DNA of 64,000 nt, taken from contig CAMVGU010000005.1 of assembly GCA_947167105.1 (NCBI GenBank), positions 1 through 64,000 on the forward strand, in the 5' to 3' direction. This document shows positions 1 through 64,000 of this stretch, piece by piece. Below the pieces are notes generated by a model. That model had not been told where the DNA came from and searched no databases. It worked only from the letters and a program-made list of their open reading frames with translations. The first letter of the stretch is position 1, and each line of letters begins with the position of its first letter. The position numbers were made by a program, and so were the translations under genes. Source of the stretch: an uncultured Selenomonas sp. Lineage in GTDB: Bacteria; Bacillota; Negativicutes; Selenomonadales; Selenomonadaceae.

Positions 1-53
1 CTCGCACCTCATCCACCGCTTACGCGGTCCCCCTTCCCCAGAGGGGAAGGCTT
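1..53. repeat. REP-like dispersed repeat, copy 1
   Basis: On the plus strand the core reads CCTCATCCACCGCTTACG followed by CCCCTTCCCC and GGGGAAGGCTTT, which pair as a CCTTCCCC/GGGGAAGG hairpin. The same core recurs near 4.9 kb, 12.2 kb (inverted) and, diverged, 22.8 kb. The repeat supplies the last 14 or so codons and the stop of the minus-strand DUF559 gene, so it appears to have inserted into, or been captured by, the 3' end of that gene. Confidence 0.7.
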
Positions 54-404
54 TTGGGCTATTCTTTCCCGAATCATTTCATAGACACCATTGAAATTTT
101 GCCATATGTCACGGTTGCTGAATCGTATAACCTCAATGCCGAGATTGTTCAAATATCTTGTCCGTTCTTCATCATATTCCCGTCCCTTGCCCTCAAAATG
201 CTGGCTGCCATCAATTTCTACGACCAATTTGGCGGCAGCGCAGTAGAAATCTGTAATATATATCCCTATCGGTTTTTGACGATGAAAACCGGGCTGGCAC
301 ATTTTCAAAAAATCATACCAAAGGTGCCTTTCCTCCCTGGTCATATTGTGGCGGAGCTCTCGGGATTTATTTTTCAAATCTTCGCGATAAGTGATTTTTT
401 TCAT
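9..404 (-). CDS. DUF559 domain protein (Vsr/endonuclease-like fold)
   Basis: A 131-residue protein of the DUF559 family, whose members share the very-short-patch-repair endonuclease fold. Family signatures are visible: an N-terminal LRHNMTREERHLW segment, then FHRQKPIGIYITDFYC, then VVEIDGSQHF with the acidic residues expected of the nuclease core, and IEVIRFSNRDIW near the end. Biochemical function of the family is not settled. The start follows the stop of the upstream minus-strand gene directly (TAA then ATG), so translational coupling is likely. The C-terminal tail KPSPLGKGDRVSGG is encoded by a dispersed repeat and is probably not part of the ancestral protein. Confidence 0.85.
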   Translation of the reverse strand: MKKITYREDLKNKSRELRHNMTREERHLWYDFLKMCQPGFHRQKPIGIYITDFYCAAAKLVVEIDGSQHFEGKGREYDEERTRYLNNLGIEVIRFSNRDIWQNFNGVYEMIRERIAQKPSPLGKGDRVSGG

Positions 405-1685
405 TTAAGCCTCGCCTTCCCGGCGATGTACTGCGTGGGCGGTGAATTTGAAATCTGCTCCCAGAAGGTAGCCCAGCACATTGTGGAAGGCAGTAAGGGG
501 CAGGCCCGCTGTGCCGGCTGCCAGCTCAGGGTAATGCTCCACCAGCAGGTTACGGCAGGCTTCGTCCGAGAGTTTGCCGGAGGGAATTTTTGCTAAAGTG
601 AGGGCCAGTACCTCCGTCATGCCGTCCAGCGTGGGCAGATCTACCGGCATCGCGGCGGCGGCAAGGTAGATGCCGGGGCCGCCGGACATCAGGTCGGGGG
701 TTGTGGCCACGGCCTCCCGGATTTTTTCCAGGGGCACCGGCCCCAGCTCACGCTCTATATCCGTGCGTGTCATTATTTTGCCTGAGCGGCGCAGGCACTG
801 GCGCACCTCGGCCAGATAGTCCCGCTTGGGGTTATTCATATCCTTGCTTTGGACAGCGGGGGAGGGCTGGGGCCGGGAGCCGGACTGGGCGGGCGGCAGG
901 GGAGGCTTGCCCTGGACTTTGGCAGCAGGCGGTGCTGCCTGGAGTATTGCAGGCTTGGGAGAGGGGAGTTTTTTCTTGGCTGCAGGAGGGGGAGGGGGAG
1001 CCGGTCTGGGCGTGGCTGTGGCAGGCGCAGGGGCTTTGACAGGGCTATCGGCAGCTGCTGGCGCGGCTTTTTGGGGCTGGCCCATCAGTTGCCGGGCTTC
1101 ATCCAGTAGGGCTTTAAAATCCTGTGGCTGCACTGTTCCCAGCACGGACAGGCGCTGCAGGATATCCTCGGCCTCATGGAGGGTGCCGCGGATGTTTGTT
1201 TCCTGCCAGTGCAGGCACAGAGCCAGAAGCTGCACGGCCCGTCCCTGTTCCTGGGGCGTAAAGAGGGGGACATCTGCCGGAGCAGGGCCGGGGCTGACCC
1301 TTGGCGCGGGCACAGCCCTTGCCTTGCGGGCCAGCAGGGCCTTTGCCTCGGAGGGCAGGGGGGTGGCCTGCCGGGCCGCCTGCAGTACGGCTGAGAATTC
1401 ATCATAGTGGTATTTATAGAGGCCCGTCATGTCCTCAAGCTCACGGGAGAGGCCGGGCTCACTGCCCAGGGTGTCCAGCTTTTCGATGGCGGCCAGCTCC
1501 CGCTCGATGGCAGTTGTATCTGCGTAGCCGGGCACAGGCGGCTTCCCCCCCTGCCAGGCGTAGGCGCGCAACTGGCAGGAGAGATCCTCCGCGATAACAC
1601 GGCTGGACATGGCCGGATGCTTTTTGATCTGCATATAGGCTTCCACCAGCAAAGCCGCCGCATAGGTGTCCCAGTCTTCCGCCAT
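405..1685 (-). CDS. uncharacterised protein with proline/alanine-rich linker
   Basis: I do not recognise this protein. It has an N-terminal helical region (residues 1-200), a low-complexity linker rich in Pro, Ala and Lys (about 205-285), and a C-terminal domain of about 140 residues (from YLAEVRQCLRRSG) that looks like a small folded, possibly helix-turn-helix type, module; that last point is only a guess. No signal peptide or membrane segment is visible. I chose the ATG at 1685 because an AAAGGGGG ribosome site lies about 8 nt upstream; an in-frame start at 1721 would overlap the promoter. It is co-transcribed with the DUF559 gene that follows without a gap. Confidence 0.6.
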   Translation of the reverse strand: MAEDWDTYAAALLVEAYMQIKKHPAMSSRVIAEDLSCQLRAYAWQGGKPPVPGYADTTAIERELAAIEKLDTLGSEPGLSRELEDMTGLYKYHYDEFSAVLQAARQATPLPSEAKALLARKARAVPAPRVSPGPAPADVPLFTPQEQGRAVQLLALCLHWQETNIRGTLHEAEDILQRLSVLGTVQPQDFKALLDEARQLMGQPQKAAPAAADSPVKAPAPATATPRPAPPPPPAAKKKLPSPKPAILQAAPPAAKVQGKPPLPPAQSGSRPQPSPAVQSKDMNNPKRDYLAEVRQCLRRSGKIMTRTDIERELGPVPLEKIREAVATTPDLMSGGPGIYLAAAAMPVDLPTLDGMTEVLALTLAKIPSGKLSDEACRNLLVEHYPELAAGTAGLPLTAFHNVLGYLLGADFKFTAHAVHRREGEA

Positions 1686-1722
1686 GAGCCTGTCCCCCTT
1701 TTTCCTTGTTGCATGATACAAT

Positions 1723-1771
1723 ATTATAAGGCTATGGTTCCGGCTTTGTCTATAGACAAAGCCGGAACCAT
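1723..1771 (-). promoter_or_regulatory. promoter with 38-bp perfect palindrome over the -35 (probable operator)
   Basis: Minus-strand -10 TATAAT lies at 1723-1728 and a -35 TAGACA at 1747-1752, with an 18-bp spacer. The -35 sits at the centre of a perfect 38-bp palindrome, 1734-1771 (arm ATGGTTCCGGCTTTGTC, centre TATA). The position suggests a repressor or activator site controlling the 405-1685 gene, possibly also the divergent gene at 1936. The palindrome has no T-run on either side, so it is not a normal terminator. Confidence 0.7.
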
Positions 1772-1935
1772 CACGGTCGTTTTATCCGTTATCGGAAAGC
1801 TTTCTTTCCGCTTCCCTGCATCTGACCACATCTCAAAGAGTTCATTTGAATGATGTCGGCAGGAATATCGCTCCCTATGCTCGAAGATAAAGACAGGAGA
1901 TAAGGACAGGAGAAGCGCAGAAAGGTTGGGATAGG

Positions 1936-3243
1936 ATGGGTAAGAAAACGCTCGGTATAGAAAAGAACAACAAGAGGATCGATGATGGGACACAGCTGAT
2001 GGATGAGCTCTTCGATGCGGCTTTTGAGTATAAGGAACTAAAGCTGTGGAAGGAGCTCTGGGATGATCAGATCTTTGCCGTGCGCTGCCGGGACGGCACG
2101 ACGCTATATGCCTGTGTGATGGGCAAGAACGGCGAGTATACGGCAATTGCCTTCTACATAGGGGCAGAGGGGCTGGATACCATGCGCAACATGAGGGATA
2201 GTGCTGCCTTCCTTTTTTTGGATGCCTCAGAAAGGCTAGAAATCATGCTTTGCCAGGACTGCCTGAGTTGCTCCTTTGACAGCATGGATGCACTGCGCCC
2301 CACCGAGAAGGCGCAGCTACGGAACTACTGCAAGCGGAAGGGGCGCAAGCTGCGCGGTGCAAATGCCTGTCCCCATCTGGAGCGTTATTTGCCTAACCAT
2401 GTGCCTTGGAACATCCGTGAGGAGCAGGACAAGCAGCATCTGCTGGAGGGACTGAGGGCGGCCTGCACAGTGGCGAAGGCCCTGCAGGAGCGGGGCGTGG
2501 AAGCGGAAACCCTGGGGTTCTTCGGTAATCCAGAACTGGAAGGCTCCTGTCCGTTGCTGGTGGCAGAGGACGAAGGCTGGAGCTGGCAGAAAACAGAACT
2601 GCCGGAGGAGCCGGAAAGCTTTTACGAGTCACCAACACTGACGGAGCTGGAGGCTAAGCGGCTGAAGCAACGCAAGTCGCGCGGGAGCTGGGCCATGGGC
2701 GTGTTCCTGATGCCCCGGCCGGTGGTCGGGGGAGGGGAGGCAGCATACGAGCCGGGGGATGAGGAGCCCTATAATGCTCCCTTCTATCCCTTCATGTTGT
2801 GTGCTATAGACATCACCAGCGGCATGTCAGTATTCCATGAGCTGACGAGTGAAGAGGGCAGCTTCCGGGGATTGATGCAGGGTGTCGTCAAGGCCATAGG
2901 GAAACATGGCTGCCCTGCCACCATACAGGTGCAGGATGAACGCACGGAAGCATTCTGCAAAGCATGGACTGGGCAGTTGGGTATCAGGCTGCAGTTCCAG
3001 GACGAAATCCCGGCCCTGGAGGATTTCAAGGAAAAGGTTCTCTTGTTTGCAGAGAAGGACGAAGGGGAGGCAGAGGCCGAAATCCTCCAGGAGATCAGCG
3101 AGGCAATGGATGATCCTGAATACCTTCCTGGCCTTGAGGATGAAGACCTGATGATGCTGTGTATGCTGGCAGAGCAGGTATCGGTGCCGGAGCAGTTCAA
3201 GTCCAAGGTCATGAAGGAAGCAAGGCGGCGCGGGCTGATATGA
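1936..3243 (+). CDS. DUF7309/DUF6930-like protein
   Basis: A 435-residue cytoplasmic protein. The N-terminal part (LFDAAFEYKELKLWKELWDD, then an ALYACVMGKNGEY-type segment and IAFYIGAEGLD) resembles DUF7309, and the central to C-terminal part (AMGVFLMPRPV, then YPFMLCAIDITSGMSVFHEL) resembles DUF6930, which often occur together in Firmicutes; this assignment is from memory of the families. Function is unknown. No membrane segment or signal peptide is seen. The start has only a weak upstream AAAGG at 11 nt. It is transcribed divergently from the 405-1685 gene and convergently with the small membrane protein downstream. Confidence 0.65.
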   Translation: MGKKTLGIEKNNKRIDDGTQLMDELFDAAFEYKELKLWKELWDDQIFAVRCRDGTTLYACVMGKNGEYTAIAFYIGAEGLDTMRNMRDSAAFLFLDASERLEIMLCQDCLSCSFDSMDALRPTEKAQLRNYCKRKGRKLRGANACPHLERYLPNHVPWNIREEQDKQHLLEGLRAACTVAKALQERGVEAETLGFFGNPELEGSCPLLVAEDEGWSWQKTELPEEPESFYESPTLTELEAKRLKQRKSRGSWAMGVFLMPRPVVGGGEAAYEPGDEEPYNAPFYPFMLCAIDITSGMSVFHELTSEEGSFRGLMQGVVKAIGKHGCPATIQVQDERTEAFCKAWTGQLGIRLQFQDEIPALEDFKEKVLLFAEKDEGEAEAEILQEISEAMDDPEYLPGLEDEDLMMLCMLAEQVSVPEQFKSKVMKEARRRGLI

Positions 3244-3278
3244 AGCGCAGCGCAAAAAGTGGAAATGTCCGGACAAGC

Positions 3279-3310
3279 AAAAACCGCCAGCTGCTTTCGG
3301 CTGACGGTTT
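3279..3310. terminator. bidirectional terminator
   Basis: The stem AAACCGCCAGC pairs with GCTGACGGTTT around a short loop, with one mismatch. It lies between convergent genes, and the minus-strand transcript continues into TTTTTGCTT, a better T-run than the plus strand has. The stop codon of the minus-strand gene touches the hairpin. Confidence 0.6.
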
Positions 3311-3588
3311 CACAGCGTTATGATGTGTTTCATGCAGAGTACCAGGAAGCAGATCACTGCGGTGCCGAAGGAGAAGAACTCTACGCAACGCACCGGGTAG
3401 GCGTAATGGAGGGGAATGTCCAGCACCCTGGGCATGTTGCTGGCGAGCAGCGATATGGATATGGACATGTAAAGCAGTATGGTCGTGATGGCAAGGTGGC
3501 CGATGCCTGCCAGGGCACGAACCAGCAGGATGATGGCAAAGGCTATGAAAAAATAGGCCAGTTTGTCGGCGTGCAGGTGCAGGTTCAT
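3310..3588 (-). CDS. small membrane protein, three predicted membrane segments
   Basis: A 92-residue hydrophobic protein that I cannot assign to a family. Three hydrophobic stretches are visible: residues about 10-28 (AYFFIAFAIILLVRALAG), 30-50 (LAITTILLYMSISISLLAS) and 70-87 (FFSFGTAVICFLVLCM). The ATG is preceded by AAAGGAG at 8 nt, a strong ribosome site, and the gene ends at a terminator, so it is likely real. A role in the membrane is all that can be inferred. Confidence 0.7.
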   Translation of the reverse strand: MNLHLHADKLAYFFIAFAIILLVRALAGIGHLAITTILLYMSISISLLASNMPRVLDIPLHYAYPVRCVEFFSFGTAVICFLVLCMKHIITL

Positions 3589-3707
3589 TTGCTCAGTCTC
3601 CTTTCGGGATGGTATTTCCCTTTTGCTGCTATATGTTTTCGCCGTGGGGAGGCCCTATTCCTGCCAGGGACGGGGCGTAAATATTTTCTTTTGAAACAGG
3701 ACAGGGG

Positions 3708-4868
3708 ATGGTCATACTGGTCAGGAAAGCAGCAGCCGCTCTGCTGGGGGCTGCCCTGGTGGCATGCCTGCTGGCAGGCTGCGGCTCTGATGTGCTGGAT
3801 TTGGTGGAGCAGCTGGGCAGGCGCGCCGTATCTGGTGAAGCAAGCCAGGGGCGGCTGGCGGTGCAGCAAAGCGATATACTCATGGATACGGTGGTGCAGC
3901 TAAGTGCAACCGGCCAGGAGGCACAGGCGGCGGTGGATGAGAGCCTGGCACGGCTGCATGAGCTGGAGGCTACGCTTTCGCCCTATGTGCCGGGCAGTGA
4001 TGCGGAAAGGCTGGCGCAGGCGGCAGGTACGGGGGAATGGGTGCCCGTGTCCTCGGAAATGTATCGTCTGCTGTCCCTTTCCCAGAGGATATCCGCCCTT
4101 TCCGGCGGTGCCTGGGATGTGACCATTGGCCCTCTGACCAGGCTCTGGGGCATTGGCATGGAAAAGGCGCGTGTGCCCTCGGAGGAGGAAGTCGCGGCAG
4201 CGAGAGGGCTGGTGGATTGGCGCCAGCTGGAGCTTGATGAGGACAAACAAAGCGCACGCCTGCTGCAGCCGGGCATGCGCCTGGATCTGGGAGGCATCGC
4301 CAAGGGGCTGGCCGTGGATGAAGTGCGGCGCATCTATGCTGCACATGAAATAGAAAGCGGCCTGATCAATTTCGGCTCCAGCTCCCTCTATGCCGTGGGC
4401 AAAAGTGAGCGGGGGCAGCGCTGGCACATCGGCATCCGGCACCCGCGCAGCCAGGATGAGGGGCAGCCCCTGGCAGTGCTGGGCCTGTCGGGGGAGGCTC
4501 TCTCCACCTCCGGGGACTATGAGCACTTCTTCGAGCAGGAGGGAGTGCGCTACCATCATATACTGGATGCCCGCACCGGGAAGCCGGCAGGGCTGGGCCA
4601 GCCCCCGGAGCAGCAGCCCATGAGCGTGACTGTGGTGGTGGCAGGGACAAATCCTGATGCCGGGCTCCTGGCTGATGTGCTGACTACGACGGCCTTTGTG
4701 CTGGGGCCCCGGGAGGGGCGTGATTTCCTGCTGCGCCTGGCCGGAGAAAAGGGCTTTGAAGGCATCGCAGGCGAGGTGACAGGGCAGGACGGGGTGCTCT
4801 GGGCGACGCCGGGAATGAAGGAACGCCTGCGGCGGCTGGCGGAGGGCTTCAGGATTCAGGAAGAATAG
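3708..4868 (+). CDS. apbE: FAD:protein FMN transferase (ApbE), lipoprotein
   Basis: ApbE attaches FMN covalently to Thr/Ser of exported flavoproteins such as Rnf/Nqr subunits. The 386-residue sequence has a lipoprotein signal with lipobox LLAGC (Cys25), the family motifs GAWDVTIGPLTRLWG and LDLGGIAKGLAVDEV, and a C-terminal SGDYEHFF...YHHILDARTGKPA segment that contributes the flavin and metal site. It should be anchored in the outer face of the cytoplasmic membrane. No obvious substrate flavoprotein (Rnf, Nqr, fumarate or urocanate reductase) lies in the window. It seems to be transcribed alone, with a repeat element downstream. Confidence 0.93.
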   Translation: MVILVRKAAAALLGAALVACLLAGCGSDVLDLVEQLGRRAVSGEASQGRLAVQQSDILMDTVVQLSATGQEAQAAVDESLARLHELEATLSPYVPGSDAERLAQAAGTGEWVPVSSEMYRLLSLSQRISALSGGAWDVTIGPLTRLWGIGMEKARVPSEEEVAAARGLVDWRQLELDEDKQSARLLQPGMRLDLGGIAKGLAVDEVRRIYAAHEIESGLINFGSSSLYAVGKSERGQRWHIGIRHPRSQDEGQPLAVLGLSGEALSTSGDYEHFFEQEGVRYHHILDARTGKPAGLGQPPEQQPMSVTVVVAGTNPDAGLLADVLTTTAFVLGPREGRDFLLRLAGEKGFEGIAGEVTGQDGVLWATPGMKERLRRLAEGFRIQEE

Positions 4869-4885
4869 GCAAACGCTAATTGTGC

Positions 4886-4902
4886 TATACTCGTTAAAGA
4901 AA
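4886..4902 (+). repeat. 17-bp direct repeat shared with the hemC 3' end
   Basis: TATACTCGTTAAAGAAA occurs identically here and at 7989-8005. Both copies sit just before REP-like or hairpin repeat elements. At hemC the copy contains the last two sense codons and the stop codon. Confidence 0.6.
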
Positions 4903-4919
4903 TAATATTCCTCATGACA

Positions 4920-5013
4920 GCGAACCTCATCCACCGCTTACGTGGTCCCCCGCCAGGGAGTCCACCGGACTCCCGTTCGCAAGCTCACCCCCAGAGGGGA
5001 AGGCTTTTTCGTC
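4920..5013 (+). repeat. REP-like dispersed repeat, copy 2 with internal insert
   Basis: The core CCTCATCCACCGCTTACG at 4925-4942 and the GGGGAAGGCTTTTT end match copy 1. Between them is an extra segment with its own hairpin GGGAGTCC-ACC-GGACTCCC (4956-4974), and GCGAAC (4920-4925) pairs with GTTCGC (4975-4980). It lies between apbE and the heme operon promoter and may act as a transcription barrier. Confidence 0.7.
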
Positions 5014-5021
5014 AATGAGTG

Positions 5022-5060
5022 TAATAAGAGTGATTTCGTCTTGCGAAATCACTCTTATTA
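5022..5060. repeat. 17-bp perfect inverted repeat upstream of the heme operon
   Basis: TAATAAGAGTGATTTCG at 5022-5038 is exactly repeated in inverse at 5044-5060 around a 5-nt loop TCTTG. The right arm overlaps the likely -35 region of the downstream promoter, so this could be an apbE terminator (weak T-run) or an operator. Confidence 0.65.
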
Positions 5061-5070
5061 GCGTTATAAT
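5041..5070 (+). promoter_or_regulatory. probable heme operon promoter
   Basis: A -10 TATAAT lies at 5065-5070 and a -35-like TTGCGA at 5041-5046 with an 18-bp spacer. The -35 lies in the loop and right arm of the inverted repeat at 5022-5060. Transcription would start about 70 nt before the first gene of the operon. Confidence 0.55.
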
Positions 5071-5102
5071 ATAGGAAAATAAATTTGTGAATTGTATTCG
5101 TA

Positions 5103-5115
5103 AATGATTCTCATT
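5103..5115. promoter_or_regulatory. Fur-box-like site upstream of the heme operon
   Basis: AATGATTCTCATT contains the inverted arms AATGA and TCATT and matches 11 of 13 central bases of the enterobacterial Fur consensus (AATGATAATCATT). It lies between the probable promoter and the first gene, where a bound regulator could block elongation. Iron-responsive control of tetrapyrrole synthesis is the inference; PerR or Zur sites look similar. Confidence 0.45.
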
Positions 5116-5145
5116 CAGGGAATAATATGAACGGCAGGGAATGTT

Positions 5146-5802
5146 TTGTTAAGCAAGCTTTATCCAATCAATCTTGATCTCGCGGGGCGCAGGTGCGTGG
5201 TCGTGGGTGGGGGCGCGGTGGCGGAACGCAAGGTGCGCAGCCTTTTGCAGTCCGAGGGCGAGGTGACGGTCATCGCACCCCGCTTGTCTGAGGGGCTGAT
5301 GGAGCTGGCCCGGGAGGGGCGGCTGGACTGGTATGAGATTAGCTTCTGCCGCGGCATGCTGAAGGGCCTCTGCCCGGCCTTGGTCTTCTGCGCTACCGAT
5401 GATACGGAGGCCAATGAGCTGGCCGCCGAGGAAGCGCGGGAGATAGGGGCGCTGGTCAATGCGGCGGCGGAGCCGGAGCTGACGGATTTTACGGTACCGG
5501 CAAGCATCAGGCGGGGCGACTTGCTGGTGACTGTTTCCACGGGGGGAGCCAGTCCGGCGCTTGCCCGTGCCCTGCGGGAGGAACTTGAGCAGGAGTTCCC
5601 CCCGGCTTTCGGTGATTGGCTGGAACGCTTGTATCTGCTGAGGCATGAATTGCGGGAGCAAGTGCCCGGCTTTGAGGAGAGGCAAAGGTTCTGGCGGCAG
5701 GCCCTGTCAAGAAGTGTGTTGGATTTGGTGAGAGCCGGGCAACTGGCCCGGGCGGAGGCAGAGATCAGAGATGCAATTGATAATGCTGGGACTGAACCAT
5801 AA
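5146..5802 (+). CDS. precorrin-2 dehydrogenase / sirohydrochlorin ferrochelatase-like (CysG N-terminal type)
   Basis: A 218-residue NAD-dependent enzyme that oxidises precorrin-2 to sirohydrochlorin, for siroheme or cobalamin. The Rossmann motif VVVGGGAVAERKV follows the first strand (residues about 18-30), and TVPASIRRGDLLVTVSTGGASPALARALREELE is the conserved central signature. The family's ferrochelatase activity cannot be judged from sequence. The start is TTG at 5146 with AGGGA 5 nt upstream; no in-frame ATG fits. It overlaps hemA by 32 bp and opens the tetrapyrrole operon. The methyltransferase that makes its substrate is encoded downstream as part of the cobA-hemD fusion. Confidence 0.9.
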   Translation: MLSKLYPINLDLAGRRCVVVGGGAVAERKVRSLLQSEGEVTVIAPRLSEGLMELAREGRLDWYEISFCRGMLKGLCPALVFCATDDTEANELAAEEAREIGALVNAAAEPELTDFTVPASIRRGDLLVTVSTGGASPALARALREELEQEFPPAFGDWLERLYLLRHELREQVPGFEERQRFWRQALSRSVLDLVRAGQLARAEAEIRDAIDNAGTEP

Positions 5803-7090
5803 GACTGCACCGCTGGATGTGCGTGAGCGATTTTCCCTGCCCCGTCAGGCTGTGAGGCAGGGATTGGCCAATATGAATGCCTATGAGGGCATTTCCGAGC
5901 TGGTGGTGCTCTCTACCTGCAATCGCAGCGAACTTTACGCGGTGGTAAGTGATGCGGAGTCGGACAGGCCCGCCCTGAAGCAGTTCCTCTTTGATCTGAC
6001 AGGCAATGAGGAGAATATCGACGAGTATCTATATGAGTATGTGGATGAGGCTTGCGTGCGCCATCTTTTCGAGGTGGCTTCCAGCCTGGATTCCCTGGTG
6101 CTGGGGGAGGGGCAGATCCTGTCCCAGGTCAAGGAAGCCTATGCCCTGGCCAGGGAAGCGGGAGCGACCAGCACGGTCATCAATACCCTGTTTCACAGGG
6201 CCATTGCCTGCGGCAAGCGGGTGCGCACGGAGACGCGCATTGCCTATAATTCCGTGTCCGTAAGCTATGCGGCTGTGGAGCTGGCCCGCAAGGAAATGGG
6301 GGATCTGGCTCATTCCAGTGCCCTGATTTTCGGTGCCGGCAAGATGGCGGAGCTTACCGCCCAGCATTTGCTGGCCCGGGGAGTGCAGAAAATCTATGTG
6401 ACGAATCGCCATCTGGACAAAGCGGAGCTTTTGGCAGGTGAGTTCAAGGGCGTGGCCGTCCCTTGGCAGGAAGCGCTGAAATGCGCCGTGGATGTGGATG
6501 TGATTGTGACCTCCACCGGAGCGCCCCATTACGTGGTGAAGCCCTGGGAGACGCAGCAGTTGATGGCAAAGCGCAAGGGACGCCCCCTGTTCTTCATTGA
6601 TATCGCGGTGCCCAGGGATGTAGACCCGGAGGTTGCTGCCATCAAGGGCGTGACCCTCTACAATATCGATGCCCTGGAGGCCGTGGTGGATGAGCATATG
6701 GCGGAGCGCCGGGAGGAAGCGAAGGAGGCGCGCCGCATCGTGGCAGAGGAAGTGAGGTCCCTGGAGCAGCGCTTCCGCTATCTCTCCCTGCAGCCCATCA
6801 TGGCCATGCTGTCGGAGCGTTGCGAGCGCATCCGGCGGCGGGAACTGCGCCGGATTGCACCGAAGCTGCCGGAGCTAACCGAGGAAGAATGGCGCCAGGT
6901 CGAGCATATGTCCCATATGATTGTCCGCAAGATTCTCCGCATGCCGATGATGAAGCTCAATGCCTCTGCCGGTACGGAGGATGAGGAATTCTACACAGAG
7001 GCAATGCGGGCCTTGTTCCGGCTGGATGTGCTCGGAGGGGAGACAGGGACGAGTGAAGAACACAATCGTTATCGGTACGCGGAGCAGTAA
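5771..7090 (+). CDS. hemA: glutamyl-tRNA reductase
   Basis: HemA reduces glutamyl-tRNA to glutamate-1-semialdehyde with NADPH, the first committed step of C5-pathway tetrapyrrole synthesis. The 439-residue length is typical. The catalytic Cys is in STCNRSELYAV (about residue 50), followed by SLVLGEGQILSQVK, the NADPH-binding IFGAGKMAELTAQHL, and the C-terminal dimerisation helix. It starts inside the preceding gene with a good GGAGG-type site upstream, and its end overlaps the start of hemC. HemL, its downstream partner, closes the same operon. Confidence 0.97.
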   Translation: MQLIMLGLNHKTAPLDVRERFSLPRQAVRQGLANMNAYEGISELVVLSTCNRSELYAVVSDAESDRPALKQFLFDLTGNEENIDEYLYEYVDEACVRHLFEVASSLDSLVLGEGQILSQVKEAYALAREAGATSTVINTLFHRAIACGKRVRTETRIAYNSVSVSYAAVELARKEMGDLAHSSALIFGAGKMAELTAQHLLARGVQKIYVTNRHLDKAELLAGEFKGVAVPWQEALKCAVDVDVIVTSTGAPHYVVKPWETQQLMAKRKGRPLFFIDIAVPRDVDPEVAAIKGVTLYNIDALEAVVDEHMAERREEAKEARRIVAEEVRSLEQRFRYLSLQPIMAMLSERCERIRRRELRRIAPKLPELTEEEWRQVEHMSHMIVRKILRMPMMKLNASAGTEDEEFYTEAMRALFRLDVLGGETGTSEEHNRYRYAEQ

Positions 7091-8000
7091 GCTGGCTCTC
7101 TGGCAGGCTGATTACGTGGCAGGCTGCCTGGGGGAAAAGTACCCGGGAATTACGATAGAAAAAAAACTGATGACCACCAGGGGCGACAAGATTCTGGACG
7201 CGCCGCTGGCTAAAATCGGCGGCAAGGGCTTGTTTACGAAGGAACTGGAGCAGGCCATGCTGGCAGGTGAAATAGACCTTGCGGTGCACAGCCTGAAGGA
7301 TATGCCGGCGGAGGTCCCGAAGGGACTTCGGCTGGCGGCCGTCACCAAGCGGGCTGACCCCGGCGATGCCGTGGTCAGCCCTAAGTATGGGCGCTTTTCG
7401 GACTTGCCGGAGGGTGCCAGGGTTGGCACCTCCAGCCTGCGGCGCAAGGCACAGCTCCTGCATGCGCGGCCGGATCTCCGTATTTTTGACCTGCGGGGCA
7501 ATGTGAATACCCGGCTGCGCAAGCTGGAGGAGGAGCATTTCGATGCGATTATCCTGGCCGTGGCAGGGTTGAAGCGCCTGGGCTTTGGGGAGCGCATTAC
7601 GGAGGTGCTGCCCCGGTCGGTGATGCTGCCTGCCGTGGGGCAGGGGGCGCTGGCCATCGAGACACGGGCAGGAGATGCGGAAACCCAGGAGCTTATCGGC
7701 TTCCTGAATGATCCGGGCACGGCCTGCTGCGCCCGTGCGGAGCGCGCCTTTTTGACCAGGGTGGAGGGCGGCTGTCAGGTGCCGGTGGGTGTATATGCCA
7801 CCCCTGCGGGGGACGAGGGCCTGCAAGTGGAGGCCGTGATTGCCTCGCTGGACGGGCAGCGGCTTTACCGTGATAGCCTGACCGGCTCCAGGGATGAGGC
7901 AGAGCAGCATGGCACGGAGATAGCGGAGCGGCTGCTGGCAGCGGGTGGCCTGGAAATCCTGCACGAGTTAGGCTTGCTGCTTGAGAGATATACTCGTTAA
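7053..8000 (+). CDS. hemC: porphobilinogen deaminase (hydroxymethylbilane synthase)
   Basis: HemC polymerises four porphobilinogens to hydroxymethylbilane. The family opening IVIGTRSSKLALWQAD, the LAVHSLKDMPAE loop, and the dipyrromethane cofactor Cys in EGGCQVPVG (about residue 241) are all present. I chose GTG at 7053 (315 aa, typical) with an upstream GGAGGGGAGACAGGG; a longer reading from 6960 would add unrelated residues. It overlaps hemA by 38 bp. The last codons coincide with a 17-bp repeat also found at 4886-4902, so the extreme C-terminus may be altered. Confidence 0.96.
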   Translation: MKNTIVIGTRSSKLALWQADYVAGCLGEKYPGITIEKKLMTTRGDKILDAPLAKIGGKGLFTKELEQAMLAGEIDLAVHSLKDMPAEVPKGLRLAAVTKRADPGDAVVSPKYGRFSDLPEGARVGTSSLRRKAQLLHARPDLRIFDLRGNVNTRLRKLEEEHFDAIILAVAGLKRLGFGERITEVLPRSVMLPAVGQGALAIETRAGDAETQELIGFLNDPGTACCARAERAFLTRVEGGCQVPVGVYATPAGDEGLQVEAVIASLDGQRLYRDSLTGSRDEAEQHGTEIAERLLAAGGLEILHELGLLLERYTR

Positions 8001-8055
8001 AGAAAGAGCCTTCCTTTGAGGAGAGATTTTTTCGCTAACGGGCATGGCTCGTGGT

Positions 8056-8087
8056 GTTACTTTCTTTGTGTGGACAAAGAAAGTAAC
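8056..8087. repeat. hairpin repeat, GTTACTTTCTTTG type
   Basis: GTTACTTTCTTTG (8056-8068) and CAAAGAAAGTAAC (8075-8087) form a perfect 13-bp stem with a 6-nt loop. Similar elements (actttcttt...aaagaaagtaac) are known as dispersed extragenic repeats in other bacteria. It lies inside the hem operon between hemC and cobA-hemD. Confidence 0.7.
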
Positions 8088-8188
8088 CAAAGAAAACCGC
8101 CGCCCTTGTTCCCTTCCTTGGAGAACGAGGGCGGCAGCGCCCATCCCTGGGCGCGGGATTACCGTTGCCTTCTGCGCAGCGCAGCAAA

Positions 8189-8240
8189 AGTCCGCCCCCA
8201 TTGGGGGCGGGGGACCCTCTTGAGGGTGGTGGGGGGAGAA
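8189..8240. repeat. GC-rich inverted repeats between hemC and cobA-hemD
   Basis: GCCCCCATTGGGGGC at about 8192-8206 and CCCTCTTGAGGG at about 8212-8223 are self-complementary and lie close together, like a second kind of REP element. The whole 8001-8301 interval holds only repeats and the cobA ribosome site; I see no gene in it. Confidence 0.5.
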
Positions 8241-8301
8241 TGTGGCATCTTGAGAGGAGCATTTTTCCTTTTAAGAGTATAGATATATGGGAGGGCGTTC
8301 T

Positions 8302-9819
8302 ATGTCTGGTATCGTGTATTTGGTGGGGGCCGGGCCGGGGGATTACCGGCTTATCAGCCTGAAGGCGGTGGATTGCCTGAAAGCAGCGGAGGTGGTGGTC
8401 TATGACCGCCTGGCCGACCCGCGCATCCTGCAGTGGGCGCCGGATGAGGCCGAGTATATCTATGTGGGCAAGGCCTCCAGCCAGCACACCATGAAGCAGG
8501 AGGATATCAGCCAGCTCTTGGTGGACAAGGCCAGGGCAGGCAAGACAGTGGTGCGCCTGAAGGGGGGCGACCCCTTCGTGTTCGGGCGCGGCGGGGAGGA
8601 GGCCCTGCTGCTGCGGGAGAACAATCTGCCCTTTGAAATCGTGCCGGGCATCACCTCGGCTATCTCCGTGCCGGCCTATGCGGGCATTCCCGTCACCCAC
8701 AGAGGGGTGGCGACTTCCTTTGCTGTGGTGACAGGACATGAAGATGAAAAAAAAGGCGAATCGAATATGCGCTGGGATAAGCTCTCGACCGGCGTTGATA
8801 CGCTGGTCTTTTTGATGGGAGTGGCGAATCTGCCCCATATCACGGAGCAGCTTATCAGCCACGGACGCCCTGCCGATACGCCTGCGGCGGTTATCCGCTG
8901 GGGCACGAAGCCGGAGCAGCGGGTGCTGGAAACTACTTTGGGCACGGCAGCGGAGGATGTGGCAAAGGCCGGATTAAAGCCGCCTGCCGTCTTTATTGTG
9001 GGTGAGGTGGTGAAGCTGCGGCAAAAGCTGCGGTGGTTCGATGATGCGGAGAGCCGCCCGCTGTTTGGCAAGAGGATTCTGGTCACTCGTGCCCGCAGCC
9101 AGGCGTCAAAGCTGACGGCAGCCCTGGAGCAGATGGGAGCGCAGGTCATCGAGGCCCCTGCCATTGAGCTGCAGGCACCGGCAGATGATTATGCTGCCCT
9201 GGATAAGGCCATAGGCCATTTGCAGGATTATAAGTGGCTGATTTTCACCAGTGCCAACGGCGTGGAGCATTTCTTCAAGCGGCTGGCCCTGGCGGGCAAG
9301 GATGCCCGTGCCCTGGGCTATGCCCGGATTGCAGCCATAGGTGCCGCTACGGCGGCGAAGCTCACGGAGTACGGCATCAGGGCAGATGTGGTGCCGGGAG
9401 AGTACCGGGCAGAGGCCGTGCTGGAAGCGCTGCAGGGCAAGTTGCCGCCCCGGGCCGAAATACTTATTCCCCGGGCCGAGGAAGCGCGGGAAATCCTGCC
9501 GGACACCTTGCGGGCACAGGGGCATAAGGTGGATGTGGTGCCTGCCTACCGGACTGTGCAGGGGGAGGCTGACGGCGCCTCACTCCGGGAGCAGATGGAG
9601 GGCGGTAAGATTGACCTTGTCACCTTCACCAGTTCCTCCACCGTCACGAATTTGCTGAAGATAATTGGTGATGCCGGGCCGCTGCAGGGGATCAGGACTG
9701 CCTGTATCGGCCCCGTTACGGCAGAGACTGCCAGAAAGAAGGGCATAGAGCCGGATATTGTGGCAGAGGAATATACAATCAATGGGCTAGTGAAGGCCAT
9801 TGCCGAAAGGAAGCTTTGA
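8302..9819 (+). CDS. cobA-hemD: uroporphyrinogen-III C-methyltransferase / uroporphyrinogen-III synthase fusion
   Basis: A 505-residue bifunctional enzyme. Residues 1-245 are the SAM-dependent methyltransferase (VYLVGAGPGDYRLISLKA at the start, KGGDPFVFGRGGEEA loop), which converts uroporphyrinogen III to precorrin-2. Residues about 250-505 are HemD (from GKRILVTRARSQASKL, with TFTSSSTVTNLLK near the end), which cyclises hydroxymethylbilane to uroporphyrinogen III. The fusion is common in Firmicutes and channels product toward siroheme and cobalamin. The ATG at 8302 has GGGAGGG 6 nt upstream and is preferred over 8287. It is followed one base later by hemB. Confidence 0.96.
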   Translation: MSGIVYLVGAGPGDYRLISLKAVDCLKAAEVVVYDRLADPRILQWAPDEAEYIYVGKASSQHTMKQEDISQLLVDKARAGKTVVRLKGGDPFVFGRGGEEALLLRENNLPFEIVPGITSAISVPAYAGIPVTHRGVATSFAVVTGHEDEKKGESNMRWDKLSTGVDTLVFLMGVANLPHITEQLISHGRPADTPAAVIRWGTKPEQRVLETTLGTAAEDVAKAGLKPPAVFIVGEVVKLRQKLRWFDDAESRPLFGKRILVTRARSQASKLTAALEQMGAQVIEAPAIELQAPADDYAALDKAIGHLQDYKWLIFTSANGVEHFFKRLALAGKDARALGYARIAAIGAATAAKLTEYGIRADVVPGEYRAEAVLEALQGKLPPRAEILIPRAEEAREILPDTLRAQGHKVDVVPAYRTVQGEADGASLREQMEGGKIDLVTFTSSSTVTNLLKIIGDAGPLQGIRTACIGPVTAETARKKGIEPDIVAEEYTINGLVKAIAERKL

Positions 9820-9820
9820 G

Positions 9821-10846
9821 ATGCTGAACCAGAAATTACGTCCACGCCGTATGCGCCTGACACCTGCCTTGCGCTCCATGGTGCGGGAGACTACCTTGTC
9901 CGTCAGGGATTTTATCTATCCCCTGTTCCTTGTGCCGGGCACGGGGGTCAGGGAGGAAATCCCCTCCATGCCGAATTGCTTCCATCTGTCCGTGGATATG
10001 GCGGTGGAGGAAGCAAGGAAGGTTGCTGCCCTGGGTATTCCCGCCATTGAGGTCTTTGGCATACCGGAGTACAAAGATGAGCAGGGCAGCTCGGCCTGGG
10101 ATATGGAGAGCCCCGTGCAGCGTGCTATCACGGCCATCAAGCAGGCCCTGCCGGAGCTGGTCATCATTGCCGATGTCTGCATGTGCGAGTACACGAGCCA
10201 CGGGCACTGCGGCCTGCTGGTGCGTGATGAGGAGCAGCAGGCGGCGCCCCGCGGCTGCGGCGGTGGCTATGTGGACAATGATGCCACATTGAAGCTCCTG
10301 CAGAAAAATGCCCTGTCCCAGGCAGAAGCCGGGGCGGATATTGTGGCGCCCTCTGATATGATGGATGGCCGGGTGGCTGCCATTCGCGAGATCCTGGACG
10401 AGCATGGCTTTATCAACACTGCCATTATGAGCTACGCTATCAAGTATGCTTCCGGCTACTACGGCCCCTTCCGGGATGCGGCGGACAGCGCCCCGGAGTT
10501 CGGCGACCGCCGCCAGTACCAGATGGACCCTGCCAACCGCCGGGAGGCCATGAAGGAACTGGAACTGGATATGGCCGAGGGTGCGGATATGATCATCGTG
10601 AAGCCGGCCATGGCCTATCTGGATATTGTGCGGGAGGCCAAGGAGCGTTGCAATCTGCCCCTGGTCACGTACAATGTGAGCGGCGAGTACGCCATGGTCA
10701 AGGCTGCCGCTGCCCAGGGCTGGATCGATGAGCCGCGCATTGTGCTGGAAACCCTGAACTGCATGAAGCGTGCAGGGGCGGAGATGATTATTACCTACCA
10801 TGCACTGGATGCGGCCAAATGGCTGAATGAGGGGGTTGTCTACTGA
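9821..10846 (+). CDS. hemB: delta-aminolevulinic acid dehydratase (porphobilinogen synthase)
   Basis: HemB condenses two 5-aminolevulinates to porphobilinogen. The active-site lysines lie in the KYASGYYGPFRDAA and MIIVKPAMAYLD regions. DVCMCEYTSHGHCG carries the three-cysteine zinc site, so this is the zinc-dependent type. At 341 residues the length is normal. The ATG at 9821 follows the cobA-hemD stop by one base and has GAAAGGAAG upstream. Its stop overlaps the hemL start (TGATG). Confidence 0.97.
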   Translation: MLNQKLRPRRMRLTPALRSMVRETTLSVRDFIYPLFLVPGTGVREEIPSMPNCFHLSVDMAVEEARKVAALGIPAIEVFGIPEYKDEQGSSAWDMESPVQRAITAIKQALPELVIIADVCMCEYTSHGHCGLLVRDEEQQAAPRGCGGGYVDNDATLKLLQKNALSQAEAGADIVAPSDMMDGRVAAIREILDEHGFINTAIMSYAIKYASGYYGPFRDAADSAPEFGDRRQYQMDPANRREAMKELELDMAEGADMIIVKPAMAYLDIVREAKERCNLPLVTYNVSGEYAMVKAAAAQGWIDEPRIVLETLNCMKRAGAEMIITYHALDAAKWLNEGVVY

Positions 10847-12165
10847 TGCTGAATCTGGAAAAATCCGCTGCGGCCTTTGAGGAAGCCAAGGGCCTGATGC
10901 CGGGGGGCGTGAACAGCCCGGTGCGCTCCTATGCGAATGTGGACGGCGGCCCGCCCTTTATAGCCCGTGCCGAGGGAGCCAGGATTTACGATATTGACGG
11001 CAATGAATACATAGACTATGTGGGCTCCTGGGGCCCCATGGTGGTGGGCCATGCCCATCCCCAGGTGGTGCAGGCCCTGCAGGAAGCGGCCACCCGTGGC
11101 ACGAGCTACGGCGCCCCCACCTGCATAGAGAGCGAGCTGGCGAAGCTTATCATGCAGGTCATGCCCTCCATCGAGATGATTCGCATGGTCAATTCCGGCA
11201 CCGAGGCCACCATGAGTGCCCTGCGCCTGGCCCGTGGCTTCACGGGCCGGGAAAAAATCGTGAAGTTCATCGGCTGTTACCACGGTCACAGCGACAGCCT
11301 GCTGGTCAGCGCAGGCTCCGGCATGGCCACCTTCGGCGTGCCCAGCAGCCCCGGCGTCACCAGGGGCACGGCGGCGGACACCATTGCCATACCCTATAAC
11401 GATCCCGAGGCCTTCCAAAAGCTGATGGAGGAGCACGGCTCCGAGATTGCAGCCGTTATCGTGGAGCCGGTGGCCGGCAATATGGGCTGCGTACTGCCCC
11501 GCCAGGGCTATTTGCGCCTGCTCAGGAAGCTTACGGAGGAGCAGGGGGCCTTGCTGATTTTCGATGAGGTCATGTGCGGCTTCCGCGCCTCCCTGGGGGG
11601 AGCACAGGCGGCCTACGGCATCACCCCTGACCTTACCTGCCTGGGCAAGATTATCGGCGGCGGCCTGCCGGTGGCGGCCTACGGCGGGCGCCGGGAAATC
11701 ATGGAGAAAATTTCCCCCGCAGGTCCCGTCTATCAGGCGGGCACCCTCTCCGGCAATCCCCTGGCCATGACAGCGGGCCTGGCTACCCTTTCCATCATCA
11801 CCGCCGAGCCGGAGCCGGGGGAGGCCGACTACAGCCGCATGCTGACGCTGAAGACAAAGAAGCTGCTGCTGGGCTGGCAGGCCAAGGCCCGGGAAGCGGG
11901 CGTCACCGTACAGGCCCATCAGGCCGGCTCCATGTTCGGCATTTTCTTCAATGAAAAGGAAGTATGGGATTATGAGGATGCCGCTGCCTCCGACCAGGAG
12001 GCTTTCAAGGTCTGGTTCAAGTCCATGCTGGAGCAGGGCATCTACCTTGCTCCTTCCCAGTTCGAGACCCTCTTTATGAGCGGTGCCCACACGGATGAGG
12101 ACATTGAGCGCACCATTGAGGCTGCAGGCACGGCCTTCCAAAAGGTGGCAGAGAGCCGCAAATAA
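10846..12165 (+). CDS. hemL: glutamate-1-semialdehyde 2,1-aminomutase
   Basis: HemL is the PLP enzyme that converts glutamate-1-semialdehyde, the HemA product, to 5-aminolevulinate. The 439-residue sequence has PGGVNSPVRSY at the start, MVNSGTEATMSALRLAR, IFDEVMCGFR and the PLP lysine in LGKIIGGGLPVAAYGG (about residue 268). It is the last gene of the operon, with a one-base overlap with hemB. A REP-like repeat begins directly at its stop codon and may protect or terminate the transcript. Confidence 0.97.
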   Translation: MLNLEKSAAAFEEAKGLMPGGVNSPVRSYANVDGGPPFIARAEGARIYDIDGNEYIDYVGSWGPMVVGHAHPQVVQALQEAATRGTSYGAPTCIESELAKLIMQVMPSIEMIRMVNSGTEATMSALRLARGFTGREKIVKFIGCYHGHSDSLLVSAGSGMATFGVPSSPGVTRGTAADTIAIPYNDPEAFQKLMEEHGSEIAAVIVEPVAGNMGCVLPRQGYLRLLRKLTEEQGALLIFDEVMCGFRASLGGAQAAYGITPDLTCLGKIIGGGLPVAAYGGRREIMEKISPAGPVYQAGTLSGNPLAMTAGLATLSIITAEPEPGEADYSRMLTLKTKKLLLGWQAKAREAGVTVQAHQAGSMFGIFFNEKEVWDYEDAAASDQEAFKVWFKSMLEQGIYLAPSQFETLFMSGAHTDEDIERTIEAAGTAFQKVAESRK

Positions 12166-12236
12166 GCCTTCCACTCCGGGGAAGGGTAGAAACATGCCGG
12201 TGGCATGTTTCTGGCGTAAGCGGTGGATGAGGTCTT
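12166..12236 (-). repeat. REP-like dispersed repeat, copy 3 (inverted)
   Basis: Read on the minus strand it has the same core CCTCATCCACCGCTTACG and ends in CCTTCCCC...GGAAGGCTT. The variable middle holds a separate hairpin GAAACATGCC-GGTGGCATGTTTC. It begins at the hemL stop codon. Confidence 0.7.
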
Positions 12237-12390
12237 GGGCAGGGCTTGCACAAACAAATAAAAAATATTTCCATTGCTAGCAGGTTTTTGCCTGTCTTTG
12301 TGGAATAGTACACATGCAAAGGTTTATTGAGGAATACCCTGTGGGGCATTGCCAGCATCAGTCCTATATTCATGCTGAGGAGGAGTATAT

Positions 12391-12924
12391 ATGGCAGAAG
12401 AGCTCAAGCAAAACGAGGAAGTAACCAGAAAACTGGCTGCCTCCATCGAGGAGATTGCAACATCTACCCAGACGGTCTATGAGGCTGTGGAGCAGGTGGC
12501 GAAAAGCGCCAGTGCCCTGGCCAAGGCCGGCCAGGAGTCTGTGGAGCAGGCGAAGTTCCTGCAGGAGAAGAATGCCGATACCATCAAGGTTATCGACTTC
12601 ATTACGAATATCGCTGGCCAGACCAATCTCCTGGGCCTGAACGCTGCCATTGAGGCTGCCCGCGCCGGTGAGCAGGGCCGCGGCTTTGCCGTCGTTGCGG
12701 AGGAAGTCCGCAAGCTGGCTGAACAGTCCCGCGAAGCTACCGAGAAGATCCAGTCCACCCTGACTGAGATGAATAAGGCCGTTGAAGGCATCTCCAAGTC
12801 CATTGAGACCACCGGCTCCATCAGTGAGGAGCAGGCTGCTTCCACCGAGGAAATCACTGCGAACCTCTCCCGCGTGACCAAGGCGGCAGAGGAACTCAAG
12901 CGCTATGTGGAGAGCCTGAACTAA
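12391..12924 (+). CDS. receptor-less methyl-accepting chemotaxis signalling domain protein
   Basis: A 177-residue protein that consists only of the cytoplasmic signalling bundle of a chemoreceptor. The hairpin tip that binds CheA and CheW is intact: [24 protein letters not shown] then [17 protein letters not shown], flanked by coiled-coil heptads including [10 protein letters not shown] and a methylation-like [10 protein letters not shown] segment. There is no transmembrane segment, HAMP or sensor domain. It might modulate another receptor array or sense through a partner. It is flanked by a repeat and a terminator, so it is a single-gene unit. Confidence 0.9.
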
Positions 12925-12943
12925 TATTTAAGAGAAAGTGGAA

Positions 12944-12969
12944 GGCACGGCCCCGGCTGTGCCTTTTTT
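12944..12969 (+). terminator. rho-independent terminator
   Basis: GGCACGGCC pairs with GGCTGTGCC (one G-U pair) followed by TTTTTT. It lies 20 nt after the chemotaxis-domain gene. Confidence 0.8.
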
Positions 12970-12991
12970 GCGTGGGCTCCTTAAGTTTCCC

Positions 12992-13020
12992 TTGACAAGG
13001 CAGTGCCGTCTACGTATAAT
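12992..13020 (+). promoter_or_regulatory. consensus sigma-70 promoter of the tRNA operon
   Basis: TTGACA at 12992-12997 and TATAAT at 13015-13020 are both perfect, with a 17-bp spacer. The first tRNA starts about 95 nt downstream. Confidence 0.92.
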
Positions 13021-13114
13021 AAGGAACGTGAGTGCGACGCATCAGTGTATTTGCCTAGTTCTGCTACTATTTTCTGTTTTGCTCACGTTTGTATAGTCAG
13101 GAAACCTGCTTGTT

Positions 13115-13190
13115 GGTTCACTAGCTCAGTTGGTAGAGCACCTGACTTTTAATCAGGTTGTCCCGGGTTCGACCCCCGGGTGAGCCACCA
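13115..13190 (+). tRNA. tRNA-Lys (TTT)
   Basis: A 76-nt cloverleaf: acceptor GGTTCAC/GTGAGCC, D arm GCTC-AGTTGGTA-GAGC, anticodon stem CCTGA/TCAGG with loop CTTTTAA (anticodon TTT), T arm CCGGG-TTCGACC-CCCGG, discriminator A and an encoded CCA. Confidence 0.97.
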
Positions 13191-13193
13191 TAT

Positions 13194-13270
13194 GGCCCGG
13201 TAGTTTAGTTGGTTAGAACGCCGCCCTGTCACGGCGGAGGTCAGGAGTTCAAGTCTCCTTCGGGTCGCCA
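13194..13270 (+). tRNA. tRNA-Asp (GTC)
   Basis: A 77-nt cloverleaf: acceptor GGCCCGG/TCGGGTC, anticodon stem CCGCC/GGCGG with loop CTGTCAC (anticodon GTC), T loop TTCAAGT, discriminator G and an encoded CCA. It lies 3 nt after tRNA-Lys in the same transcript. Confidence 0.97.
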
Positions 13271-13271
13271 T

Positions 13272-13347
13272 GCCTCGGTAGCTCAGTTGGTAGAGCAGGG
13301 GACTGAAAATCCCCGTGTCAGTGGTTCGATTCCGCTCTGAGGCACCA
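13272..13347 (+). tRNA. tRNA-Phe (GAA)
   Basis: A 76-nt cloverleaf: acceptor GCCTCGG/CTGAGGC, anticodon stem GGGGA/TCCCC with loop CTGAAAA (anticodon GAA), T loop TTCGATT, discriminator A and an encoded CCA. Last gene of the tRNA operon. Confidence 0.97.
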
Positions 13348-13360
13348 CTTGCTTAAGACA

Positions 13361-13382
13361 GCCCGCTTCGGCGGGCTTTTTT
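13361..13382 (+). terminator. terminator of the tRNA operon
   Basis: GCCCGC-TTCG-GCGGGC followed by TTTTTT, 13 nt after tRNA-Phe. A UUCG tetraloop stem with a strong U-run. Confidence 0.92.
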
Positions 13383-13518
13383 GTGTCTTTTGGGAGAAAG
13401 TTGCCTCTGCAAACTTTAATCATATTTTAATTTACTTTTTGGGCGAAATGTCCGATAATATAAGTGTAAGAAAGATTTTCAGAGTCAACTGTCTTAATTA
13501 GAAATGGGGTTGAACAAG

Positions 13519-14475
13519 ATGAAACGAATCAGGCACTTATTGGGAACGATGGCAGTGATGCTTTCGCTGCTGCTGATGCTGACCGCCAGCACCTTTGCGG
13601 CTTCGGGCACTGACTGGGAGCAGGGCGTGATTGAGGTGGAAGGCATGGGCATGGCTCCTTCCTTTGCGCGCAATCAGCAGCATGCCTACATGCTGGCGAA
13701 GCGGGCGGCTATGGCAGATGCCTATCGCCTGTTGGCCGAGGAGATCAAGGGCGTGGATGTGGATGCAACCACCACCGTGGAGAACATGATGGTCAGCAGC
13801 GATGTTGTTACCACAAGGGTGAATGCCCTGATCAAGGGTGCCAAGATCACGGCAGTCAAGGACATGGGCGGCGGTGCCGTTTCCGTCGTAATGCAGATGC
13901 CCATGTTCGGCACCGGCAGCTCCCTGGCCAGCGCAGTGCTGCAGCGCCCGGCTTCTGTCGAGCCCTATCCTGATATCGTGCCGGATGTGACTCCTTCCCA
14001 GCCGATTTCCATTGACAAGTATCCTGACTACACGAAGGTGGAGCCCAAACAGCCGACCTATCAGCCCACCGTTCCCAATACCGGCTCCACAGGCCCCATT
14101 TACGGCCCGGGCAGCTCCGCTGCCAAGGCTCCTTCCGGGCGCGCCATCGGCGGCTACACCGGCCTGATCGTGGACTGCCGCGGCTTCGCCCTGAAGCCGG
14201 TGATGAGCCCGGTCATCAAGAATGCAGAGGGCACACCGATTTACGGCTACAAGAATCTCGATTATGACAAGGTCGTGTCCAACGGCATGGCCGGCTATAC
14301 CAATGACATTACCCGTGCAGCCCGCGCCGGCAGCCATCCCCTGGTGGTGAAGGCCATCGCCGTGGCTGATATGAACGGCAATCCCGTCCTCTCCGTAGCA
14401 GATGCGAACCGCGTGCTCATCGAGAATGGTGCCACGGGCTTCCTGGACAGCGCCAGGGTGGTATTTGTCCGCTGA
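13519..14475 (+). CDS. secreted LPP20-family-like protein
   Basis: A protein of about 318 residues with a clear signal peptide (MKRIRHLLGT, a hydrophobic core, then TASTFAAS), exported to the periplasm or envelope. Residues about 30-135 resemble the LPP20 family (VIEVEGMGMAP, then QHAYMLAKRAAMADAYRLLAEEIKGV). A Pro/Ser/Thr-rich linker follows (about 145-205), then a C-terminal domain starting at GGYTGLIVDCRGFALKPVMSPVI that occurs with LPP20 in other diderms. No lipobox Cys is visible, so it is probably soluble or loosely attached. ATG at 13519 gives a standard signal peptide; an in-frame ATG at 13504 is possible. Function is unknown. Confidence 0.75.
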   Translation: MKRIRHLLGTMAVMLSLLLMLTASTFAASGTDWEQGVIEVEGMGMAPSFARNQQHAYMLAKRAAMADAYRLLAEEIKGVDVDATTTVENMMVSSDVVTTRVNALIKGAKITAVKDMGGGAVSVVMQMPMFGTGSSLASAVLQRPASVEPYPDIVPDVTPSQPISIDKYPDYTKVEPKQPTYQPTVPNTGSTGPIYGPGSSAAKAPSGRAIGGYTGLIVDCRGFALKPVMSPVIKNAEGTPIYGYKNLDYDKVVSNGMAGYTNDITRAARAGSHPLVVKAIAVADMNGNPVLSVADANRVLIENGATGFLDSARVVFVR

Positions 14476-14540
14476 AGCAACCCCGGTGCAGGCACGGTAC
14501 TGGAAATCAAGGGACAGTGCTGTGTTGCATATAAAAAAAA

Positions 14541-14572
14541 CTGTCGGCAGGCGATTTGCCGGCAGGTTTTTT
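14541..14572 (+). terminator. rho-independent terminator
   Basis: CTGTCGGCA pairs with TGCCGGCAG (one G-U pair) around GGCGATT, followed by TTTTTT. It lies 65 nt after the LPP20-like gene and has A-runs on the left, so it could work in both directions. Confidence 0.85.
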
Positions 14573-14668
14573 ATTGCACGGGGGCTTGCGTTCTCTGCCT
14601 GAATCTAGTACAATGATGAACCAACAAGAGAGAATAATACAAAGACATGGTAGCAGGAGTGTGGATAT

Positions 14669-15436
14669 ATGTTTCTTGAAGAAAGACAGGAAATCATTCT
14701 GCAGATGCTGGCAACCGATGGCAAGGTCAAGGTGCGGGAGCTGAGCGAAAAATTCAAGGTCACGGAGGACTGCATACGCAAGGATTTGGGGTCGCTGGAG
14801 AAGCAGGGCAGGCTGAAGCGTACCTACGGGGGCGCGGTGCGCCTCCGTGAGAACAGCCATATGGTGGAGGTCAGTAAGCACCGCCATACGGATGTGGAGG
14901 CCAAGCAGCGCATTGCCCAGGCGGCGGTGCGCCTGATTCACGAGCGCGATATGGTCTTTCTGGACATTTCGACCAGCAATCTGGCGATTGCGGAACTCTT
15001 GGTGAAGTCCGGGCGGGATATCACCGTGGCCACGAATATGATTGATATTTTGGTGATACTGGCCCGCAATCCGAAAATCCGGGTGATTTTCGCGGGGGGC
15101 AAGATCAATAAGAGCCGGGATGGATTCTGGGGCGGCATGACGCTGGATTTCATCTCCCGCCTGAAGCCGGATGTTGCCTTTGTGGGGGCCGTGGGCGTGG
15201 ATGTGAAGGAAAACAGCGTTTCCACCTACGATATTGATGACGGCATCAACAAGGCGGCTATCATCCGCCACAGCAAGAAGGCTTATGTGGTGGCGGAGGC
15301 CCGCAAGCTCTCCACGGACGGCAACTACAACTACACGACCCTGGATACCCTCTCCGGGCTGATTACGGATTCCATGCCTTCCAAGGAGATACAGGAAGCT
15401 GCTGATTCCTACGGGGTGGAAATCATCCTGCCATGA
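14669..15436 (+). CDS. DeoR/GlpR-family transcriptional regulator
   Basis: A 255-residue sugar-phosphate-responsive repressor type. The N-terminal winged helix-turn-helix is typical (ERQEIILQMLATDGKVKVRELSEKFKVTEDCIRKDL, written here in parts as ERQEIILQML and VTEDCIRKDLGSLEKQG), followed by the RTYGGAV motif and a DeoR C-terminal ligand domain (FLDISTSNLAIAELL; VIFAGGKINKSRDGFWG). The usual target operon of sugar metabolism is not adjacent. Instead its stop overlaps the start of an LtaS-like gene (ATGA), so the two are co-transcribed; regulation of envelope synthesis is possible but not shown. Confidence 0.9.
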   Translation: MFLEERQEIILQMLATDGKVKVRELSEKFKVTEDCIRKDLGSLEKQGRLKRTYGGAVRLRENSHMVEVSKHRHTDVEAKQRIAQAAVRLIHERDMVFLDISTSNLAIAELLVKSGRDITVATNMIDILVILARNPKIRVIFAGGKINKSRDGFWGGMTLDFISRLKPDVAFVGAVGVDVKENSVSTYDIDDGINKAAIIRHSKKAYVVAEARKLSTDGNYNYTTLDTLSGLITDSMPSKEIQEAADSYGVEIILP

Positions 15437-17478
15437 ATCAGTCATCCTTCCTGAGCTGGGAAAAATTCCATACTGTGACCATGAAAGGACTGAAGGTATA
15501 TGTCTTTTACCTAGCAGTCCTTTCCCTTTTTCGGCTTGTTTTTATTTTGTGGCTCTCCGCTTACTGGGGGGCGGACACGGGGATGGCAGATGTACTGGCA
15601 GCCCTGTGGCGGGGCTTCAGGCTCAGTATGCAGACGGCAGGGGCCTTGACCCTGGTGAGCTTCCTGCCCGGGCTTTTGCTACATTATTTGCCGGGGGAGT
15701 ATTTTTTCCGCAGTTGGGAGAAGGCGGAGCGCACCTGCTGGCTGGCCCTGAACGGGCTGCTGCTGGGAGGACTTTCCATCCTCTTTGTGGCCAGCTTCCC
15801 CTTTTACCGCCAGTTCCGCATGAATTTTAACCAGATGCTCTTTAACGGGGCCAATGATGACCTGATGGCACTTTTCTGGACGCTGATGGAGCAGTATGCC
15901 CTGCCCCTGCGTCTGGCGGGGGCTTTGCTGCTGGCATATATCTTGTGGCACCTGCTGGGCCGATGGCTGTATGGCACGGGTGAGAAAATCTTCCGGCCTG
16001 CCCTCTGGCCGCCTGCGGCCCGCTATGGCCTGCGGCTCTGCTATCTGGGGCTTTTGTACCTTGTGTGTACCCTTGGGGTCTTTGGGGGCAGCCTGGGCTG
16101 GCAGACGGCTGTGGACTGGGAGAATGCAGGTGTCACGAGGGATGATTTTCTGAATGAGGCCATCCTGGACAGCCCCCAGGCCATTTACCGCGCCTATGAG
16201 CTGAACCGCCGCATGCTGGCCTGCAACGGCCTGGACTTCACGGTGGAGGACATTCGCCTGCTGGCGGCAAGCCTGTCCGGGCGGCCGGCGGATTCGGATA
16301 ATCTGGATGATTATCTCCTGCGTGAGACTCACGGCTCCCCTCTCTACAGGGAGGGCGAACGGCCGCGCCACGTATTCGTCGTCCTGTCGGAGAGTCTGGC
16401 AAACTGGCCTTTGCTGCCGGAATATGCGGATTTGCCCATTGCCCCGGAGCTCAGGGAACTGCTGGCAGAGCCGGAGACGGACTACTGTCCCGCCTTCCTG
16501 CCCAACGGAGCCAGCACCGTTTCGGCGGTGACAGGCGTTGTCACCGGCTTTGCAGATGCGAACCTTTACCTTACGACGATGCCGGAGGCATTTGCGGAAG
16601 CCTATCCTACCGCCTCGGCACCGCAGCTAAAGCGTCTGGGCTATGAAACGGAGTTCTATTACGCAGGCCCGGCAACTTGGGAGCGCATAGGTGCCTTTAC
16701 CCAGGCCCAGGGCTTTGAGCGTTTTTTCAGCCGTGGGGATTTCGGCGATGTGCCGGGCAGCGTCTGGGGCTGCGAGGACAAGTATTTTTATCAGGCGGTA
16801 TTGGAGCGCCTGACGGACAGGCCCGGCTTCCACGTGCTGCTGAATGCCTCGAATCATTCGCCCTATGATGTGGATGTGGAAGCGGAAGGCTACGACAAGG
16901 AAAAGATGCGCGCCGCCCTGCCGGAGGATTTGCGCGGTGATGAGGAACTGCTGCGGGAGCTGGGGCATTATTACTACGCCCAGCGGGAACTGGTGCGCTT
17001 TGTGGAGGCTGTGCAGCAGCGTTACCCGGACAGCCTGTTTGTGCTGGTGGGCGACCATGGGGATCGCTATAACCTGGAAAAGCAGCCCCCCCTCTATGTG
17101 CGCTACGGTATTCCCTTCATCCTGACGGGCCGGGGGGTGCACAAGGGACTGCTCCCTGCTGAGGCGGCGGGCAGCCAGATAGATATCGTGCCCACCCTGA
17201 TAGAGCTTATTGCCCCCGCAGGCTTTAACTACATGGCCCTGGGCCGCAGCCTGACGGAGAACCGCCGGGGGGTGAACTACGGCTTCTGGATTACCGGCCA
17301 GGCCATAGGCAAGGCCGATACGGTGCCGCTAAAGGCCGAAGCCCTGCAGCCGGGTGCAGAGGCGCCTGCCATAGATGACCAGGCCATGCAGGATTATATC
17401 AACGCCATCCGCAGCATTTCCTGGTGGCGTCCTAAGTACGGGCCGCTTTTGGATGGGGAGAAATTGAAGGAACGCTGA
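15433..17478 (+). CDS. LTA synthase-like membrane sulfatase-fold protein
   Basis: A 681-residue membrane enzyme of the LtaS/alkaline phosphatase superfamily. Five hydrophobic segments lie in residues 20-215. The extracellular sulfatase domain carries VFVVLSESLANW (metal-binding Glu), the nucleophile Thr in NGASTVSAVTGV (about residue 362) and the metal-binding LVGDHGDRYN. Classical LtaS polymerises glycerol phosphate from phosphatidylglycerol. In a diderm Firmicute without known teichoic acids the product is uncertain; a phosphoglycerol transferase acting on membrane glycans is plausible. Co-transcribed with the DeoR gene. The transcript seems to end near the restriction island that follows. 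Confidence 0.88.
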   Translation: MNQSSFLSWEKFHTVTMKGLKVYVFYLAVLSLFRLVFILWLSAYWGADTGMADVLAALWRGFRLSMQTAGALTLVSFLPGLLLHYLPGEYFFRSWEKAERTCWLALNGLLLGGLSILFVASFPFYRQFRMNFNQMLFNGANDDLMALFWTLMEQYALPLRLAGALLLAYILWHLLGRWLYGTGEKIFRPALWPPAARYGLRLCYLGLLYLVCTLGVFGGSLGWQTAVDWENAGVTRDDFLNEAILDSPQAIYRAYELNRRMLACNGLDFTVEDIRLLAASLSGRPADSDNLDDYLLRETHGSPLYREGERPRHVFVVLSESLANWPLLPEYADLPIAPELRELLAEPETDYCPAFLPNGASTVSAVTGVVTGFADANLYLTTMPEAFAEAYPTASAPQLKRLGYETEFYYAGPATWERIGAFTQAQGFERFFSRGDFGDVPGSVWGCEDKYFYQAVLERLTDRPGFHVLLNASNHSPYDVDVEAEGYDKEKMRAALPEDLRGDEELLRELGHYYYAQRELVRFVEAVQQRYPDSLFVLVGDHGDRYNLEKQPPLYVRYGIPFILTGRGVHKGLLPAEAAGSQIDIVPTLIELIAPAGFNYMALGRSLTENRRGVNYGFWITGQAIGKADTVPLKAEALQPGAEAPAIDDQAMQDYINAIRSISWWRPKYGPLLDGEKLKER

Positions 17479-17524
17479 TAGTGGAATTGTCTCTGGAAAG
17501 AATAGATGGGAGGAGATGCATAGC

Positions 17525-17653
17525 ATGGCTTTTGTTCCACGAATACACATTCACAATCTTGGGCCGATTGAGGATTGCGTTCTTCCGATATTTCATTTTA
17601 CGGAATTAAACTACACATCCCGCACCATATCCATGAAATCCTCAAAGGCGTAG
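17525..17653 (+). pseudogene. truncated N-terminus of an AAA/ABC-type ATPase
   Basis: An open frame with a strong GGGAGGAG ribosome site starts MAFVPRIHIHNLGPIEDCV and then continues about 8 more residues of recognisable sequence. This matches the first strand and turn of SMC/ABC-type AAA ATPases (RIHIKNLGPI... before the Walker A). No Walker A follows; the frame runs into the 3' end of the res gene and stops. The break is at about 17600-17611. It looks like a gene beheaded by arrival of the restriction island. Identification rests on about 25 residues. Confidence 0.5.
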
Positions 17654-20349
17654 GCACCCTCCATGGGTTTCTTGTCGAACACCATGAAATATCCGAACTG
17701 TCCCCCGGCGGTTCCCTCCCAAGCCTTGCCCAATTCCAGCTTGCGCCGGGAATCGGAATTATCCCGGTCGTCCCCCTTGGTTTCGATGGCCAGGAGGACG
17801 CCGCTTTTTGTCATGGCGAGGAAATCAGGGTAATGGTTCAGGAAACCGTTGATAAAGAAGCCCTTCCGCTCCATGTTCCTGTGCCACCAGCGGATATTGG
17901 GCAGGGAAGACAGTTCCATGACGGCGCGATGCTCAAAGTCGTTCATCCTGTCCTCCTCCGCTTCATAGAGGGAACCTGCGATGTTCTTGGTGTAGCGGAG
18001 GGGCGAGATTTCCTGGGGCAAGGGGAAACTGGGACGGCAGAAGATTTTCCGCACGGCAAGCTGGCGGTCAAAGGCTTTCTTGGCGTGGCTTTCCATGAGG
18101 CTGCCTATTTTCTCGGAAATCCTGCGGCTGTATAGGGCTTGGTTCTGGGCCAGCTTATCTAGCATATCTTCGTCAAATGTCTCCAAGATGCGAGCAACAT
18201 ACTGGCGGATGTCCGAGGTATCCAGCGCATCCCGCTTGCGGTCGATGGCGGCGGTCATCATCTGGATGGCCTCGTTTTTCTTCTGCTCCTTCGCCAGCTT
18301 GGAGAAATGCTCTTGGAAATACATGGCCTCCACGGAGGTCAGCTTCTTGTACTTCGGCAAATCGTCCTCCTCCACGTCCACGGCGAAAATATCCGCCGCG
18401 AGACTCCCGAAGTCGATTTGAGTGTCCTTGTCCCGCAGGGTGAAGCCTTTCCACAGGGATTCCCGGGTGAGCAGCCGTTCCTCCTCCCCTCCGAACAGCC
18501 CTTGGGATGTGGCTTTGAGAAAGAACTGGGGCAGACGGAGTTCCAGAGCATCCCTAAAGGCTGAATGAACTTTGAAATGGGTCATTTTCTCCTGTTCCTC
18601 CGGGGCGTGATTATCCGCTGATTTCGTCTGCTGATAGGATTCATTTCCCTTATGTGCGGCGTATAGCATGGAGCGCACTTCGTCCTTTGCGATACTGTCC
18701 GTCGGCTGTGCTGTATATTCTGCGGGGCGTACATTGGCCTCGCTCTCCTGCGTAGCAAGCGTTGATGTTTCAGGCAAGTCGTGGCTTTCTCCCGATACAG
18801 CCGTCACAGGTTCCTTGGCAGGGATTTCCGTCATGCCGGGGAGTGGCTGCAGGACAAACTCCGGCACTTGCTTCCCATCCTCCGGAGTGTCGCTTGCCAG
18901 ACGATACTCTTTCTCCGAGAAGCCCGCCTGGTTCAGCCCTGCCACGATGTTGTCCAGGGTTTGCCGAAAGTCCTCGGAGGCGGTGAACACATAGCAGAGA
19001 TTCAGAAACTCGTTCTTCATCTGCCGGGCGTAGGGACGGCGCAGGATGCGCCCCAGAATCTGCTCCACCTCCACGGGGGATGTGCGGTTGGCCATAGAGG
19101 CAAGGACATAGGCAAAGGGGCAGTCCCAGCCCTCTTTCAGTGCATTGATGGTGATGATGTAGCGGATGGGGCAGTCCGCCGCCATGAGATCCACGCCCTT
19201 TAGGTCATTCACCGTAGCGGTCTTGATGGCAATTTCCTCCTCCGGGATGCCATGCTCCTTGATGAGATTCGCCTTGATGCGGTCAAAGGTTGCCCTGTCT
19301 TCCTTCTTGCGGTCAACGCCAGCCAATCGGTCAGCGCCTTGCGGCTTGTCCTCTTGGGGCGTTTTCGCATGGGAGCCATTCGCGCCGCTAAAGCGTCGAT
19401 GGCTCTCCATCTGCGCCGTTTCCGCTTGGAACAGCACAATAGGACGGATGGGAGCCTTGCCGGGAATATTTTCCCCCTTGGCATATTCCTCCAGCACATT
19501 CCGAAGATGAATCGCCCCCTCGATGGCCTCCCCCTGGCTTTGCCGTGGATAGACGATGACGGGAAGCTTCACCATATTCTCTTCCTTGAGCCGCCGCGCC
19601 GGGACGTAGCTGATGACGTTGCTTTCCTGCTTCGGCGTGGCGGTAAGTTCCAGCACAAAGGAAGGATTGAAGTTTTGCAGCATTTCGAGGGAAAGGGGCG
19701 TGACGGCGTGGTGGCTTTCATCCACGATGACCAGGGGATTGAGGGCGCGCACAGCCTGAATAAGTGCCGTAGCGTCCACCTCCGGCAGAAGGTCAGCTTC
19801 TACGCCCAATTCCGACACAAAGGCGGCAAGATTGCCGTTTTCCTGATAAGCCTTGCGGCCCTCTTTGCTCTTGGTGCGGAAGGAATCGTAGCTCAAAACG
19901 AAAACGGAAAGCTGCTCACTAACGGTAGCGGCAGAGAAATTCTGCCCCGCCAGCAGTGCCTCTTTGCCGTAGATTTCCACCCGGCCATGAAAGTCCCGCT
20001 CCAGCCGTTGGCGATAGGGATGTCCCGCATCCGTCAGATTCCCGTAGGTCTGGGTGAGAATCGTCTCCGAAGGAACCAACCAGACCACGGCGCGATACTT
20101 CAACGGGATTGCCTCGAAAATCGGACGGATGGAAGCCGCCGCCATGAAGGTCTTGCCTCCCCCGGTGGGAACCTTGAAACAAATATGAGGAACTCCCGGA
20201 AGGCGGTTGCAATAGGGTGGCCTTGCGGGAACATCCTTGCTCTCCCAATAGGCGGCGTATGCCTTGGAAAGACTGGCCTCCCGATTCATGAAGTCAAGGA
20301 AGGATTGCAGGTCGCGAATGGCTTGCTCCTGATAGCTTTTCAGTTCCAT
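17611..20349 (-). CDS. res: type III restriction enzyme, Res (helicase-nuclease) subunit
   Basis: A 912-residue SF2 helicase with a C-terminal nuclease. Walker A is PTGGGKTFMAA (about residue 60), the DEAD-like motif II is VDESHH, motif III is LTATP, and motif VI is QILGRILRRP, preceded by EGWDCPFAYVLASM. Near the C-terminus PDFLAMTKSGVLLAIETKG gives the PD-(D/E)XK nuclease. The region about 330-360 and 490-590 is variable and low in conservation. It should form a complex with the Mod subunit encoded upstream. ATG at 20349 has AAGGGA at 7 nt, and the gene lies 4 nt after the toxin stop, so mod, antitoxin, toxin and res form one operon. Confidence 0.9.
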   Translation of the reverse strand: MELKSYQEQAIRDLQSFLDFMNREASLSKAYAAYWESKDVPARPPYCNRLPGVPHICFKVPTGGGKTFMAAASIRPIFEAIPLKYRAVVWLVPSETILTQTYGNLTDAGHPYRQRLERDFHGRVEIYGKEALLAGQNFSAATVSEQLSVFVLSYDSFRTKSKEGRKAYQENGNLAAFVSELGVEADLLPEVDATALIQAVRALNPLVIVDESHHAVTPLSLEMLQNFNPSFVLELTATPKQESNVISYVPARRLKEENMVKLPVIVYPRQSQGEAIEGAIHLRNVLEEYAKGENIPGKAPIRPIVLFQAETAQMESHRRFSGANGSHAKTPQEDKPQGADRLAGVDRKKEDRATFDRIKANLIKEHGIPEEEIAIKTATVNDLKGVDLMAADCPIRYIITINALKEGWDCPFAYVLASMANRTSPVEVEQILGRILRRPYARQMKNEFLNLCYVFTASEDFRQTLDNIVAGLNQAGFSEKEYRLASDTPEDGKQVPEFVLQPLPGMTEIPAKEPVTAVSGESHDLPETSTLATQESEANVRPAEYTAQPTDSIAKDEVRSMLYAAHKGNESYQQTKSADNHAPEEQEKMTHFKVHSAFRDALELRLPQFFLKATSQGLFGGEEERLLTRESLWKGFTLRDKDTQIDFGSLAADIFAVDVEEDDLPKYKKLTSVEAMYFQEHFSKLAKEQKKNEAIQMMTAAIDRKRDALDTSDIRQYVARILETFDEDMLDKLAQNQALYSRRISEKIGSLMESHAKKAFDRQLAVRKIFCRPSFPLPQEISPLRYTKNIAGSLYEAEEDRMNDFEHRAVMELSSLPNIRWWHRNMERKGFFINGFLNHYPDFLAMTKSGVLLAIETKGDDRDNSDSRRKLELGKAWEGTAGGQFGYFMVFDKKPMEGAYAFEDFMDMVRDV

Positions 20350-20353
20350 TTCA

Positions 20354-20722
20354 TCATCCCTTATCTTCTATTCCAGCATTATTCTGGTTCTCCAATCCTT
20401 GCAAGCGTAGCCGTTCTTCAGCAACTTTATAAACTTCAGAATCTGCTCTTGCACCTATCACAATAATTTCCATACCATGCTCTGTATGTCGAAGGCGGTA
20501 GACCACACGAATCCCAACGCGAAGAAGCTTGATTTTCAAACAGCCTGCAAGATGACTCCCTTGTCTATTCCCCAATGGAACACCGTAGCCTCCCTCTGTC
20601 TGCGGCAATGGATTCTGCAACACTTTATGAATCGCCTTTCGTACCATTAGCCTTGTGCTCCCGTCCAGCCTGCGCAAATCCTCTCTCGCTTCCGGCAAGT
20701 AGATTGTTTTCCATGCCGTCAT
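20354..20722 (-). CDS. RelE/ParE-superfamily toxin
   Basis: A toxin of about 122 residues. It has the RelE/ParE fold pattern: WKTIYLPEAREDLRRLDGS helices at the start, then LKIKLLRVGIRVVYRL and IIVIGARADSEVYKVA strands near the end. Family members cut ribosome-bound mRNA or poison gyrase; this sequence does not decide which. The ATG at 20722 overlaps the antitoxin stop (ATGA), so translation is coupled. Being inside a restriction-modification operon is unusual. Confidence 0.85.
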   Translation of the reverse strand: MTAWKTIYLPEAREDLRRLDGSTRLMVRKAIHKVLQNPLPQTEGGYGVPLGNRQGSHLAGCLKIKLLRVGIRVVYRLRHTEHGMEIIVIGARADSEVYKVAEERLRLQGLENQNNAGIEDKG

Positions 20723-21033
20723 CCGATCTCGACCTCTTCCCATCCTTTTAATTTTTCTTCCGTAAAGCCGAATTCCTTATCAATTTCCTCCTGGGTAATC
20801 CAGTCCTCCGCTGCTCTTGGTTTTGCCAGCCGTTCCTCCGCCATGCGGACGACCGTTGCATCTGCAAGCTCCTCCATAATTCTTTCATACTCCGTATGTG
20901 ACAAGATAACGCAGGAAGGATGCCCCTCCTCTGTGATAAGCTTGGGGCCCTGAGTTTGTACTTCTGCAAAAATTCTTTTCGCATGTGCCATGAAACTTGA
21001 AAAGGGCAATGTATTTTCGATTGCGATTTGCAT
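20719..21033 (-). CDS. Phd/YefM-type antitoxin
   Basis: A 104-residue antitoxin. The N-terminal half (FSSFMAHAKRIFAEVQTQGP then LITEEGHPSCVILSHTEYERIMEEL) matches the Phd/YefM DNA-binding domain, and the acidic C-terminus (ITQEEIDKEFGFTEEKLKGWEEVE) would wrap the toxin. AAGGAGG overlaps the mod stop codon and lies 7 nt before the ATG at 21033, which I prefer to the ATG at 21039. Its partner overlaps by 4 bp. Confidence 0.85.
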   Translation of the reverse strand: MQIAIENTLPFSSFMAHAKRIFAEVQTQGPKLITEEGHPSCVILSHTEYERIMEELADATVVRMAEERLAKPRAAEDWITQEEIDKEFGFTEEKLKGWEEVEIG

Positions 21034-21045
21034 AGCCATTCCTCC

Positions 21046-22650
21046 TTAAAGTACCGCTATATCCCGAGGGATTTTCTTGAATACGATATGGTGCCGCGCC
21101 ATGAATTCCTCGGAAAGGAGACAGCGGTCGGCGTAGATGACATAGGACTCGGCCTTTGCCGTGATGGTGGCAAGATAGTCCTCGTCCAGAAGGGTCACTT
21201 CTTTGGGGCGATAGTGGAAATAGTAGGCAGTCTGCTGGAAAATGCCCAGAAAGTCCTCCTTCCCCATGCTCTCCATAGGCACGTCGTGTGTCTCCATATA
21301 CCAGACGTAGCGGCGAATCTTGGCCGGGGAAACGCTCTCGTTCAGCATTCCCTTCTCCATCAGGGGAGCGCCAATCTCGTAGAAATCAAAGCCCCCGCCG
21401 GTGCCGGGGACGGCGTTCTTCCCTTCGCCGTAGCCAGAAATCACCCGCCGCACCCGCTCGGCGGTAATGGTTTCGGCGTAGTCCATCATTTCGATAAGGA
21501 TAAATTTGCGTTTGCCGCCGTCCTTTTTGTTAAGGTTCAGGACAGCATGGGCGGTAGTGCCGCTACCGGCGAAGCTGTCAAGGATAATGGAGTCTTTGGA
21601 ATCGTACAATGAAACAATCCACTCCAATAACGAAACTGGTTTTGGAGTATCAAACGCTTTTTCGCCAAATATCGCTTTTATAGTTGCCGTAGCGTCTGCA
21701 TTCGTTCCAAGGTTGTCAAGCCAACTATTCCAACCAAAAAATTTGCTTTCAACACGAATTTTTTCAAAAGGAACCCATCGTTTTTTTGCTCCATCTATGG
21801 AAATCCCATCATCATACGGACACTTTTCCCAATGAGCATACTCTGGATCCTTAAGTATCTTCTTCATTTCTGGATTGTCTTTACCCCACCGCCAACGACC
21901 TTCCACGCCATCATTACGATAAGGATAAACTATTTCGCCGTCTGGTGCCGTCACAGGAAACCACATCTTAGGACGGTCAGATCGTTCAGAACCTGCCCCC
22001 CATTTACGCAGTTCTCGTCCTTTTTTATACGAACCAAACTTATCAACCAAATCCAATGTGCCAGTCAGTTTTTCTTCCCTTGAAAAGTTTGACACATCGT
22101 CTTTGGCATAGAATAGTATGTACTCATGTCCTGTCCGTAAAACAGTTTTTTCTTTTCCTCCACTTGGTTCAGAACGCCAAGGGGCACATGCTAAACGATT
22201 CTTCACTCCGAAAATCTCATTCATCAATTCGCCTAGATGAAAAAGTTCATGGTCGTTAATGGACACGGCAATCACTCCATCCTGCGCCAGTAGTCGATGA
22301 AGCAGCCGCAGCCTTGGGTACATCATGCAGAGCCATTTGTCATGGCGGGAGAGGTCTTCTCCCTCTTTCCCCACCACTTCCCCCAGCCACTTTTTGATGC
22401 GGGGGTCGTGCACGTTGTCATTGTAAACCCAGCCCTCGTTCCCGGTGTTGTAGGGAGGGTCGATGTAGATGCACTTCACCTTGCCCTCGTACTCCGGCAG
22501 CAGGGACTTCAAGGCCAGAAGGTTGTCCCCGTGGATGACCATGCCATCCCTGCCCTTACCGAAGCTGTACTTTCTTTCCAGCACATGGAAGGGCACCTCC
22601 TTCGCATGGTTCACCACTTTTTCCTTGCCAATCCACTCCAAGTGCGGCAT
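21046..22650 (-). CDS. mod: type III DNA-methyltransferase (Mod), adenine-specific beta class
   Basis: A 534-residue methyltransferase. Motif IV is YIDPPYNTG (about residue 80) and the SAM motif I is DSFAGSGTTAHAV (about 350), the beta-class order typical of type III Mod subunits; the DPPY motif predicts N6-adenine. Between them (about residues 150-330, DNA 21600-22200) lies the target recognition domain, whose DNA is visibly richer in A+T than its flanks. The ATG at 22650 has AGGAAG at 7 nt and is preferred to the one at 22695. First gene of the mod-antitoxin-toxin-res operon. No simple repeat tract for phase variation is visible. Confidence 0.92.
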   Translation of the reverse strand: MPHLEWIGKEKVVNHAKEVPFHVLERKYSFGKGRDGMVIHGDNLLALKSLLPEYEGKVKCIYIDPPYNTGNEGWVYNDNVHDPRIKKWLGEVVGKEGEDLSRHDKWLCMMYPRLRLLHRLLAQDGVIAVSINDHELFHLGELMNEIFGVKNRLACAPWRSEPSGGKEKTVLRTGHEYILFYAKDDVSNFSREEKLTGTLDLVDKFGSYKKGRELRKWGAGSERSDRPKMWFPVTAPDGEIVYPYRNDGVEGRWRWGKDNPEMKKILKDPEYAHWEKCPYDDGISIDGAKKRWVPFEKIRVESKFFGWNSWLDNLGTNADATATIKAIFGEKAFDTPKPVSLLEWIVSLYDSKDSIILDSFAGSGTTAHAVLNLNKKDGGKRKFILIEMMDYAETITAERVRRVISGYGEGKNAVPGTGGGFDFYEIGAPLMEKGMLNESVSPAKIRRYVWYMETHDVPMESMGKEDFLGIFQQTAYYFHYRPKEVTLLDEDYLATITAKAESYVIYADRCLLSEEFMARHHIVFKKIPRDIAVL

Positions 22651-22778
22651 TTGGGCACTTCCTTTCCTATCGTTCTCGCTATAGGGTTTCGCCACAGTGC
22701 AGGGAAATCCTGCCTGGGCAAGACAGCATTTGCCCCGAGGCTGTCAAGACAGGAAAACCGACGAACTACGCTGTACTA

Positions 22779-22833
22779 CACACCTCATCCGCCAGCTTTT
22801 GGCTGACACCTTCCCCTCAAGGGGAAGGCTCTA
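22779..22833 (+). repeat. REP-like dispersed repeat, copy 4 (diverged)
   Basis: CCTCATCCGCCAGC, then TTTTGGCTGACA and CCTTCCCCTCAAGGGGAAGG, with two nested stems (GCCAGC/GGCTGA-like and CCTTCCCC/GGGGAAGG). It marks the right edge of the restriction island. The rest of 22651-22999 holds no gene I can see. Confidence 0.7.
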
Positions 22834-22999
22834 GATTCATGCGCTTAAGTTAATGACATAGAATAAGGCATAGATTTGATATTTGTGGCGGACAGCTAAA
22901 GAGTATGGCGCGGGCGGCAGGATTTCGGACAGAAAATGCCGAATGTAAAACAAAATAAATATCATTTAAGAGAAACAAATGCAGCGGAGGTGCATATCC

Positions 23000-24820
23000 A
23001 TGCAGCAGGAAAGTGGCCTTATCTATACCGACGATAACTGTGTCGGCTGCAGCAAGTGCATAAGGGCCTGCATAGCACCGGGCGCCAGTGTCTCCAGGGC
23101 CTTGGGGGGACAGATCAGGACTTATGTGGACGGTGTGAAGTGCATAAGCTGCGGTGCGTGCCTGAGTGCGTGCCAGCACGGCGCGAGGCAGTATGTGGAT
23201 GATACAGATGCCTTCCTGGCTGCCCTGGAGGGGGGAGAGGCCATAACCCTCCTGGTTGCTCCTTCCTTCCGCGCAAATTACCCGACAGAGTATGCCCGGG
23301 TTCTCACGCTGCTGAAAGGCCTGGGCCTGCGCCTTATTCTGCCTGTTTCCTTTGGTGCGGATATCTGCACCTGGGCCTATATCCGGCAGATGCAGGCCGG
23401 GGAGAAGCAAAACTTCATCTCCACCACCTGCCCGGTTATTGTGAACTATGTGGAATACTATCTCCCGGAGCTGGTTTCGCACCTGATGCCGGTGAAAAGT
23501 CCCCTGATGTGCCTGGCCACGTACTGCCGCAAAGAGCTGGGCCTGACGGAGGATTTCGCCTTTCTGGGGCCTTGCATCGGGAAAAAGACAGAGATGAGCC
23601 GCAGCGGGAATGAAGGGCTTGTCCGGTATAACGTCACTTTCGCCCATTTGCTGGAAAGGCTGCGCGCTCATCCGGGACTGCCCGCTGCGGCCCTGCCCGA
23701 TGAGGAACTCTTTGGGAGCATTCCCGCCCCACGGGGCACTGACACCGTGCCGGGGCTGGGGAGTTTTTACCCTGCGCCGGGGGGGCTGGGGGAAAATCTT
23801 CGCTGGTTCCTGGGTGACGAGTGGCCTGTGCGCCAGGTGGAAGGAGTGGCCGCCAGTTGCAGATGGCTGAGGCGCAATGCAGGGAAAATCGCCTCGAACC
23901 AGGAAGGCTTTGCCTTGATAGATATACTGAACTGCGAAATGGGCTGCCTGGAAGGCCCGGCGGCAGAAAAAAATAATTTTGATGTGGATGAAAGCCTGAT
24001 ACGCCTCATGGAGATCAGGAACGGGGCTAAACTTGCCTCTAAGCAGAGTGCCTGGGGTAAAGATTTGACACCTGCCCAGCGCCTGGAGCGGCTGGAGGCT
24101 CAGTTTGCCCACCTTGACCCCAGCGACTACGCTCACCAGTACATGAACCGCTCGACCCGGCGCAAGCTTCGTATCCCAGGGGAGGAGGAGCTGAACCGTA
24201 TCTTCAATGAAATGTACAAGACCAGCAAGGCGTCCCGGAACATCAACTGCGCCTTCTGCGGCTACGAATCCTGCCGGGAGATGGCAGTGAGTATTGCCAA
24301 CGGCTTTAACGACAAGCGGAGCTGCATCCACTACCTGAAAGATGAGGCAGTGCGGATTGAGCGCATGAGCTTCCGCGACAGCCTTACAGGCGTGATGAAC
24401 CGCAACGCCTATGAAGAAATGATGGAGCAAAAAATCATTCCCCGGCCCTCGGTGGGGCTTATAGTCTGCGACCTTAACGGGCTGAAGGCTGTCAATGACA
24501 ATGAGGGCCATGCCGCCGGCGACCGCCTCATCATTGCCGGGGCACGCTGCCTCTCAGATATTTTCGGCGTAAGCAATGTCTACCGCATCGGCGGCGACGA
24601 ATTCCTGGTGCTGGTGCAGGATGCCGGGGAGGAGGAAATTCTGGAGGCAATGGACAGACTGCATGCCCTGATGGCGGAGCGTGCCGTCAGCATGGCAACA
24701 GGCTTTGCCATAGGAACCCCCGGCCAGTCCATAGATGGGCTGATGAAGGTGGCGGATGCCATGATGTACGAGGACAAGCTGGGATATTATGAGCGCACTG
24801 GGAAAAAACGCAGGGAATAA
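23000..24820 (+). CDS. [FeFe]-hydrogenase-like sensor fused to a diguanylate cyclase
   Basis: A 606-residue soluble protein. Residues 1-65 are a two-cluster ferredoxin domain (CVGCSKCIRAC and CISCGACLSAC). Residues about 70-370 are an H-cluster domain with all four cluster cysteines: STTCPVI (about 143), GPCIGKKTE (about 192), and NCEMGC (about 312 and 316). The catalytic hydrogenase Cys that precedes the L1 ligand is Thr here (TTCP instead of CCP), as in sensory HydS proteins. Next comes a CAFCGYESC Fe-S domain (about 416) and a GGDEF domain with intact GGDEF (about 530). No canonical RxxD inhibition site precedes it. I infer a H2- or redox-responsive c-di-GMP synthase. GGAGGTG precedes the ATG at 23000. 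Confidence 0.9.
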   Translation: MQQESGLIYTDDNCVGCSKCIRACIAPGASVSRALGGQIRTYVDGVKCISCGACLSACQHGARQYVDDTDAFLAALEGGEAITLLVAPSFRANYPTEYARVLTLLKGLGLRLILPVSFGADICTWAYIRQMQAGEKQNFISTTCPVIVNYVEYYLPELVSHLMPVKSPLMCLATYCRKELGLTEDFAFLGPCIGKKTEMSRSGNEGLVRYNVTFAHLLERLRAHPGLPAAALPDEELFGSIPAPRGTDTVPGLGSFYPAPGGLGENLRWFLGDEWPVRQVEGVAASCRWLRRNAGKIASNQEGFALIDILNCEMGCLEGPAAEKNNFDVDESLIRLMEIRNGAKLASKQSAWGKDLTPAQRLERLEAQFAHLDPSDYAHQYMNRSTRRKLRIPGEEELNRIFNEMYKTSKASRNINCAFCGYESCREMAVSIANGFNDKRSCIHYLKDEAVRIERMSFRDSLTGVMNRNAYEEMMEQKIIPRPSVGLIVCDLNGLKAVNDNEGHAAGDRLIIAGARCLSDIFGVSNVYRIGGDEFLVLVQDAGEEEILEAMDRLHALMAERAVSMATGFAIGTPGQSIDGLMKVADAMMYEDKLGYYERTGKKRRE

Positions 24821-24847
24821 TTTAAGCCGGGAGAGGGTCATAAGACA

Positions 24848-25339
24848 ATGAAGCCTAAAAGCAATCTCACCACCCTTTGCTATATCGAGCGTGAAGGCAA
24901 GTATCTGATGATGCATCGCGTGAAGAAGGAGCATGACATCAATAAGGATAAATGGGTCGGCATTGGGGGGCATTTTGAGGAGAACGAATCACCGGAGGAG
25001 TGCCTGCTGCGGGAGGTAAGGGAGGAAACGGGCCTGGTGCTTGATCGTTTCCGTATGCGTGGTATTATCACCTTCATCTCTGACCGGTGGCAGACAGAAT
25101 ACATGTTCCTCTATACGGCAGACCAGTTTCACGGGGAGCTGCACGGCTGTGACGAGGGCACATTGGAATGGGTTGCGAAGCAGGCGGTTTATGGGCTGCC
25201 CCTCTGGGAGGGGGACAAGATATTTTTTCGGCTGCTGGAGGAGGAACGTCCTTGTTTTTCGCTGAAGCTCAAATATGAGGGCGAGAGACTGGCTGAGAAA
25301 GTCCTTGATGGCTGCAAGCTGGAATCTTGGCATATCTGA
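24848..25339 (+). CDS. NUDIX hydrolase (MutT/8-oxo-dGTPase type)
   Basis: A 163-residue NUDIX enzyme. The Nudix box is intact: GGHFEENESPEEC then LLREVREETGL, giving G-x5-E-x7-REUxEExGU. Family members hydrolyse nucleoside diphosphates linked to another moiety; resemblance to MutT/YjhB-like proteins suggests oxidised nucleotides, but the substrate is not certain. It follows the hydrogenase-like sensor by 27 nt and precedes the MATE gene by 51 nt, so a shared transcript is likely. Confidence 0.9.
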   Translation: MKPKSNLTTLCYIEREGKYLMMHRVKKEHDINKDKWVGIGGHFEENESPEECLLREVREETGLVLDRFRMRGIITFISDRWQTEYMFLYTADQFHGELHGCDEGTLEWVAKQAVYGLPLWEGDKIFFRLLEEERPCFSLKLKYEGERLAEKVLDGCKLESWHI

Positions 25340-25390
25340 AAATAGTAAGGAATACGCCGAAAAACATAAAAGAGAAGGTAGTGTCAACGA

Positions 25391-27145
25391 ATGAAAAATG
25401 CTCCTTTCCACCGTTCATATCAAATTCTAGCGAAAAAATTCCTGCAATATCTCTTTCCCTCCCTGCTGACCACCATTGCCCTGTCCCTCAATGAGTTTGT
25501 GGACAGTATGCTGGTGGCTAATCTCCTGGGCAGCCACGCCATGGCTGTCGTGAACCTGGGATTTCCCGTAATGCTCCTGATGGCGACCATCTATACTCTG
25601 CTTGGGGTAGGTGGCTCCACACTCTACGCCGTGGCCTTGGGCGAGCGCAGGCCGGAAAGGGCGGGGAAAATTCTTTGCCTGTCCCTGCTGGCGGCTGGCG
25701 CCCTGGGCTGCACAGTGATGGCGGTCGGCCTTTTTTGGCCGGAGCTCGTGATTCCCATCCTCTGCCAGGACAGCAACCTTGCAGAGGATTTCTCGGTATA
25801 TTTCCACGTCCTGGCCCTGTCGGCGCCGCTTCTTTCGCTGGTGCTGACCTTCGTGGCGTTCCTGCCGCCCAGCGGCGTGCCGCAGTTGGCCACTGCCGTC
25901 AATATCGTGGCTAATGTGGTCAATCTCCTGATGGATTACATTTACATCACCTGTTTACACATGGGAGCGGAAGGAGCTGCCTGGGCTACCCTGACCGGGT
26001 ATCTGGCTGGAATTCTTTTGATTCCCGTTATTCTTTTCCTGAAGGGCAGGGCGGATATACGCTATGCTCCCGTCAGCCTGAAGGATCTGTCCCTTTTGCG
26101 GGAGTGTGTAGATACCGGCGGCGCAGCAGCCATGACCCAGTTTGGTTTCGCCGTCAAATTTGCCGCCTGCAATGCCCTGGCGACGCTGTACGGGGGAACC
26201 TCCGGGGTGGTGGCTTTTTCCTTTTGCTTGCAGGCGTTTTCCCTGGTATCGGTTTTCTATGGGGGCATCGTCAGCGCAGCAATGCCCCTTCTGGCTGTTC
26301 TTCACGGACAGAGGGATTTTTCCGGCGCCCAGTACATACTGAAAAAGGCACTGCGATACAGTGTGGTGAGCGTTGCTGTCTTCGTTGCCTGGTTTGAGAT
26401 AGCTCCTGAACAGGCGGCAGGCATTTACGATATTGTCGAGCCGGAGGAAGTGGCTTTGGCTGCTTTGGGGCTTCGCATTTTTGCTCTTTGCTTCCTTTTC
26501 CGCTGCGTCTGCATTGTCTTCATGTACTATCTGCAAGTCCTGGGAGAGAAACGCTACGCTATGGCCGTGAGCCTGTTTGACGGCTTTGCGGGGCTCGTCC
26601 CCATGGCCTATCTGCTTTGCAGCTTCATGGGGCTCGATGGGCTTTGGTGGGCACATCCCCTGAATGCAGTCCTGCTGCTTGCGGGTATCCTGCTCTATAA
26701 CCGCAGGCTGTCCGGGGAACGCTATAAGGGACTTTTGCTGGCAGAGCGGGAGGATACCGCCCTGCGCACCTGGGAATTCACCATGGACGGGGATATGACG
26801 AACGCCACCCGCATTTCCGGGCAAATCATCGCAATCTGTGAGGCTTCCGGCCTGGAGCCGGTAAAGGCGAAAACAGTGGGCCTGATGCTGGAGGAAATGG
26901 CCATATACAACAAGGGGCATCTTAAAATTGTGGAGGACTACGATGTTCTTTTGCATCTGTACGATGACCACATGGAAATCGACTTCCGCAGCCTGGGGGA
27001 TTCTTGCAATCCGTTGCAGGATTCGGAACTTGATGAGGAGTGCAACATTGCCGTTTTGCGGCGTGCGTCTTCGGCGCTGGACTATGACTATGTCCTGGGC
27101 ATGAACAGCACTCATATTGTGATAAATCTGGACAGGAAAGGATGA
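25391..27145 (+). CDS. MATE-family efflux transporter with C-terminal ATPase-like domain
   Basis: A 584-residue protein. Residues 1-445 are a MATE transporter with 12 hydrophobic segments and the two-fold pattern of the family (NEFVDSMLVANLLGSHAMAV near the start, MDYIYITCLHMGAEGAAWAT in the middle). Residues about 450-584 form a soluble domain like a histidine-kinase/anti-sigma ATPase (GLMLEEMAIYN with an N-box-like EEM...N, then DDHMEIDFRSLGDSCNP). The tail may sense nucleotide or bind a partner; its role is unknown. It ends 6 nt before the ATP-grasp gene, so exporter and ligase are made together. Confidence 0.88.
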   Translation: MKNAPFHRSYQILAKKFLQYLFPSLLTTIALSLNEFVDSMLVANLLGSHAMAVVNLGFPVMLLMATIYTLLGVGGSTLYAVALGERRPERAGKILCLSLLAAGALGCTVMAVGLFWPELVIPILCQDSNLAEDFSVYFHVLALSAPLLSLVLTFVAFLPPSGVPQLATAVNIVANVVNLLMDYIYITCLHMGAEGAAWATLTGYLAGILLIPVILFLKGRADIRYAPVSLKDLSLLRECVDTGGAAAMTQFGFAVKFAACNALATLYGGTSGVVAFSFCLQAFSLVSVFYGGIVSAAMPLLAVLHGQRDFSGAQYILKKALRYSVVSVAVFVAWFEIAPEQAAGIYDIVEPEEVALAALGLRIFALCFLFRCVCIVFMYYLQVLGEKRYAMAVSLFDGFAGLVPMAYLLCSFMGLDGLWWAHPLNAVLLLAGILLYNRRLSGERYKGLLLAEREDTALRTWEFTMDGDMTNATRISGQIIAICEASGLEPVKAKTVGLMLEEMAIYNKGHLKIVEDYDVLLHLYDDHMEIDFRSLGDSCNPLQDSELDEECNIAVLRRASSALDYDYVLGMNSTHIVINLDRKG

Positions 27146-27151
27146 GCTGGT

Positions 27152-28858
27152 ATGAAGAAAAAGATTCTTGTAGTGGAGTGTATGTCCACAGGTGTGAACT
27201 ACATAGAGGACATTATCAAGCGGGGCTACGAGCCGGTGGTGGTGGAGGGGCATGTGGCCCTGTCAGAGGAATATGCGGCACAGATTAAAGAGGATCGCAG
27301 GCAGATCCGCGCAAGGCTCTCCTCAAGGGTTCGCTACATCGACGAAAATCCCGATTATCAGGAAGTCCTGCGGCAGGCAAGGGAGGTTAATCCCGTCCAT
27401 GTGGTTGCCGGCAGCGAGTTCGGTGTTTCGCTGGCAGTGCGCCTGGCCCACGATTTGAAACTGCGGGGGAATCCCCTTGGCATTCTTGATGCCATGACCC
27501 AAAAGGACGCCATGCACGAGGCACTAAGTCGCGCCGGAATCCGTTACATCCGGGGCAGGGTCGTTCACTCCGTGGAGGAGGCAGTAGAGTGCTATGACGA
27601 GTTTGGCGAAAAGGGCGTGGTGGTGAAATTTACCCGAAGCGCGGCAACCGTGGGACTTACTATGTGTAACAGCCGCGAGGAAATGGTAGCTGCTGTCCGC
27701 AATGGCCTGGGAAAGTCCTTCGGAACCGTGGATGAAAAAAGCGAGCTTTTGGTGCAGGAGCGCATTCATGGCAAGGAATACATTGTCAACACCGTGTCCT
27801 GCCAGGGAGAGCATCGCATGGTTTCCATATGGGCCTACGACAAGGTCAGGCTTCCCAACGGAACGAACGCGTACAATTATGGTGAAACCGTCACGGAGCT
27901 TGGCGTAGGCCATTCCCAGCTCATACGCTACGCCTTCGATGTGCTGGAGGCCATAGGCATTCAGTACGGCCCTGTGCACGGGGAATACATGGTAGACGAA
28001 AAAGGCCCCGTGCTGATCGAGGTGAACTGCCGTCCCATGGGGGGCAACATGCCACGGGAATTTTTGGACGCGATCTTTGAGCAGCATGAGACGGACAGCG
28101 CACTTGATGCCTATATAGACCCCAAGCGGTTTCTGCGGCAGAAAAGCCTGCCCTACCGCCCCAGGCGCAAGGGCGCCCTCAAAGTATTCATCCTGCCGGA
28201 AGACGTAGACCTTACTTCCGCTCCCGTTATGCCTATCTGCCGTCAACTGCGGAGTTTCTACTCGGCCTCCTTTGACCGGGTGGGCAAGGGAGATGGTTTC
28301 ATGCAGGAGACCAGCAACCTTGAAACCTCCGGCGGCTATCTGTACTTGCTGCACGAGGACGAGCAAGTGGTGAAGCAGGATCTGGAGCTGCTGCACGCGC
28401 TGGAAATGCAATTCCCTCAAATCCTTTTTAACGACCACAAAAAATTATCGGTGCAGCCCAAGGGAAAAGCGGATGTTCCGGGCATCATGCGGGAAATGGA
28501 GCTTTTGGGCAGTACCCTTGTATTTTCTGATAACAGGTCGGAGGAGGAGGGCGTTATCCTGGTGAACCGGGACACCCTCAAGTCGGCCGATGACGGCTTT
28601 GACCAGGGCATACTGGATATAGCTGACCCGGTCAACTTCATCGACATAGAGAGCATAGTGCAGCAATTTTTCCTGTTTTTCCGCAAGATACGCCAGGGCG
28701 GGCGGATCATCGTGCCGGAAACCACTTATCGCCATCTGCCCTACGGCATGGACGGCATCGACATCATAGCCAGAGTCGCCGGCCTTGTTATAGAGGTTCC
28801 GAATTCCGGCTCCAGCCGCCTGGTGGTGGCGTCTGTTCCCGTCCTGCGCCGGATGTAA
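27152..28858 (+). CDS. ATP-grasp ligase, possible peptide or amino-acid ligase
   Basis: A 568-residue protein. It opens with a pre-ATP-grasp domain (ILVVECMSTGVNYIEDIIKRG). The ATP-grasp core spans about 120-310: GVVVKFTRSAATVGLT (phosphate and adenine loop), LLVQERIHGKEYIVN, and the metal-binding YMVDEKGPVLIEVNCRPMGG. The C-terminal 150 residues (VFSDNRSEEEGVILVNRD, then RQGGRIIVPETTYRH) look like a degenerate Rossmann or methyltransferase module. BacD-like ligases join amino acids, and the adjacent MATE exporter would fit secretion of a dipeptide-like product; both points are inference. It ends at a strong terminator. Confidence 0.85.
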   Translation: MKKKILVVECMSTGVNYIEDIIKRGYEPVVVEGHVALSEEYAAQIKEDRRQIRARLSSRVRYIDENPDYQEVLRQAREVNPVHVVAGSEFGVSLAVRLAHDLKLRGNPLGILDAMTQKDAMHEALSRAGIRYIRGRVVHSVEEAVECYDEFGEKGVVVKFTRSAATVGLTMCNSREEMVAAVRNGLGKSFGTVDEKSELLVQERIHGKEYIVNTVSCQGEHRMVSIWAYDKVRLPNGTNAYNYGETVTELGVGHSQLIRYAFDVLEAIGIQYGPVHGEYMVDEKGPVLIEVNCRPMGGNMPREFLDAIFEQHETDSALDAYIDPKRFLRQKSLPYRPRRKGALKVFILPEDVDLTSAPVMPICRQLRSFYSASFDRVGKGDGFMQETSNLETSGGYLYLLHEDEQVVKQDLELLHALEMQFPQILFNDHKKLSVQPKGKADVPGIMREMELLGSTLVFSDNRSEEEGVILVNRDTLKSADDGFDQGILDIADPVNFIDIESIVQQFFLFFRKIRQGGRIIVPETTYRHLPYGMDGIDIIARVAGLVIEVPNSGSSRLVVASVPVLRRM

Positions 28859-28883
28859 GTCTCAATCTATCCATTTCAGGGAA

Positions 28884-28929
28884 AAGGGACTGCCGTCTGA
28901 AGATGAAAGCCTTCAGGCGGCAGTCCCTT
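28884..28929. terminator. strong bidirectional terminator
   Basis: A 19-bp stem AAGGGACTGCCGTCTGAAG paired with CTTCAGGCGGCAGTCCCTT (one G-U pair) around an 8-nt loop, between convergent genes. The minus-strand gene's stop codon lies at its edge. Confidence 0.8.
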
Positions 28930-30610
28930 ACTCTGTCACTACCTTGTTGCGGCCGGTTCCCTTGGCCTGGTACAGGGCGTGGTCCGCCCGTTTTTGGAAG
29001 GCGGCCAGGCTGTCCTCCAGGCCGTGCCAGATGCTGATGCCTATGCTGCAGGTAATCTGTCGTTCGGGCAACAGTACGGCCAGGCAGAGATCGGCCCGTA
29101 TGGCATCGGCGAACTCTGCGGCCTCTGCCAGGGTGAAGCCCCGGCAGGTGACCATGAATTCCTCGCCGCCGTAGCGGATGAAGGTGTGCCGTGCGTCCAG
29201 ATGCCTGCGCACCAGGCCGGCAAAGCCTGTAAGCACCTGATCTCCGGCATCATGGCCGAAGGTATCGTTGATGCTCTTGAAATGATCCAGGTCAAACATC
29301 AGCAGGGCCAGGGGGGCACCTGTGGCGTTGGCAATTTCTGTTTCGTGTATCAGTGCGTCCTGAAGCTGCCCCCGGTTATAGCACTTGGTCAGGGCATCAA
29401 TCTGGGCAGATTCCCTGGCGGCGGCTACGCTGCGTTCCAGTGATGAGTTGATGATCCGCAGCCGCTGCCGCTCATTCAGGGCATGGCGCAGCAGCCAGAG
29501 GACGATAAGGGTCCACAGGCAGATAATCAGCGGCAGAATATGGACCCGTGCCAGGATTTCGGCGATTTGCAGCACCGGCAGCCCTGCGGCCGGCAGGATC
29601 AGGCTGCCGCAGATCTCGGAGCCGCTGCGGGACTCGATGTCCAGGCAAGCAGCTACGGCCAGGAGGGCAAACCAGCTGAAGAACAGATAGAATTCCAGCC
29701 AACTGTCCAGCAGGCGCTTGCCCATAAGCTCACCTACCAGTGCGGCCACCAGCACGCCGCTGCACAGGCAGGTGAGTATCAGCATCATGCGGGCGCGTTT
29801 GGGGGGCAGTGCTTCCTTAGCCGTGAGGATCAGCAGGATAGGCATCAGGTAGAAGGAAATCAGGCAGATTAAGTCACGGGTGGACATTTTGATGATGCCG
29901 GGTTCCTGGAAGGCGGCCACTCCTGTCACCAGCCAGGCGGAGAAGACCAGGAGGAACAGGGACAGGCGCAGGATAAAGCTGCGCTGCCTGGGCAGCAGTT
30001 GCCAGCAGGGCAGCAGGATCATAAGCAGCAGGGCGGACATGGGCAGCGCCAGCCATTTGAGCATATCATTCCGGAAGAGGCTGCCCACCTGCTGGTTGCT
30101 TTCGCCGATGCTGAGACCTTCTATCAGGCCCAGGCGGCGGGGGTGATCTGTGTAGAGATGAAAGGAGAGCTGCTTGCCCTGGTAATTGCGCGGCAGTTCC
30201 ACAAGATGCCATCTCAGGCCGTAGATATTCTGCTCCGAGCCGAAGGCACCGTAGCTGTAGATCAACTGGGCATTCATATAGACCCGGACAGCCTGTTCCA
30301 CAGTGGCAAAGGCAAGGGTAGGATGGTGGTAGGTGCTGTCTGTCGGCAAAATGGTGGTCAGCCAGAGGGTTGTCCTGCCTTCCGGTATGGGCAGGGAATA
30401 GGGGCGGGGGGCAGGAAGCCACTCCGGGTCATCGTAGGGCTTGACCGGGGTGATGAAAACGGGGCCGGCAATGGGGCGGCCGCTAACCTGCGGCAGTATG
30501 TACTTCCAGCCGCCGGACAGCGGCTCGGCGGCGCAGCAGGCCATGGGGCAGAGAAGCCCCTGCAAAAGCAGCAGGAGCAGGCAGAAAGCTGCCGCAAGAT
30601 TCCTTAGCAA
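28928..30610 (-). CDS. membrane diguanylate cyclase, 7TMR-DISM-like
   Basis: A 560-residue sensor. It has a signal peptide, an extracytoplasmic domain (about 28-190; a jelly-roll-like DISM extracellular region containing RTTLWLTTILP and LRWHLVELPRNYQGK), seven hydrophobic segments (about 195-375), a short coiled coil, and a GGDEF domain with active-site RYGGEEFMV (about 505) and LALLMFDLDHFKSINDTFGHDAGD. The residues at the usual I-site are DARH rather than RxxD, so product inhibition may be absent. The start is TTG at 30610 with AAAGGAGG 8 nt upstream. The gene lies 48 nt after the solute-binding protein gene, which may give it its ligand. Confidence 0.9.
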   Translation of the reverse strand: MLRNLAAAFCLLLLLLQGLLCPMACCAAEPLSGGWKYILPQVSGRPIAGPVFITPVKPYDDPEWLPAPRPYSLPIPEGRTTLWLTTILPTDSTYHHPTLAFATVEQAVRVYMNAQLIYSYGAFGSEQNIYGLRWHLVELPRNYQGKQLSFHLYTDHPRRLGLIEGLSIGESNQQVGSLFRNDMLKWLALPMSALLLMILLPCWQLLPRQRSFILRLSLFLLVFSAWLVTGVAAFQEPGIIKMSTRDLICLISFYLMPILLILTAKEALPPKRARMMLILTCLCSGVLVAALVGELMGKRLLDSWLEFYLFFSWFALLAVAACLDIESRSGSEICGSLILPAAGLPVLQIAEILARVHILPLIICLWTLIVLWLLRHALNERQRLRIINSSLERSVAAARESAQIDALTKCYNRGQLQDALIHETEIANATGAPLALLMFDLDHFKSINDTFGHDAGDQVLTGFAGLVRRHLDARHTFIRYGGEEFMVTCRGFTLAEAAEFADAIRADLCLAVLLPERQITCSIGISIWHGLEDSLAAFQKRADHALYQAKGTGRNKVVTE

Positions 30611-30658
30611 GCTGACCGCCTCCTTTGGGCATGTGCCGGATAGATCGGCGCATACGCC

Positions 30659-32041
30659 TTACTCAACGAAGGATTTATCCTGCAATTCAGGATGCTTGGA
30701 CCACACCGTCGCCAGGAAACGCTGCCAGGTCAGTGACCAGGAAGCCTGGCCCTGGAAATAGGGGATGCAGGCGGAATGGAAGGAATGGTGCATGCCCTGG
30801 TCGTAGGGGGTCATCTGCCAGGTGGGATCGGGCATGTCGTAAGCAGTGCGGAGCATCACAGGGTAGGGGTTCTGCCCTGCCAGGAAGGGCACGCTGAGGC
30901 TTGGATCAGCAGCACGCTTCGCCATAATCTGCTGGTTATTCACAAAATGGATCTGCTGCCCCGAGGTCATGGCCCAGGCTGTAGCATCGCTGCAGCAAAG
31001 GGTACGCATGATGTCAGCAATCAGTTCCCGATTGTCCGTACCCTTGGCGGCGCACAGCCAACTGCCTCCCCAGAAAAAAGGCTGGGGGGCCTCACATACG
31101 CCCCAGAGCCCGTAGGTGCCATTGCCCTTTTCCAGCCTGCCTCCCTGATCGAGGGGAGTACGGAGGGAAAGCCGCATGAAAGCCTCGTTGATGAGCCAGG
31201 CAGGGCCGAAGTAGCAGAAGGTGCGTCCATGCACGGCTTCACTCCAGCCGGAGGTCCACATCCTGTTGGGCAGCAGCTTTTTTTGCTCGGCAAAGCGGCG
31301 GGTCTGTTCAACCCACTGCTGTAAGGCGGGAGCCAGGGTAATTTCCTCCCCCTGCAGCCAGCCATGCTGGCGGTTGCTTGAGAACAGACGATAAGTGTCC
31401 TCATAGCCTGCCAGCATGGTGCCGCCGATCTCCTGCACCTTGCCGGCCAGCTCCTCGAAAGCCTGCCAGTCCTTTGTGGCGGCATGGACAGCAGCAGGGT
31501 CGTCCGTGCCCAGGATTTCAAGAGCCATGTCACGGCGGTAGAGCATTACCCCAGGCGTGGATTGCCAGGCAATGCCCCGCAGAATGCCGTCGCCGTCCCT
31601 GGCGGCCTGCAGAGTGTAGGGAAATTGCTCACGGAGGTCATCTTCTCCAATGCCCAATTCAGCTAAGGAGAGGGTGTACTTGTCGGAGCCTGTGTATTTT
31701 CTTACGTAATCTGCTTCTGCCAGGAAAAGGTCGATGCGTGCCGTTTGCTCAACGCTGTCCTGCTGGCTTAAGGCCTTGTCCAGTTCCATCTGATAGCCGT
31801 TGCCTATTTCCGGGGCAATGAACCAGTTCACCTGCACAGGGCCGATGCGCTGGGTTTCCGGGTCATAGGCGGGATAATACTCTGCCAGCAGCGCAGGAAA
31901 TGTCTCGTCCCAGCAATAGATGTTGAGAACCTGGCTTCCGGCAGCGCGCTCCTGCATGTACTGGACGAGCAGGCCGCAGGCCGCAAAGGCCAGCATCAAA
32001 AGCACGATGATCAGATTAGATTTTTGGAACTGATTATCCAT
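30659..32041 (-). CDS. extracellular solute-binding protein (family 1), membrane-anchored
   Basis: A 460-residue periplasmic binding protein. An uncleaved-looking N-terminal helix (NLIIVLLMLAFAACGLLV) is followed by the family-1 pattern: VLNIYCWDETFPALL, then GIAWQSTPGVMLYRRDM, and FFWGGSWLCAAKGTDN. Family members bind sugars or oligosaccharides. No ABC permease or ATPase gene is nearby, and the next gene in the same operon encodes a membrane diguanylate cyclase, so it may act as a ligand receptor for signalling rather than for uptake. Confidence 0.85.
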   Translation of the reverse strand: MDNQFQKSNLIIVLLMLAFAACGLLVQYMQERAAGSQVLNIYCWDETFPALLAEYYPAYDPETQRIGPVQVNWFIAPEIGNGYQMELDKALSQQDSVEQTARIDLFLAEADYVRKYTGSDKYTLSLAELGIGEDDLREQFPYTLQAARDGDGILRGIAWQSTPGVMLYRRDMALEILGTDDPAAVHAATKDWQAFEELAGKVQEIGGTMLAGYEDTYRLFSSNRQHGWLQGEEITLAPALQQWVEQTRRFAEQKKLLPNRMWTSGWSEAVHGRTFCYFGPAWLINEAFMRLSLRTPLDQGGRLEKGNGTYGLWGVCEAPQPFFWGGSWLCAAKGTDNRELIADIMRTLCCSDATAWAMTSGQQIHFVNNQQIMAKRAADPSLSVPFLAGQNPYPVMLRTAYDMPDPTWQMTPYDQGMHHSFHSACIPYFQGQASWSLTWQRFLATVWSKHPELQDKSFVE

Positions 32042-32146
32042 GCCGGGCGCCTGCCTTTCTCTTGGGAAGAGGAATTAATCAACGTTTCCCCAAGTTTTGA
32101 TTCGTGTATAACTTTCGTCAGCAAGGGCCTTCATTCCTGCCAGAAT

Positions 32147-32179
32147 ACAAAAATTGCGGGAGCGCAGCGGCGCTCCCGC
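32147..32179 (-). terminator. rho-independent terminator
   Basis: On the minus strand GCGGGAGCGC-CGCT-GCGCTCCCGC is followed by AATTTTTG. It lies 10 nt after the stop of the phosphoethanolamine transferase gene. The remaining interval to 32042 holds the promoter region of the solute-binding gene. Confidence 0.88.
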
Positions 32180-32188
32180 GAGGGAATC

Positions 32189-34051
32189 TCATGGTGTGGA
32201 CGCTTGTACGTCTACTTGTTGCAGGGGCTGCCCCTGCATATCAGTCATATCCTCTGTCAGCCTGCGCTGGCCCAGCATGGTGGTAAGGTTCTCGCGATTG
32301 TAGGCGTAGCTTTGGCTGGCAAAATCCTGGTAGGGCTGGTAGCGCTGGGAGGGCGCGTTCAGGAGGCCGCAGAGGGTGTCGTAGAGCATGTCATTGGTGA
32401 AGTACTCCCCGGCGTGGGCACGCAGGGCCTTGGTGCGGCCCGGCAGCGCCTGCTGGTAGGCCGGGGACAGGTAGACCCACATGGGGATGCGTACCATTTC
32501 AAAGCTGAAGACATCAGGATTGTGGGAAATCTTCAAATCCTCGCCGTGGTCGGAGAAGTAGAACATGGCCTGTAGGTTCAAATGCTTCTGGGCGTAGGCA
32601 AAGACTTCCGAGAGGATGTGATCCGTGTAGAGGATGCTGTTTGCGTAGGAAGCGGCGGAGGTTACGGTGGACTCGCCCTCCGGCGTCTGGAACACGCTGT
32701 ACTCGGAAGGGTAGCGGTTGTTGTAGTAGATATGGCTGCCCATCACATGCAGCACGACAAAATTATTTTTGGTGGGGTCGAGGCGGGTGAGGAAGGGCAG
32801 CAGGGCATCATCGTATTTGCTGGTGAATTCATAGGAGTCGTCCGTCCACTCGGCATGGTCGGCAGTCTTTGCCACCAGGGTGATGGCGCTGTCGTACTGC
32901 CCATAGCGGCCCTGGTTGCTGAACCACCAGGTTTCATAGCCTGCCTTCTTGGCCACGTCCAGGATGGAGGCAGACTCGAAGAACTCCTTGCCGTTGTACT
33001 GGCTCTGCTCCGTCAGCGCCCGCTGCAGCACCGGTACGGTCTGTGACCAGGAGGCGTAGGCATTGCGGAACAGGATGAAATTCGGATTCTGCATCTGGGA
33101 GGACAGCCAGGGGGTATCCTCGTAGTAGAAGGAGGGGGTATAGGCTTTCATGTAATTGCGGGAGGCGGACTCGCCAATCACGAGGATGACCGTGCCCGGC
33201 GCTTTTGCCGCAAGGGTGACTGAGCTGTCGATGGCGAGGCTGTTCAGGCGTTCCTCATAGCCGGAGCTGTAGAGCTGGGTCTGCTCCACATAGGTGTTCA
33301 CATCCTTCCACTGCTCCATAATGGAGGACAGGGGCAGGTAGTAGGAAAGGGACCAGAGGCCCCCGGCCACCAGGAAGGCGATAGCGCCCATATGGCCGGC
33401 AGTGGCATCCTCCTCCATGCGGCGATAGAAAGCCAGATGCCCGCGGTAGCAGAGCCAGAGAAAGAGGGCGAAGCCCGCCAGAACCAAGAACGCAGGCAGC
33501 AAGCCCATATTGGAGCGGATAAAATCCAGGCTTTCTGGCACATTGGTCAGGTACAGCGCCATCAGGGACGCCGGTGACAGGCAGTGCCAGAACAGGCAGT
33601 AGTAAACGTACTGGATGAAAGGTATGGCGATGCCGATAAGGTTCAGCAGCGCCATCAAGGCTGCTGTCACCCGGGGCCAGCCCAGCCGGAACAGGGCACC
33701 CTCCAGGGCGGTCAGCAGGATGAAGCCTGTGGTGCCTATGACGAAATCAAAGCAGATCAGGGACATGTACCAGGCCTTATTGAAAGTCCAGGTGTAGAGC
33801 AGGGGAAAGGCCGAGCACCAGGCCAGCCCCGTGAACAGGTTCGGCAGAGTGGCGCGGCAAAAGAGGGGCACTCGCGTGCCGTACTGCAAGAGGACCAGCA
33901 CCGTGATGATGGGCAGGAGGATGGGCATGAAATACTGCGCCCCCATATCCTGCCCTATATCTATGTAGAAGGCGATAAGGCAGATGAAATAAGCGGCTGC
34001 AGCCGCCAGCCAGCGCAGGAGATTGTCCTGGTCCTGGGTTGAAATGTGCAT
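32189..34051 (-). CDS. phosphoethanolamine transferase (EptA/CptA-type sulfatase family)
   Basis: A 620-residue membrane enzyme. Hydrophobic helices occupy residues about 14-235. The periplasmic catalytic domain has VILVIGESASRNYMKAY (metal-binding Glu), the nucleophile Thr in ASWSQTVPVLQRAL, HVMGSHIYYNNRYP, and FYFSDHGEDLKIS (metal ligands). Such enzymes move phosphoethanolamine from phosphatidylethanolamine to lipid A or core heptose, which fits an outer-membrane-bearing Negativicute. ATG at 34051 has AAGGAAAGAAG upstream. It is transcribed divergently from nrdD and ends at its own terminator. Confidence 0.9.
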   Translation of the reverse strand: MHISTQDQDNLLRWLAAAAAYFICLIAFYIDIGQDMGAQYFMPILLPIITVLVLLQYGTRVPLFCRATLPNLFTGLAWCSAFPLLYTWTFNKAWYMSLICFDFVIGTTGFILLTALEGALFRLGWPRVTAALMALLNLIGIAIPFIQYVYYCLFWHCLSPASLMALYLTNVPESLDFIRSNMGLLPAFLVLAGFALFLWLCYRGHLAFYRRMEEDATAGHMGAIAFLVAGGLWSLSYYLPLSSIMEQWKDVNTYVEQTQLYSSGYEERLNSLAIDSSVTLAAKAPGTVILVIGESASRNYMKAYTPSFYYEDTPWLSSQMQNPNFILFRNAYASWSQTVPVLQRALTEQSQYNGKEFFESASILDVAKKAGYETWWFSNQGRYGQYDSAITLVAKTADHAEWTDDSYEFTSKYDDALLPFLTRLDPTKNNFVVLHVMGSHIYYNNRYPSEYSVFQTPEGESTVTSAASYANSILYTDHILSEVFAYAQKHLNLQAMFYFSDHGEDLKISHNPDVFSFEMVRIPMWVYLSPAYQQALPGRTKALRAHAGEYFTNDMLYDTLCGLLNAPSQRYQPYQDFASQSYAYNRENLTTMLGQRRLTEDMTDMQGQPLQQVDVQASTP

Positions 34052-34234
34052 AATCTATCTTCTTTCCTTGTCTACAATTCAGAACTCGCTTCAGAATTCG
34101 CTTGCAATCTTTTCCCCATACTACACAAAAAGCAGCCTTGCGTCAAATTTTTTTAGGGCTTTGGAAAGAGTCGCAAAGCGTGGCCGGAAAAGGGAGAACA
34201 GAGGTGCCGACATGGCAGGCGGGATTTTTTTCGG

Positions 34235-34303
34235 TTGCCAGCAGAGGCGTTCTTTGCTACAATATATTCTGCCATAAATATTAAAAACCACAATATATAG
34301 TGA
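34235..34303 (+). promoter_or_regulatory. nrdD promoter with two NrdR boxes
   Basis: -35 TTGCCA at 34235-34240 and -10 TACAAT at 34258-34263, 17-bp spacer. Two 16-bp sites match the NrdR box (acaCwAtATaTwGtgt): a diverged one at 34257-34272 (CTACAATATATTCTGC) and a near-perfect one at 34288-34303 (CCACAATATATAGTGA). Their starts are 31 bp apart, three helical turns, as usual for NrdR pairs. The boxes cover the -10 and the start region, which predicts repression when ATP/dATP is high. Confidence 0.85.
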
Positions 34304-34315
34304 AAGGCGGGGAGA

Positions 34316-34340
34316 GGGCCATAGATTTTGTATATGGCCC
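34316..34340 (+). promoter_or_regulatory. leader hairpin before nrdD start
   Basis: GGGCCATA pairs with TATGGCCC around a 9-nt loop, directly before the proposed ATG at 34348. The GAAAGGCGGGGAG ribosome-like stretch lies upstream of the hairpin, 28 nt or more from the ATG, so the hairpin could bring it close or control translation. Confidence 0.45.
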
Positions 34341-34347
34341 GCAAGGC

Positions 34348-36618
34348 ATGAAACTGAAGACAGTGATCAAGCGTTCCGGCATGGCAGTTCCCTATGACAG
34401 AATCAAGATCCGCAACGCCATCAAGGGTGCCAACAGCGATGCCGGGCAGCAGATGTCCGAAGCGTACATTGACGCCGTGACAGGCGGGGTTGAGGCCATC
34501 ATTGCGGAGCGGGAGAGCGTCAGCGTCGAGGACATACAGGATGTTGTCGAGCAGGAACTGATGAAGCACGGCTTCTATGAGATTGCGAAGAAATACATCA
34601 AATACCGCCAGAAGCATGCGGAGCGCCGTGAGGCCCAGCGGCACCTGATGGAGAGCTACCGTGATATCTTTTTCGCGGATTCCGTGGATGTAGACCTGAA
34701 GCGGGACAATGCGAATATCAATACAGATGCCAGCATGGGCATCATGCTGAAGCTTGGGGCGGAGGGCGCGAAGCACTTCGTTGACAACTACGTGCTGGAT
34801 GAGGAATTCCGGGAAGCCGACCGGGAAAATTACATCCATATCCATGATAAGGACTTCAGCCTGATTACCTTCAACTGCTGCCAGATAGACCTCTTAAAGC
34901 TTTTTCACGGTGGCTTCTCCACGGGGCACGGCTTCCTGCGGGAGCCTAATTCCATCCGCGCCTATGCCAGCCTTGCTTGCATAGCCATCCAGAGCAACCA
35001 GAACGACATGTTCGGCGGCCAGTCCATTAACTGCTTTGATTACGCCATGGCGGAGGGCGTGAAGAAATCCTTCCGCAAGGCTGTAATCGACGAGGCTTAC
35101 CGTGCCATGCGCTACCGCTTCGGCGCGGCTGATTTCATGCCGGAAAAGGAGTTCAAGGACAAAATCAAAGAGTTCACGGACTTCGGCCATTGCTCCTACA
35201 GTGAAAGCCGGGAGGCCCAGCCGGAGCGCTGGGATGCCTCCGTTGCAGCCATCACGGAGGCTTTGCGCCGGACTCTGACCGGTGCCCTCACCCGCCCTGA
35301 TGATGAACTGACCATAGAAGCCGGCTATATTTACAAGCTGGCCTGTGAGGATGTGGCCGAGGAAACCCACCAGGCCATGGAGGCTTTGATTCATAATTTC
35401 AACACCCTGCACTCCCGTGCCGGTGCCCAGGTGCCCTTCTCCTCCATAAATTACGGTATGGATACTTCCCCGGAGGGGCGTTTGGCCGTCAGTGAGGTTT
35501 TGAATGCCATTTGGTCAGGCCTGGGCAACGGGGAGACCGCGATTTTCCCCATCAGCGTTTTCCAGATCAAGGCAGGGGTGAATTACAACCCCGGCGACCC
35601 CAACTATGATTTGTTCCTGAAGGCATGCAAGGTCAGTGCCAAGCGGCTCTTCCCGAATTTCGTAAATCTTGATGCCCCCTATAACCTCCAATACTATAAG
35701 CCGGGGGACTACAACAGCTATGTAGCTACCATGGGCTGCCGCACCAGGGTCATGTCCAATGTGAACGGCCCGGAGCAGTCCGGCAGCCGGGGCAATTTCG
35801 CCTTTACCACCATCAACCTGCCGAAGCTGGCCCTGGAAGCCCAAGGGGATCTGGATAAGTTCTGGCAGCTCTTTGATAAGTACATCCAGGTAAGCCACGA
35901 TTACCTGCTGGCGCGGCTGCATGTGATTGAGCAGAAGCATGTCTATAACTATCCCTTCCTGATGGGGCAGGGGGTCTGGCTGGGCAGCGAAAAGCTGCGG
36001 GCAGATGACAGCATCAAGGAGGTGTTGAAGCACGCCTCCTACTCCATCGGCTTCTGCGGTCTGGCAGAGTGCCTGGTGGCCCTCATGGGCAAGCACCACG
36101 GCGAGAGCGAGGAGGCCCAGCAACTGGGACTTAAAATTGTGGCCCACCTGCGGGAGCGCACAGATGCCTTCACCCGTGCAGAGCATATGAACTGGACAAC
36201 CTTCGGCACCCCGGCAGAATCCACGGCAGGCCAGTTCCAGCGGGCGAACCGCAGGCAGTACGGCGTTATCAAGGGCGTGACTGACAGGGATTACATGACG
36301 AATTCCAGCCATGTGCCGGTCTACTACCCCATCAAGGCCATCGACAAAATCCGCATCGAGGCGCCCTATCACGCCCTGGAGAATGCAGGCCATATTGCCT
36401 ACATCGAGATGGACGGCGATCCGACGAAGAACGTAAAAGCCTTTGAAGCCATCGTCCGCGCCATGCACGATGCCGATATGGGCTACTTCTCCATCAATCA
36501 TCCGGTTGACCGGGACCCGGTCTGCGGCTACACTGGCATCATTGAGAACGAATGTCCCCACTGCCACCGCCGCGAAGTGGAGCAGGGCAGCTTCACCATC
36601 AAGCGCCGCAAGGCATAA
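34348..36618 (+). CDS. nrdD: anaerobic ribonucleoside-triphosphate reductase lacking the glycyl-radical C-terminus
   Basis: A 756-residue class III reductase large subunit. Residues 1-95 are an ATP-cone (VIKRSGMAVPYDRIKIRNAI). The barrel includes NTDASMGIMLKLG, HIHDKDFS, GGQSINCFDYAMAEG, the active-site Cys loop VATMGCRTRVMSN (about 463) and DRDPVCGYTGIIENECPHC near the end. The protein stops about eight residues after the zinc-site region (SFTIKRRKA), just where family members continue with RIRRITGY and 25-30 more residues holding the radical Gly. No frame downstream encodes that motif, and no nrdG activase gene is adjacent. GTG at 34300 lies inside an NrdR box, so I place the start at ATG 34348, although its ribosome site is weak. 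Confidence 0.88.
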   Translation: MKLKTVIKRSGMAVPYDRIKIRNAIKGANSDAGQQMSEAYIDAVTGGVEAIIAERESVSVEDIQDVVEQELMKHGFYEIAKKYIKYRQKHAERREAQRHLMESYRDIFFADSVDVDLKRDNANINTDASMGIMLKLGAEGAKHFVDNYVLDEEFREADRENYIHIHDKDFSLITFNCCQIDLLKLFHGGFSTGHGFLREPNSIRAYASLACIAIQSNQNDMFGGQSINCFDYAMAEGVKKSFRKAVIDEAYRAMRYRFGAADFMPEKEFKDKIKEFTDFGHCSYSESREAQPERWDASVAAITEALRRTLTGALTRPDDELTIEAGYIYKLACEDVAEETHQAMEALIHNFNTLHSRAGAQVPFSSINYGMDTSPEGRLAVSEVLNAIWSGLGNGETAIFPISVFQIKAGVNYNPGDPNYDLFLKACKVSAKRLFPNFVNLDAPYNLQYYKPGDYNSYVATMGCRTRVMSNVNGPEQSGSRGNFAFTTINLPKLALEAQGDLDKFWQLFDKYIQVSHDYLLARLHVIEQKHVYNYPFLMGQGVWLGSEKLRADDSIKEVLKHASYSIGFCGLAECLVALMGKHHGESEEAQQLGLKIVAHLRERTDAFTRAEHMNWTTFGTPAESTAGQFQRANRRQYGVIKGVTDRDYMTNSSHVPVYYPIKAIDKIRIEAPYHALENAGHIAYIEMDGDPTKNVKAFEAIVRAMHDADMGYFSINHPVDRDPVCGYTGIIENECPHCHRREVEQGSFTIKRRKA

Positions 36619-36634
36619 AATCCCATAGACAGCA

Positions 36635-36669
36635 AAACGCCCCGGGCCAGCAGATGCCTCGGGGCGTTT
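36635..36669. terminator. terminator between nrdD and tRNA-Ser
   Basis: AAACGCCCCG (36635-36644) pairs with CGGGGCGTTT (36660-36669). It lies between convergent nrdD and the minus-strand tRNA-Ser and can serve both directions (A-run on the left). Confidence 0.8.
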
Positions 36670-36681
36670 AATGTACAAAAA

Positions 36682-36770
<89 letters not shown>

Positions 36771-36833
36771 GTCAGCCACTTCATTATAGCAGGGGTAAAC
36801 TGCCTTGTCAAATGGGGGAGGGAGGCGGAAAGT

Positions 36834-36883
36834 CAAGTATACTTGCACGTATACTTGACCCTGCCTGCTCTTTATGCTATGCT
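36834..36883 (+). promoter_or_regulatory. vapBC promoter and tandem operator palindromes
   Basis: A perfect 12-bp palindrome CAAGTATACTTG (36834-36845) is followed at once by a near copy CACGTATACTTG (36846-36857). -35 TTGACC (36855-36860) overlaps the second copy; -10 TATGCT (36878-36883) has a 17-bp spacer. This is the expected layout for autoregulation by an antitoxin-toxin complex. Confidence 0.7.
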
Positions 36884-36904
36884 GAAATCAAGGGGGGATG
36901 CCTT

Positions 36905-37138
36905 ATGCCACAGATTTCGTTGTACGTAAACCAGAATGATTATGACAAGATTGTGGAGGCCGCAAGATTTTCAGGTAAATCCATTTCCAACTGGGTGGCA
37001 GAGGCTGTCAGGCCGAAATTCCGCCAGGGTTACAGCCAGGAATTCCTGGATTTGTTCGGCTCTGTGCAGGATGAATCATTCCGGCGGCCGGAGCAGCCTG
37101 ATGCCTCTCTGAATGCTCCGCGGGAGGAAATGCTGTGA
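36905..37138 (+). CDS. antitoxin, ribbon-helix-helix-like, partner of PIN toxin
   Basis: A 77-residue protein beginning PQISLYVNQNDYDKIVEAAR, a beta strand and helix typical of ribbon-helix-helix antitoxins (ISLYV strand, then FSGKSISNWVAEAVR). The C-terminal half (SVQDESFRRPEQPD) would contact the toxin. AAGGGGGG lies 8 nt before the ATG at 36905. Its stop overlaps the toxin start (GTGA). Confidence 0.82.
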   Translation: MPQISLYVNQNDYDKIVEAARFSGKSISNWVAEAVRPKFRQGYSQEFLDLFGSVQDESFRRPEQPDASLNAPREEML

Positions 37139-37536
37139 GCTACTATTTGGATACCAACATGTGCATCTATTACCTGAATGGACGCTATGACGCTGTCAGG
37201 CAGCATTTGCTGGCACATACGCCGGAAGAGATCAGGATACCCGCGATTGTCAAGGCCGAACTTTTGGCAGGGGCATATAAGAGCAGTCGGCGCCGGGTAA
37301 CGGAGCAAAAGCTGCTGTCATTTCTGTCCTTTTTTGTTCTGGAGCCTTTTGGCGATCGGATGACCTATGCTTATGCAGAGTTACGTTCGCAACTGGAGAA
37401 AAGCGGAACGCCCATAGGGCCTGATGATATGCTGATAGCTGCGACCGTGCTGGCTGAGGATGGAATCCTGGTGACGCATAATGTGCGTGAATTTCAGCGC
37501 GTGAAAGGGCTGAGACTGGAAGACTGGACAGCGTGA
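37135..37536 (+). CDS. vapC: VapC-type PIN-domain toxin ribonuclease
   Basis: A 133-residue PIN nuclease. The acidic metal-binding residues are present: Asp in YYLDTNMCIYYL, Glu in KAELLAGAYK, and Asp in PIGPDDMLIAATVL, then VTHNVREFQRVKGLRLEDW at the end, the classic VapC close. VapC toxins cleave tRNA or rRNA. The start is GTG at 37135, overlapping the antitoxin stop by 4 bp. The pair lies between tRNA-Ser and murI. Confidence 0.92.
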   Translation: MSYYLDTNMCIYYLNGRYDAVRQHLLAHTPEEIRIPAIVKAELLAGAYKSSRRRVTEQKLLSFLSFFVLEPFGDRMTYAYAELRSQLEKSGTPIGPDDMLIAATVLAEDGILVTHNVREFQRVKGLRLEDWTA

Positions 37537-37613
37537 GCGCTTCTTGGGAGGTCTTTTGGCATTTTGCAGTACAGCATGCTCATCGAAGTTTTAAAGCTAC
37601 GGAGGTCTTTTCC

Positions 37614-38393
37614 TTGAAAATCGCTTTCTTTGATTCCGGCCTGGGAGGGCTGTCGGTGTTGCATGAGGCACGGCTGGCGCTGCCAGGGGAGCAGTTTATT
37701 TTTTATGCGGATGAAGATCATGTGCCCTATGGCACTAAAACCAGGGCCGAGGTGCAGGGCTTTGTGGCCCAGGCTTTTGATTTCCTTGTGGCCCAGGATG
37801 TGAAGGCCATTGTGGTGGCCTGCAATACGGCGACCAGCGTGGCGGTGGCGGAGATGCGGCACCGCTATTCCATTCCCATTATCGGCATGGAACCGGCCGC
37901 CAAGCGGGCACTGGATCTGGACGGGGAGCACCGTGTGCTGGTGACGGCGACGCCCATCACCGTCAAGGGGAATAAGCTGAAACTGCTGATTGAGCATGTG
38001 GACAAGGATCATCTGGTGGATCTTTTGCCCTTGCCGCAGTTGGTGGAGTTTGCAGAGCGGCAGGAATTCAAGTCCCAGGCGGTGTATGATTATTTGGCAA
38101 AGGCCCTTGCTCCCTATGAGCTTTCCGAGTATTCGGCCCTGGTGCTGGGCTGCACTCACTTCAATTATTTCAAGGACACCCTGCGGGAGCTGCTGCCCCC
38201 CAATGTTTCCTTCGTGGACGGCAATGCAGGCACGGTGCGGGAACTGATACGCCAGCTTGAGGTGAGGGGCCAGTTGGAGCAGGGGGAGCCGACGGTTGAT
38301 TATTATTATTCGGGACGCCCTGTGACAGAGGCGAAGGAGCTTTCGCGTTTGCATGCGTATTTGGAGCGTTTGGACAGGATGCGTAGGATTTGA
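37614..38393 (+). CDS. murI: glutamate racemase
   Basis: MurI interconverts L- and D-glutamate for peptidoglycan. The two catalytic cysteines are in VVACNTATSVAV (about residue 69) and LVLGCTHFNYF (about 181), with the opening IAFFDSGLGGLSVL. At 259 residues the length is normal. The start is TTG at 37614 with GGAGG 8 nt upstream; in-frame upstream codons do not match the family. A decayed copy of the last 60 bp of this gene is found at 63471-63531. Confidence 0.95.
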   Translation: MKIAFFDSGLGGLSVLHEARLALPGEQFIFYADEDHVPYGTKTRAEVQGFVAQAFDFLVAQDVKAIVVACNTATSVAVAEMRHRYSIPIIGMEPAAKRALDLDGEHRVLVTATPITVKGNKLKLLIEHVDKDHLVDLLPLPQLVEFAERQEFKSQAVYDYLAKALAPYELSEYSALVLGCTHFNYFKDTLRELLPPNVSFVDGNAGTVRELIRQLEVRGQLEQGEPTVDYYYSGRPVTEAKELSRLHAYLERLDRMRRI

Positions 38394-38433
38394 GCCGCTT
38401 GTTGTGCCGTTATTTTGTAAATTCGTTTTAACT

Positions 38434-38462
38434 ATTGACAACAAACTGTTACGTCATTACAA
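38434..38462 (+). promoter_or_regulatory. strong promoter of the envelope/exopolysaccharide locus
   Basis: TTGACA at 38434-38439 and TACAAT at 38457-38462 with a 17-bp spacer. The first gene starts at about 38643, leaving a leader of about 170 nt. Confidence 0.75.
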
Positions 38463-38478
38463 TGGCCTTAGATTTTTA

Positions 38479-38587
38479 CCCGTGGGCAGTGGATTTTCTT
38501 GCAAACAATCGCCCGCGGCATACCGCTGATTATTCGTTACGCCCTCCATCGAAGCTGTGCAGGCATAAAAGAGCTCGATGGGGGGCG
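38479..38587 (+). ncRNA. structured 5' leader, candidate cis-regulatory RNA
   Basis: Two stems lie in tandem: CCGTGGGC (38479-38486) with GCCCGCGG (38510-38517), one G-U pair, and CGCCCTCCATCGA (38540-38552) with TCGATGGGGGGCG (38575-38587), 13 bp with one G-U pair and a 22-nt loop. No T-run follows, so the second is not a plain terminator. It does not match the c-di-GMP (GEMM) riboswitch consensus I know. Function is unknown. Confidence 0.5.
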
Positions 38588-38642
38588 GTGTGCGTTTGCG
38601 GTCATGATGAATGGCATGATGGCAGAAAGGATTGTAGGCAAA

Positions 38643-40346
38643 GTGTCAAAAAAACAGCGGCTTCTCGGTGCCCTTTTTCTGGGGATGCAGTTGCCCGGCG
38701 GTCTGGCTATGGCTGCAGAGACAGAGGCGCAGCCCTGGGTGTATGACTCCTTAAGAGAGCTTCAGGCAGCGGGATATCTTGAGCTGCCCGAGGCTCCCTT
38801 GGGCAGTTTTTCTCGTGCAGAATTGGCCGGCATGGTGTCCAAGGCCCTGGCGAATATGGAGGAGAAGCGAACCGGGAAACTTGCGGATGAGTATGCGCTG
38901 TTGACCCGTCTGGAGGTCATGGACGAAGTGCAGCTTCAACTGGCCAGGGAGCAGGAGCATTATGCCGATAAACATCTGGCAGCGGCCCGGGCCAGGGCCA
39001 GGCATGCGGCGGAAATGCTGGCCCGTCGTTCAGTGGAGGGACAGAACCGGCTGGAAGTCATGGGGCCTTTGAAGCAGCAGAGTGATGAGGCACAGGAAAA
39101 GCTGGGCTTCGCTGCCAGGGACTATGCTGAAGCCAAGAGCCGGGTAGCGGAGCTGGAAGGGCTTTTGCGGCAGGTGCAGGCAAGGCAGCGGCAGTTGCTG
39201 GCGGTGATGAGCGGCGGAACTGTGGATGGCGAAACCGAAAAAACCGCAGCAACGGGCGGGATAGTTTCTGCCCCCGGAAGCATGGCCCATTCATTAGCGG
39301 CAGTGCCGGGGACTGCACAGGCCGGAGGGCGGGATGCCGGGGAAGCTTCTGCCCTGGCAGCGGCGGGCAGGCTCAGGGCGGAATTTGCCGGAGAGTTGGA
39401 AACAAAAGGCAGCCTGGACGAGGGGAATGCCACCAGGCAGCTATCCTCCAATCTGCCCCTCAGATATGTGCCGGATCAGCGCTTCAAGCTGGATACGGAG
39501 ATGAGGCTTGATTCCGGGCACTCCAGCGGCGAGCATGGGAACGGAAACCGCACCCGGGCCCGCGTCCGCCTGTTCCCCGACTACGATATTGACGGCAACT
39601 GGCACATCAAGGGCATGGCGGAATGGGAAAAGACCCTGTCCGGCAGTAAATCCTCCAATGACGGCGAGTTCAGGCTGGACCGCTATTATCTCAGCGGCGA
39701 TATAGGCACGGTACACTCTGATCTGGGCGTTTTCAGCAGCCTGATGGCAGAGGGCAATATCTACGACAGCAAGTTCAGGGGCGCCAGGTTCTCTGTAGGC
39801 AGGCCAGTGCGCTATACCTTTGAGGCAGGCCAGGTGGGCCGGGACGAGGTGAAGAACTCCTTTGACCTGACGGCATCCTATAAGGGTGCAGATTACGGAC
39901 TGGAGGGGGGCATTTACCGTTTCGGCTTCGACGATGGCTCCTGGCAGAATATCCTCATGGCCAATTACCGCCATAATCTCGGAGTGCTGGATGCCGGTGC
40001 CATGGTGCTGTACGGCAAGGAGAGAAACCGGGGCGGCAAGGCAGGATTTGTGCTGACTTTGGGCTACAGTCCCGCCGATAGCTGGAAGCCATATACCTGG
40101 AATGGCTGGCTGAAGTATTATTACCAGCCTGCCTCCACCTATCTTTACCATACCATGAACGGCAGGGCCGATGCGATGAAAGCCCACGGAGGCTTCAAGG
40201 GCTTTGGGCTGGGGGCTTATTACAACCTGCCCCATGATTGGAGCCTGGGCATCGAATACTATGCTTTGAGGGATTTGGACTACGGCCATGCCTCCAATAC
40301 CATCTGGGGAGTATTGACCAAGAGATTCAAGAATTACAGGGAATAA
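38643..40346 (+). CDS. outer-membrane porin-like beta-barrel with SLH-like N-terminus
   Basis: A protein of about 567 residues. The signal peptide (SKKQRLLGALFLGMQLPGGLAMA) is followed by an SLH-like segment (VYDSLRELQAAGYLE then SFSRAELAGMVSKAL), as in Negativicute porins that tether the outer membrane to peptidoglycan. Residues about 95-190 are coiled coil, followed by a Gly/Ala-rich linker. From about residue 250 alternating strands rich in Tyr, Gly and charged residues suggest a beta-barrel (FKLDTEMRLDSG, GFVLTLGYSPADSW, LGIEYYALRDLDYG). GTG at 38643 gives the best signal peptide; in-frame ATGs at 38604-38619 and a TTG at 38499 fall in or near the leader hairpins. It may export the polysaccharide made by the genes that follow. 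Confidence 0.75.
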   Translation: MSKKQRLLGALFLGMQLPGGLAMAAETEAQPWVYDSLRELQAAGYLELPEAPLGSFSRAELAGMVSKALANMEEKRTGKLADEYALLTRLEVMDEVQLQLAREQEHYADKHLAAARARARHAAEMLARRSVEGQNRLEVMGPLKQQSDEAQEKLGFAARDYAEAKSRVAELEGLLRQVQARQRQLLAVMSGGTVDGETEKTAATGGIVSAPGSMAHSLAAVPGTAQAGGRDAGEASALAAAGRLRAEFAGELETKGSLDEGNATRQLSSNLPLRYVPDQRFKLDTEMRLDSGHSSGEHGNGNRTRARVRLFPDYDIDGNWHIKGMAEWEKTLSGSKSSNDGEFRLDRYYLSGDIGTVHSDLGVFSSLMAEGNIYDSKFRGARFSVGRPVRYTFEAGQVGRDEVKNSFDLTASYKGADYGLEGGIYRFGFDDGSWQNILMANYRHNLGVLDAGAMVLYGKERNRGGKAGFVLTLGYSPADSWKPYTWNGWLKYYYQPASTYLYHTMNGRADAMKAHGGFKGFGLGAYYNLPHDWSLGIEYYALRDLDYGHASNTIWGVLTKRFKNYRE

Positions 40347-40375
40347 GGAATTGTCGAAAGGAATATTTGCGCACC

Positions 40376-41686
40376 ATGGATATGTTAAAAAAGCTGAGCC
40401 GCAAGGAGACTAAACTGGCAGTAGTGGGGCTAGGCTATGTAGGGCTGCCCCTGGCGGCAGCTTTTGCCGAAAAATATCAGGTTATCGGCTTTGACATGAA
40501 TGAGAGAAAAATTGCCGCTTATAGGGAAGGCCGGGATGTGACGGCGGAAATCGGGGATGAAGCCCTGCAGAAGTCCGGCATCGAGCTGACCAGCGATCCG
40601 GAGCGGCTTAGGGAAGCTTCCTTTATCGTCATTGCCGTGCCCACTCCCATCAACGGGGACAAGACGCCGGATCTTGGCCCGGTGACAGGTGCCTCGGAAA
40701 CGGTGGGCAAGTACCTGGCAAGGGGGAGCATAGTGGTCTACGAGTCCACGGTTTATCCCGGCGTGACTGAGGATGTCTGCCTGCCCCTTCTGGAGCGGGA
40801 GTCAGGGCTATCTTGCGGCCCTGATTTCAAGGTGGGCTATTCCCCGGAGCGCATCAATCCCGGCGATCGTGAGCACAGATTGAAAAGCATAACCAAGATT
40901 GTCTCCGGCATTGACGAGGAAGCCCTCAGTGATATCAGCGCGGTTTACGGCTCTATTATAGAGCGTATTTATCCCGCTTCTGCCATCAAGGTGGCCGAGG
41001 CGGCCAAGCTGGTGGAAAATACCCAGCGGGATATCAACATTGCCTTTATGAATGAGCTTTCCATGGTGTTCCATCAGCTTGGCATTGACACAGAGGAAGT
41101 GGCAAAGGCCATGGATACCAAGTGGAACGCCCTGGGCTTCCGTCCCGGTTTGGTAGGTGGGCATTGCATAGGGGTGGATCCCTACTATTTCATCTACGAA
41201 GCGGAGAACCTTGACCAGCATTCCCAGCTTATTTCTGCAGGCCGCCGCATCAACAGCGATATGAGCAAGTTCGTGGCCCAGGAAATCGTGAAGGTGCTCC
41301 TGAAGGCGGGAGTAAATGCCACCAAGGCTAAAATTTTCCTTTTGGGCATGACCTTCAAGGAAAACTGCCCTGACACGAGAAATTCACGGGCGGTAGATGT
41401 TTACCGCCATCTGGAGGAATTCGGCCTGACGGCTGCGGCCTCAGACCCTCTGGCAGACCCTCGTGATTTCCTGCAGGAATACGGCATAGAGCTGGTGCCG
41501 GAGGCAGAGGTGCAAGGAGCTGACTGCCTGGTGATACTGGCGGCCCACGACTGTTACCGCCGCCGCTCCCTGGAGGAGCTGAAAGGGCTCTACAGGGAAG
41601 GCAGGGCACCGGTGCTGATTGATGTGAGAAATATATACAATCGCAAGGATGCCGAAAGAATGGGCTTTGTGTATTGGAGTCTCTAA
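40376..41686 (+). CDS. UDP-N-acetylhexosamine 6-dehydrogenase (TviB/WbpO type)
   Basis: A 436-residue nucleotide-sugar dehydrogenase that oxidises the C6 hydroxyl of a UDP-N-acetylhexosamine to a uronate. NAD-binding LAVVGLGYVGLPLAAAFAE is at the N-terminus, VAVPTPIN-like IVIAVPTPINGD and VYESTVYPGVTEDV follow, and the catalytic Cys is in VGGHCIGVDPYY (about residue 261). The sequence resembles TviB/WbpO/CapL proteins; whether GlcNAc or GalNAc is the substrate is not certain. The product would be an acidic amino sugar donor for the synthase encoded downstream. ATG at 40376 is preceded by AAAGGAA. Confidence 0.92.
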   Translation: MDMLKKLSRKETKLAVVGLGYVGLPLAAAFAEKYQVIGFDMNERKIAAYREGRDVTAEIGDEALQKSGIELTSDPERLREASFIVIAVPTPINGDKTPDLGPVTGASETVGKYLARGSIVVYESTVYPGVTEDVCLPLLERESGLSCGPDFKVGYSPERINPGDREHRLKSITKIVSGIDEEALSDISAVYGSIIERIYPASAIKVAEAAKLVENTQRDINIAFMNELSMVFHQLGIDTEEVAKAMDTKWNALGFRPGLVGGHCIGVDPYYFIYEAENLDQHSQLISAGRRINSDMSKFVAQEIVKVLLKAGVNATKAKIFLLGMTFKENCPDTRNSRAVDVYRHLEEFGLTAAASDPLADPRDFLQEYGIELVPEAEVQGADCLVILAAHDCYRRRSLEELKGLYREGRAPVLIDVRNIYNRKDAERMGFVYWSL

Positions 41687-41719
41687 GAGTAGATGCAGGA
41701 CAGGAGGATTTGAGGAGCC

Positions 41720-42670
41720 GTGGACTACAGGAAGCTCGCTTTGGCAGTTGCCTTGGCGCTCATCTGCGTAGTGGGCGCACTGATATATGTGCGGGACAAT
41801 TTGATTGAGAAGACGGAGTTCATACCGGATATCACAGACCTTACCAAGAATTACCTGGCCGAGGAGGAAATCAAGGCCGCCCTGGAAAGGCGGGGAGAGG
41901 CAGATATACAGCCTGCGGAGGTCATCACCACCCTGCAGGACGGCGCTCCGAGATTAGCCCTGGTTTTTGACGGCATGCCCGACAGGCCCCTGGCGGCCAA
42001 ACTGCTGGATGTGCTGGCCAGGCACAAGACTCCTGCGGTATTTTTCCTGGAGGGGGAGAATGTGGTAGACGAGCCGGAGGTCATAAAGCTCATCCGTCAG
42101 GCAGGCCAGGAAGTGGGCAACTACACCTATGTGGGGCTGGCTGCCCTGGAAAAGCGACCCCCTGGGGAGCAGATCAGGGAAATCTGCCGGGGACAGAAGG
42201 CCGTGACCATGAATGACTCTCTGACACCCACCCTTTTTCGCGCTCCTCGCACGGTGTACACGGATGAGCTGCTCAAATCCGTCAGGGCCGCAGGGCTGGA
42301 GTACGCCGTCAAGGAAAATGTGCGCTTCCAGCCCGGCAGCCTGCACAGCCAGGAGGAGGCGGATGCCTTTGCGGCTGCGGTGGCAAATGGCAGCATCATC
42401 GCCATCCCCGTGGAGCCTCCCGTGGAGCAGAAGGCCGATGATCCGGCAGTGCATGAGGAAAAGCCTGCCGTGGATATGAAGCCCACCATTCAGGACGGGA
42501 CACCTAATCCCCCCATTGCCAAAGTGGAGTTGGACAAGGAACTGGATCTGCTGCTGACAGCGATGGAGAAGCAGGGCAAGGAATTCATCTATGTGAACCA
42601 GTTCAGGAAGATTCACTATATCCCTGCCGGTTTGCCCTTGCCGGAAAGCACGGAAGGAGGCCAGGAGTAA
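41720..42670 (+). CDS. membrane-anchored polysaccharide-deacetylase-like protein, catalytically degenerate
   Basis: A 316-residue protein with one N-terminal membrane helix (LALAVALALICVVGALIYV) and a divergent NodB/CE4 fold. Motif 1 is LALVFDGMP instead of TFDDGP, losing one Asp, and the HxxxH metal motif is replaced by GNYTYVGLA, so metal-dependent deacetylation is unlikely. FRAPRTVYTDELLKSV keeps the later RxP-type motif. It may bind polysaccharide or act as a scaffold beside the synthase. The start is GTG at 41720 with AGGAGG upstream. Its stop overlaps the start of the glycosyltransferase (TAATG). Confidence 0.8.
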   Translation: MDYRKLALAVALALICVVGALIYVRDNLIEKTEFIPDITDLTKNYLAEEEIKAALERRGEADIQPAEVITTLQDGAPRLALVFDGMPDRPLAAKLLDVLARHKTPAVFFLEGENVVDEPEVIKLIRQAGQEVGNYTYVGLAALEKRPPGEQIREICRGQKAVTMNDSLTPTLFRAPRTVYTDELLKSVRAAGLEYAVKENVRFQPGSLHSQEEADAFAAAVANGSIIAIPVEPPVEQKADDPAVHEEKPAVDMKPTIQDGTPNPPIAKVELDKELDLLLTAMEKQGKEFIYVNQFRKIHYIPAGLPLPESTEGGQE

Positions 42671-44499
42671 TGGGAGATAAGAAGGAAAGGCAGGAAGTCC
42701 TCTACGAAGAAAAGCCTGACCGCCGCCTGCTCTCCTATACGCCGGATGCCTCCGGGCACCGCAGCAACCATGACCGCCGGGGCGGCTGCGAGGATGAGGA
42801 TGATTACATAGCCTACCAGCGGGAGGACAAGGCAGGCCAGCGCTACCTGGTGGACTACGGGGTGGAAATGTCCTGTAAGGGCGGCAGCCTGCGGGCGGTG
42901 GCCATAGATATCAGCACCACCGGCATGCTGCTGAAATATGCTGCAGAAAAGCCTGGCCCCCAGGTGGGGGATAAGGTCAGGCTCACCTTTGAAATCACTC
43001 CCGGCTCCATGCCGGAAGGGTATGAGATGAAGGTCAAGAGGCTGAGGGCCAAATGTGTCAGGGTGCTGGAACGAAATGGAGAGCACCTCTGCGCAGTGGA
43101 ATTTACCGATACTTTGGCCCAGTATGCCACAGCCAAGCGCCAGAATTACATGCTGGCTGCCTCGGCTTTCTTCCTGGGCGTCATTGTGCTGGCCATTGTC
43201 ATGATGCGGGCGGAGTCCGTGGTGTACTTCCGCTTCAATCGCTGGCTGTACCTCTACAGCATCATTGCGGCCACCTTCCTCCTGTCCCGTTATTTCTTCG
43301 CCACCTTCTACAGGCCGGTGAAGATTGACCCGGACTATACACCGGGGGTGACACTCATCATCCCCTGCTTCAATGAGGAACACTGGATAGACCGCACCAT
43401 CAAGAGCTGCATCAATCAGGACTATCCCGCCGACAAGCTGGAAATCATTGTGGTGGATGACCATTCCAATGATAAATCCGTGGAGCGCATCAGGGAGACC
43501 ATCGAGGAACTGAAGGCGGCAGACACCCGGGAGGGGGGCTACCGGGTGGAGGGGCGCATCCGCTACATAGTGCAGCCCTACAACCAGGGAAAGCGGGAGG
43601 CCATGGCCCTGGGGGCCAGGGAGGCGCAGCATGAGCTGCTGATCTTCGTGGACTCGGACAGCTTCCTTGACCCCTTTGCGGTGCGCAACATCGTCCAGCC
43701 CTTCAAGGACAAGGACATGGGCGGTGTGTCGGGGCGCACGGATGTGGCCAATACCTACACCAACGCCCTGACCCGCATGCAGTCCGTGCGCTACTACATC
43801 GCCTTCCGCATCATGAAGGCGGCGGAAAGCTACTTCGATTCTGTGACCTGTCTTTCAGGCCCCCTGTCCTGCTATCGGCGGGACTTGGTGCTGCGCTACG
43901 CCGATGCCTGGCTGAACCAGAAGTTTTTGGGCCAGCGGGCTACCTTCGGCGATGACCGCAGCATGACCAATTTCATTCTCAGGCACAACCGCACCTGTTA
44001 TCAGGACAGCGCCGTGTGCATGACCATCGTGCCCAGCAGCTACGTCATGTTCTTAAAGCAGCAGATGCGCTGGAAGCGTTCCTGGCTGAGGGAGTCCCTG
44101 ATCGCTGCCCGCTATATCTGGAAAAAAGAACCCTTTATGTCCCTGAGTTTCTACATGGGACTGGTGGTGCCCATTGCGGCACCTGTCATCGTCCTCTATA
44201 ACCTTATCTATGTGCCCATCATGCACCGGGTTTTCCCCGTGACCTTTGTGGTAGGCATGCTGCTCATGGCCCTGCTTATGAGCATGGCCCAGATGTTCCT
44301 GCGGCGCAGCACCACCTGGATTTTCGGCATGTGGTTCTGCCTGTACTACGAAGCGGTGCTCCTGTGGCAGATGCCCGTGGCCTGGGTGACTTTCTGGAAA
44401 TCCACCTGGGGCACCAGGCTGACCCCTGCAGACCTGGCAGAAATGGAAAAGGAACGGCAGAAGCAGGAAAGGAAGGAAAAGAAACGGCATGAATCCTAG
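42670..44499 (+). CDS. PilZ-fused processive glycosyltransferase (GT2 synthase)
   Basis: A 609-residue membrane enzyme. Residues about 50-155 form a PilZ-like domain: RYLVDYGVEM then AIDISTTGMLL, with the DxSxxG c-di-GMP motif; HDRRGG upstream may give the arginines. Two membrane helices follow (about 158-210), then the GT2 domain with VVDDHSND (about 260), FVDSDSF (about 326), FGDDRSM (about 427) and the processivity motif QQMRW (463-467), then more membrane helices. This is the layout of cellulose, hyaluronan and alginate type synthases. It should polymerise and translocate a polysaccharide in response to c-di-GMP. It overlaps its neighbours on both sides. Confidence 0.9.
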   Translation: MGDKKERQEVLYEEKPDRRLLSYTPDASGHRSNHDRRGGCEDEDDYIAYQREDKAGQRYLVDYGVEMSCKGGSLRAVAIDISTTGMLLKYAAEKPGPQVGDKVRLTFEITPGSMPEGYEMKVKRLRAKCVRVLERNGEHLCAVEFTDTLAQYATAKRQNYMLAASAFFLGVIVLAIVMMRAESVVYFRFNRWLYLYSIIAATFLLSRYFFATFYRPVKIDPDYTPGVTLIIPCFNEEHWIDRTIKSCINQDYPADKLEIIVVDDHSNDKSVERIRETIEELKAADTREGGYRVEGRIRYIVQPYNQGKREAMALGAREAQHELLIFVDSDSFLDPFAVRNIVQPFKDKDMGGVSGRTDVANTYTNALTRMQSVRYYIAFRIMKAAESYFDSVTCLSGPLSCYRRDLVLRYADAWLNQKFLGQRATFGDDRSMTNFILRHNRTCYQDSAVCMTIVPSSYVMFLKQQMRWKRSWLRESLIAARYIWKKEPFMSLSFYMGLVVPIAAPVIVLYNLIYVPIMHRVFPVTFVVGMLLMALLMSMAQMFLRRSTTWIFGMWFCLYYEAVLLWQMPVAWVTFWKSTWGTRLTPADLAEMEKERQKQERKEKKRHES

Positions 44500-46402
44500 G
44501 GAAGATACGGATATCAGGGTGCTGGCCCTGGGGGACGAGAGTTTTTCCCGCCGCAAGAACCGCAGGAAGGGGCTGCGGGTGGTGGCAGAGCTTGCCGTCC
44601 TGGCTGTGCTGGCCTTTGTCCTCTACAGCCTTTTCTTTAGCTTGAAATCCTATGAGCCTTACGACCACAGTGCTGTGACGGCGGGGGGAGAGGACACGGG
44701 CTTTGTGGCCCTCTCCTACTTTGGAGTAGACCACATTGGCGACACCTCCACCCTCATTGGGCAGAAACAGCTGCACAAGCATCTGGGAGAATTGAAACGG
44801 CAGGGCTTTGTCACCATCACCCAGCAGGATATCCTGGATTACTACGGGCAGGGCAAGCCCCTGCCGGAAAAATCCCTGTACCTGATGTTTGAGGACGGCA
44901 GGCGGGATACGGCCATCTTCGCCCAGCCGGTGCTGGAGGACTTAAACTACAAGGCCAGCATCATGGGCTATGCGGAAAATCTGGAAACCATGGATTTGAA
45001 ATTCCTGAAGCCCTCGGAGCTGCAGGAACTTACGGATTCCACCTTCTGGGAGCTGGGCACCAATGGCTACCGCATGGAGTACATCAATGTCTTTGACCGC
45101 TATGACAACTACATAGGGGAAATCGACCCCCTGCGCTTTGCCATGCTGAGCCCCTATCTGGGCCGCCGCTACAATCACTATCTCATGGACTACATCCGGG
45201 ATGAATACGGCGTGCCCAAGGAAAGCTATGGCCATATGAGCCGTCGCATCAGCTACGACTACGAGCGGCTGCGGGATATCTACACCGAGCATTTCGGCAG
45301 GGTACCTGCCGCCTATGTCCACATGCACGGCAACACGGGAAAATTCGCCAACAACAGTGCAGTGAGCGCCATCAATGAAAAGTGGATACGGGAACTTTTC
45401 CCCATGGCCTTCAACCGGGAGGGCTACTGCTTCAACCAGAGAAACAGCAGCCTCTACGACCTTACCCGCATGCAGCCCCAGCCTTACTGGCCCATCAATC
45501 ATCTTCTGATGAGGATAAAATACGATATCAACACCCCCATAGAGTTCTATGACGGCGGGGATGAGCGCCTGGCCCGCTGGAACCTGTTGGAAGGTGCCCA
45601 GGAGCTGGAAAAGGAAACCTACACCCTCACCACCCTGCCGGAGCAGGAAGCTCTGGCAGAGGTGCGGGACAGCAACGGGCTCCAGGATGTAAAGCTTACC
45701 GTGAACCTTTTGGGCAATGCCTTCGGTGCCCAGCAGATCTACCTCAGAAGCGATGCCAGGAGGGAAAACTACCTCTGCGTGGAATTGGTCAATAACGAGC
45801 TGCTGGTGTTGGAAAAGACAGGTGGCGATCGCCGCGAGCTCTACCGGGAAAAGATTCCCGTGATTCTGGGGGAGAAAATCCCTTCCGTGGAGGAAGACCG
45901 GCGGGAAGTGGAGGCCGGGGAAAACATGGCCTTTGCCCGCTATGCCACTTCCAAGGAGCAGGCAGAGGAATACTATGGCAGGGCCAAGAGCCGCGAGGCC
46001 ATGCCTGCCGCCTCCGTGGAGGAGGGCGCAGAACCCTACTACCACGTCCAAAGCTTTCACCGCCGTGGCAGCCACGCCCTGAAAATTGATTTGAAGGGTG
46101 ACAAGCTGACGGTGTGGCTGGACGGCAAGGAAGGCCCCTGGGAAATCACAGTGGGAGACACAAGCCGGGGCAGCATTTACTTGGGGGCATCCTGGCAGGG
46201 AGAGGCCTGGAGCCAGAGAAATCTGGCGGACGATGTCTACGATGCAGTCTTTGAAAAGCTCAAAGTTACCAGCAATACAGGCAAGGAAGATGATGAGGAA
46301 AAAGTCCTTTTTACCACGGAACTGTCCGGCAGGGATAAGCTGCTTTTCAATTTGCAGGAAGCATGGGAGAAGGTACTGTTCTGGTTCCTGAGAAACGCCT
46401 AG
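44489..46402 (+). CDS. membrane-anchored polysaccharide deacetylase-like protein with C-terminal LamG-like region
   Basis: A 637-residue protein. It has a short cytoplasmic tail, one membrane helix (about 32-53), then a deacetylase-like domain: HLGELKRQGFVTITQQDIL and LPEKSLYLMFEDGRRD. This resembles the opening of PgaB/IcaB-type enzymes (FDDG there, FEDG here). VPAAYVHMHGNTGKFANNS may carry later motifs. Residues about 420-610 look like a carbohydrate-binding LamG/concanavalin-like domain (FHRRGSHALKIDLKGDKLTV). It could modify or bind the nascent polymer. It overlaps the synthase gene by 11 bp. Its stop codon lies in the terminal repeat of the MITE that follows. Confidence 0.75.
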   Translation: MNPREDTDIRVLALGDESFSRRKNRRKGLRVVAELAVLAVLAFVLYSLFFSLKSYEPYDHSAVTAGGEDTGFVALSYFGVDHIGDTSTLIGQKQLHKHLGELKRQGFVTITQQDILDYYGQGKPLPEKSLYLMFEDGRRDTAIFAQPVLEDLNYKASIMGYAENLETMDLKFLKPSELQELTDSTFWELGTNGYRMEYINVFDRYDNYIGEIDPLRFAMLSPYLGRRYNHYLMDYIRDEYGVPKESYGHMSRRISYDYERLRDIYTEHFGRVPAAYVHMHGNTGKFANNSAVSAINEKWIRELFPMAFNREGYCFNQRNSSLYDLTRMQPQPYWPINHLLMRIKYDINTPIEFYDGGDERLARWNLLEGAQELEKETYTLTTLPEQEALAEVRDSNGLQDVKLTVNLLGNAFGAQQIYLRSDARRENYLCVELVNNELLVLEKTGGDRRELYREKIPVILGEKIPSVEEDRREVEAGENMAFARYATSKEQAEEYYGRAKSREAMPAASVEEGAEPYYHVQSFHRRGSHALKIDLKGDKLTVWLDGKEGPWEITVGDTSRGSIYLGASWQGEAWSQRNLADDVYDAVFEKLKVTSNTGKEDDEEKVLFTTELSGRDKLLFNLQEAWEKVLFWFLRNA

Positions 46403-46564
46403 GGCGTGTTGATTAAATGAGCTTAGTCCAGATTTGTGGGGATTGGCTGTCCATGCAAGGCGACAAACCGCAGGCATAGTGGTGCTATGCTGAGGATTTG
46501 TCAACGCAGCAGGGGCAGTCAAGACCCATGAAGATGGGCTGAGTGAATTAATCAACACGCCCTA
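46400..46564. mobile_element. 165-bp MITE with 17-bp perfect terminal inverted repeats
   Basis: TAGGGCGTGTTGATTAA (46400-46416) is exactly inverted at 46548-46564. The outer TA on each side fits a TA target-site duplication, typical of IS630/Tc1-mariner-derived MITEs. The interior carries no gene. The element ends only a few bases before the ribosome site of the next gene, and it supplies the stop codon of the preceding gene. Confidence 0.8.
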
Positions 46565-46587
46565 AGGGGAAAAGGAGGTTCTATGAA

Positions 46588-47631
46588 GTGAATAAATATC
46601 TTGGTACCCTGGCCCTGGGGCTGTCCATGACTTTTCTGTCCGGCTGCGCCGGGGCGGAGGAAATAAGCCTGGCTCCCGGCCCCCATCCCCCGGTATCATT
46701 ATCTGCCTGGGCAGCATCCTGGGATGCGGACAGGGGGCAGGAGGAGTACCGTCAGATGAAGCGCAAGCTGCAGTCCCTTTCCTGCTTCATGGCCTATTAT
46801 GACAAGGACGACAAGCTCTTTGTGCCCGAGGAAACCAGGGCCCTTGCCGCTTTTGCCAAACAGGAGGACCAGAAGCGCCGCTTCCTTTCCATTACCAATG
46901 ACCGTCAGGATGAAAAGGGGAAATTTACGCCCAAGGATAAGGAACTCCTGCAGCGGCTTCTGGGGGGCGATGCGGACAGGGAAGCTGCCGCAGCAGAAAT
47001 GATAGCTGCGGCCCGCGAACTTGGCTGCACAGGGCTGGAACTTGACTATGAGGCTTTTTTCAAGGATAAGGAGCTTCTGCAGCACTACCTTTCCTTTACC
47101 TACAAGCTGGCCGCTGCCTGCCTGAAGGAAAATCTGGAACTGCGCATTGTGCTGGAGCCTGGGATGCCCATGGATGCGGGCCTGTGCAAAGGCCCCGAGT
47201 ATGTGGTGATGTTCTACAATCTCTACGGCACCCACAGCGGCCCCGGCCCCAAGGCCGACGGAGCCTTTATAGCAAAGACACTGAAGAAAATGGAAGCCAT
47301 TCCCGGCAGCAAGGCGGCAGCCTTTGCCACCGGGGGCTGCCTTTGGGAAGATTACGGCCTGCTGGGGCTGAAAAAAGGCAAGGCCCGGAACCTGGATGAA
47401 GCAGAGGCCGCAAGGCTGGCAGCAGACCACGGCATTACCCCGGAGCGGGACGCAACGAGCTATGCCCTGCACTTTTCTTATGAGGAGGGCGGCCACGACT
47501 ACGAAGTTTGGTATGCCGACAGCGAGACCCTCAGTGCCTGGATTGGCGCCGCAGCCAGGGGAGGCATCGAGCATATCAGCCTCTGGCGGCTGGGGGGCAA
47601 TGTGGATGTTAAGGATATTAAACTGAAATGA
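46588..47631 (+). CDS. GH18-like lipoprotein glycosidase
   Basis: A 347-residue lipoprotein (lipobox FLSGC, Cys20) with a GH18-like barrel. The active-site strand reads GCTGLELDYEAF: the catalytic Glu and the Asp two residues before it are kept, while the first Asp of the usual DGxDxDxE motif is changed. ISLWRLGGNVD near the C-terminus is typical of YaaH-like GH18 proteins. It may trim or bind the amino-sugar polymer made by this locus. The start is GTG at 46588 with AAGGAGG 9 nt upstream; an overlapping ATGAAGTGA forms a two-codon ORF just before it. It overlaps the next gene by 4 bp. Confidence 0.8.
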   Translation: MNKYLGTLALGLSMTFLSGCAGAEEISLAPGPHPPVSLSAWAASWDADRGQEEYRQMKRKLQSLSCFMAYYDKDDKLFVPEETRALAAFAKQEDQKRRFLSITNDRQDEKGKFTPKDKELLQRLLGGDADREAAAAEMIAAARELGCTGLELDYEAFFKDKELLQHYLSFTYKLAAACLKENLELRIVLEPGMPMDAGLCKGPEYVVMFYNLYGTHSGPGPKADGAFIAKTLKKMEAIPGSKAAAFATGGCLWEDYGLLGLKKGKARNLDEAEAARLAADHGITPERDATSYALHFSYEEGGHDYEVWYADSETLSAWIGAAARGGIEHISLWRLGGNVDVKDIKLK

Positions 47632-49340
47632 GGACATTTAGCATGAACACAGCATCCCTGCTACGGGGAGCACTGGCTTTTTGCCTGGCTTCATCCCTTC
47701 TGGCATCCCCTGCCCTGGCGGCGGACTACGGCGCCCTGCGGCAGGCCAATGGGGGAGCCCTGGCTGAGCAGCACCGCTTTCTGCCCACCACGGAGAAAGC
47801 GGTGATTCTGACCTTCGGGGGGCTTTCCAAGGCAGCGCCCCTGCAAAATATACTGTCTTATATGCAGCAGGAGAAACTCAGGGGCACCTTCTTTGTGACA
47901 GAACGGGAAATTGCCAGGAACGGCGGCAATATCGCTCTCATCAAAAGCTATGGGCAGGAGCTGGCCCTGGGGCTGACGCCTTTGAAAGAGGGCAGGTTCG
48001 AGGATTACTGTGCCCAGTTGGAGCGGCTTTCCCAGGCCCTTACGGAAAAGTACGGCGGCCACAGCAATTTCGTCCGCATCATGAGCGGCGGCGGGGAACT
48101 GGCTGTCATGCAGGAAGCCGTGTCCGCCCTGGGCTATACCCTGATTGGACAGGGGCTGAACGTGGTGCAGAGCAAGCACAAGGAAGCCCAATGCCCCGCG
48201 GAAGTCATGCCCCAGATTTTCGGCAAGTGGACAACTTCCCTGAATGCCGGGGAGATAGTGTATATGCGCACGGATTTCTATGTGAGCGACCAGTTGGCGG
48301 CGGAAATGCTGAAGGAAATCAAGGAGCAGAAAATCGACAATATAGGCTATGAAGAATCAGGCTCCTACAAGTATAATGACTCTTTCTATCACACCGCCTC
48401 CCTGGGTGATGTGGCGGCAGACCTTGAGGCAGCCTACGAGCAGGTTTTGCTGGATGAGCTGCCGGAAGAAATGCAGCCTGAGTACGGCAGGGACTGGGTG
48501 ACGGAGGAAAATTTCCGCGAGGCCTTCTTCTCCCGCTATATCGGTGCCCCGGAGGTTTCCCCCGATGACCGCATGCTGGGCTTTTCCCGCAAGGAAATGG
48601 CGGAGGCGGACAAGACGGGGCTGGTGAAGAATGCCCCGGAGAAAACCATCTTCCTCACCTTTGACGACTGGGGGCAGGATGAATCCATCAACAAGCTGCT
48701 CTATGTGCTGAAAAAGCATGGGGTAAGCGGCACCTTCTTCGTCATCACCCGCAATATGCCCAATAACCCCAACCTCCTGCGGGCTATAGCGGAAAGCGGC
48801 AATGAAATCGGCAGCCATACCAATAACCATGTGCCCATGACCAGGCAGGACGAACATGGCAAACAGGTGCCGGTGGAAACGGAGGAGGAATACCGGGAGG
48901 ATGTGCGAAGCTCCTACGCCAAGCTTCTGGCCGTGGTGGGGGATATGCGCCTTCCCAGTGGCCGCCCCGCCCTCACCCGTCTTATACGCCCGCCTACGCT
49001 GGCCGTCAGCCGCACAGGCTGCAAGACCATCCTCAATGCGGGCTTCACTTACATTGTCAACGGCTCCGGCAGCACAGAGGACTATGGGGCTGTTTCCATG
49101 CAGTCCCTGGTGGGCATTATGAACCGCATTGCCCACGATGAAAAGGGCAGGGTGCGCCGTGGGGCTATCCTCATCATGCACATGAGCTCCACCGCCAAGC
49201 TCACTCCCAAGGCCCTGGACATCCTTCTTACAGCCAATGATAACTTGCCGGAGGGACACCCTGGCAAATTCAAGGTGGGCTTGCTGGGGGATTATCTCAC
49301 TGAGGGCTACGACCAGCGGATGAAGCTGGCACAGCCCTAA
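47628..49340 (+). CDS. secreted tandem polysaccharide deacetylase (one degenerate, one active-looking NodB domain)
   Basis: A 570-residue exported protein with a signal peptide (LLRGALAFCLASSLLASPALA). The first NodB-like domain (about 50-290) is degenerate: VILTFGGLSK in place of TFDDGP and no HxxxH. The second (about 335-550) has the active pattern: TIFLTFDDWGQDE (catalytic Asp pair) and EIGSHTNNHVPM (the HxxxH metal ligands), with GTFFVITR between. It should N-deacetylate an amino-sugar polymer in the periplasm. Last gene of the putative exopolysaccharide operon. An alternative ATG is at 47643. Confidence 0.88.
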   Translation: MRTFSMNTASLLRGALAFCLASSLLASPALAADYGALRQANGGALAEQHRFLPTTEKAVILTFGGLSKAAPLQNILSYMQQEKLRGTFFVTEREIARNGGNIALIKSYGQELALGLTPLKEGRFEDYCAQLERLSQALTEKYGGHSNFVRIMSGGGELAVMQEAVSALGYTLIGQGLNVVQSKHKEAQCPAEVMPQIFGKWTTSLNAGEIVYMRTDFYVSDQLAAEMLKEIKEQKIDNIGYEESGSYKYNDSFYHTASLGDVAADLEAAYEQVLLDELPEEMQPEYGRDWVTEENFREAFFSRYIGAPEVSPDDRMLGFSRKEMAEADKTGLVKNAPEKTIFLTFDDWGQDESINKLLYVLKKHGVSGTFFVITRNMPNNPNLLRAIAESGNEIGSHTNNHVPMTRQDEHGKQVPVETEEEYREDVRSSYAKLLAVVGDMRLPSGRPALTRLIRPPTLAVSRTGCKTILNAGFTYIVNGSGSTEDYGAVSMQSLVGIMNRIAHDEKGRVRRGAILIMHMSSTAKLTPKALDILLTANDNLPEGHPGKFKVGLLGDYLTEGYDQRMKLAQP

Positions 49341-49365
49341 AAGAAGTCAACAGAGAATATTCATG

Positions 49366-49405
49366 CCAATAGCTGTTCCTGCTGGGGAGGGCTGTTGGCT
49401 TTTTG
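49366..49405 (+). terminator. terminator after the exopolysaccharide locus
   Basis: CCAATAGC pairs with GCTGTTGG (one G-U pair) and is followed by CTTTTTG. It separates the polysaccharide genes from the two-component system. Confidence 0.7.
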
Positions 49406-49457
49406 CTTTCCGGGGAGAGCAACAGGATTTTATGTTTTCGGGGCGAAATACTCCCGT

Positions 49458-49492
49458 AAGGTCATATTGAAGTCACATAAGACGAATAAAAT
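49458..49492 (+). promoter_or_regulatory. tandem GTCA promoter element of the two-component operon (site A)
   Basis: GGTCATATTGAAGTCA: GTCA at 49461-49464 and again at 49472-49475, an 11-bp repeat period. A -10 TAAAAT (49487-49492) starts 11 nt after the second GTCA. The same arrangement recurs at 52095-52130. OmpR/PhoB-type regulators bind direct repeats of this spacing in place of a -35. Confidence 0.6.
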
Positions 49493-49535
49493 TTACCTAA
49501 GACAAGGATTGGTTTCCGGGTGAAGGGGGCGGCTT

Positions 49536-50207
49536 ATGTTTTCGATACTGATAGCGGAGGATGACAAGAATCTTAACCGCATGATATGTGCAAAGCTGAA
49601 ACAGGAACAGTACAATGTCTTTCCTGCCTTTGACGGGCAGGAGGCCCTGGATGTGCTGGAACGGGAGCATATAGACCTTATCATCAGTGATGTGATGATG
49701 CCCCGCATGGACGGGCTGGAGCTAACTGCCGCCCTGCGGGGGGCGAAAATGGATTTGCCCATCCTCATCATCACTGCCAAGGGACAGATGGAGGATATGG
49801 AAAGGGGCCTCCGGGCGGGTACGGATGATTATATGGTAAAGCCCATCCAGCTCAGGGAGCTTGTGCTGCGGGTGGGGGCACTTCTGCGTCGGGCACAGCT
49901 TATGAGCGAGAAACGGCTGACTATCCGCGGCACGGTTCTGGATTACGGCTCGCTGACGGTGCAGACGGGAGAGCAGGCAGATACCCTGCCCCCCAAGGAG
50001 TTTTATCTGCTGTTCAAGCTGCTCAACCAGCCGGGCAAGATTTTTACCAGGCAGGAACTTCTGGATGAAATCTGGGGTGTGGACAAGGACACGGACAGCC
50101 GCAATGTTGATGCCCATATCAAGAAGCTGCGGCACCGTTTTGCCGACAATCCCGATTTTGCCATTGAAACCGTGCGCGGCCTGGGGTATAAGGCGGTATT
50201 CAAGTGA
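49536..50207 (+). CDS. OmpR/PhoB-family response regulator
   Basis: A 223-residue regulator. The receiver domain has the acidic pair in LIAEDDKNL, the phospho-acceptor Asp in LIISDVMMPRMDG (about 54), Thr in LIITAKG and Lys in DDYMVKPI. The C-terminal winged helix (LPPKEFYLLFKLLNQPGK, then VDAHIKKLRHRF and VRGLGYKAVF) is OmpR-like. Its stop overlaps the histidine kinase start. A tandem GTCA element upstream suggests autoregulation. Confidence 0.95.
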   Translation: MFSILIAEDDKNLNRMICAKLKQEQYNVFPAFDGQEALDVLEREHIDLIISDVMMPRMDGLELTAALRGAKMDLPILIITAKGQMEDMERGLRAGTDDYMVKPIQLRELVLRVGALLRRAQLMSEKRLTIRGTVLDYGSLTVQTGEQADTLPPKEFYLLFKLLNQPGKIFTRQELLDEIWGVDKDTDSRNVDAHIKKLRHRFADNPDFAIETVRGLGYKAVFK

Positions 50208-51277
50208 AAAAACAATTCATTCTGCCCCTGCGGCTCTATCACAGTCTGACTACACTGTTGACCCTGGCTTTTTGCTGTGGTGTGTCCAGCCTGCTGGTCT
50301 ACTTATTGGACAGTATTGCAGGGCTGGCGCTGGAGCTGCCTGCAGCCCTGATTATTTGCAGCCTGCTCACAGTGGTTTCAGGGGCGCTGCTCCTGGCCTG
50401 GGAGGCGGGATACTACATCCGTCCGGCCCAGGCGGTGGCGGAGGCCACAAAGCGCGTGGCCAAGGGGGATTTCGGGGTGCGTGTGCCGCGGCCCGAAACC
50501 TATATTGGCACCGAGGAAAGCTATGTGCTGATTGAAAATTTTAACCGCATGGCCAAGGAGCTGCAAAGCATAGACCATATGCAGAAGGGCTTTACAGGCA
50601 GCGTATCCCATGAGTTCAAGACGCCCCTGTCTTCCATTGTGGGCTTTTCGGAAATCCTGCTGGAAGATGGGCTCAGTGAAGGGGAACGCAGGGAGTATAC
50701 CGGGCTGGTGCATGAGGAGGCCCTGCGGCTCTCCCGGCTGGCGGAAAATCTTCTGCGGCTGTCTCGGCTGGATGCCCAGGCCATCGTCATGCGTCACGAG
50801 GAGATTGCCGTGGACGAGCAGATACGGCAGTGCGTGATCCTCTTAGCCGAGCGCTGGGAGGCCAAGGGCATTGCCTTTGCCATGGATTTGCCCTCTATGC
50901 AGATTGAAGGCGACCCGGATCTGACCAAGCAGGTCTGGCTGAATCTGATTGACAATGCGGTGAAGTACTCGGGGGAGGACAGCAGTATCCATATTTCCGG
51001 GAGATTAGCCCCCCATTCCATCTGCGTGCGCATCCGTGACGAGGGCATTGGCATTCCCGAGGAAAAGCAGGCCCATATCTTTGAGAGGTTTTATCAATGT
51101 GATGAATCCCATCGGGAAAAGGGGCACGGTCTGGGACTGTCCATTGTCAAGCGCATTATGGAGTTGCTGGGGGGCCAGATTGAGTGCCAGAGCCAGCCGG
51201 GCAAGGGCACGGAAATGGTCGTGGCCCTGCCCCTGGACAGTGACAAGACCTGCTTGTTGCAGATACCTGATCGGTAG
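50204..51277 (+). CDS. sensor histidine kinase
   Basis: A 357-residue kinase. Two membrane helices (about 15-35 and 45-68) enclose almost no periplasmic region, then comes a HAMP-like segment (RPAQAVAEATKRVAKGDFGVRV). The H box SVSHEFKTPLSSIVGFSE (His about 132), N box NLIDNAVKYSG, G1 IRDEGIGIPEEK and G2 GHGLGLSIVKRIM are intact. The lack of a sensor domain suggests sensing in the membrane or cytoplasm. The start is GTG at 50204, overlapping the response regulator. Confidence 0.95.
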   Translation: MKKQFILPLRLYHSLTTLLTLAFCCGVSSLLVYLLDSIAGLALELPAALIICSLLTVVSGALLLAWEAGYYIRPAQAVAEATKRVAKGDFGVRVPRPETYIGTEESYVLIENFNRMAKELQSIDHMQKGFTGSVSHEFKTPLSSIVGFSEILLEDGLSEGERREYTGLVHEEALRLSRLAENLLRLSRLDAQAIVMRHEEIAVDEQIRQCVILLAERWEAKGIAFAMDLPSMQIEGDPDLTKQVWLNLIDNAVKYSGEDSSIHISGRLAPHSICVRIRDEGIGIPEEKQAHIFERFYQCDESHREKGHGLGLSIVKRIMELLGGQIECQSQPGKGTEMVVALPLDSDKTCLLQIPDR

Positions 51278-51351
51278 TTTCTGCTGCTGACGGCAAGGAG
51301 TATGTACAGGGCTTTGACAAGGGCAAGATTGATGCCCTGCTGGGCCTTTAA
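51271..51351 (+). pseudogene. remnant of a coding sequence (C-terminal fragment)
   Basis: In a different frame from the kinase, the stretch SAADGKEYVQGFDKGKID followed by ALLGL and a stop is open and protein-like, but has no start codon or ribosome site and is blocked by a stop at 51268. It looks like the C-terminus of a lost gene, possibly a small redox protein. I cannot name the family. Confidence 0.35.
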
Positions 51352-51387
51352 CAGATATGATTTAGGGTATATGAGAGGAGAATAGTT

Positions 51388-51933
51388 ATGACGGTTTATG
51401 ATTTTTCGGCAAAGACGAACAGCGGTGAGGAAAAATCCCTGAAGGATTATGCGGGCAAGGTGCTGATTATTGTCAATACTGCCAGCAAGTGCGGCTTTAC
51501 GCCTCAGTACAAGGAATTGCAGGAACTCTACGATAAGTACAAGGACAAGGGCCTGGAAATCCTCGGCTTCCCCTGCAACCAGTTCGGTGCCCAGGAGCCG
51601 GGCAGCAATGACGAAGTCCAGCAGTTCTGCCGCCGCAACTACGGTGTCAGCTTCCAGATTTTCGAGAAGGGTGATGTCCGGGGCGAAACGGCCCAGCCTC
51701 TCTTTAAGTATCTGACGGCAGAAAAGGGTTTCAAGGGCTTTGATGAGAACCATGAATTATCCGCGATTTTGCTGGATGCCCTCAAGAAAAATTATCCCGA
51801 GTATCTGGAGGACGACGGCATTAAGTGGAACTTTACCAAGTTCCTCATTGACAGGGAAGGCACGGTAGTGGAGCGCTATGAGCCCACCACCAGCCCCGAC
51901 GCCATGTCCGCCGCCATAGAGAAATTGCTGTAA
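51388..51933 (+). CDS. glutathione peroxidase family protein (cysteine type)
   Basis: A 181-residue peroxidase. The active site is [13 protein letters not shown] with Cys (about residue 36) rather than selenocysteine; the Gln and Trp partners lie in [14 protein letters not shown] and [11 protein letters not shown]. In bacteria these usually run on thioredoxin. AGGAG precedes the ATG. Its place between a two-component system and a rubrerythrin operon fits a peroxide-defence role. It ends at a terminator. Confidence 0.93.
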
Positions 51934-51939
51934 GGGAAA

Positions 51940-51976
51940 AGCCATCAATGTTTATATAAGCATTGGTGGCTGTTTT
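51940..51976 (+). terminator. terminator after the glutathione peroxidase gene
   Basis: AGCCATCAATG pairs with CATTGGTGGCT (one G-U pair) around a 10-nt loop, followed by GTTTT. The interval to 52094 contains a weakly coding-like stretch but no gene I can support. Confidence 0.7.
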
Positions 51977-52094
51977 AATGCCTGCGGTGGCAGGACATCG
52001 CGCTTGCCATGGCGAATGGTTAATCCAGGCGGAATTCCCCGATTACACCTTGCAGGTGGTTATGGATACGGATTTTTCCGAGGAATGAATGGTA

Positions 52095-52130
52095 AAAGGT
52101 CACATTGAGGTCATAGTAATGACATATAAT
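52095..52130 (+). promoter_or_regulatory. tandem GTCA promoter element of the rubrerythrin operon (site B)
   Basis: GGTCACATTGAGGTCA: GTCA at 52099-52102 and 52110-52113 (11-bp period), with -10 TATAAT (52125-52130) starting 11 nt after the second GTCA. Spacing and flanks match site A upstream of the response regulator gene, so both promoters are likely targets of the same activator. Confidence 0.65.
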
Positions 52131-52187
52131 CCTTAGCAGTTGGTTAATTATGTGCAGAAGAACGCAAAATTAGGGAGGTCGTAAGAC

Positions 52188-52535
52188 ATGAGCAAGGCCG
52201 AAATCGCGGAAAAGGTAAAGGAACTTATCAATGCGCCGAGCTGCTGTGCAGAGCTTAAGGCAGTGGGCAAAGCCTGGCTGGAGGCGGTGGGTACTTCGGC
52301 TGAGAAAGAGATGAGCGAAAAACTTATTGCCGAGCTTAATGCGGATGTACAGACTATTGACGCGGTTATAGACCTGTTCAGCTCCGAAACGGGCCAGAAA
52401 ATTGTGGGTGCCGGGACAGCAGTCCAGATGGTGGCGCATTTCAAGGAAGTAAAAGCAGCCGGCGGTAAGTGGTGCGACTGCCCTGCCTGCAAGGCTGGCA
52501 GAGAAATTTTGGACAATCAGAAGGTTTTGCTTTGA
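52188..52535 (+). CDS. small conserved protein with CC and CDCPAC cysteine motifs
   Basis: A 115-residue helical, acidic protein. The cysteines cluster as INAPSCCAELK (residues about 18-24) and GGKWCDCPACKAG (about 94-104), a metal- or disulfide-type arrangement. Relatives in anaerobic Firmicutes are often labelled Hsp90-like by annotation transfer; nothing here resembles Hsp90. It heads the operon that continues with rubrerythrin, so a role in oxygen or peroxide tolerance is inferred. AGGGAGG lies upstream of the ATG. Confidence 0.75.
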   Translation: MSKAEIAEKVKELINAPSCCAELKAVGKAWLEAVGTSAEKEMSEKLIAELNADVQTIDAVIDLFSSETGQKIVGAGTAVQMVAHFKEVKAAGGKWCDCPACKAGREILDNQKVLL

Positions 52536-52555
52536 TTTGTAAAGGAGAGATCAGC

Positions 52556-53101
52556 ATGAGTTTGTATGGTGTGGCCAAAGGCACTCCCTTGGAGAAGATC
52601 GCGGAAATGATGGCCATGGGCGAGGCCAAGGGCACGATGATGTATTATGCCCTGGCGCGGCTGGCCAAGGAGCAGGGGCTTGATGATGTGGCAGCCGATT
52701 TTGTCGAAGCTGCCAATCAGGAAGCCGTACATGCCGGATTCTATGCCACTGTCAACGGCATGGTGCCACAGGATTTTTGGGAACTGGTGCGGGGCTTGAT
52801 GGCAGCGGAAACCAACGGGGAAAAATCTGTCAAGGCCATGGCGGATAAATTCCGGGAGGCAGGGCTTGCCGAAGCCGCTGATGAAATGGAAATCTTTGCC
52901 AAGCAGGAAGGGCACCATGGCGTTATGCTGGCTAAAATCCTGGAGAAGCACTGCCCGGGACTTTTGGAGGCAGCCGGCAAAAAGATTTACGTCTGTGCCT
53001 GCTGCGGCTATGAATACATCGGTGATCTGGATGCAGAACCGGATGATTATGTCTGCCCCCTCTGCGGCCAGCCGAAAAAAGTGTTCAAATTGAAGGACTG
53101 A
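52556..53101 (+). CDS. rbr: rubrerythrin (with C-terminal rubredoxin domain)
   Basis: A 181-residue non-heme diiron peroxidase that reduces H2O2. The ferritin-like four-helix domain provides the Glu/His ligands ([50 protein letters not shown]), and the C-terminal [11 protein letters not shown]...CPLCG segment is the rubredoxin [Fe(Cys)4] domain. AAAGGAGAG lies before the ATG at 52556. The next gene follows after 7 nt. It likely receives electrons from the rubredoxin-containing neighbour or from another rubredoxin. Confidence 0.95.
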
Positions 53102-53108
53102 GGTACAT

Positions 53109-54164
53109 ATGAACCGCCGCGAGTTTATCAAGCGGGCAGGTGTAGGCACGGCCTGCCTGCTGGCCGGACAATTTTCGATGATTGCAGAGGGGAGCGCCAA
53201 GCACATGGAAATCAAGGCAGTGAAACTTTATGAAAATGGCTTTATGACCCAGCCCTTTGCCATGGGGCTGGAAGATGGGGAGGACAAGTTCGACAAGGGC
53301 GTGAAATATCGCAGCACCCTGCAGAACTTCCTCATTGATACCGGGAGCGAGGTTATCCTGGTGGACACGGGGATGCCCCTGGAGCAGCCGGATATGGCGG
53401 CTGATGTAAATGCCCCTATCTATCTCGGCTCGCGCATTGACGACTATGTGACCGCCCTGGAAAAGCTGGGCTACAAGAAGGAACAGGTGACAAAAATCCT
53501 GGTCACTCATAAGCATCCCGATCACACAGGGGAGCTCAGAAGCTTCCCCAAGGCGAAGATTTACATTTCCCGGATTGAAGCAGACGCCATGGACTTGCAG
53601 GGGGATAATGTTGTCCGGGTGGATTTCACCGATGGGGCCTATGCAAATTTTGACAAGTGCCAGAAGATTGCCGATGGCATTTACTATATCTTCGCTCCCG
53701 GACATACCACAGGCAACAGCATCATTATCGCAGAAAGTGGGGGCCTGCACTACATCATCCACGGTGATGTTACCTATACGGATGAAGCCCTCTACCAGAA
53801 CAAGCTGTCCGTTGCCACCGAGGACAAGGCAGCAGCCAGGGACACCCTGAACAAGGTGCGTGCCTTTATTGAGAACCATCAGACGGTCTACTTGTCAACC
53901 CATACACCCCTGGGCTATGAGAATCTGGCAAACAAGAAGGTTGTTGACCTGAATAAGATGCCGACGCCGATTCCGCCGAAAATGGACTACGGCGAGCAAA
54001 AGAGCACGGGCAAGTACGTCTGCTCCATCTGCGGCACGGTCTATGACCCGGCCGTGGGCGACCCGGAGCACGGCATCCCCGCAGGCACGGCCTTTGAGGA
54101 TTTGCCCGCAGATTGGAAATGCCCGGTCTGCAAGCAGGGGAAGGACAAGTTTAACAAGGCGTAA
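53109..54164 (+). CDS. Tat-type MBL-fold hydrolase fused to rubredoxin
   Basis: A 351-residue protein. The N-terminus [14 protein letters not shown] has a twin-arginine-like motif and a hydrophobic stretch, suggesting Tat export. Residues about 35-280 are a metallo-beta-lactamase fold ([20 protein letters not shown], and HGDVTYTDE metal ligands). The C-terminal 55 residues are rubredoxin ([12 protein letters not shown] and [13 protein letters not shown]). Flavo-diiron proteins have a related MBL core but a flavodoxin; here rubredoxin is fused directly and no flavodoxin is seen. The function may be peroxide or O2 reduction or hydrolysis; the sequence does not decide. It follows rubrerythrin by 7 nt. 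Confidence 0.85.
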
Positions 54165-54195
54165 AGCATGAGGTGTATATTTGGGAGAGATAGCA

Positions 54196-54537
54196 ATGAC
54201 CGATCAGGAAGTAATCAATGCTTTCCATATTATGTGGGACAATTTTCCCGAGCCGGTGACCATCACCCAGCGGAGCAGGGAGATTATCGCCGTTAATGCC
54301 AAGGCAGCGGAACTGGGCTTAAAGGCCGGGATAAAGTGTTCCTCCATCGGTAAGCCCGAGGATCACAAGGGCTGCCTGTGCAATCAGGCCATTGATGAAG
54401 GGAAATCCGTGCATGTTGCCTACGAAGGCCCCCAGGGCAAAGCCTATGGCTTTTGGACACCTATCACGGAGCGCCCGGAATGGATTCTCCATTTCAGCGT
54501 GGGCAGGGTAGCTGAGTACCGGGAATTGAAACGTTAA
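54196..54537 (+). CDS. small PAS-like protein with cysteine cluster
   Basis: A 113-residue protein that looks like a single PAS domain (FHIMWDNFPEPVTITQRSR at the start; AYGFWTPITERPEWILHFSVGRV strands at the end). The middle has KCSSIGKPEDHKGCLCNQA, a three-cysteine cluster that could bind a metal or act as a redox switch. No output domain is present. GGGAGAG lies 5 nt before the ATG at 54196. Last gene of the rubrerythrin operon, before a terminator. Confidence 0.7.
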   Translation: MTDQEVINAFHIMWDNFPEPVTITQRSREIIAVNAKAAELGLKAGIKCSSIGKPEDHKGCLCNQAIDEGKSVHVAYEGPQGKAYGFWTPITERPEWILHFSVGRVAEYRELKR

Positions 54538-54543
54538 ACGCAG

Positions 54544-54578
54544 CCTGGCAGGCCGGGAGGGCTTGTCAGGTTTTTTTT
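54544..54578 (+). terminator. terminator of the rubrerythrin operon
   Basis: CCTGGCA pairs with TGTCAGG (one G-U pair), followed by eight T residues. The following 100 bp up to the xdhC gene are AT-rich and should hold the promoter of the molybdenum hydroxylase operon. Confidence 0.82.
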
Positions 54579-54685
54579 GCTCCACTAAAAGCAGGTAGAA
54601 ATGAATAAAAGTCGAATTTGTCATACATGTATATATAAAATTTTAAATGGTATGGCGATATGTTGGCTGAAAGCAGGTGCGAACT

Positions 54686-55663
54686 ATGTTGGACAGGGAA
54701 TTTTTTAGAAAACTGCAACAGCTTCAGCCAGGGAGGGACAATAAGGTGCTTACCGTGCTGGACGCCCCCCATCGGGGGGCTAAGGCCCTGATGTCTGCCG
54801 GTGAGATTGTGTGGCAGCGTGATGATAAGGGCTTCTTCCGGCAGACTGGCAAGCAGGCTGCTTTGTTTACGGATTATATTTACGGAGAGCGTAAACTGGT
54901 CATTTGCGGTGCAGGCACAGTGTCGCTGGCGCTGATCTCCATAGCGAGAATGCTGGACTTTAACATTACCGTGATTGAGGATCGCCGGGAATTTGCAGAC
55001 GCTGCCCGTGCAGCAGGAGCCGGGCGGGTTATTTGCGCAGACTTTGCCAAGGCTCTGGCGCAGGTGGAGGGAAACGACAATACTTATTTTGTGGTGATGA
55101 CCAGGGAGCATCGCTGGGATGCAATCTGCTTGCAGGCCATTATGCAAAAGGAGGCTGCCTATGTGGGGGTAATGGGCAGCAGGCGCAGGACAGAGCTCTT
55201 GCGGAAGAGCCTTCGCGAGCAGGGAATTTGCCGGGCAGCGGTGGATAGTCTGCATGGGCCGATTGGCCTTGATATCGGTGCGGAGACGGAAATGGAAATT
55301 GCCCTTTCGACTGCGGCTGAAATAATAAAAGTCAGCAGGCACAGGAACAGTTTTCCTGCTGTGTTATGCGAGGCCGCGCTAAAGGCCAGGCAGCCTTTTG
55401 TGCTGGCCACCATCACTGCCCGTCAGGGGTCAGCGCCACGGGATGCAGGGGCTAAGATGCTGATTTTTGCCGAGGGTATTGTGTCAAGCATCGGCGGCGG
55501 CACTTTGGAGGCCCGGATTATAAAACGGGGCCGGAAGATGCTGGCAGATGCGGAAGGGCAGGATGTGTGGGAACAGGTGGATTTGACCGGGACAGGGGAC
55601 ATGCTGTGCGGCGGCATTGTCGATGTGTTGCTGGAATATGTTGATCCGGCAGAGAAAATCTGA
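54686..55663 (+). CDS. XdhC-family molybdenum hydroxylase maturation factor
   Basis: A 325-residue protein that should insert or sulfurate the molybdenum cofactor. A short N-terminal CoxI-like segment (VLTVLDAPHRGAKALM) is followed by the XdhC Rossmann domain (RKLVICGAGTVSLALISIAR about 70-90; YVGVMGSRRRTELLR about 165) and then a full CoxI-like domain (PFVLATITARQGSAPRDAGAKM, IVSSIGGGTLEARI) at the C-terminus. In the classic XdhC the CoxI part comes only first, so this is the duplicated architecture seen in anaerobic Firmicutes. I chose ATG 54686 over GTG 54677. It opens the hydroxylase operon, 12 nt before the Mo subunit. Confidence 0.88.
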   Translation: MLDREFFRKLQQLQPGRDNKVLTVLDAPHRGAKALMSAGEIVWQRDDKGFFRQTGKQAALFTDYIYGERKLVICGAGTVSLALISIARMLDFNITVIEDRREFADAARAAGAGRVICADFAKALAQVEGNDNTYFVVMTREHRWDAICLQAIMQKEAAYVGVMGSRRRTELLRKSLREQGICRAAVDSLHGPIGLDIGAETEMEIALSTAAEIIKVSRHRNSFPAVLCEAALKARQPFVLATITARQGSAPRDAGAKMLIFAEGIVSSIGGGTLEARIIKRGRKMLADAEGQDVWEQVDLTGTGDMLCGGIVDVLLEYVDPAEKI

Positions 55664-55675
55664 GGGGGGAGCAGC

Positions 55676-57796
55676 ATGAAGAATATCAGCAAGGCTGTAG
55701 AGAAAAAAGACCACAAACAGAAAACCTCCGGCCGGGCAATGTATATCGCCGACAAGAAGCTGACAGGTGAACTGCAGGCAGCCTTTGTCCGCTCCGAACT
55801 TCCCCATGGGCGGATTTTAAAAATTGAACTGCCGCCCTTGCCGGAGGGGTATCTGGCGGTGGATGGCAGGGATTTGGCTGATAACCATCTGCAGGTGATT
55901 ACGGCAGAGCAGCCTGTTTTTGCCACGGAGGAGGTCAGCTATATCGGTGAGGCGATACTTTTAATTGCAGGCCCCGATTTAGCAACGGCCAGATGCCTTT
56001 GCCGGGAAACAAAGGTGACATATGAGGAGCTTCCGGCGGTGCTGGATATGGATAAAGCAAGTGCTGCAGCCGCCCGGTATCATTTTGCCAAAGGCGATGT
56101 TGCAGCGGCTCTTGCCCGGGCCGCGCAAATTGTGGAGGAGACCTTCACCACCGGTTATCAGGAGCAGGCCTATCTGGAACCCCAGGGCGTGGCTGCCTGC
56201 TGGGATGCTGAGGAAGGGAAGATCACTGTTTACGGCAGTATGCAGTGCCCATATTATGTCCACGGGGCACTTATGCGGGCGCTGAATCTGGATGCACAGC
56301 ATGTCCGGGTGGTGCAGGAGGTGACGGGGGGCGGCTTTGGCGGCAAGGAGGATTATCCTTCCCTGTTGGCCTGTCAGGCGGCTGCGGCAGCGAGGAAGGC
56401 CGGCGCGCCGGTGCGTATCATCCATAACCGCAGGGAAGATATGGCGGTCACCCCCAAACGTCATCCGGGCAAGCTTCATTATGCAGCCGCCCTTGATGCA
56501 CAGCATCATATCATCGGGCTAAAAATAAATATCTGTCTGGATGCCGGGGCCTTTCCCGGTTTATCCAGCGTTGTACTGCAGCGCTCCCTGCTGTCTGCTG
56601 TCGGCGTGTACCGGGTAGACAATCTGGAGGCAGAGGGCAGGGCCGCAATAACCAACACGGTGCCAAGCGGTGCATTCCGGGGCTTTGGCGCACCCCAGAG
56701 CGTTTTTGCCGTGGAATCCCTGATGAATCATTTGGCGGCTAAGACAGGTATGACACCCCTGGCCTTCCGGCTGCTGCACGGGGTAAAACAGGGGGATGAA
56801 ACGGGCACCGGCGGCCGCTATCATCACCACGTGCCGCTGCCTGACCTGATTGCCAGGGCCGAGGAACTATCCGGTTACAGCCGTAAATATGCGGAATATG
56901 CCCGGCCCCAGACAGGGCGTTACCGCAGGGGCATAGGTCTGGCCCTGTTCCTGCATGGCTGTGGCTTTACCGGCTCGGCAGAAAAGGATGTTATTCGTTC
57001 CAGGCTGATTTTACGTAAAAATGCAGATGACAGGGTGGAGATACTGGCCAGCAATACGGATATGGGACAGGGGCTTAAGACGACCTTCAGCAAGATTGCC
57101 GCTGAGGCATTGGGATTGCCGCTGGAGCGGATTATTTGCAGGAATCCCGATACAGATCGTGTACCAAACTCCGGGCCTACGGTGGCTTCCCGCTCCATTT
57201 TGATTGTGGGCAAGCTGATTGAAAGAGCTGCACGCAGGTTGAAGGCGGAATGGGTCAGCGGCCGGGAGCAGGAGGTGCAGGAGGTCTACAAGGACGATGT
57301 GCTTATTCCCTGGGATCTGGAGAAGTTCCGGGGCGATGCCTATCCCACATACTCATGGGGCCTGAACGTGGTGGAGCTGGAAGAAGACCGGCTGACCGGC
57401 ATGACGAATCTTTTGGGGATCTGGGGCGTGTTTGATGTGGGGACGGTAATTGACTACACGATTATGAAAGGCCAGGCAGAGGGCGGCATCCTGCAGGGAA
57501 TCGGCTACGGCTCCATGGAAAAGCTGGAAGCTCAGGGAGGGCAATTCCGTCAGGGCAGCTTTACCGATTACCTGATTCCCACCGCTATGGATACGGTGGA
57601 AAGTGAAATCGCTTTTGTTGACAATCCCTATGATGGCGGCCCCTTTGGTGCCAAGGGGGCCGGTGAGCTGACCCTGCTGGGGGGCGCGCCTGCCTATGTG
57701 GCTGCCGTGGAACAGGCAACGGGCAGGGCTTATCATGCCGTACCCCTGACACCGGAGCGTATTTTGGCGGCTGAGGATAAAGGAGGGGAGGTATAG
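55676..57796 (+). CDS. xanthine dehydrogenase-family molybdenum-binding subunit
   Basis: A 706-residue large subunit that binds the pyranopterin cofactor and substrate. Family motifs are EVTGGGFGGKEDYP (cofactor Gln/Gly loop), PSGAFRGFGAPQSVFA (substrate-side Arg and Phe), and the catalytic Glu in FGAKGAGELTLLGG near the C-terminus. Substrate (xanthine, nicotinate, an aldehyde or another heterocycle) cannot be fixed from sequence. It is followed 3 nt later by the Fe-S subunit. The operon lacks the usual YqeB/YqeC genes of selenium-dependent hydroxylases in this window. Confidence 0.93.
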   Translation: MKNISKAVEKKDHKQKTSGRAMYIADKKLTGELQAAFVRSELPHGRILKIELPPLPEGYLAVDGRDLADNHLQVITAEQPVFATEEVSYIGEAILLIAGPDLATARCLCRETKVTYEELPAVLDMDKASAAAARYHFAKGDVAAALARAAQIVEETFTTGYQEQAYLEPQGVAACWDAEEGKITVYGSMQCPYYVHGALMRALNLDAQHVRVVQEVTGGGFGGKEDYPSLLACQAAAAARKAGAPVRIIHNRREDMAVTPKRHPGKLHYAAALDAQHHIIGLKINICLDAGAFPGLSSVVLQRSLLSAVGVYRVDNLEAEGRAAITNTVPSGAFRGFGAPQSVFAVESLMNHLAAKTGMTPLAFRLLHGVKQGDETGTGGRYHHHVPLPDLIARAEELSGYSRKYAEYARPQTGRYRRGIGLALFLHGCGFTGSAEKDVIRSRLILRKNADDRVEILASNTDMGQGLKTTFSKIAAEALGLPLERIICRNPDTDRVPNSGPTVASRSILIVGKLIERAARRLKAEWVSGREQEVQEVYKDDVLIPWDLEKFRGDAYPTYSWGLNVVELEEDRLTGMTNLLGIWGVFDVGTVIDYTIMKGQAEGGILQGIGYGSMEKLEAQGGQFRQGSFTDYLIPTAMDTVESEIAFVDNPYDGGPFGAKGAGELTLLGGAPAYVAAVEQATGRAYHAVPLTPERILAAEDKGGEV

Positions 57797-57799
57797 GAA

Positions 57800-58267
57800 A
57801 TGGTAGAATTCACTTTAAATGGCAAGAATGTAACGAGCCAGCAGCCGCCCCATACCAGGCTGCTGGATGTACTGAGGGAAGAATTCGGCCTGAGAGCCAC
57901 CAAGGAGGGTTGCGGGGAGGGTGAATGCGGTGCCTGCTCGGTGCTGGTGGAGGGAATGCTCTGGAATTCCTGTGTTACCCCTCTGGCCAATGTGCGGCGG
58001 AAAAGCGTCACTACCTTGGAGGGATTTCGGGACACGGAACGATACAGGCTTCTGGAGCAGTGTTTCAGTGAGGCCGGGGCGGTGCAGTGCGGTTTCTGTA
58101 CGCCGGGGATGATTATGGCTGCAGAGGCACTGCTGAGTCATAATCCCTGGCCCCTGGAGGCGGAGATCCGCGAAGCTATTTCGGGTAATCTCTGCCGCTG
58201 CACAGGCTATAACATGATTGTGGATGCTGTTCGCAGGGCAGCGGCAAAGGGGGCAGGATTATGGTAA
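57800..58267 (+). CDS. [2Fe-2S] subunit of the molybdenum hydroxylase
   Basis: A 155-residue protein with two [2Fe-2S] sites. The plant-type N-terminal cluster is in EGCGEGECGACSVLV plus a later Cys (WNSCVTPL), and the helical C-terminal cluster is in QCGFCTPGMIM and NLCRCTGYNMI. It passes electrons from the Mo centre to FAD. It lies between the Mo and FAD subunit genes and overlaps the FAD gene by 7 bp. Confidence 0.96.
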   Translation: MVEFTLNGKNVTSQQPPHTRLLDVLREEFGLRATKEGCGEGECGACSVLVEGMLWNSCVTPLANVRRKSVTTLEGFRDTERYRLLEQCFSEAGAVQCGFCTPGMIMAAEALLSHNPWPLEAEIREAISGNLCRCTGYNMIVDAVRRAAAKGAGLW

Positions 58268-59103
58268 CAGCCTGTATGCCCGCTTCGGTGGCAGAAGCTC
58301 TGTACATGAAGAAAAAAGCGGGGGAAAGGGCCATGTTTGTGGCAGGCGGTACCGATATTATGCCCGCCAGGCAGACCGCTCCCGTCATGATTTACCTGCA
58401 AGGGCTGCATGACTTGTCACGGGTGTCAAGGTCGGGGACGGTGCTGAGCATTGGCGCCGGCTGCAGCTATACCCAGCTTATCCATGATGAACTGATTCCC
58501 CTGGTGCTCAGGGAGGCAATGCAAAGTATTGCCGCACCGGCGATCCGCAATGCAGGCACTTTGGCAGGCAATGTCTGCCGTGCTTCACCCGCCGGTGATA
58601 CGCTGCCGGTCCTACATGTTTTGGAGGCTGTGGTTGTGGCCGGGCATTTGGCTGACAGCGGCGCAATCGTGGAACGGCGGCTTGCCATTGAGAAGTTTAT
58701 TCTGGGTAATCGCAGGACGGCACTCAGGCCGGAGGAAATGGTTTTGGCGGTGGAAATTCCCTGCAGTTCCTATGAAAATCTGACCAAAATGCAGTCCTGC
58801 AAAGTCGGAGGCAGGAAAGCCCAGGCGATAGCAAAGCTTTCCTTTGCGGGGATATGCAGGGTCAAGGCCGATGTATTGCAGGATGTACGTCTTGCTTTCG
58901 GTGCTGTAGGCCCTGCCGTAGTCCGCAGCAGGGAGCTTGAAAAAAAAATCCAAGGACTTACCCTGACGGAATTGGCGGATAAGAAGAATGATATACTAAA
59001 TGAATACGCTGCCCTGTTGCAGCCTCTTGATGACCAACGGTCAACTGCTGCCTACCGTCGTCAGGTGTGCCTGAGCCTGCTGGAGGATTATCTGACCTTA
59101 TGA
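58261..59103 (+). CDS. FAD-binding subunit of the molybdenum hydroxylase
   Basis: A 280-residue CoxM/XdhB-type subunit. FAD contacts lie in FVAGGTDIMPAR and in AIRNAGTLAGNVCRASPAGDTLP (written in part; residues about 100-122). The C-terminal CO-dehydrogenase flavoprotein domain follows. It would pass electrons to NAD or a ferredoxin. Its stop overlaps the cytidylyltransferase start (ATGA). Confidence 0.94.
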   Translation: MVTACMPASVAEALYMKKKAGERAMFVAGGTDIMPARQTAPVMIYLQGLHDLSRVSRSGTVLSIGAGCSYTQLIHDELIPLVLREAMQSIAAPAIRNAGTLAGNVCRASPAGDTLPVLHVLEAVVVAGHLADSGAIVERRLAIEKFILGNRRTALRPEEMVLAVEIPCSSYENLTKMQSCKVGGRKAQAIAKLSFAGICRVKADVLQDVRLAFGAVGPAVVRSRELEKKIQGLTLTELADKKNDILNEYAALLQPLDDQRSTAAYRRQVCLSLLEDYLTL

Positions 59104-59687
59104 AAATTGGCGCACTTATACTGGCGGCAGGCTTGTCCTCGCGCATGGGAGCCTTTAAGCCCCTGCTGGAGCTGGCAGGAAAAACGCTGATTGAACACAC
59201 CCTCGAGCCCTTTGTACAATTTGGCTGTGAGCCTGTGTTGGTTGTTACCGGCAGAGAGGCGGATGCTCTGGAGAGATTTTTGACGGAGAAGTTCGCTGCC
59301 GGAATAAGCTTTGTGCGTAACCCTGAATACGCCGTGAGTGACATGTTTGCCTCTGTGAAAATCGGCATACGGGGAATGGCAGAGGACTGTGACGGTTTTT
59401 TCCTGACACCGGCGGATATTCCGCTGATTGACAAGGAGATTCTGAGGAAAATGGCAGCCGAAACGGCACAGGTTGTGAGGCCCTCATATCAGGGCAGGGC
59501 AGGTCATCCCGTCCTGTTGCGAAAAGATGCAGCCGGGCGGATACTGGCCTACGAGGGTGCTCTGGGCTTAAAGGGAGCATTGGACAGGGAAGCACGGGCC
59601 TTTGTTGAGGCTGACAGCCGGGGAATTCTACTGGATGTTGATACATTTGAGGACTTCCATGCTATCGAGAATTTCCTGCGAAGATAA
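59100..59687 (+). CDS. MocA-like molybdenum cofactor cytidylyltransferase
   Basis: A 195-residue nucleotidyltransferase. The NTP loop ILAAGLSSRMGAFKPLL is at the N-terminus and LTPADIPLID gives the metal-binding region. MocA transfers CMP to the molybdenum cofactor for xanthine-oxidase-family enzymes, which fits its place as the last gene of this operon. ATG at 59100 overlaps the FAD subunit stop. Confidence 0.9.
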   Translation: MKIGALILAAGLSSRMGAFKPLLELAGKTLIEHTLEPFVQFGCEPVLVVTGREADALERFLTEKFAAGISFVRNPEYAVSDMFASVKIGIRGMAEDCDGFFLTPADIPLIDKEILRKMAAETAQVVRPSYQGRAGHPVLLRKDAAGRILAYEGALGLKGALDREARAFVEADSRGILLDVDTFEDFHAIENFLRR

Positions 59688-59763
59688 AATGAGACTTATT
59701 CAGTGGGAGTTTTAGCACTCGTTAGCATCGGATAAAATTGTGTATTATTAGGAGGTATTCAGT

Positions 59764-60411
59764 ATGAAAAAAGTAATTGCCATCAATGGCAGCCCCAGGC
59801 GCAACGGCAACACCGCAGAACTTTTGCAGCAGGCGCTGAAAGGCGCACAGGAAGCAGGAGCGGAAACAGAGCTAGTCAATCTCTACAGCCTGAATTTCAA
59901 AGGCTGCATCAGTTGCTTTTACTGCAAGCGCAAGGACAAGGAGCACGGCACCTGCGCCATGAGGGATGATTTGTCTCCCGTTATCGAGAGGATTAAGGAA
60001 GCAGATGCCCTGATTATGGGGGCACCGGTCTATTTTATGAACCTTTCTTCGGGCATGATGGCCTTTATTGAGCGGCTGCTGTTTTCCAACTACATCTACA
60101 GCAACGAAATCCCCACGGTCTTTCCCAAGGCCCTGCCCAATGCCTTTATTTACACCATGAATATGACGGAGGAGCACGTTAAGCAGTTTGCCATACGGGA
60201 GAAGTTTGCGGTTCATGAAGGTTTTGCCGGCAAAATCCTGCAAGCGGAAACCAGGACCCTGTATGCCTGTAATACCACCCAGTTTGCTGATTACAGCAAG
60301 TATGAGTCCTCCATCTTCGACCCGGAGGAAAAAGCCGCATATCGCAAGGAATTATTTCCCCAGCAATGTGCGGCGGCCTATGAACTGGGCAAGAGCCTGC
60401 TCAATTCCTAA
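59764..60411 (+). CDS. flavodoxin-family / NADPH-dependent FMN reductase-like protein
   Basis: A 215-residue flavoprotein. INGSPRRNGNTAELLQQAL is the FMN phosphate loop, and CISCFYCKRKDKEHGTC has the compact cysteine motif of iron-sulfur flavoproteins (C-x2-C-x2-C-x7-C), which often hold a [4Fe-4S] cluster. IMGAPVYFMNLSSGMMAFIERL is the second flavin loop. AGGAGG precedes the ATG. It overlaps the convergent glycerate kinase gene by 11 bp at the 3' end. Confidence 0.9.
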   Translation: MKKVIAINGSPRRNGNTAELLQQALKGAQEAGAETELVNLYSLNFKGCISCFYCKRKDKEHGTCAMRDDLSPVIERIKEADALIMGAPVYFMNLSSGMMAFIERLLFSNYIYSNEIPTVFPKALPNAFIYTMNMTEEHVKQFAIREKFAVHEGFAGKILQAETRTLYACNTTQFADYSKYESSIFDPEEKAAYRKELFPQQCAAAYELGKSLLNS

Positions 60412-61552
60412 AGTATTTTCCTAATTTTAGCAGGCGCATTGCCTGCTCCGCTGTGTCCGTGAGATTCTGGCGGGCAGTGCCTTTCTCCATGGCTTCTTCT
60501 AACGTCACCACCTGCCGCAGCACGGGGAAGAAGGCATCTATGCCGTGCTCGTTGCACAGCCTGGCCTCCGGCGTGGCACAGCCGGAAAAGGCTATGACGG
60601 GTTTCCCGTGCTTTTTGGCAAGAGCCGCCACTCCTATGGGGGCCTTGCCCATTACGGTCTGTCCATCCAGCCGCCCTTCTCCGGTAACGACCAGGGCGGC
60701 TTTTTTTATGTGCTCCTCCAGTTTTGTTTCCCTCAGCACGATATTTATGCCTGGCTCCAAGGCAGCTTCTGTGTAGGCCAGGAAGGCAAAGCCCAGCCCT
60801 CCGGCGGCGCCTGCTCCGGGAGTCGCCGGGTCGGCCTTGGGGTATTTGGCCCGTGAAAGGCTGGCGTAGTTCTCCAGCCACTTGTCCATTTTGGCTATGT
60901 CGGCAGCGGAGGCTCCCTTTTGCGGCGCAAAGACGGCGCTGCAGCCCAGGGGGCCGCAGAGGGGATTATTTACGTCACAGGCAACCTGGAAGGTGCATTC
61001 TTTCAGAACCGGCACCACATGTTCGTCCCCTATGCGGGAGAGCCTCTCCAGCCCCAGGGCACCCTGGGGGACGGGAGAGCCTTTCTCATCCAGCATATCA
61101 TAGCCCAGGGCCTGCAGCATGCCCAGTCCACCATCGTTGGTGGCGCTGCCGCCTATGCCCAGGATGAAATGCCTGCAGCCTTTGCCCATGGCATCCAGCA
61201 GCATTTCCCCCACCCCGAAGGTGGTGGTGTGGAGGGGATTTCGCTGCCCTTCCGGCACCAGGGGAAGCCCCGCAGCCGCCGCCATTTCCATGACTGCGGT
61301 TTTATTATCCGGCAAAATGCCGTAGCGGGCTGTGACTTTCTCTCCCAAGGGCCCCGTGACGCTCGCTTCCTGGAACCTGCCTCCCAGACCTACGGTCAGA
61401 GCTTCTACCGTCCCTTCGCCTCCGTCCGCCATAGGCAGCACTAAAGTTTCCGCCTGGGGGAAAACCTTCCTGACCCCGGCGCGAACAGCCTCGCCCGCCT
61501 CCAGGGAGGCGAGGCTGCCCTTGAAGGAGTCAATGGCAATTACGATGTTCAT
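60401..61552 (-). CDS. glycerate kinase (GlxK/GarK type)
   Basis: A 383-residue kinase that phosphorylates D-glycerate. Signatures include AIDSFKGSLASLEAGEAVRAG at the N-terminus (written in part), GIGGSATNDGGLGMLQALG and LVVTGEGRLDGQTVMGKAP. The length is normal. It seems a single-gene unit, 20 nt after recQ on the same strand, so it may share the recQ transcript. The end overlaps the convergent flavoprotein gene. Confidence 0.94.
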   Translation of the reverse strand: MNIVIAIDSFKGSLASLEAGEAVRAGVRKVFPQAETLVLPMADGGEGTVEALTVGLGGRFQEASVTGPLGEKVTARYGILPDNKTAVMEMAAAAGLPLVPEGQRNPLHTTTFGVGEMLLDAMGKGCRHFILGIGGSATNDGGLGMLQALGYDMLDEKGSPVPQGALGLERLSRIGDEHVVPVLKECTFQVACDVNNPLCGPLGCSAVFAPQKGASAADIAKMDKWLENYASLSRAKYPKADPATPGAGAAGGLGFAFLAYTEAALEPGINIVLRETKLEEHIKKAALVVTGEGRLDGQTVMGKAPIGVAALAKKHGKPVIAFSGCATPEARLCNEHGIDAFFPVLRQVVTLEEAMEKGTARQNLTDTAEQAMRLLKLGKYFRN

Positions 61553-61572
61553 AGATATTCACCTGTCCTTGA

Positions 61573-63354
61573 TTATGAATTATCTTTGAGGCATTGCAGG
61601 AATTCTTTCCCGTATTTTTCCAGCTTCATTTCGCCGATGCCCTTGACTTCCAGCATTTCTGCCAGCGTCCCGGGCTGCACCCGGCACATATCCCGCAGGG
61701 TGGCATCGGAGAAGACCATATAAGGGGGGACGTGCTCACGGGTGGCGATTTCCTTGCGCAGTTTCCTGAGCTTGTCAAAGAGGCTCGTATCTGCCGGGGC
61801 CTTTTCGGTCTTTGGCTTTGGCACTGCCTGCCATACTTTTTCCTGACCCTTCAGCACCGGATAGGCGGCAGGCTTCAGGGTCAGCACCGGGTATTTGCTT
61901 TCCGTCAGGGCCAGGTAGTCTGTGGCTACGAAGCGCTGTATTAGGAGCTTTATATCCGCCAGGGGCCGCTCCTGCATCAGGCCGTAGGTGGAGAGCTCGT
62001 CAAAGTGCATCTGATGCACTTTTTTGTCACGGGAGCCCTTGAGCACCTGGGCTACCAGGTTAAGGCCGAAGCGCTCATGCATGCGGTAGACGCAGGAGAA
62101 AACCTTCTGGGCATCTATGGTTACATCTATCTTTTCCAGTCCTGCCTTGCAGTTGCCGCAGTTGCCGCAGACGAGCTCGCTGCCCCTGTCTCCGAAGTAG
62201 CTGATGATGAAGTGCCGCAGGCATTCGGGGGTGTGGCAGTAGTCCACCATTTTTTGCAGGCAGCCCAGGTTGTGGCTCCGGCGCTCCTCGTTTTCCGTGG
62301 ATACGTCAATGAGGTACTTCTGGGTCATGACATCCTGGGGAGAGTAGAGCAGGATACATTCTCCCGGCTCCCCGTCCCTGCCTGCCCGGCCTGCTTCCTG
62401 GTAGTAGGCTTCGATGTTCTTGGGCATATTGTAGTGGATGACGAAGCGCACGTTAGACTTGTCTATGCCCATGCCAAAGGCATTGGTGGCAATGATGGCC
62501 TGCACATTGTCGTAGAGGAAGTCCTCCTGGGCATCAGTCCTCTCTTTATCCGACAGCCCTGCATGGTAGCGGCCCACGGTGAATTTTTTCTTTTTCAGAT
62601 GCTCGTAGAGCTTGTCAACTTCCTTGCGGGTGGCGGCATAGATAACTCCCGCCTCGTCGCCGTGGCTCCTGAGATATTCCTCGATGAATTTCTTCTTGTC
62701 TGCGCCCCGGCGCACTTCAAAGTAGAGGTTGGGGCGGTCAAAGCCTGTTACATGGATGCGGGGCTGCCGCAAATGCAGGAGGTTTACGATATCTGCCTTC
62801 ACCTCCGGCGTGGCGGTGGCAGTAAAGGCAGAAACAAGGGGGCGGCGGGGCAGCCCTGCGATAAAGGGGGCAATCTGCCGGTAGCTGGGCCTGAAGTCGT
62901 GGCCCCATTGTGAAAGGCAGTGGGCCTCGTCCACCGCCACCATGGAGATTTCCTGCTGCTCGATGATGTATTGAAAGTAATTGGTATCCAGCCGCTCCGG
63001 GGCCACATAGACCAGCTTGTACCGACCGGCGGCAATGTCCTGCAGGCGGTCAGAGGACTCTTTGGCAGTGAGCTGGCTGTTGATAAAGGTGGCAGGCACT
63101 CCCTGTCCGGAGAGGGCATCCACCTGATCCTTCATCAGGGAAATCAAAGGGGAAATCACCAGGGTCACGCCGGGGAAAACCAGGGCAGGCACCTGAAAGC
63201 AGATGGACTTGCCTGCTCCGGTGGGCATGACGGCAAGGGTATCGAAGCCCGACAACAGGCTCTCCACCACAGGTTTCTGGGCCGGGCGGAACCCGGGATA
63301 GCCGTAGTATTTTTTTAGCAGGGACCGGGCTTCGGCAAGGTAAGGATTTTCCAT
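61573..63354 (-). CDS. recQ: ATP-dependent DNA helicase RecQ
   Basis: A 593-residue 3'-5' helicase for recombinational repair. Walker A is MPTGAGKSICFQ, motif II is VDEAHCLSQWGHDFRP, and AFGMGIDKSNVRFVIH and QEAGRAGRDGEP are motifs V and VI. The zinc-binding RQC region has CLRHFIISYFGD and LVCGNCGNC, and the C-terminal 75 residues form an HRDC domain (REHVPPYMVFSDATL, VKGIGEMKLEKYG). Full length for the family. Upstream lies a short REP-like GCCTTCCCC...GGGGAGGGC. Confidence 0.97.
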   Translation of the reverse strand: MENPYLAEARSLLKKYYGYPGFRPAQKPVVESLLSGFDTLAVMPTGAGKSICFQVPALVFPGVTLVISPLISLMKDQVDALSGQGVPATFINSQLTAKESSDRLQDIAAGRYKLVYVAPERLDTNYFQYIIEQQEISMVAVDEAHCLSQWGHDFRPSYRQIAPFIAGLPRRPLVSAFTATATPEVKADIVNLLHLRQPRIHVTGFDRPNLYFEVRRGADKKKFIEEYLRSHGDEAGVIYAATRKEVDKLYEHLKKKKFTVGRYHAGLSDKERTDAQEDFLYDNVQAIIATNAFGMGIDKSNVRFVIHYNMPKNIEAYYQEAGRAGRDGEPGECILLYSPQDVMTQKYLIDVSTENEERRSHNLGCLQKMVDYCHTPECLRHFIISYFGDRGSELVCGNCGNCKAGLEKIDVTIDAQKVFSCVYRMHERFGLNLVAQVLKGSRDKKVHQMHFDELSTYGLMQERPLADIKLLIQRFVATDYLALTESKYPVLTLKPAAYPVLKGQEKVWQAVPKPKTEKAPADTSLFDKLRKLRKEIATREHVPPYMVFSDATLRDMCRVQPGTLAEMLEVKGIGEMKLEKYGKEFLQCLKDNS

Positions 63355-63372
63355 TAAAACACCTGTTTCAAT

Positions 63373-63398
63373 CAGCCTTCCCCTTCGGGGAGGGCTGT
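63373..63398. repeat. short REP-like hairpin
   Basis: GCCTTCCCC and GGGGAGGGC pair around TTC, a shortened version of the GGGGAAGGCT end of the dispersed repeat family. It lies in the recQ upstream region. Confidence 0.45.
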
Positions 63399-63470
63399 GT
63401 TGTGATTAGCTGCAATGCTTATCATAATTATAACGCGATTGTTTTCAATTATCCATTGGCAAAAGGGAAG

Positions 63471-63531
63471 TTTTCGCGTTTGCACACGCATTGGAAGTGT
63501 TTGGACAGGATATGTACGCTTTGAGCCGCTG
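63471..63531 (+). pseudogene. decayed copy of the murI 3' end
   Basis: The stretch beginning TTTCGCGTTTGCA and containing GTTTGGACAGGAT then TTTGAGCCGCT aligns over about 60 bp with the last codons and stop of murI (38341-38400), with roughly 80 percent identity by eye. The encoded C-terminus (LHAYLERLDRM in murI) is partly preserved. It is a non-coding remnant in the intergenic region. Confidence 0.6.
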
Positions 63532-63594
63532 CCCTTGACTTTGCCGGGTAATTGTTCTACATTATATACGATATATCTGGAGGGAGATGAGCTT

Positions 63595-64000
63595 TTGTCC
63601 GTAACAGCAGAATACCATGTGAATTTTTTTGACACGGATGCCATGGCTGTGGTGCACCATGCGAACTACATCCGCTGGTTTGAGATCGGCCGCGTGGAGT
63701 ACCTGCGCAAGTATGGCATCACCCTGGATGATATGATGGAGGACGGTTTCGTGTTCCCCATCACGAAGATCGAGGCGAAATACCTCTCGCCGGGACACTT
63801 CGACGATGTGCTGGAAATTGAGACTACGGCCACGGCCCTGACCAAGGCCAAGATGGCCTTTTCCTACCGCGTCCTGCGTAAGGGCACGGGGGAGGTGCTG
63901 GTGACAGGACGCTCCCAGAATGTCTTTACCCGTAAGGATACGGGACATATAACCCGGCTACCGGAAAAGTATTATGAGGTTTTCGCCCGGGCTATGGCCG
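63595..64000 (+). CDS. YbgC/FadM-type acyl-CoA thioesterase (runs off the window)
   Basis: The first 135 residues of a 4HBT hot-dog-fold thioesterase. The active-site segment is FFDTDAMAVVHHANYIRWFE (Asp in DTD, then HHANY), as in YbgC/FadM proteins of the Tol-Pal region and acyl-CoA turnover. TTG at 63595 has GGAGGGAGATGAG upstream; no ATG fits. The reading frame stays open to the last base, so the 3' end lies outside the window. Confidence 0.9.
   Translation, partial: MSVTAEYHVNFFDTDAMAVVHHANYIRWFEIGRVEYLRKYGITLDDMMEDGFVFPITKIEAKYLSPGHFDDVLEIETTATALTKAKMAFSYRVLRKGTGEVLVTGRSQNVFTRKDTGHITRLPEKYYEVFARAMA

Follow-up and report, generated by a model that had tools for sequence, protein, structure and literature searches.

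A putative one-component sensor joining an H-cluster-type domain to a diguanylate cyclase domain in an uncultured Selenomonas sp.

A single gene of an uncultured Selenomonas sp. encodes a polypeptide in which ferredoxin-type motifs, an [FeFe]-hydrogenase H-domain, a further cysteine cluster motif and a GGDEF domain follow one another. Our preferred explanation, to which we assign a probability of about 0.5, is that this fusion protein is a soluble one-component sensor of the H-cluster type that sets c-di-GMP output. It would reside in the cytoplasm, and its H-domain would be of a sensory type, related to HydS yet distinct from it. The H-cluster-type centre of this domain would read H2, or how reduced the ferredoxin/H2 system of the cell is, with two N-terminal [4Fe-4S] clusters trading electrons with it; the change would be relayed first to the C-terminal [4Fe-4S] domain, then along a short helix of 17 residues to the GGDEF domain, which as a dimer would make c-di-GMP. 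The analysis establishes the domains, the cluster-ligand and cyclase residues, the family, the independent and repeated recruitment of outputs and the common linker phase; we infer the metal content, dimerisation, identity and direction of the signal and c-di-GMP output of the protein, with H2 as a candidate signal.

The longest frame of the gene (P0001) opens at ATG 22979 and extends to position 24820 on the plus strand of the window, the whole 64,000-nucleotide stretch of DNA that was analysed, with a product of 613 aa. The likelier start is the ATG at 23000, which has a GGAGG ribosome-binding site (22986-22990, plus strand) nine bases before it; the product would then have 606 aa. All features described here for the gene lie on the plus strand. 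An earlier note on this DNA, which took 23000 as the start, had described two ferredoxin clusters, an H-cluster domain with all four cysteines but Thr for the proton-transfer Cys, a further cluster domain and an intact GGDEF domain, and each of these elements was recovered. Two CxxCxxCxxxC motifs at residues 21-31 and 55-65 (23039-23173) predict two N-terminal [4Fe-4S] clusters, with a Pfam match to Fer4 (PF00037) of 21.7 bits against a cut-off of 21.1. The H-domain (PF02906, Fe_hyd_lg_C; residues 90-327; 23246-23959) is matched by Pfam at 90.7 bits against a cut-off of 22.1, which, with the four H-cluster cysteines, assigns the protein to the [FeFe]-hydrogenase H-domain superfamily. In CpI numbering, the L1 motif TTCP (residues 149-152; 23423-23434) retains C300 as Cys151 and has Thr150 at the place of the proton-transfer residue C299; the L2 motif GPCIGKKTE (residues 197-205; 23567-23593) retains C355 as Cys199, K358 as Lys202 and E361 as Glu205, with Gly replacing M353; and the L3 motif DILNCEMGCLEG (23921-23956), which includes CEMGC at residues 319-323, retains C499 and C503 as Cys319 and Cys323, with Leu replacing M497. 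The A-P-S pocket is intact, as are K358 and E361.

Following the H-domain, a Cx2Cx4Cx16C motif (residues 424-449; 24248-24325) resembles the FeS domain PF04060, whose Pfam match to residues 422-450 scores 22.9 bits, slightly below the cut-off of 23. The 17-residue linker from the last cluster cysteine to DSLTG (residues 467-471) spans 24326-24376 and is the presumed signalling helix. The GGDEF domain (PF00990; residues 465-600; 24371-24778) is matched by Pfam at 72.9 bits against a cut-off of 23.8 and keeps the GG[DE]EF, metal and substrate residues of a diguanylate cyclase, with the motifs DLNGLKAVND (24470-24499), GHAAGD (24506-24523) and GGDEF (residues 538-542; 24590-24604); this domain has no RxxD inhibitory site. 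Pfam identifies no PAS domain in P0001. The best NCBIfam matches are FeFe_hydrog_B1 and diguanylate cyclases, naming no specific family, and among the best 25 matches listed only the general GGDEF domain model exceeds its cut-off. A single-sequence AlphaFold2 model was unusable (mean pLDDT 37), and a promoter and terminator scan gave nothing beyond chance. Chance and an assembly chimera were both rejected as explanations, since other genomes encode proteins of this architecture that are 34-48% identical.

The protein belongs to a real family: among 189 genomes from its taxonomic family, 30 have a homolog, at 33 places (E <= 1e-30). C-termini were read at 30 of these places, leaving aside L056, G123:C263 and G123:C174, and comprise 21 GGDEF and nine MCP signalling domains. 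Relatives are also present in 173 of 398 genomes sampled from the phylum of Ruminococcaceae RUG12517 (E <= 1e-25); 30 returned loci and 20 further, hand-chosen ones were inspected, and family genome G151 is the same as G235 of this sample. The outputs of these relatives include MCP, histidine kinase, CheA-like HATPase, PAS with a sigma-54 activator, PAS alone, GGDEF-EAL and GGDEF-HD-GYP; output labels in the trees were given by pattern matching with a Pfam check on 17 representatives, and several were left as 'other'. Since the same module is joined to MCP, GGDEF, GGDEF-EAL, GGDEF-HD-GYP, histidine-kinase and PAS-sigma54 outputs, the sensor part reads as a signal-input module. The closest kin of the fusion protein carry predicted GGDEF, GGDEF-EAL or MCP outputs. 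No relatives were found on viral contigs, and a contig scan with the whole fusion protein gave matches confined to the GGDEF part.

Several relatives merit separate description. L185, L187 and L190, from Clostridia (RUG12517, RGIG3319, RUI288), are H-domain sensors with GGDEF-EAL and could possibly represent an opposing phosphodiesterase arm for c-di-GMP. The histidine kinases L198 and L199, from Deltaproteobacteria and Syntrophorhabdaceae bins, have lost the L2 lysine and have L3 shortened to FLFCHGC; their H-domains are probably without an H-cluster. Among the Ruminococcus loci, L184, L186, L193, L194 and others carry the same sensor followed by a helical-looking C-terminal tail that is ~140-160 residues long and lacks the MCP hairpin motif.

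Trees of the sensor part, together with the motif residues, rule out membership of group A or B. The phylogeny of the hydrogenase part that the earlier note had proposed places it among signalling fusions, not with these catalytic groups. In a 104-row tree, groups A and B stand apart (support 97), as do group-D-like proteins (95); PAS, kinase, sigma-54 and GGDEF-HD-GYP proteins form one clade (95); and the fusion protein lies in a further clade of 62 rows, dominated by MCP fusions, with a support of 100 and a branch of 1.09. This tree was built from 118 rows cut by script and four by hand, with groups A and B thinned from 37 to 19 and near-duplicates and fragments already removed (among them L035, L043, L046, L055, L056, L057, L135 and L211). 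A 100-row tree, which omits seven rows that were long or uncertain (L195, L196, L198, L199, L213, L214, L180) and adds three, places R. albus HydS (RaHydS, L260) in the PAS clade, apart from the clade of the fusion protein, with SH-aLRT values of 98 for the former and 100 for the latter; L260 was taken as RaHydS because of its plasmid record and the SpoIIE phosphatase encoded next to it. In this tree the join of the fusion protein to L031 links two long branches. Both trees are quick ones, with no support measure other than SH-aLRT. On this basis the fusion protein is placed in a distinct putative sensor clade, apart from groups A and B, RaHydS and the group-D-like enzymes.

The active-site residues of this clade suggest a sensory rather than a catalytic role. 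Each of the four H-cluster cysteines is retained throughout the 62 rows, and K358 in 56 of them. The C299 position is mostly Pro, with Thr in the fusion protein and L031 and Arg in the proteins of genus g23; Ser or Gly stands in place of M353 in every one of the 62 rows, and Leu in place of M497 in 59. Sensory enzymes are described in PMC10055695 and PMC8163306 as having lost C299, M353 and M497. The glutamate of group D corresponds to E252 of TamHydS in the available text of PMC10407848; at the CpI V423 position, to which it aligns, Leu is found in 44 of 45 clade rows, including by alignment the fusion protein, and Glu in both group-D-like rows. Neither of the described first proton relays thus appears to be present in the clade, a lack more in keeping with a sensor than with a catalyst, and these replacements support the assignment of a sensory-type H-domain.

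A careful tree of a hand-picked subset of 48 rows places GGDEF fusions at two points. At one, the fusion protein groups with the G137 protein and those of g23, next to the GGDEF-EAL protein L190; at the other, nine proteins are sister to seven MCP proteins. One ancient GGDEF fusion is ruled out, as no single origin is recovered among 200 bootstrap trees and a joint GGDEF clade is rejected by the AU test (p 3e-88); GGDEF was therefore fused at least twice within the sensor clade. The linker between the last cluster cysteine and the GGDEF start has 17 residues in all eight type-1 proteins, the type of the fusion protein (four measured by script, four by eye), 10 in 13 of 13 type-2 proteins and 31 in both GGDEF-HD-GYP proteins. 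These lengths are all 3 modulo 7, though the three fusions lie apart on the trees; the chance of three equal phases is ~1 in 49, for a pattern noticed after looking. The common phase would fit coiled-coil coupling, as supportive though not strong evidence. The EAL-type linkers, of 13 and 15 residues, fall off this rule, and the GGDEF domains of those proteins are degenerate. The RxxD product-inhibition site is found in 0 of four script-matched type-1 proteins and 7 of 13 type-2 proteins, a split that is expected if the two types of cyclase were separately recruited.

Among described systems, [FeFe] hydrogenases have been named 'sensory' on the strength of PAS domains and gene neighbours. The available part of HydDB lists [FeFe] classes C1 (kinase-linked), C2 (chemotactic, putative) and C3 (phosphatase-linked), and no cyclase-linked [FeFe] class; its [NiFe] group 2c, putatively diguanylate cyclase-linked, also has a proposed link from H2 to c-di-GMP, but the enzyme is unrelated to the fusion protein. 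Class C2 couples a sensor H-domain to MCP, the commonest architecture in the clade of the fusion protein and a likeness by architecture only; its output is MCP rather than GGDEF, although the near kin L038, L204 and L205 also carry MCP. The earlier note had set the protein beside sensory HydS-type hydrogenases, known to be linked with kinases and phosphatases. The likeness holds in that, like the group C enzymes of Thermotoga maritima (TmHydS) and Ruminococcus albus (RaHydS), the fusion protein has two N-terminal clusters, an H-domain with C299, M353 and M497 replaced, and the C-terminal four-cysteine cluster (Cx2Cx4Cx16C in HydS, in the available text of PMC8163306); a HydS of the PAS kind is rejected, as the fusion protein lacks PAS, has its output fused directly and stands in another clade than RaHydS. 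The group D, M2e enzyme TamHydS shares the loss of C299, the C-terminal cluster and Leu at M497 (PMC8163306, available text), but M2e has no output domain, and L197 and L200, called group D by their features, form a separate branch with Glu where the fusion protein has Leu. The GGDEF-EAL and GGDEF-HD-GYP proteins L187, L190 and L227 have the same kind of N-terminal module (sensor parts of L190 and L187 at 45-48% identity) but differ in carrying EAL or HD-GYP and may therefore degrade c-di-GMP; L227 lies in the PAS/kinase clade. No description of an [FeFe] H-cluster-GGDEF fusion was found in the available text of the open-licence literature, and that of Morra 2022 (PMC8924675) does not mention GGDEF. 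Sensory [FeFe] proteins are known; what we rate as new is that a cyclase is fused directly to one and that such fusions arose repeatedly.

The H-cluster normally needs the set HydE, HydF and HydG, which the earlier note had named as a check and which seems incomplete in the source genome: HydE was identified at 548 bits and HydF at 522 bits, whereas HydG was not detected in this 99.71% complete genome of 66 contigs, where its model returns only the HydE gene, at 59.8 bits. Among the 189 family genomes, 62 have a HydG match above the cut-off, namely 20 of the 30 homolog-bearing genomes against 42 of 159 others (Fisher p 3.7e-5, relatedness uncorrected). Among 33 chosen genomes, the 30 with a homolog plus G002, G004 and G005, 31 have HydE, 32 HydF and 22 HydG, and ten of the 11 without HydG have both HydE and HydF. 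Those without HydG include the source genome, G002 of the same genus and all six genomes of g23, the genus of the next-closest GGDEF relatives (43-45% identity). HydG is probably truly absent; in such genomes it may either be replaced by something else or leave enzymes without the usual cofactor. Each g23 genome has two further strong PF02906 proteins, and group A motifs are complete in all 11 of the 12 that were read, so that absence of HydG need not mean absence of the H-cluster. A ThiH-like gene of g23 was considered as a hidden HydG and ruled out at 28-29% identity to HydG; the gene before it looks by eye like thiG, and the two complete copies of the ThiH-like gene end without the C-terminal cysteines of HydG. 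[FeFe] hydrogenase genes occur in the HydG-less source genome (G000; contigs C15, C25, C23, C20), and the loci listed for HydG-less genomes are L113, L117, L119-L121, L123, L126-L129 and L131. In G027, hydE-hydG-hydF begins 8 bp after an MCP relative from the same subclade, in the same orientation (L138:5766-11359); the hydS frame of this relative seemingly lacks the first ferredoxin motif, perhaps through a frameshift. This gene string and the enrichment of HydG in homolog-bearing genomes speak for our preferred explanation.

The absence of HydG from the source genome and from all of g23 makes a sensor of redox or O2 with [4Fe-4S] clusters only a serious rival, tentative but quite possible. 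The H-cluster cysteines would then hold a plain [4Fe-4S] cluster with no [2Fe] subsite, as in Nar1-type proteins, and its redox state or integrity would control the cyclase. Retention of the protein in the HydG-less genomes, the loss of K358 in three of the six g23 fusion proteins with Arg at the C299 place, and the lack of a known proton relay are in line with this, against which stand the intact K358, E361 and A-P-S pocket of the fusion protein, the prevalence of K358 in the clade, HydE and HydF in the genome, the gene string with hydEGF in G027 and the complete group A hydrogenases of g23. That HydG lies in an assembly gap, so that the protein is simply an H2 sensor carrying a complete H-cluster, is a special case of our preferred explanation and quite unlikely. 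Assembly into 66 contigs would allow it, with HydG split between contigs in G011, G123 and G185, and HydG may stand alone, as in G137; completeness of the genome and the lack of HydG from G002 and g23 argue otherwise, as does the HydF gene of the source genome, which most resembles (68%) the one in G187, a genome without HydG, and has a neighbour in common with G187 and with HydG-less G170, not with the HydF-HydG pair of G001, G003 and G005. HydF synteny within the genus is uninformative because the HydF of the source genome stands elsewhere.

Some GGDEF domains are receptors, and the GGDEF domain might on that ground not be the output at all, the protein being a slow hydrogenase or electron-transfer protein tuned by binding of GTP or c-di-GMP. 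We consider this very unlikely given the intact metal, guanine-binding and GGDEF residues without RxxD in the type-1 proteins examined, the absence of known proton relays and the kinase, MCP and sigma-54 activator outputs of its kin. An unlikely extension of the one-component H-cluster-type sensor is that it forms an H2-to-c-di-GMP switch in hosts that build the H-cluster with HydE and HydF but not HydG, from a novel source of CO and CN, its sensor being a plug-in input that Bacillota joined repeatedly to every major output type.

H2 is a main currency between fermenters and H2 consumers. If the protein reads H2 or an H2-linked redox state and writes c-di-GMP, attachment and polysaccharide would through it be linked to the balance of fermentation. 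As input and a measurable enzymatic output lie in one polypeptide, a response to H2 could be assayed directly as c-di-GMP made, and the signalling step of sensory [FeFe] hydrogenases becomes testable with this protein.

The source genome has three PF02906 proteins, namely the fusion protein, HydA (C23), which adjoins a HydB-like gene, and a group-B-like protein (C20); these other two, HydE and HydF are all on other contigs, and by eye no other hydrogenase or maturase gene was seen in the 64-kb window. HydA (L001, G000:C23) has the motif TSCSPGW, with Ser at the CpI cluster-ligand position C300; the same Ser occurs in 5 of 12 group A rows, from genomes with and without HydG. There are 20 GGDEF matches in the genome, and a second GGDEF protein with a hydrophobic N-terminus is encoded ~4 kb from the fusion gene (28928-30610, minus strand). 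The PilZ synthase that the earlier note had pointed to 18 kb away is indeed there, as a PilZ-glycosyltransferase family 2 protein and candidate c-di-GMP receptor (42670-44499, plus strand) that lies, with a polysaccharide deacetylase, 17-18 kb from the fusion gene; at 18 kb and in another gene cluster, it is no evidence of coupling. Upstream of the fusion gene, the minus strand carries two gene pairs, one type III restriction-modification-like and the other toxin-antitoxin-like (named by eye), and downstream the plus strand carries NUDIX, MatE and ATP-grasp genes. A short free-standing MCP signalling domain without a sensor part (PF00015, 111.8 bits) is encoded at 12391-12924 of the window, on the plus strand.

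Follow-up and report, generated by a model that had tools for sequence, protein, structure and literature searches.

A candidate c-di-GMP-controlled, synthase-dependent exopolysaccharide operon with an N-terminal PilZ-GT2 synthase in a rumen Selenomonas and other Firmicutes

Within the window, i.e., the whole stretch of 64,000 nucleotides of rumen Selenomonas DNA that was analyzed, seven tightly packed open reading frames, all located on the plus strand, were confirmed by sequence reading at positions 38643-49340. The overlaps described in the sequence-only reading were all present, namely TAATG at 42668-42672, 11 bp at 44489-44499 and ATGA at 47628-47631. The following features were assigned to the locus:

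38435-38463, plus strand: sigma-70-type promoter TTGACA-17-TACAAT (11 of 12 consensus matches; best of seven sites in the region)
38541-38588, plus strand: leader RNA hairpin (z-score -3.8), stem kept in the related loci L029-L031, matching no Rfam family
38643-40346, plus strand: putative polymer exporter, an OmpM-type 16-strand beta-barrel (AlphaFold model) with SLH-like segment and coiled coil
40376-41686, plus strand: UDP-N-acetylhexosamine 6-dehydrogenase, TviB-like (NCBIfam TviB, 424 bits)
41720-42670, plus strand: membrane-anchored, catalytically degenerate CE4 domain (Pfam PF01522; VFDG, no HxxxH)
42670-44499, plus strand: N-terminal PilZ domain fused to a membrane GT2 polysaccharide synthase (PF07238, 9.5e-9; PF00535)
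44489-46402, plus strand: membrane-anchored PgaB-like CE4-fold protein with a possible LamG-like tail (NCBIfam PgaB 3e-8, PDB PgaB 1e-4)
46588-47631, plus strand: GH18-like lipoprotein, probable glycosidase (weak PF00704 match; LSGC lipobox in the sequence)
47628-49340, plus strand: secreted tandem CE4 protein (PF01522 twice)

The locus had been taken to start at position 38434, where the promoter was found to lie; the start of the barrel gene is better placed at GTG 38643 (ribosome-binding site AGAAAGGA, kept in relatives) and that of the dehydrogenase gene at ATG 40376. The initial domain calls were backed by Pfam for the UDP-sugar dehydrogenase, the two CE4 proteins and the PilZ-GT2 fusion, and the PgaB-like and GH18 assignments obtained weak matches only. 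A response regulator and a kinase following the operon (49536-51277) were left out of the cluster, since they do not occupy this position in related loci.

The synteny search set in advance bore out the co-occurrence of these genes: their content and order recur, far beyond chance, in approximately 80 loci around PilZ-GT2 homologues of other Firmicutes. The deacetylase and PgaB-like genes are present in every testable locus, and 71 of 75 contain the GH18-like gene. The system is not restricted to diderm Firmicutes; monoderm Clostridia and Bacilli also possess the operon, without the barrel. Presence of the barrel gene tracks the outer membrane exactly (36/36 diderm loci, all from Negativicutes, and 0/27 monoderm loci). 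The dehydrogenase gene belongs to the operon at 34 of 35 diderm loci, and 12 of the 31 monoderm loci lack it; among the genomes lacking it at the locus, 6/13 encode an orthologous dehydrogenase elsewhere. In a phylum-wide sample, the system was detected in 6/299 genomes, and its distribution is therefore patchy.

The GT2 domain of the synthase features the motifs GDDR, QxxRW and WGTR, as deduced from sequence reading. Its nearest relative by both sequence and fold is hyaluronan synthase: the model matched XlHAS1 with a Foldseek value of 5.1e-23 (VIA Z 30; 376 residues superimposed at rmsd 2.3), and the match to NodC (1.7e-49, 169 bits) exceeded that to PgaC/IcaA (1e-30, 107 bits vs. a cut-off of 422 bits). 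For CelA, 40 bits were obtained against 699. The GT2 is of the hyaluronan synthase/NodC kind and not PNAG- or cellulose-like.

The PilZ domain comprises residues 57-148, and a Pfam PilZ match was obtained for 19/19 members; a profile restricted to PilZ found no PDB relative by sequence. For the synthase, 77 near-full-length homologues were aligned. Regarding the c-di-GMP-binding residues expected in the sequence-only reading, the D-x-S-x-x-G motif is kept (S82 and G85 invariant, D80 in more than 90%), but the canonical RxxxR motif is not at its usual place just before the barrel of the domain. R58 is invariant, residue 54, the first Arg of the motif, varies, and binding of c-di-GMP by PilZ is therefore not assured. 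A conserved DRR...R...DRR stretch at residues 17-37 might replace RxxxR. In RiGT2 of Romboutsia both PilZ motifs are kept, yet c-di-GMP binding was not seen (PMC10374906).

Concerning the accompanying enzymes, the dehydrogenase scores as UDP-HexNAc type (NCBIfam TviB 424 bits vs. 121 for the UDP-glucose dehydrogenase TuaD). The first CE4 protein aligns with residues 19-299 of an 886-aa Pelosinus protein and corresponds to domain 1 of a three-domain protein of relatives, of which the tandem CE4 protein represents domains 2-3. In the latter, domain one is degenerate (TFGG) and domain two has intact TFDD and HTNNH motifs. Of the three deacetylase-fold proteins counted initially, two thus represent one ancestral three-domain CE4 protein, split in two and having a single active site; the third is PgaB-like, its active site having been rebuilt. 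Based on these enzymes, an acidic, partly deacetylated amino-uronic polymer is a plausible product. Since the dehydrogenase is absent at the 12 monoderm loci, not all members may make an acidic polymer; this absence also fits a neutral or cationic chitin/chitosan-like polymer, produced by NodC-like beta-1,4-GlcNAc synthesis and processed by deacetylase and GH18, with the dehydrogenase serving another pathway. The NodC match and the GH18 and CE4 partners are likewise in line with this explanation, which nevertheless appears rather doubtful given that the dehydrogenase resides in nearly all diderm operons and often elsewhere in other genomes.

The PgaB-like protein possesses a divergent active site (FEDGRRD, GTNGYR), whose motifs are conserved in 74 sequences. 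It obtained no Pfam match, and both the GHL13 domain (PF14883) and the canonical CE4 motifs are absent. A divergent PNAG (Pga/Ica) system, synthesizing poly-beta-1,6-GlcNAc with a PgaB-like deacetylase, would account for the PgaB match of this protein and the PgaC/IcaA match of the synthase; it is very improbable in view of the better scores of NodC and hyaluronan synthases and the missing hallmarks of real PgaB. Moreover, S. ruminantium ATCC 12561 (L039) encodes a bona fide PgaB (GHL13, 1e-78) and a GT2 as a separate pair adjoining the operon.

For the GH18-like protein, the GH18 match amounted to 4e-4 in the window and to 1.7e-13 in the Brevibacillus orthologue. The protein also matched the spore cortex-lytic enzyme SleL (1e-5), and its G-x-E-x-D-Y-E motif is conserved. 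Together with matches of the CE4 proteins to PdaA/PdaB/PgdA, the SleL match would agree with an operon that remodels the cell wall, or a glycan attached to it, and produces no secreted matrix, but the processive synthase, the diderm-only outer-membrane barrel and the c-di-GMP riboswitches of relatives (see below) fit export, making wall remodeling improbable.

The barrel protein obtained no family match in Pfam or NCBIfam. Structure prediction yielded a confident AlphaFold model with 16 strands, its nearest solved structure being Veillonella OmpM1 (Z 27), and the protein is accordingly modeled as a 16-stranded OmpM-type porin. The previously described SLH-like segment stayed below the Pfam SLH threshold; profile comparison matched it to the genome's own OmpM in a collinear manner, and SLH is absent in Sporomusaceae homologues. 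OmpM1 acts as a tether as well as an uptake porin (PMC10628300), and an OmpM-like barrel may be no more than a common porin or a tether. A barrel that serves nutrient uptake or envelope tethering and is co-transcribed by chance, with export proceeding by another route, is unlikely: each of the 36 diderm loci that could be tested has the barrel in the cluster, in Sporomusa it carries TPRs in the layout of PgaA/BcsC/NfrA, and barrel and deacetylase are duplicated in tandem at loci L042 and L083.

Upstream of the operon, the predicted promoter appears strong, and its TTGACA is common to the leaders of L029-L031. Riboswitches were accepted when RF01051 or RF01786 scored above the gathering score upstream of the operon. 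No c-di-GMP riboswitch was found by Rfam in the window, in its leader (also searched at a permissive threshold) or in the window's lineage. Of the 14 Sporomusaceae-type loci, 12 have a c-di-GMP-I riboswitch directly upstream of the operon; one further c-di-GMP-I riboswitch was located in Acetobacterium (L073) and a single c-di-GMP-II riboswitch in a Clostridium (L085). They are predicted to be ON switches because terminators overlap the 3' end of the aptamer. These elements provide independent evidence tying the system to c-di-GMP. GGDEF genes occur near the operon in 13 loci, by a rough estimate a mild excess only, which does not count here as principal evidence; the Selenomonas genome itself contains 20 GGDEF and three PilZ matches.

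Based on gene content, conservation, the diderm-specific barrel, riboswitches in relatives and predicted folds, and in partial support of the original proposal, the locus is interpreted with a probability of roughly 0.75 as an uncharacterized c-di-GMP-controlled, synthase-dependent exopolysaccharide operon with the roles given above; its probable function is the synthesis, trimming and export of a biofilm polysaccharide. We infer its chemistry and the direction of c-di-GMP control as follows. The dehydrogenase would partly oxidize UDP-N-acetylhexosamine to the amino-uronic form, and the inner-membrane PilZ-GT2 protein would polymerize and extrude the chain at high c-di-GMP. The CE4 protein(s), anchored in the membrane and having a single active site, would take off some N-acetyl groups, the PgaB-like protein may bind or modify the chain, and the GH18-like lipoprotein may cut it. 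In diderms, the polymer would cross the outer membrane via the OmpM-derived 16-strand barrel. In Sporomusaceae, c-di-GMP would additionally turn on transcription via the riboswitch.

More tentatively, the operon may represent a new class of c-di-GMP exopolysaccharide machines in monoderm and diderm Firmicutes, with a HAS-type N-terminal-PilZ synthase, a hyaluronan-like amino-uronic polymer, a riboswitch as a second control in many members and a diderm exporter recruited from OmpM, which in Sporomusa converged on the PgaA/BcsC TPR-pore layout. If true, a major c-di-GMP-controlled biofilm polymer would be added to the Firmicutes, where few are known. Among the hosts are cultured species of the rumen, the mouth and soil, and acetogens. 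Operons with and without the barrel offer a natural experiment on polymer export upon gain or loss of the outer membrane, and, with riboswitch and PilZ paired, Pelosinus, Sporomusa and Acetobacterium allow a direct test of the c-di-GMP link.

No description of the operon was found in the open-access papers searched. As anticipated, the operon matches no named system: it lacks the defining features of Pga, Bcs, alginate, Pel and Pss. The parallel drawn to Listeria PssA-E proved poor; both are GT2 exopolysaccharide systems under c-di-GMP control in a Firmicute, but Pss has the BcsB-like PssD and the degenerate GGDEF protein PssE, neither among the seven genes, and no PilZ (PMC4125290). Cellulose Bcs shares c-di-GMP control and PilZ on the synthase, but there PilZ is C-terminal, the GT2 belongs to another branch, and BcsB matched 0/7 genes. 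In the alginate system Alg8 and Alg44 are separate proteins, whereas here PilZ is fused to the synthase and the barrel model has 16 strands. Pel uses the GT4 PelF and the receptor PelD, in contrast to a sole GT2 and no GGDEF gene in the operon. E. coli NfrBA (PMC8669469) likewise fuses GT2 to a c-di-GMP domain and has a TPR-plus-pore partner as in the Sporomusa homologues, but contains MshEN instead of PilZ, has UDP-ManNAc as proposed substrate and lacks a deacetylase. With PNAG Pga/Ica, the operon shares a GT2 synthase, a CE4-fold protein, glycosidase-type activity and an outer-membrane pore in diderms only; it differs by PilZ on a synthase closer to HAS/NodC, the in-operon dehydrogenase, the absence of GHL13 and, in the window, a TPR-less OmpM-type barrel. 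OmpM of Negativicutes (PMC10628300) likewise combines an SLH-like segment, a coiled coil and a 16-strand barrel, whereas the operon's barrel has a much diverged SLH, a long coiled coil and a location in an exopolysaccharide operon. Finally, class I hyaluronan synthase (HasA), which polymerizes GlcNAc and GlcA, and NodC share the GT2 fold and motifs, and in has operons a UDP-sugar dehydrogenase also adjoins the synthase; the operon differs by its N-terminal PilZ, UDP-HexNAc-type dehydrogenase, CE4 and GH18 partners and outer-membrane barrel.

All seven genes described in the sequence-only reading are present in the window, with place, strand and overlaps as reported there. Together they form a genuine exopolysaccharide operon that is widespread and apparently undescribed. 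The start of the barrel gene was moved to GTG 38643, preceded by AGAAAGGA, and that of the dehydrogenase gene to ATG 40376. The host genome comprises 3.1 Mb in 66 contigs, its nearest named relatives being rumen Selenomonas.

Features of the operon region
38435-38463: near-consensus promoter, directly after the murI end (38393)
38541-38588: leader hairpin (CCCTCCATCG..CGATGGGGGG), z -3.8, conserved in close Selenomonas relatives
38643-49340 (+): genes 1 to 7, encoding the barrel, TviB-like dehydrogenase, CE4 protein, PilZ-GT2 synthase, PgaB-like protein, GH18-like protein and tandem CE4 protein

A small gene and the PIN-domain gene after it (36812-37536) are probably a VapBC-type toxin-antitoxin pair.

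Full-length PilZ-GT2 was detected in approximately 20 of 60 genomes of relatives and at 80 loci of a species-representative collection (near full length in 77); in a phylum-wide sample it was rare (6/299). Hosts include the Negativicute families Selenomonadaceae, Sporomusaceae, Acidaminococcaceae and Veillonellaceae as well as Clostridium, Lachnospiraceae, Eubacteriaceae, Paenibacillus, Brevibacillus, Cohnella and further taxa. Neighboring genes were counted for loci with sufficient flanking sequence only, four loci with doubtful labels being tallied separately, and diderm or monoderm status was taken from record titles. Synteny was found to be conserved: all diderm (37/37) and monoderm (39/39) loci encode a deacetylase and, likewise without exception, the PgaB-like protein (36/36 and 38/38); the GH18-like gene occurs at 34/34 and 33/37 and the dehydrogenase gene at 34/35 and 19/31, respectively. 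Among 13 genomes without a local dehydrogenase, six encode a 53–56% identical one elsewhere, five only a distant one (34–39%) and two none. The barrel gene occurs at 36/36 diderm and 0/27 monoderm loci and therefore tracks the outer membrane. Hence, the proposed assignment to diderm Firmicutes holds for Negativicutes, but the system also exists in monoderms, there without the barrel. In the synthase tree, most Negativicutes cluster together with high support, nested in clostridial sequences.

Neither the window barrel nor its homologues matched a family in Pfam or NCBIfam, except for TPRs in Sporomusa and one sub-threshold match. The predicted outer-membrane barrel with an SLH-like segment was supported by a model with 16 strands, in which a long coiled coil forms a hairpin and the N-terminus is SLH-like, and by a profile match to the genome's own OmpM across SLH and barrel parts. 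Veillonella OmpM1 is clearly the closest structure (Z 27 vs. 21 for the next). OmpM has been described as both an outer-membrane tether and an uptake porin (PMC10628300). The Sporomusa homologue instead carries an N-terminal TPR region, which is the layout of PgaA, BcsC and NfrA; this likeness suggests convergence and supports a putative role of the barrel in polymer export. Moreover, additional barrel and deacetylase pairs immediately downstream of the operon at two other loci (L042, 15553-19803; L083, 14735-17844) suggest that both proteins act together.

Pfam assigned PilZ (57-148) and GT2 domains to the synthase, and NodC was its top NCBIfam model. Its best solved relatives by sequence are hyaluronan synthases (Xenopus HAS1, 6e-40). 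The AlphaFold model (pLDDT 80) matched XlHAS1 in Foldseek (5e-23). VIA-align gave Z ~30 for an archaeal mannosyltransferase as well as for several HAS entries, and less for cellulose synthase (Z 20–23). The c-di-GMP residues expected in PilZ were recovered in part: all 52 aligned members share S82, G85 and R58, and nearly all share D80, but the canonical RxxxR is missing because the position four residues before R58 varies. The N-terminal DRRxLSxVPDxxxxRxxxDRR is nearly invariant in these members, and its arginines are candidate c-di-GMP contacts. As the Romboutsia GT2-PilZ example shows, c-di-GMP binding cannot be judged from motifs alone (PMC10374906).

Control by c-di-GMP, as claimed previously, gained strong circumstantial support, the strongest new evidence, independent of PilZ, being riboswitches. 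An Rfam c-di-GMP-I riboswitch precedes the first operon gene at 12/14 Sporomusaceae-type loci scanned (L044, L045, L047, L048, L049, L051, L052, L053, L056, L057, L059, L108). Among 21 monoderm loci scanned, only two have an adjacent riboswitch, namely Acetobacterium L073 (c-di-GMP-I, upstream of the dehydrogenase) and Clostridium L085 (c-di-GMP-II, preceding the deacetylase). Since genomes with c-di-GMP-I riboswitches contain only roughly 1–15, chance placement at the operon is negligible. The next ORF begins 18 to ~200 nt downstream of the riboswitch, except in Sporomusa silvacetica L108 (~800 nt), where tandem ~130-bp repeats (1733-2540) separate the riboswitch from the TPR-barrel gene. A strong hairpin with U-run follows the riboswitch in 13/14 cases, its 5' arm starting 10–17 nt within the aptamer 3' end, an overlap also seen in the L108 fold; aptamer and terminator should be mutually exclusive, which predicts that c-di-GMP switches transcription on. 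No c-di-GMP riboswitch was found in the window or at the scanned Pectinatus and Acidaminococcaceae-type loci. The leader hairpin, for which no Rfam family match was found, might substitute for it in the window's lineage. Twenty GGDEF matches in the window's genome indicate that the signal is present. At 22979-24820, iron-hydrogenase large-subunit-like and 4Fe-4S domains are fused to GGDEF, possibly forming a redox-sensing diguanylate cyclase. Furthermore, a GGEEF diguanylate cyclase gene (28928-30610, -) adjoins a solute-binding protein gene ~8 kb upstream of the operon.

Three deacetylase-fold proteins had been proposed; three genes exist, but two encode one split protein. The Sporomusaceae deacetylase is a single membrane-anchored protein (~880 residues) that combines three CE4 domains (TFDG, TFGG, TFDDW+HSDKH), to which gene 3 aligns as domain 1 and gene 7 as domains 2-3. 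Of the three CE4 domains that the two genes encode together, two are dead and the remaining one has an intact site (TFDDW, HTNNH). Gene 5 weakly resembles PgaB, its motif positions FEDGRRD and GTNGYR being strongly conserved in 74 sequences; judged from these motifs, it has a CE4-like fold in which the site has been rebuilt, and it possibly serves for binding or has a different activity. Gene 6 encodes a GH18-like protein in which G-x-E-x-D-Y-E is conserved and which resembles SleL. GH18 enzymes make use of the substrate's N-acetyl group, which would fit an N-acetylhexosamine polymer.

Assignment of the operon to PNAG Pga, Bcs, Alg, Pel or Listeria Pss was rejected since the defining tests failed, in agreement with the sequence-only reading. 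In S. ruminantium ATCC 12561 (L039), a true PgaB (CE4 and GHL13) and GT2 pair lies separately upstream of the operon on the opposite strand (256-3396, -), and the PNAG-type system and the operon are therefore distinct.
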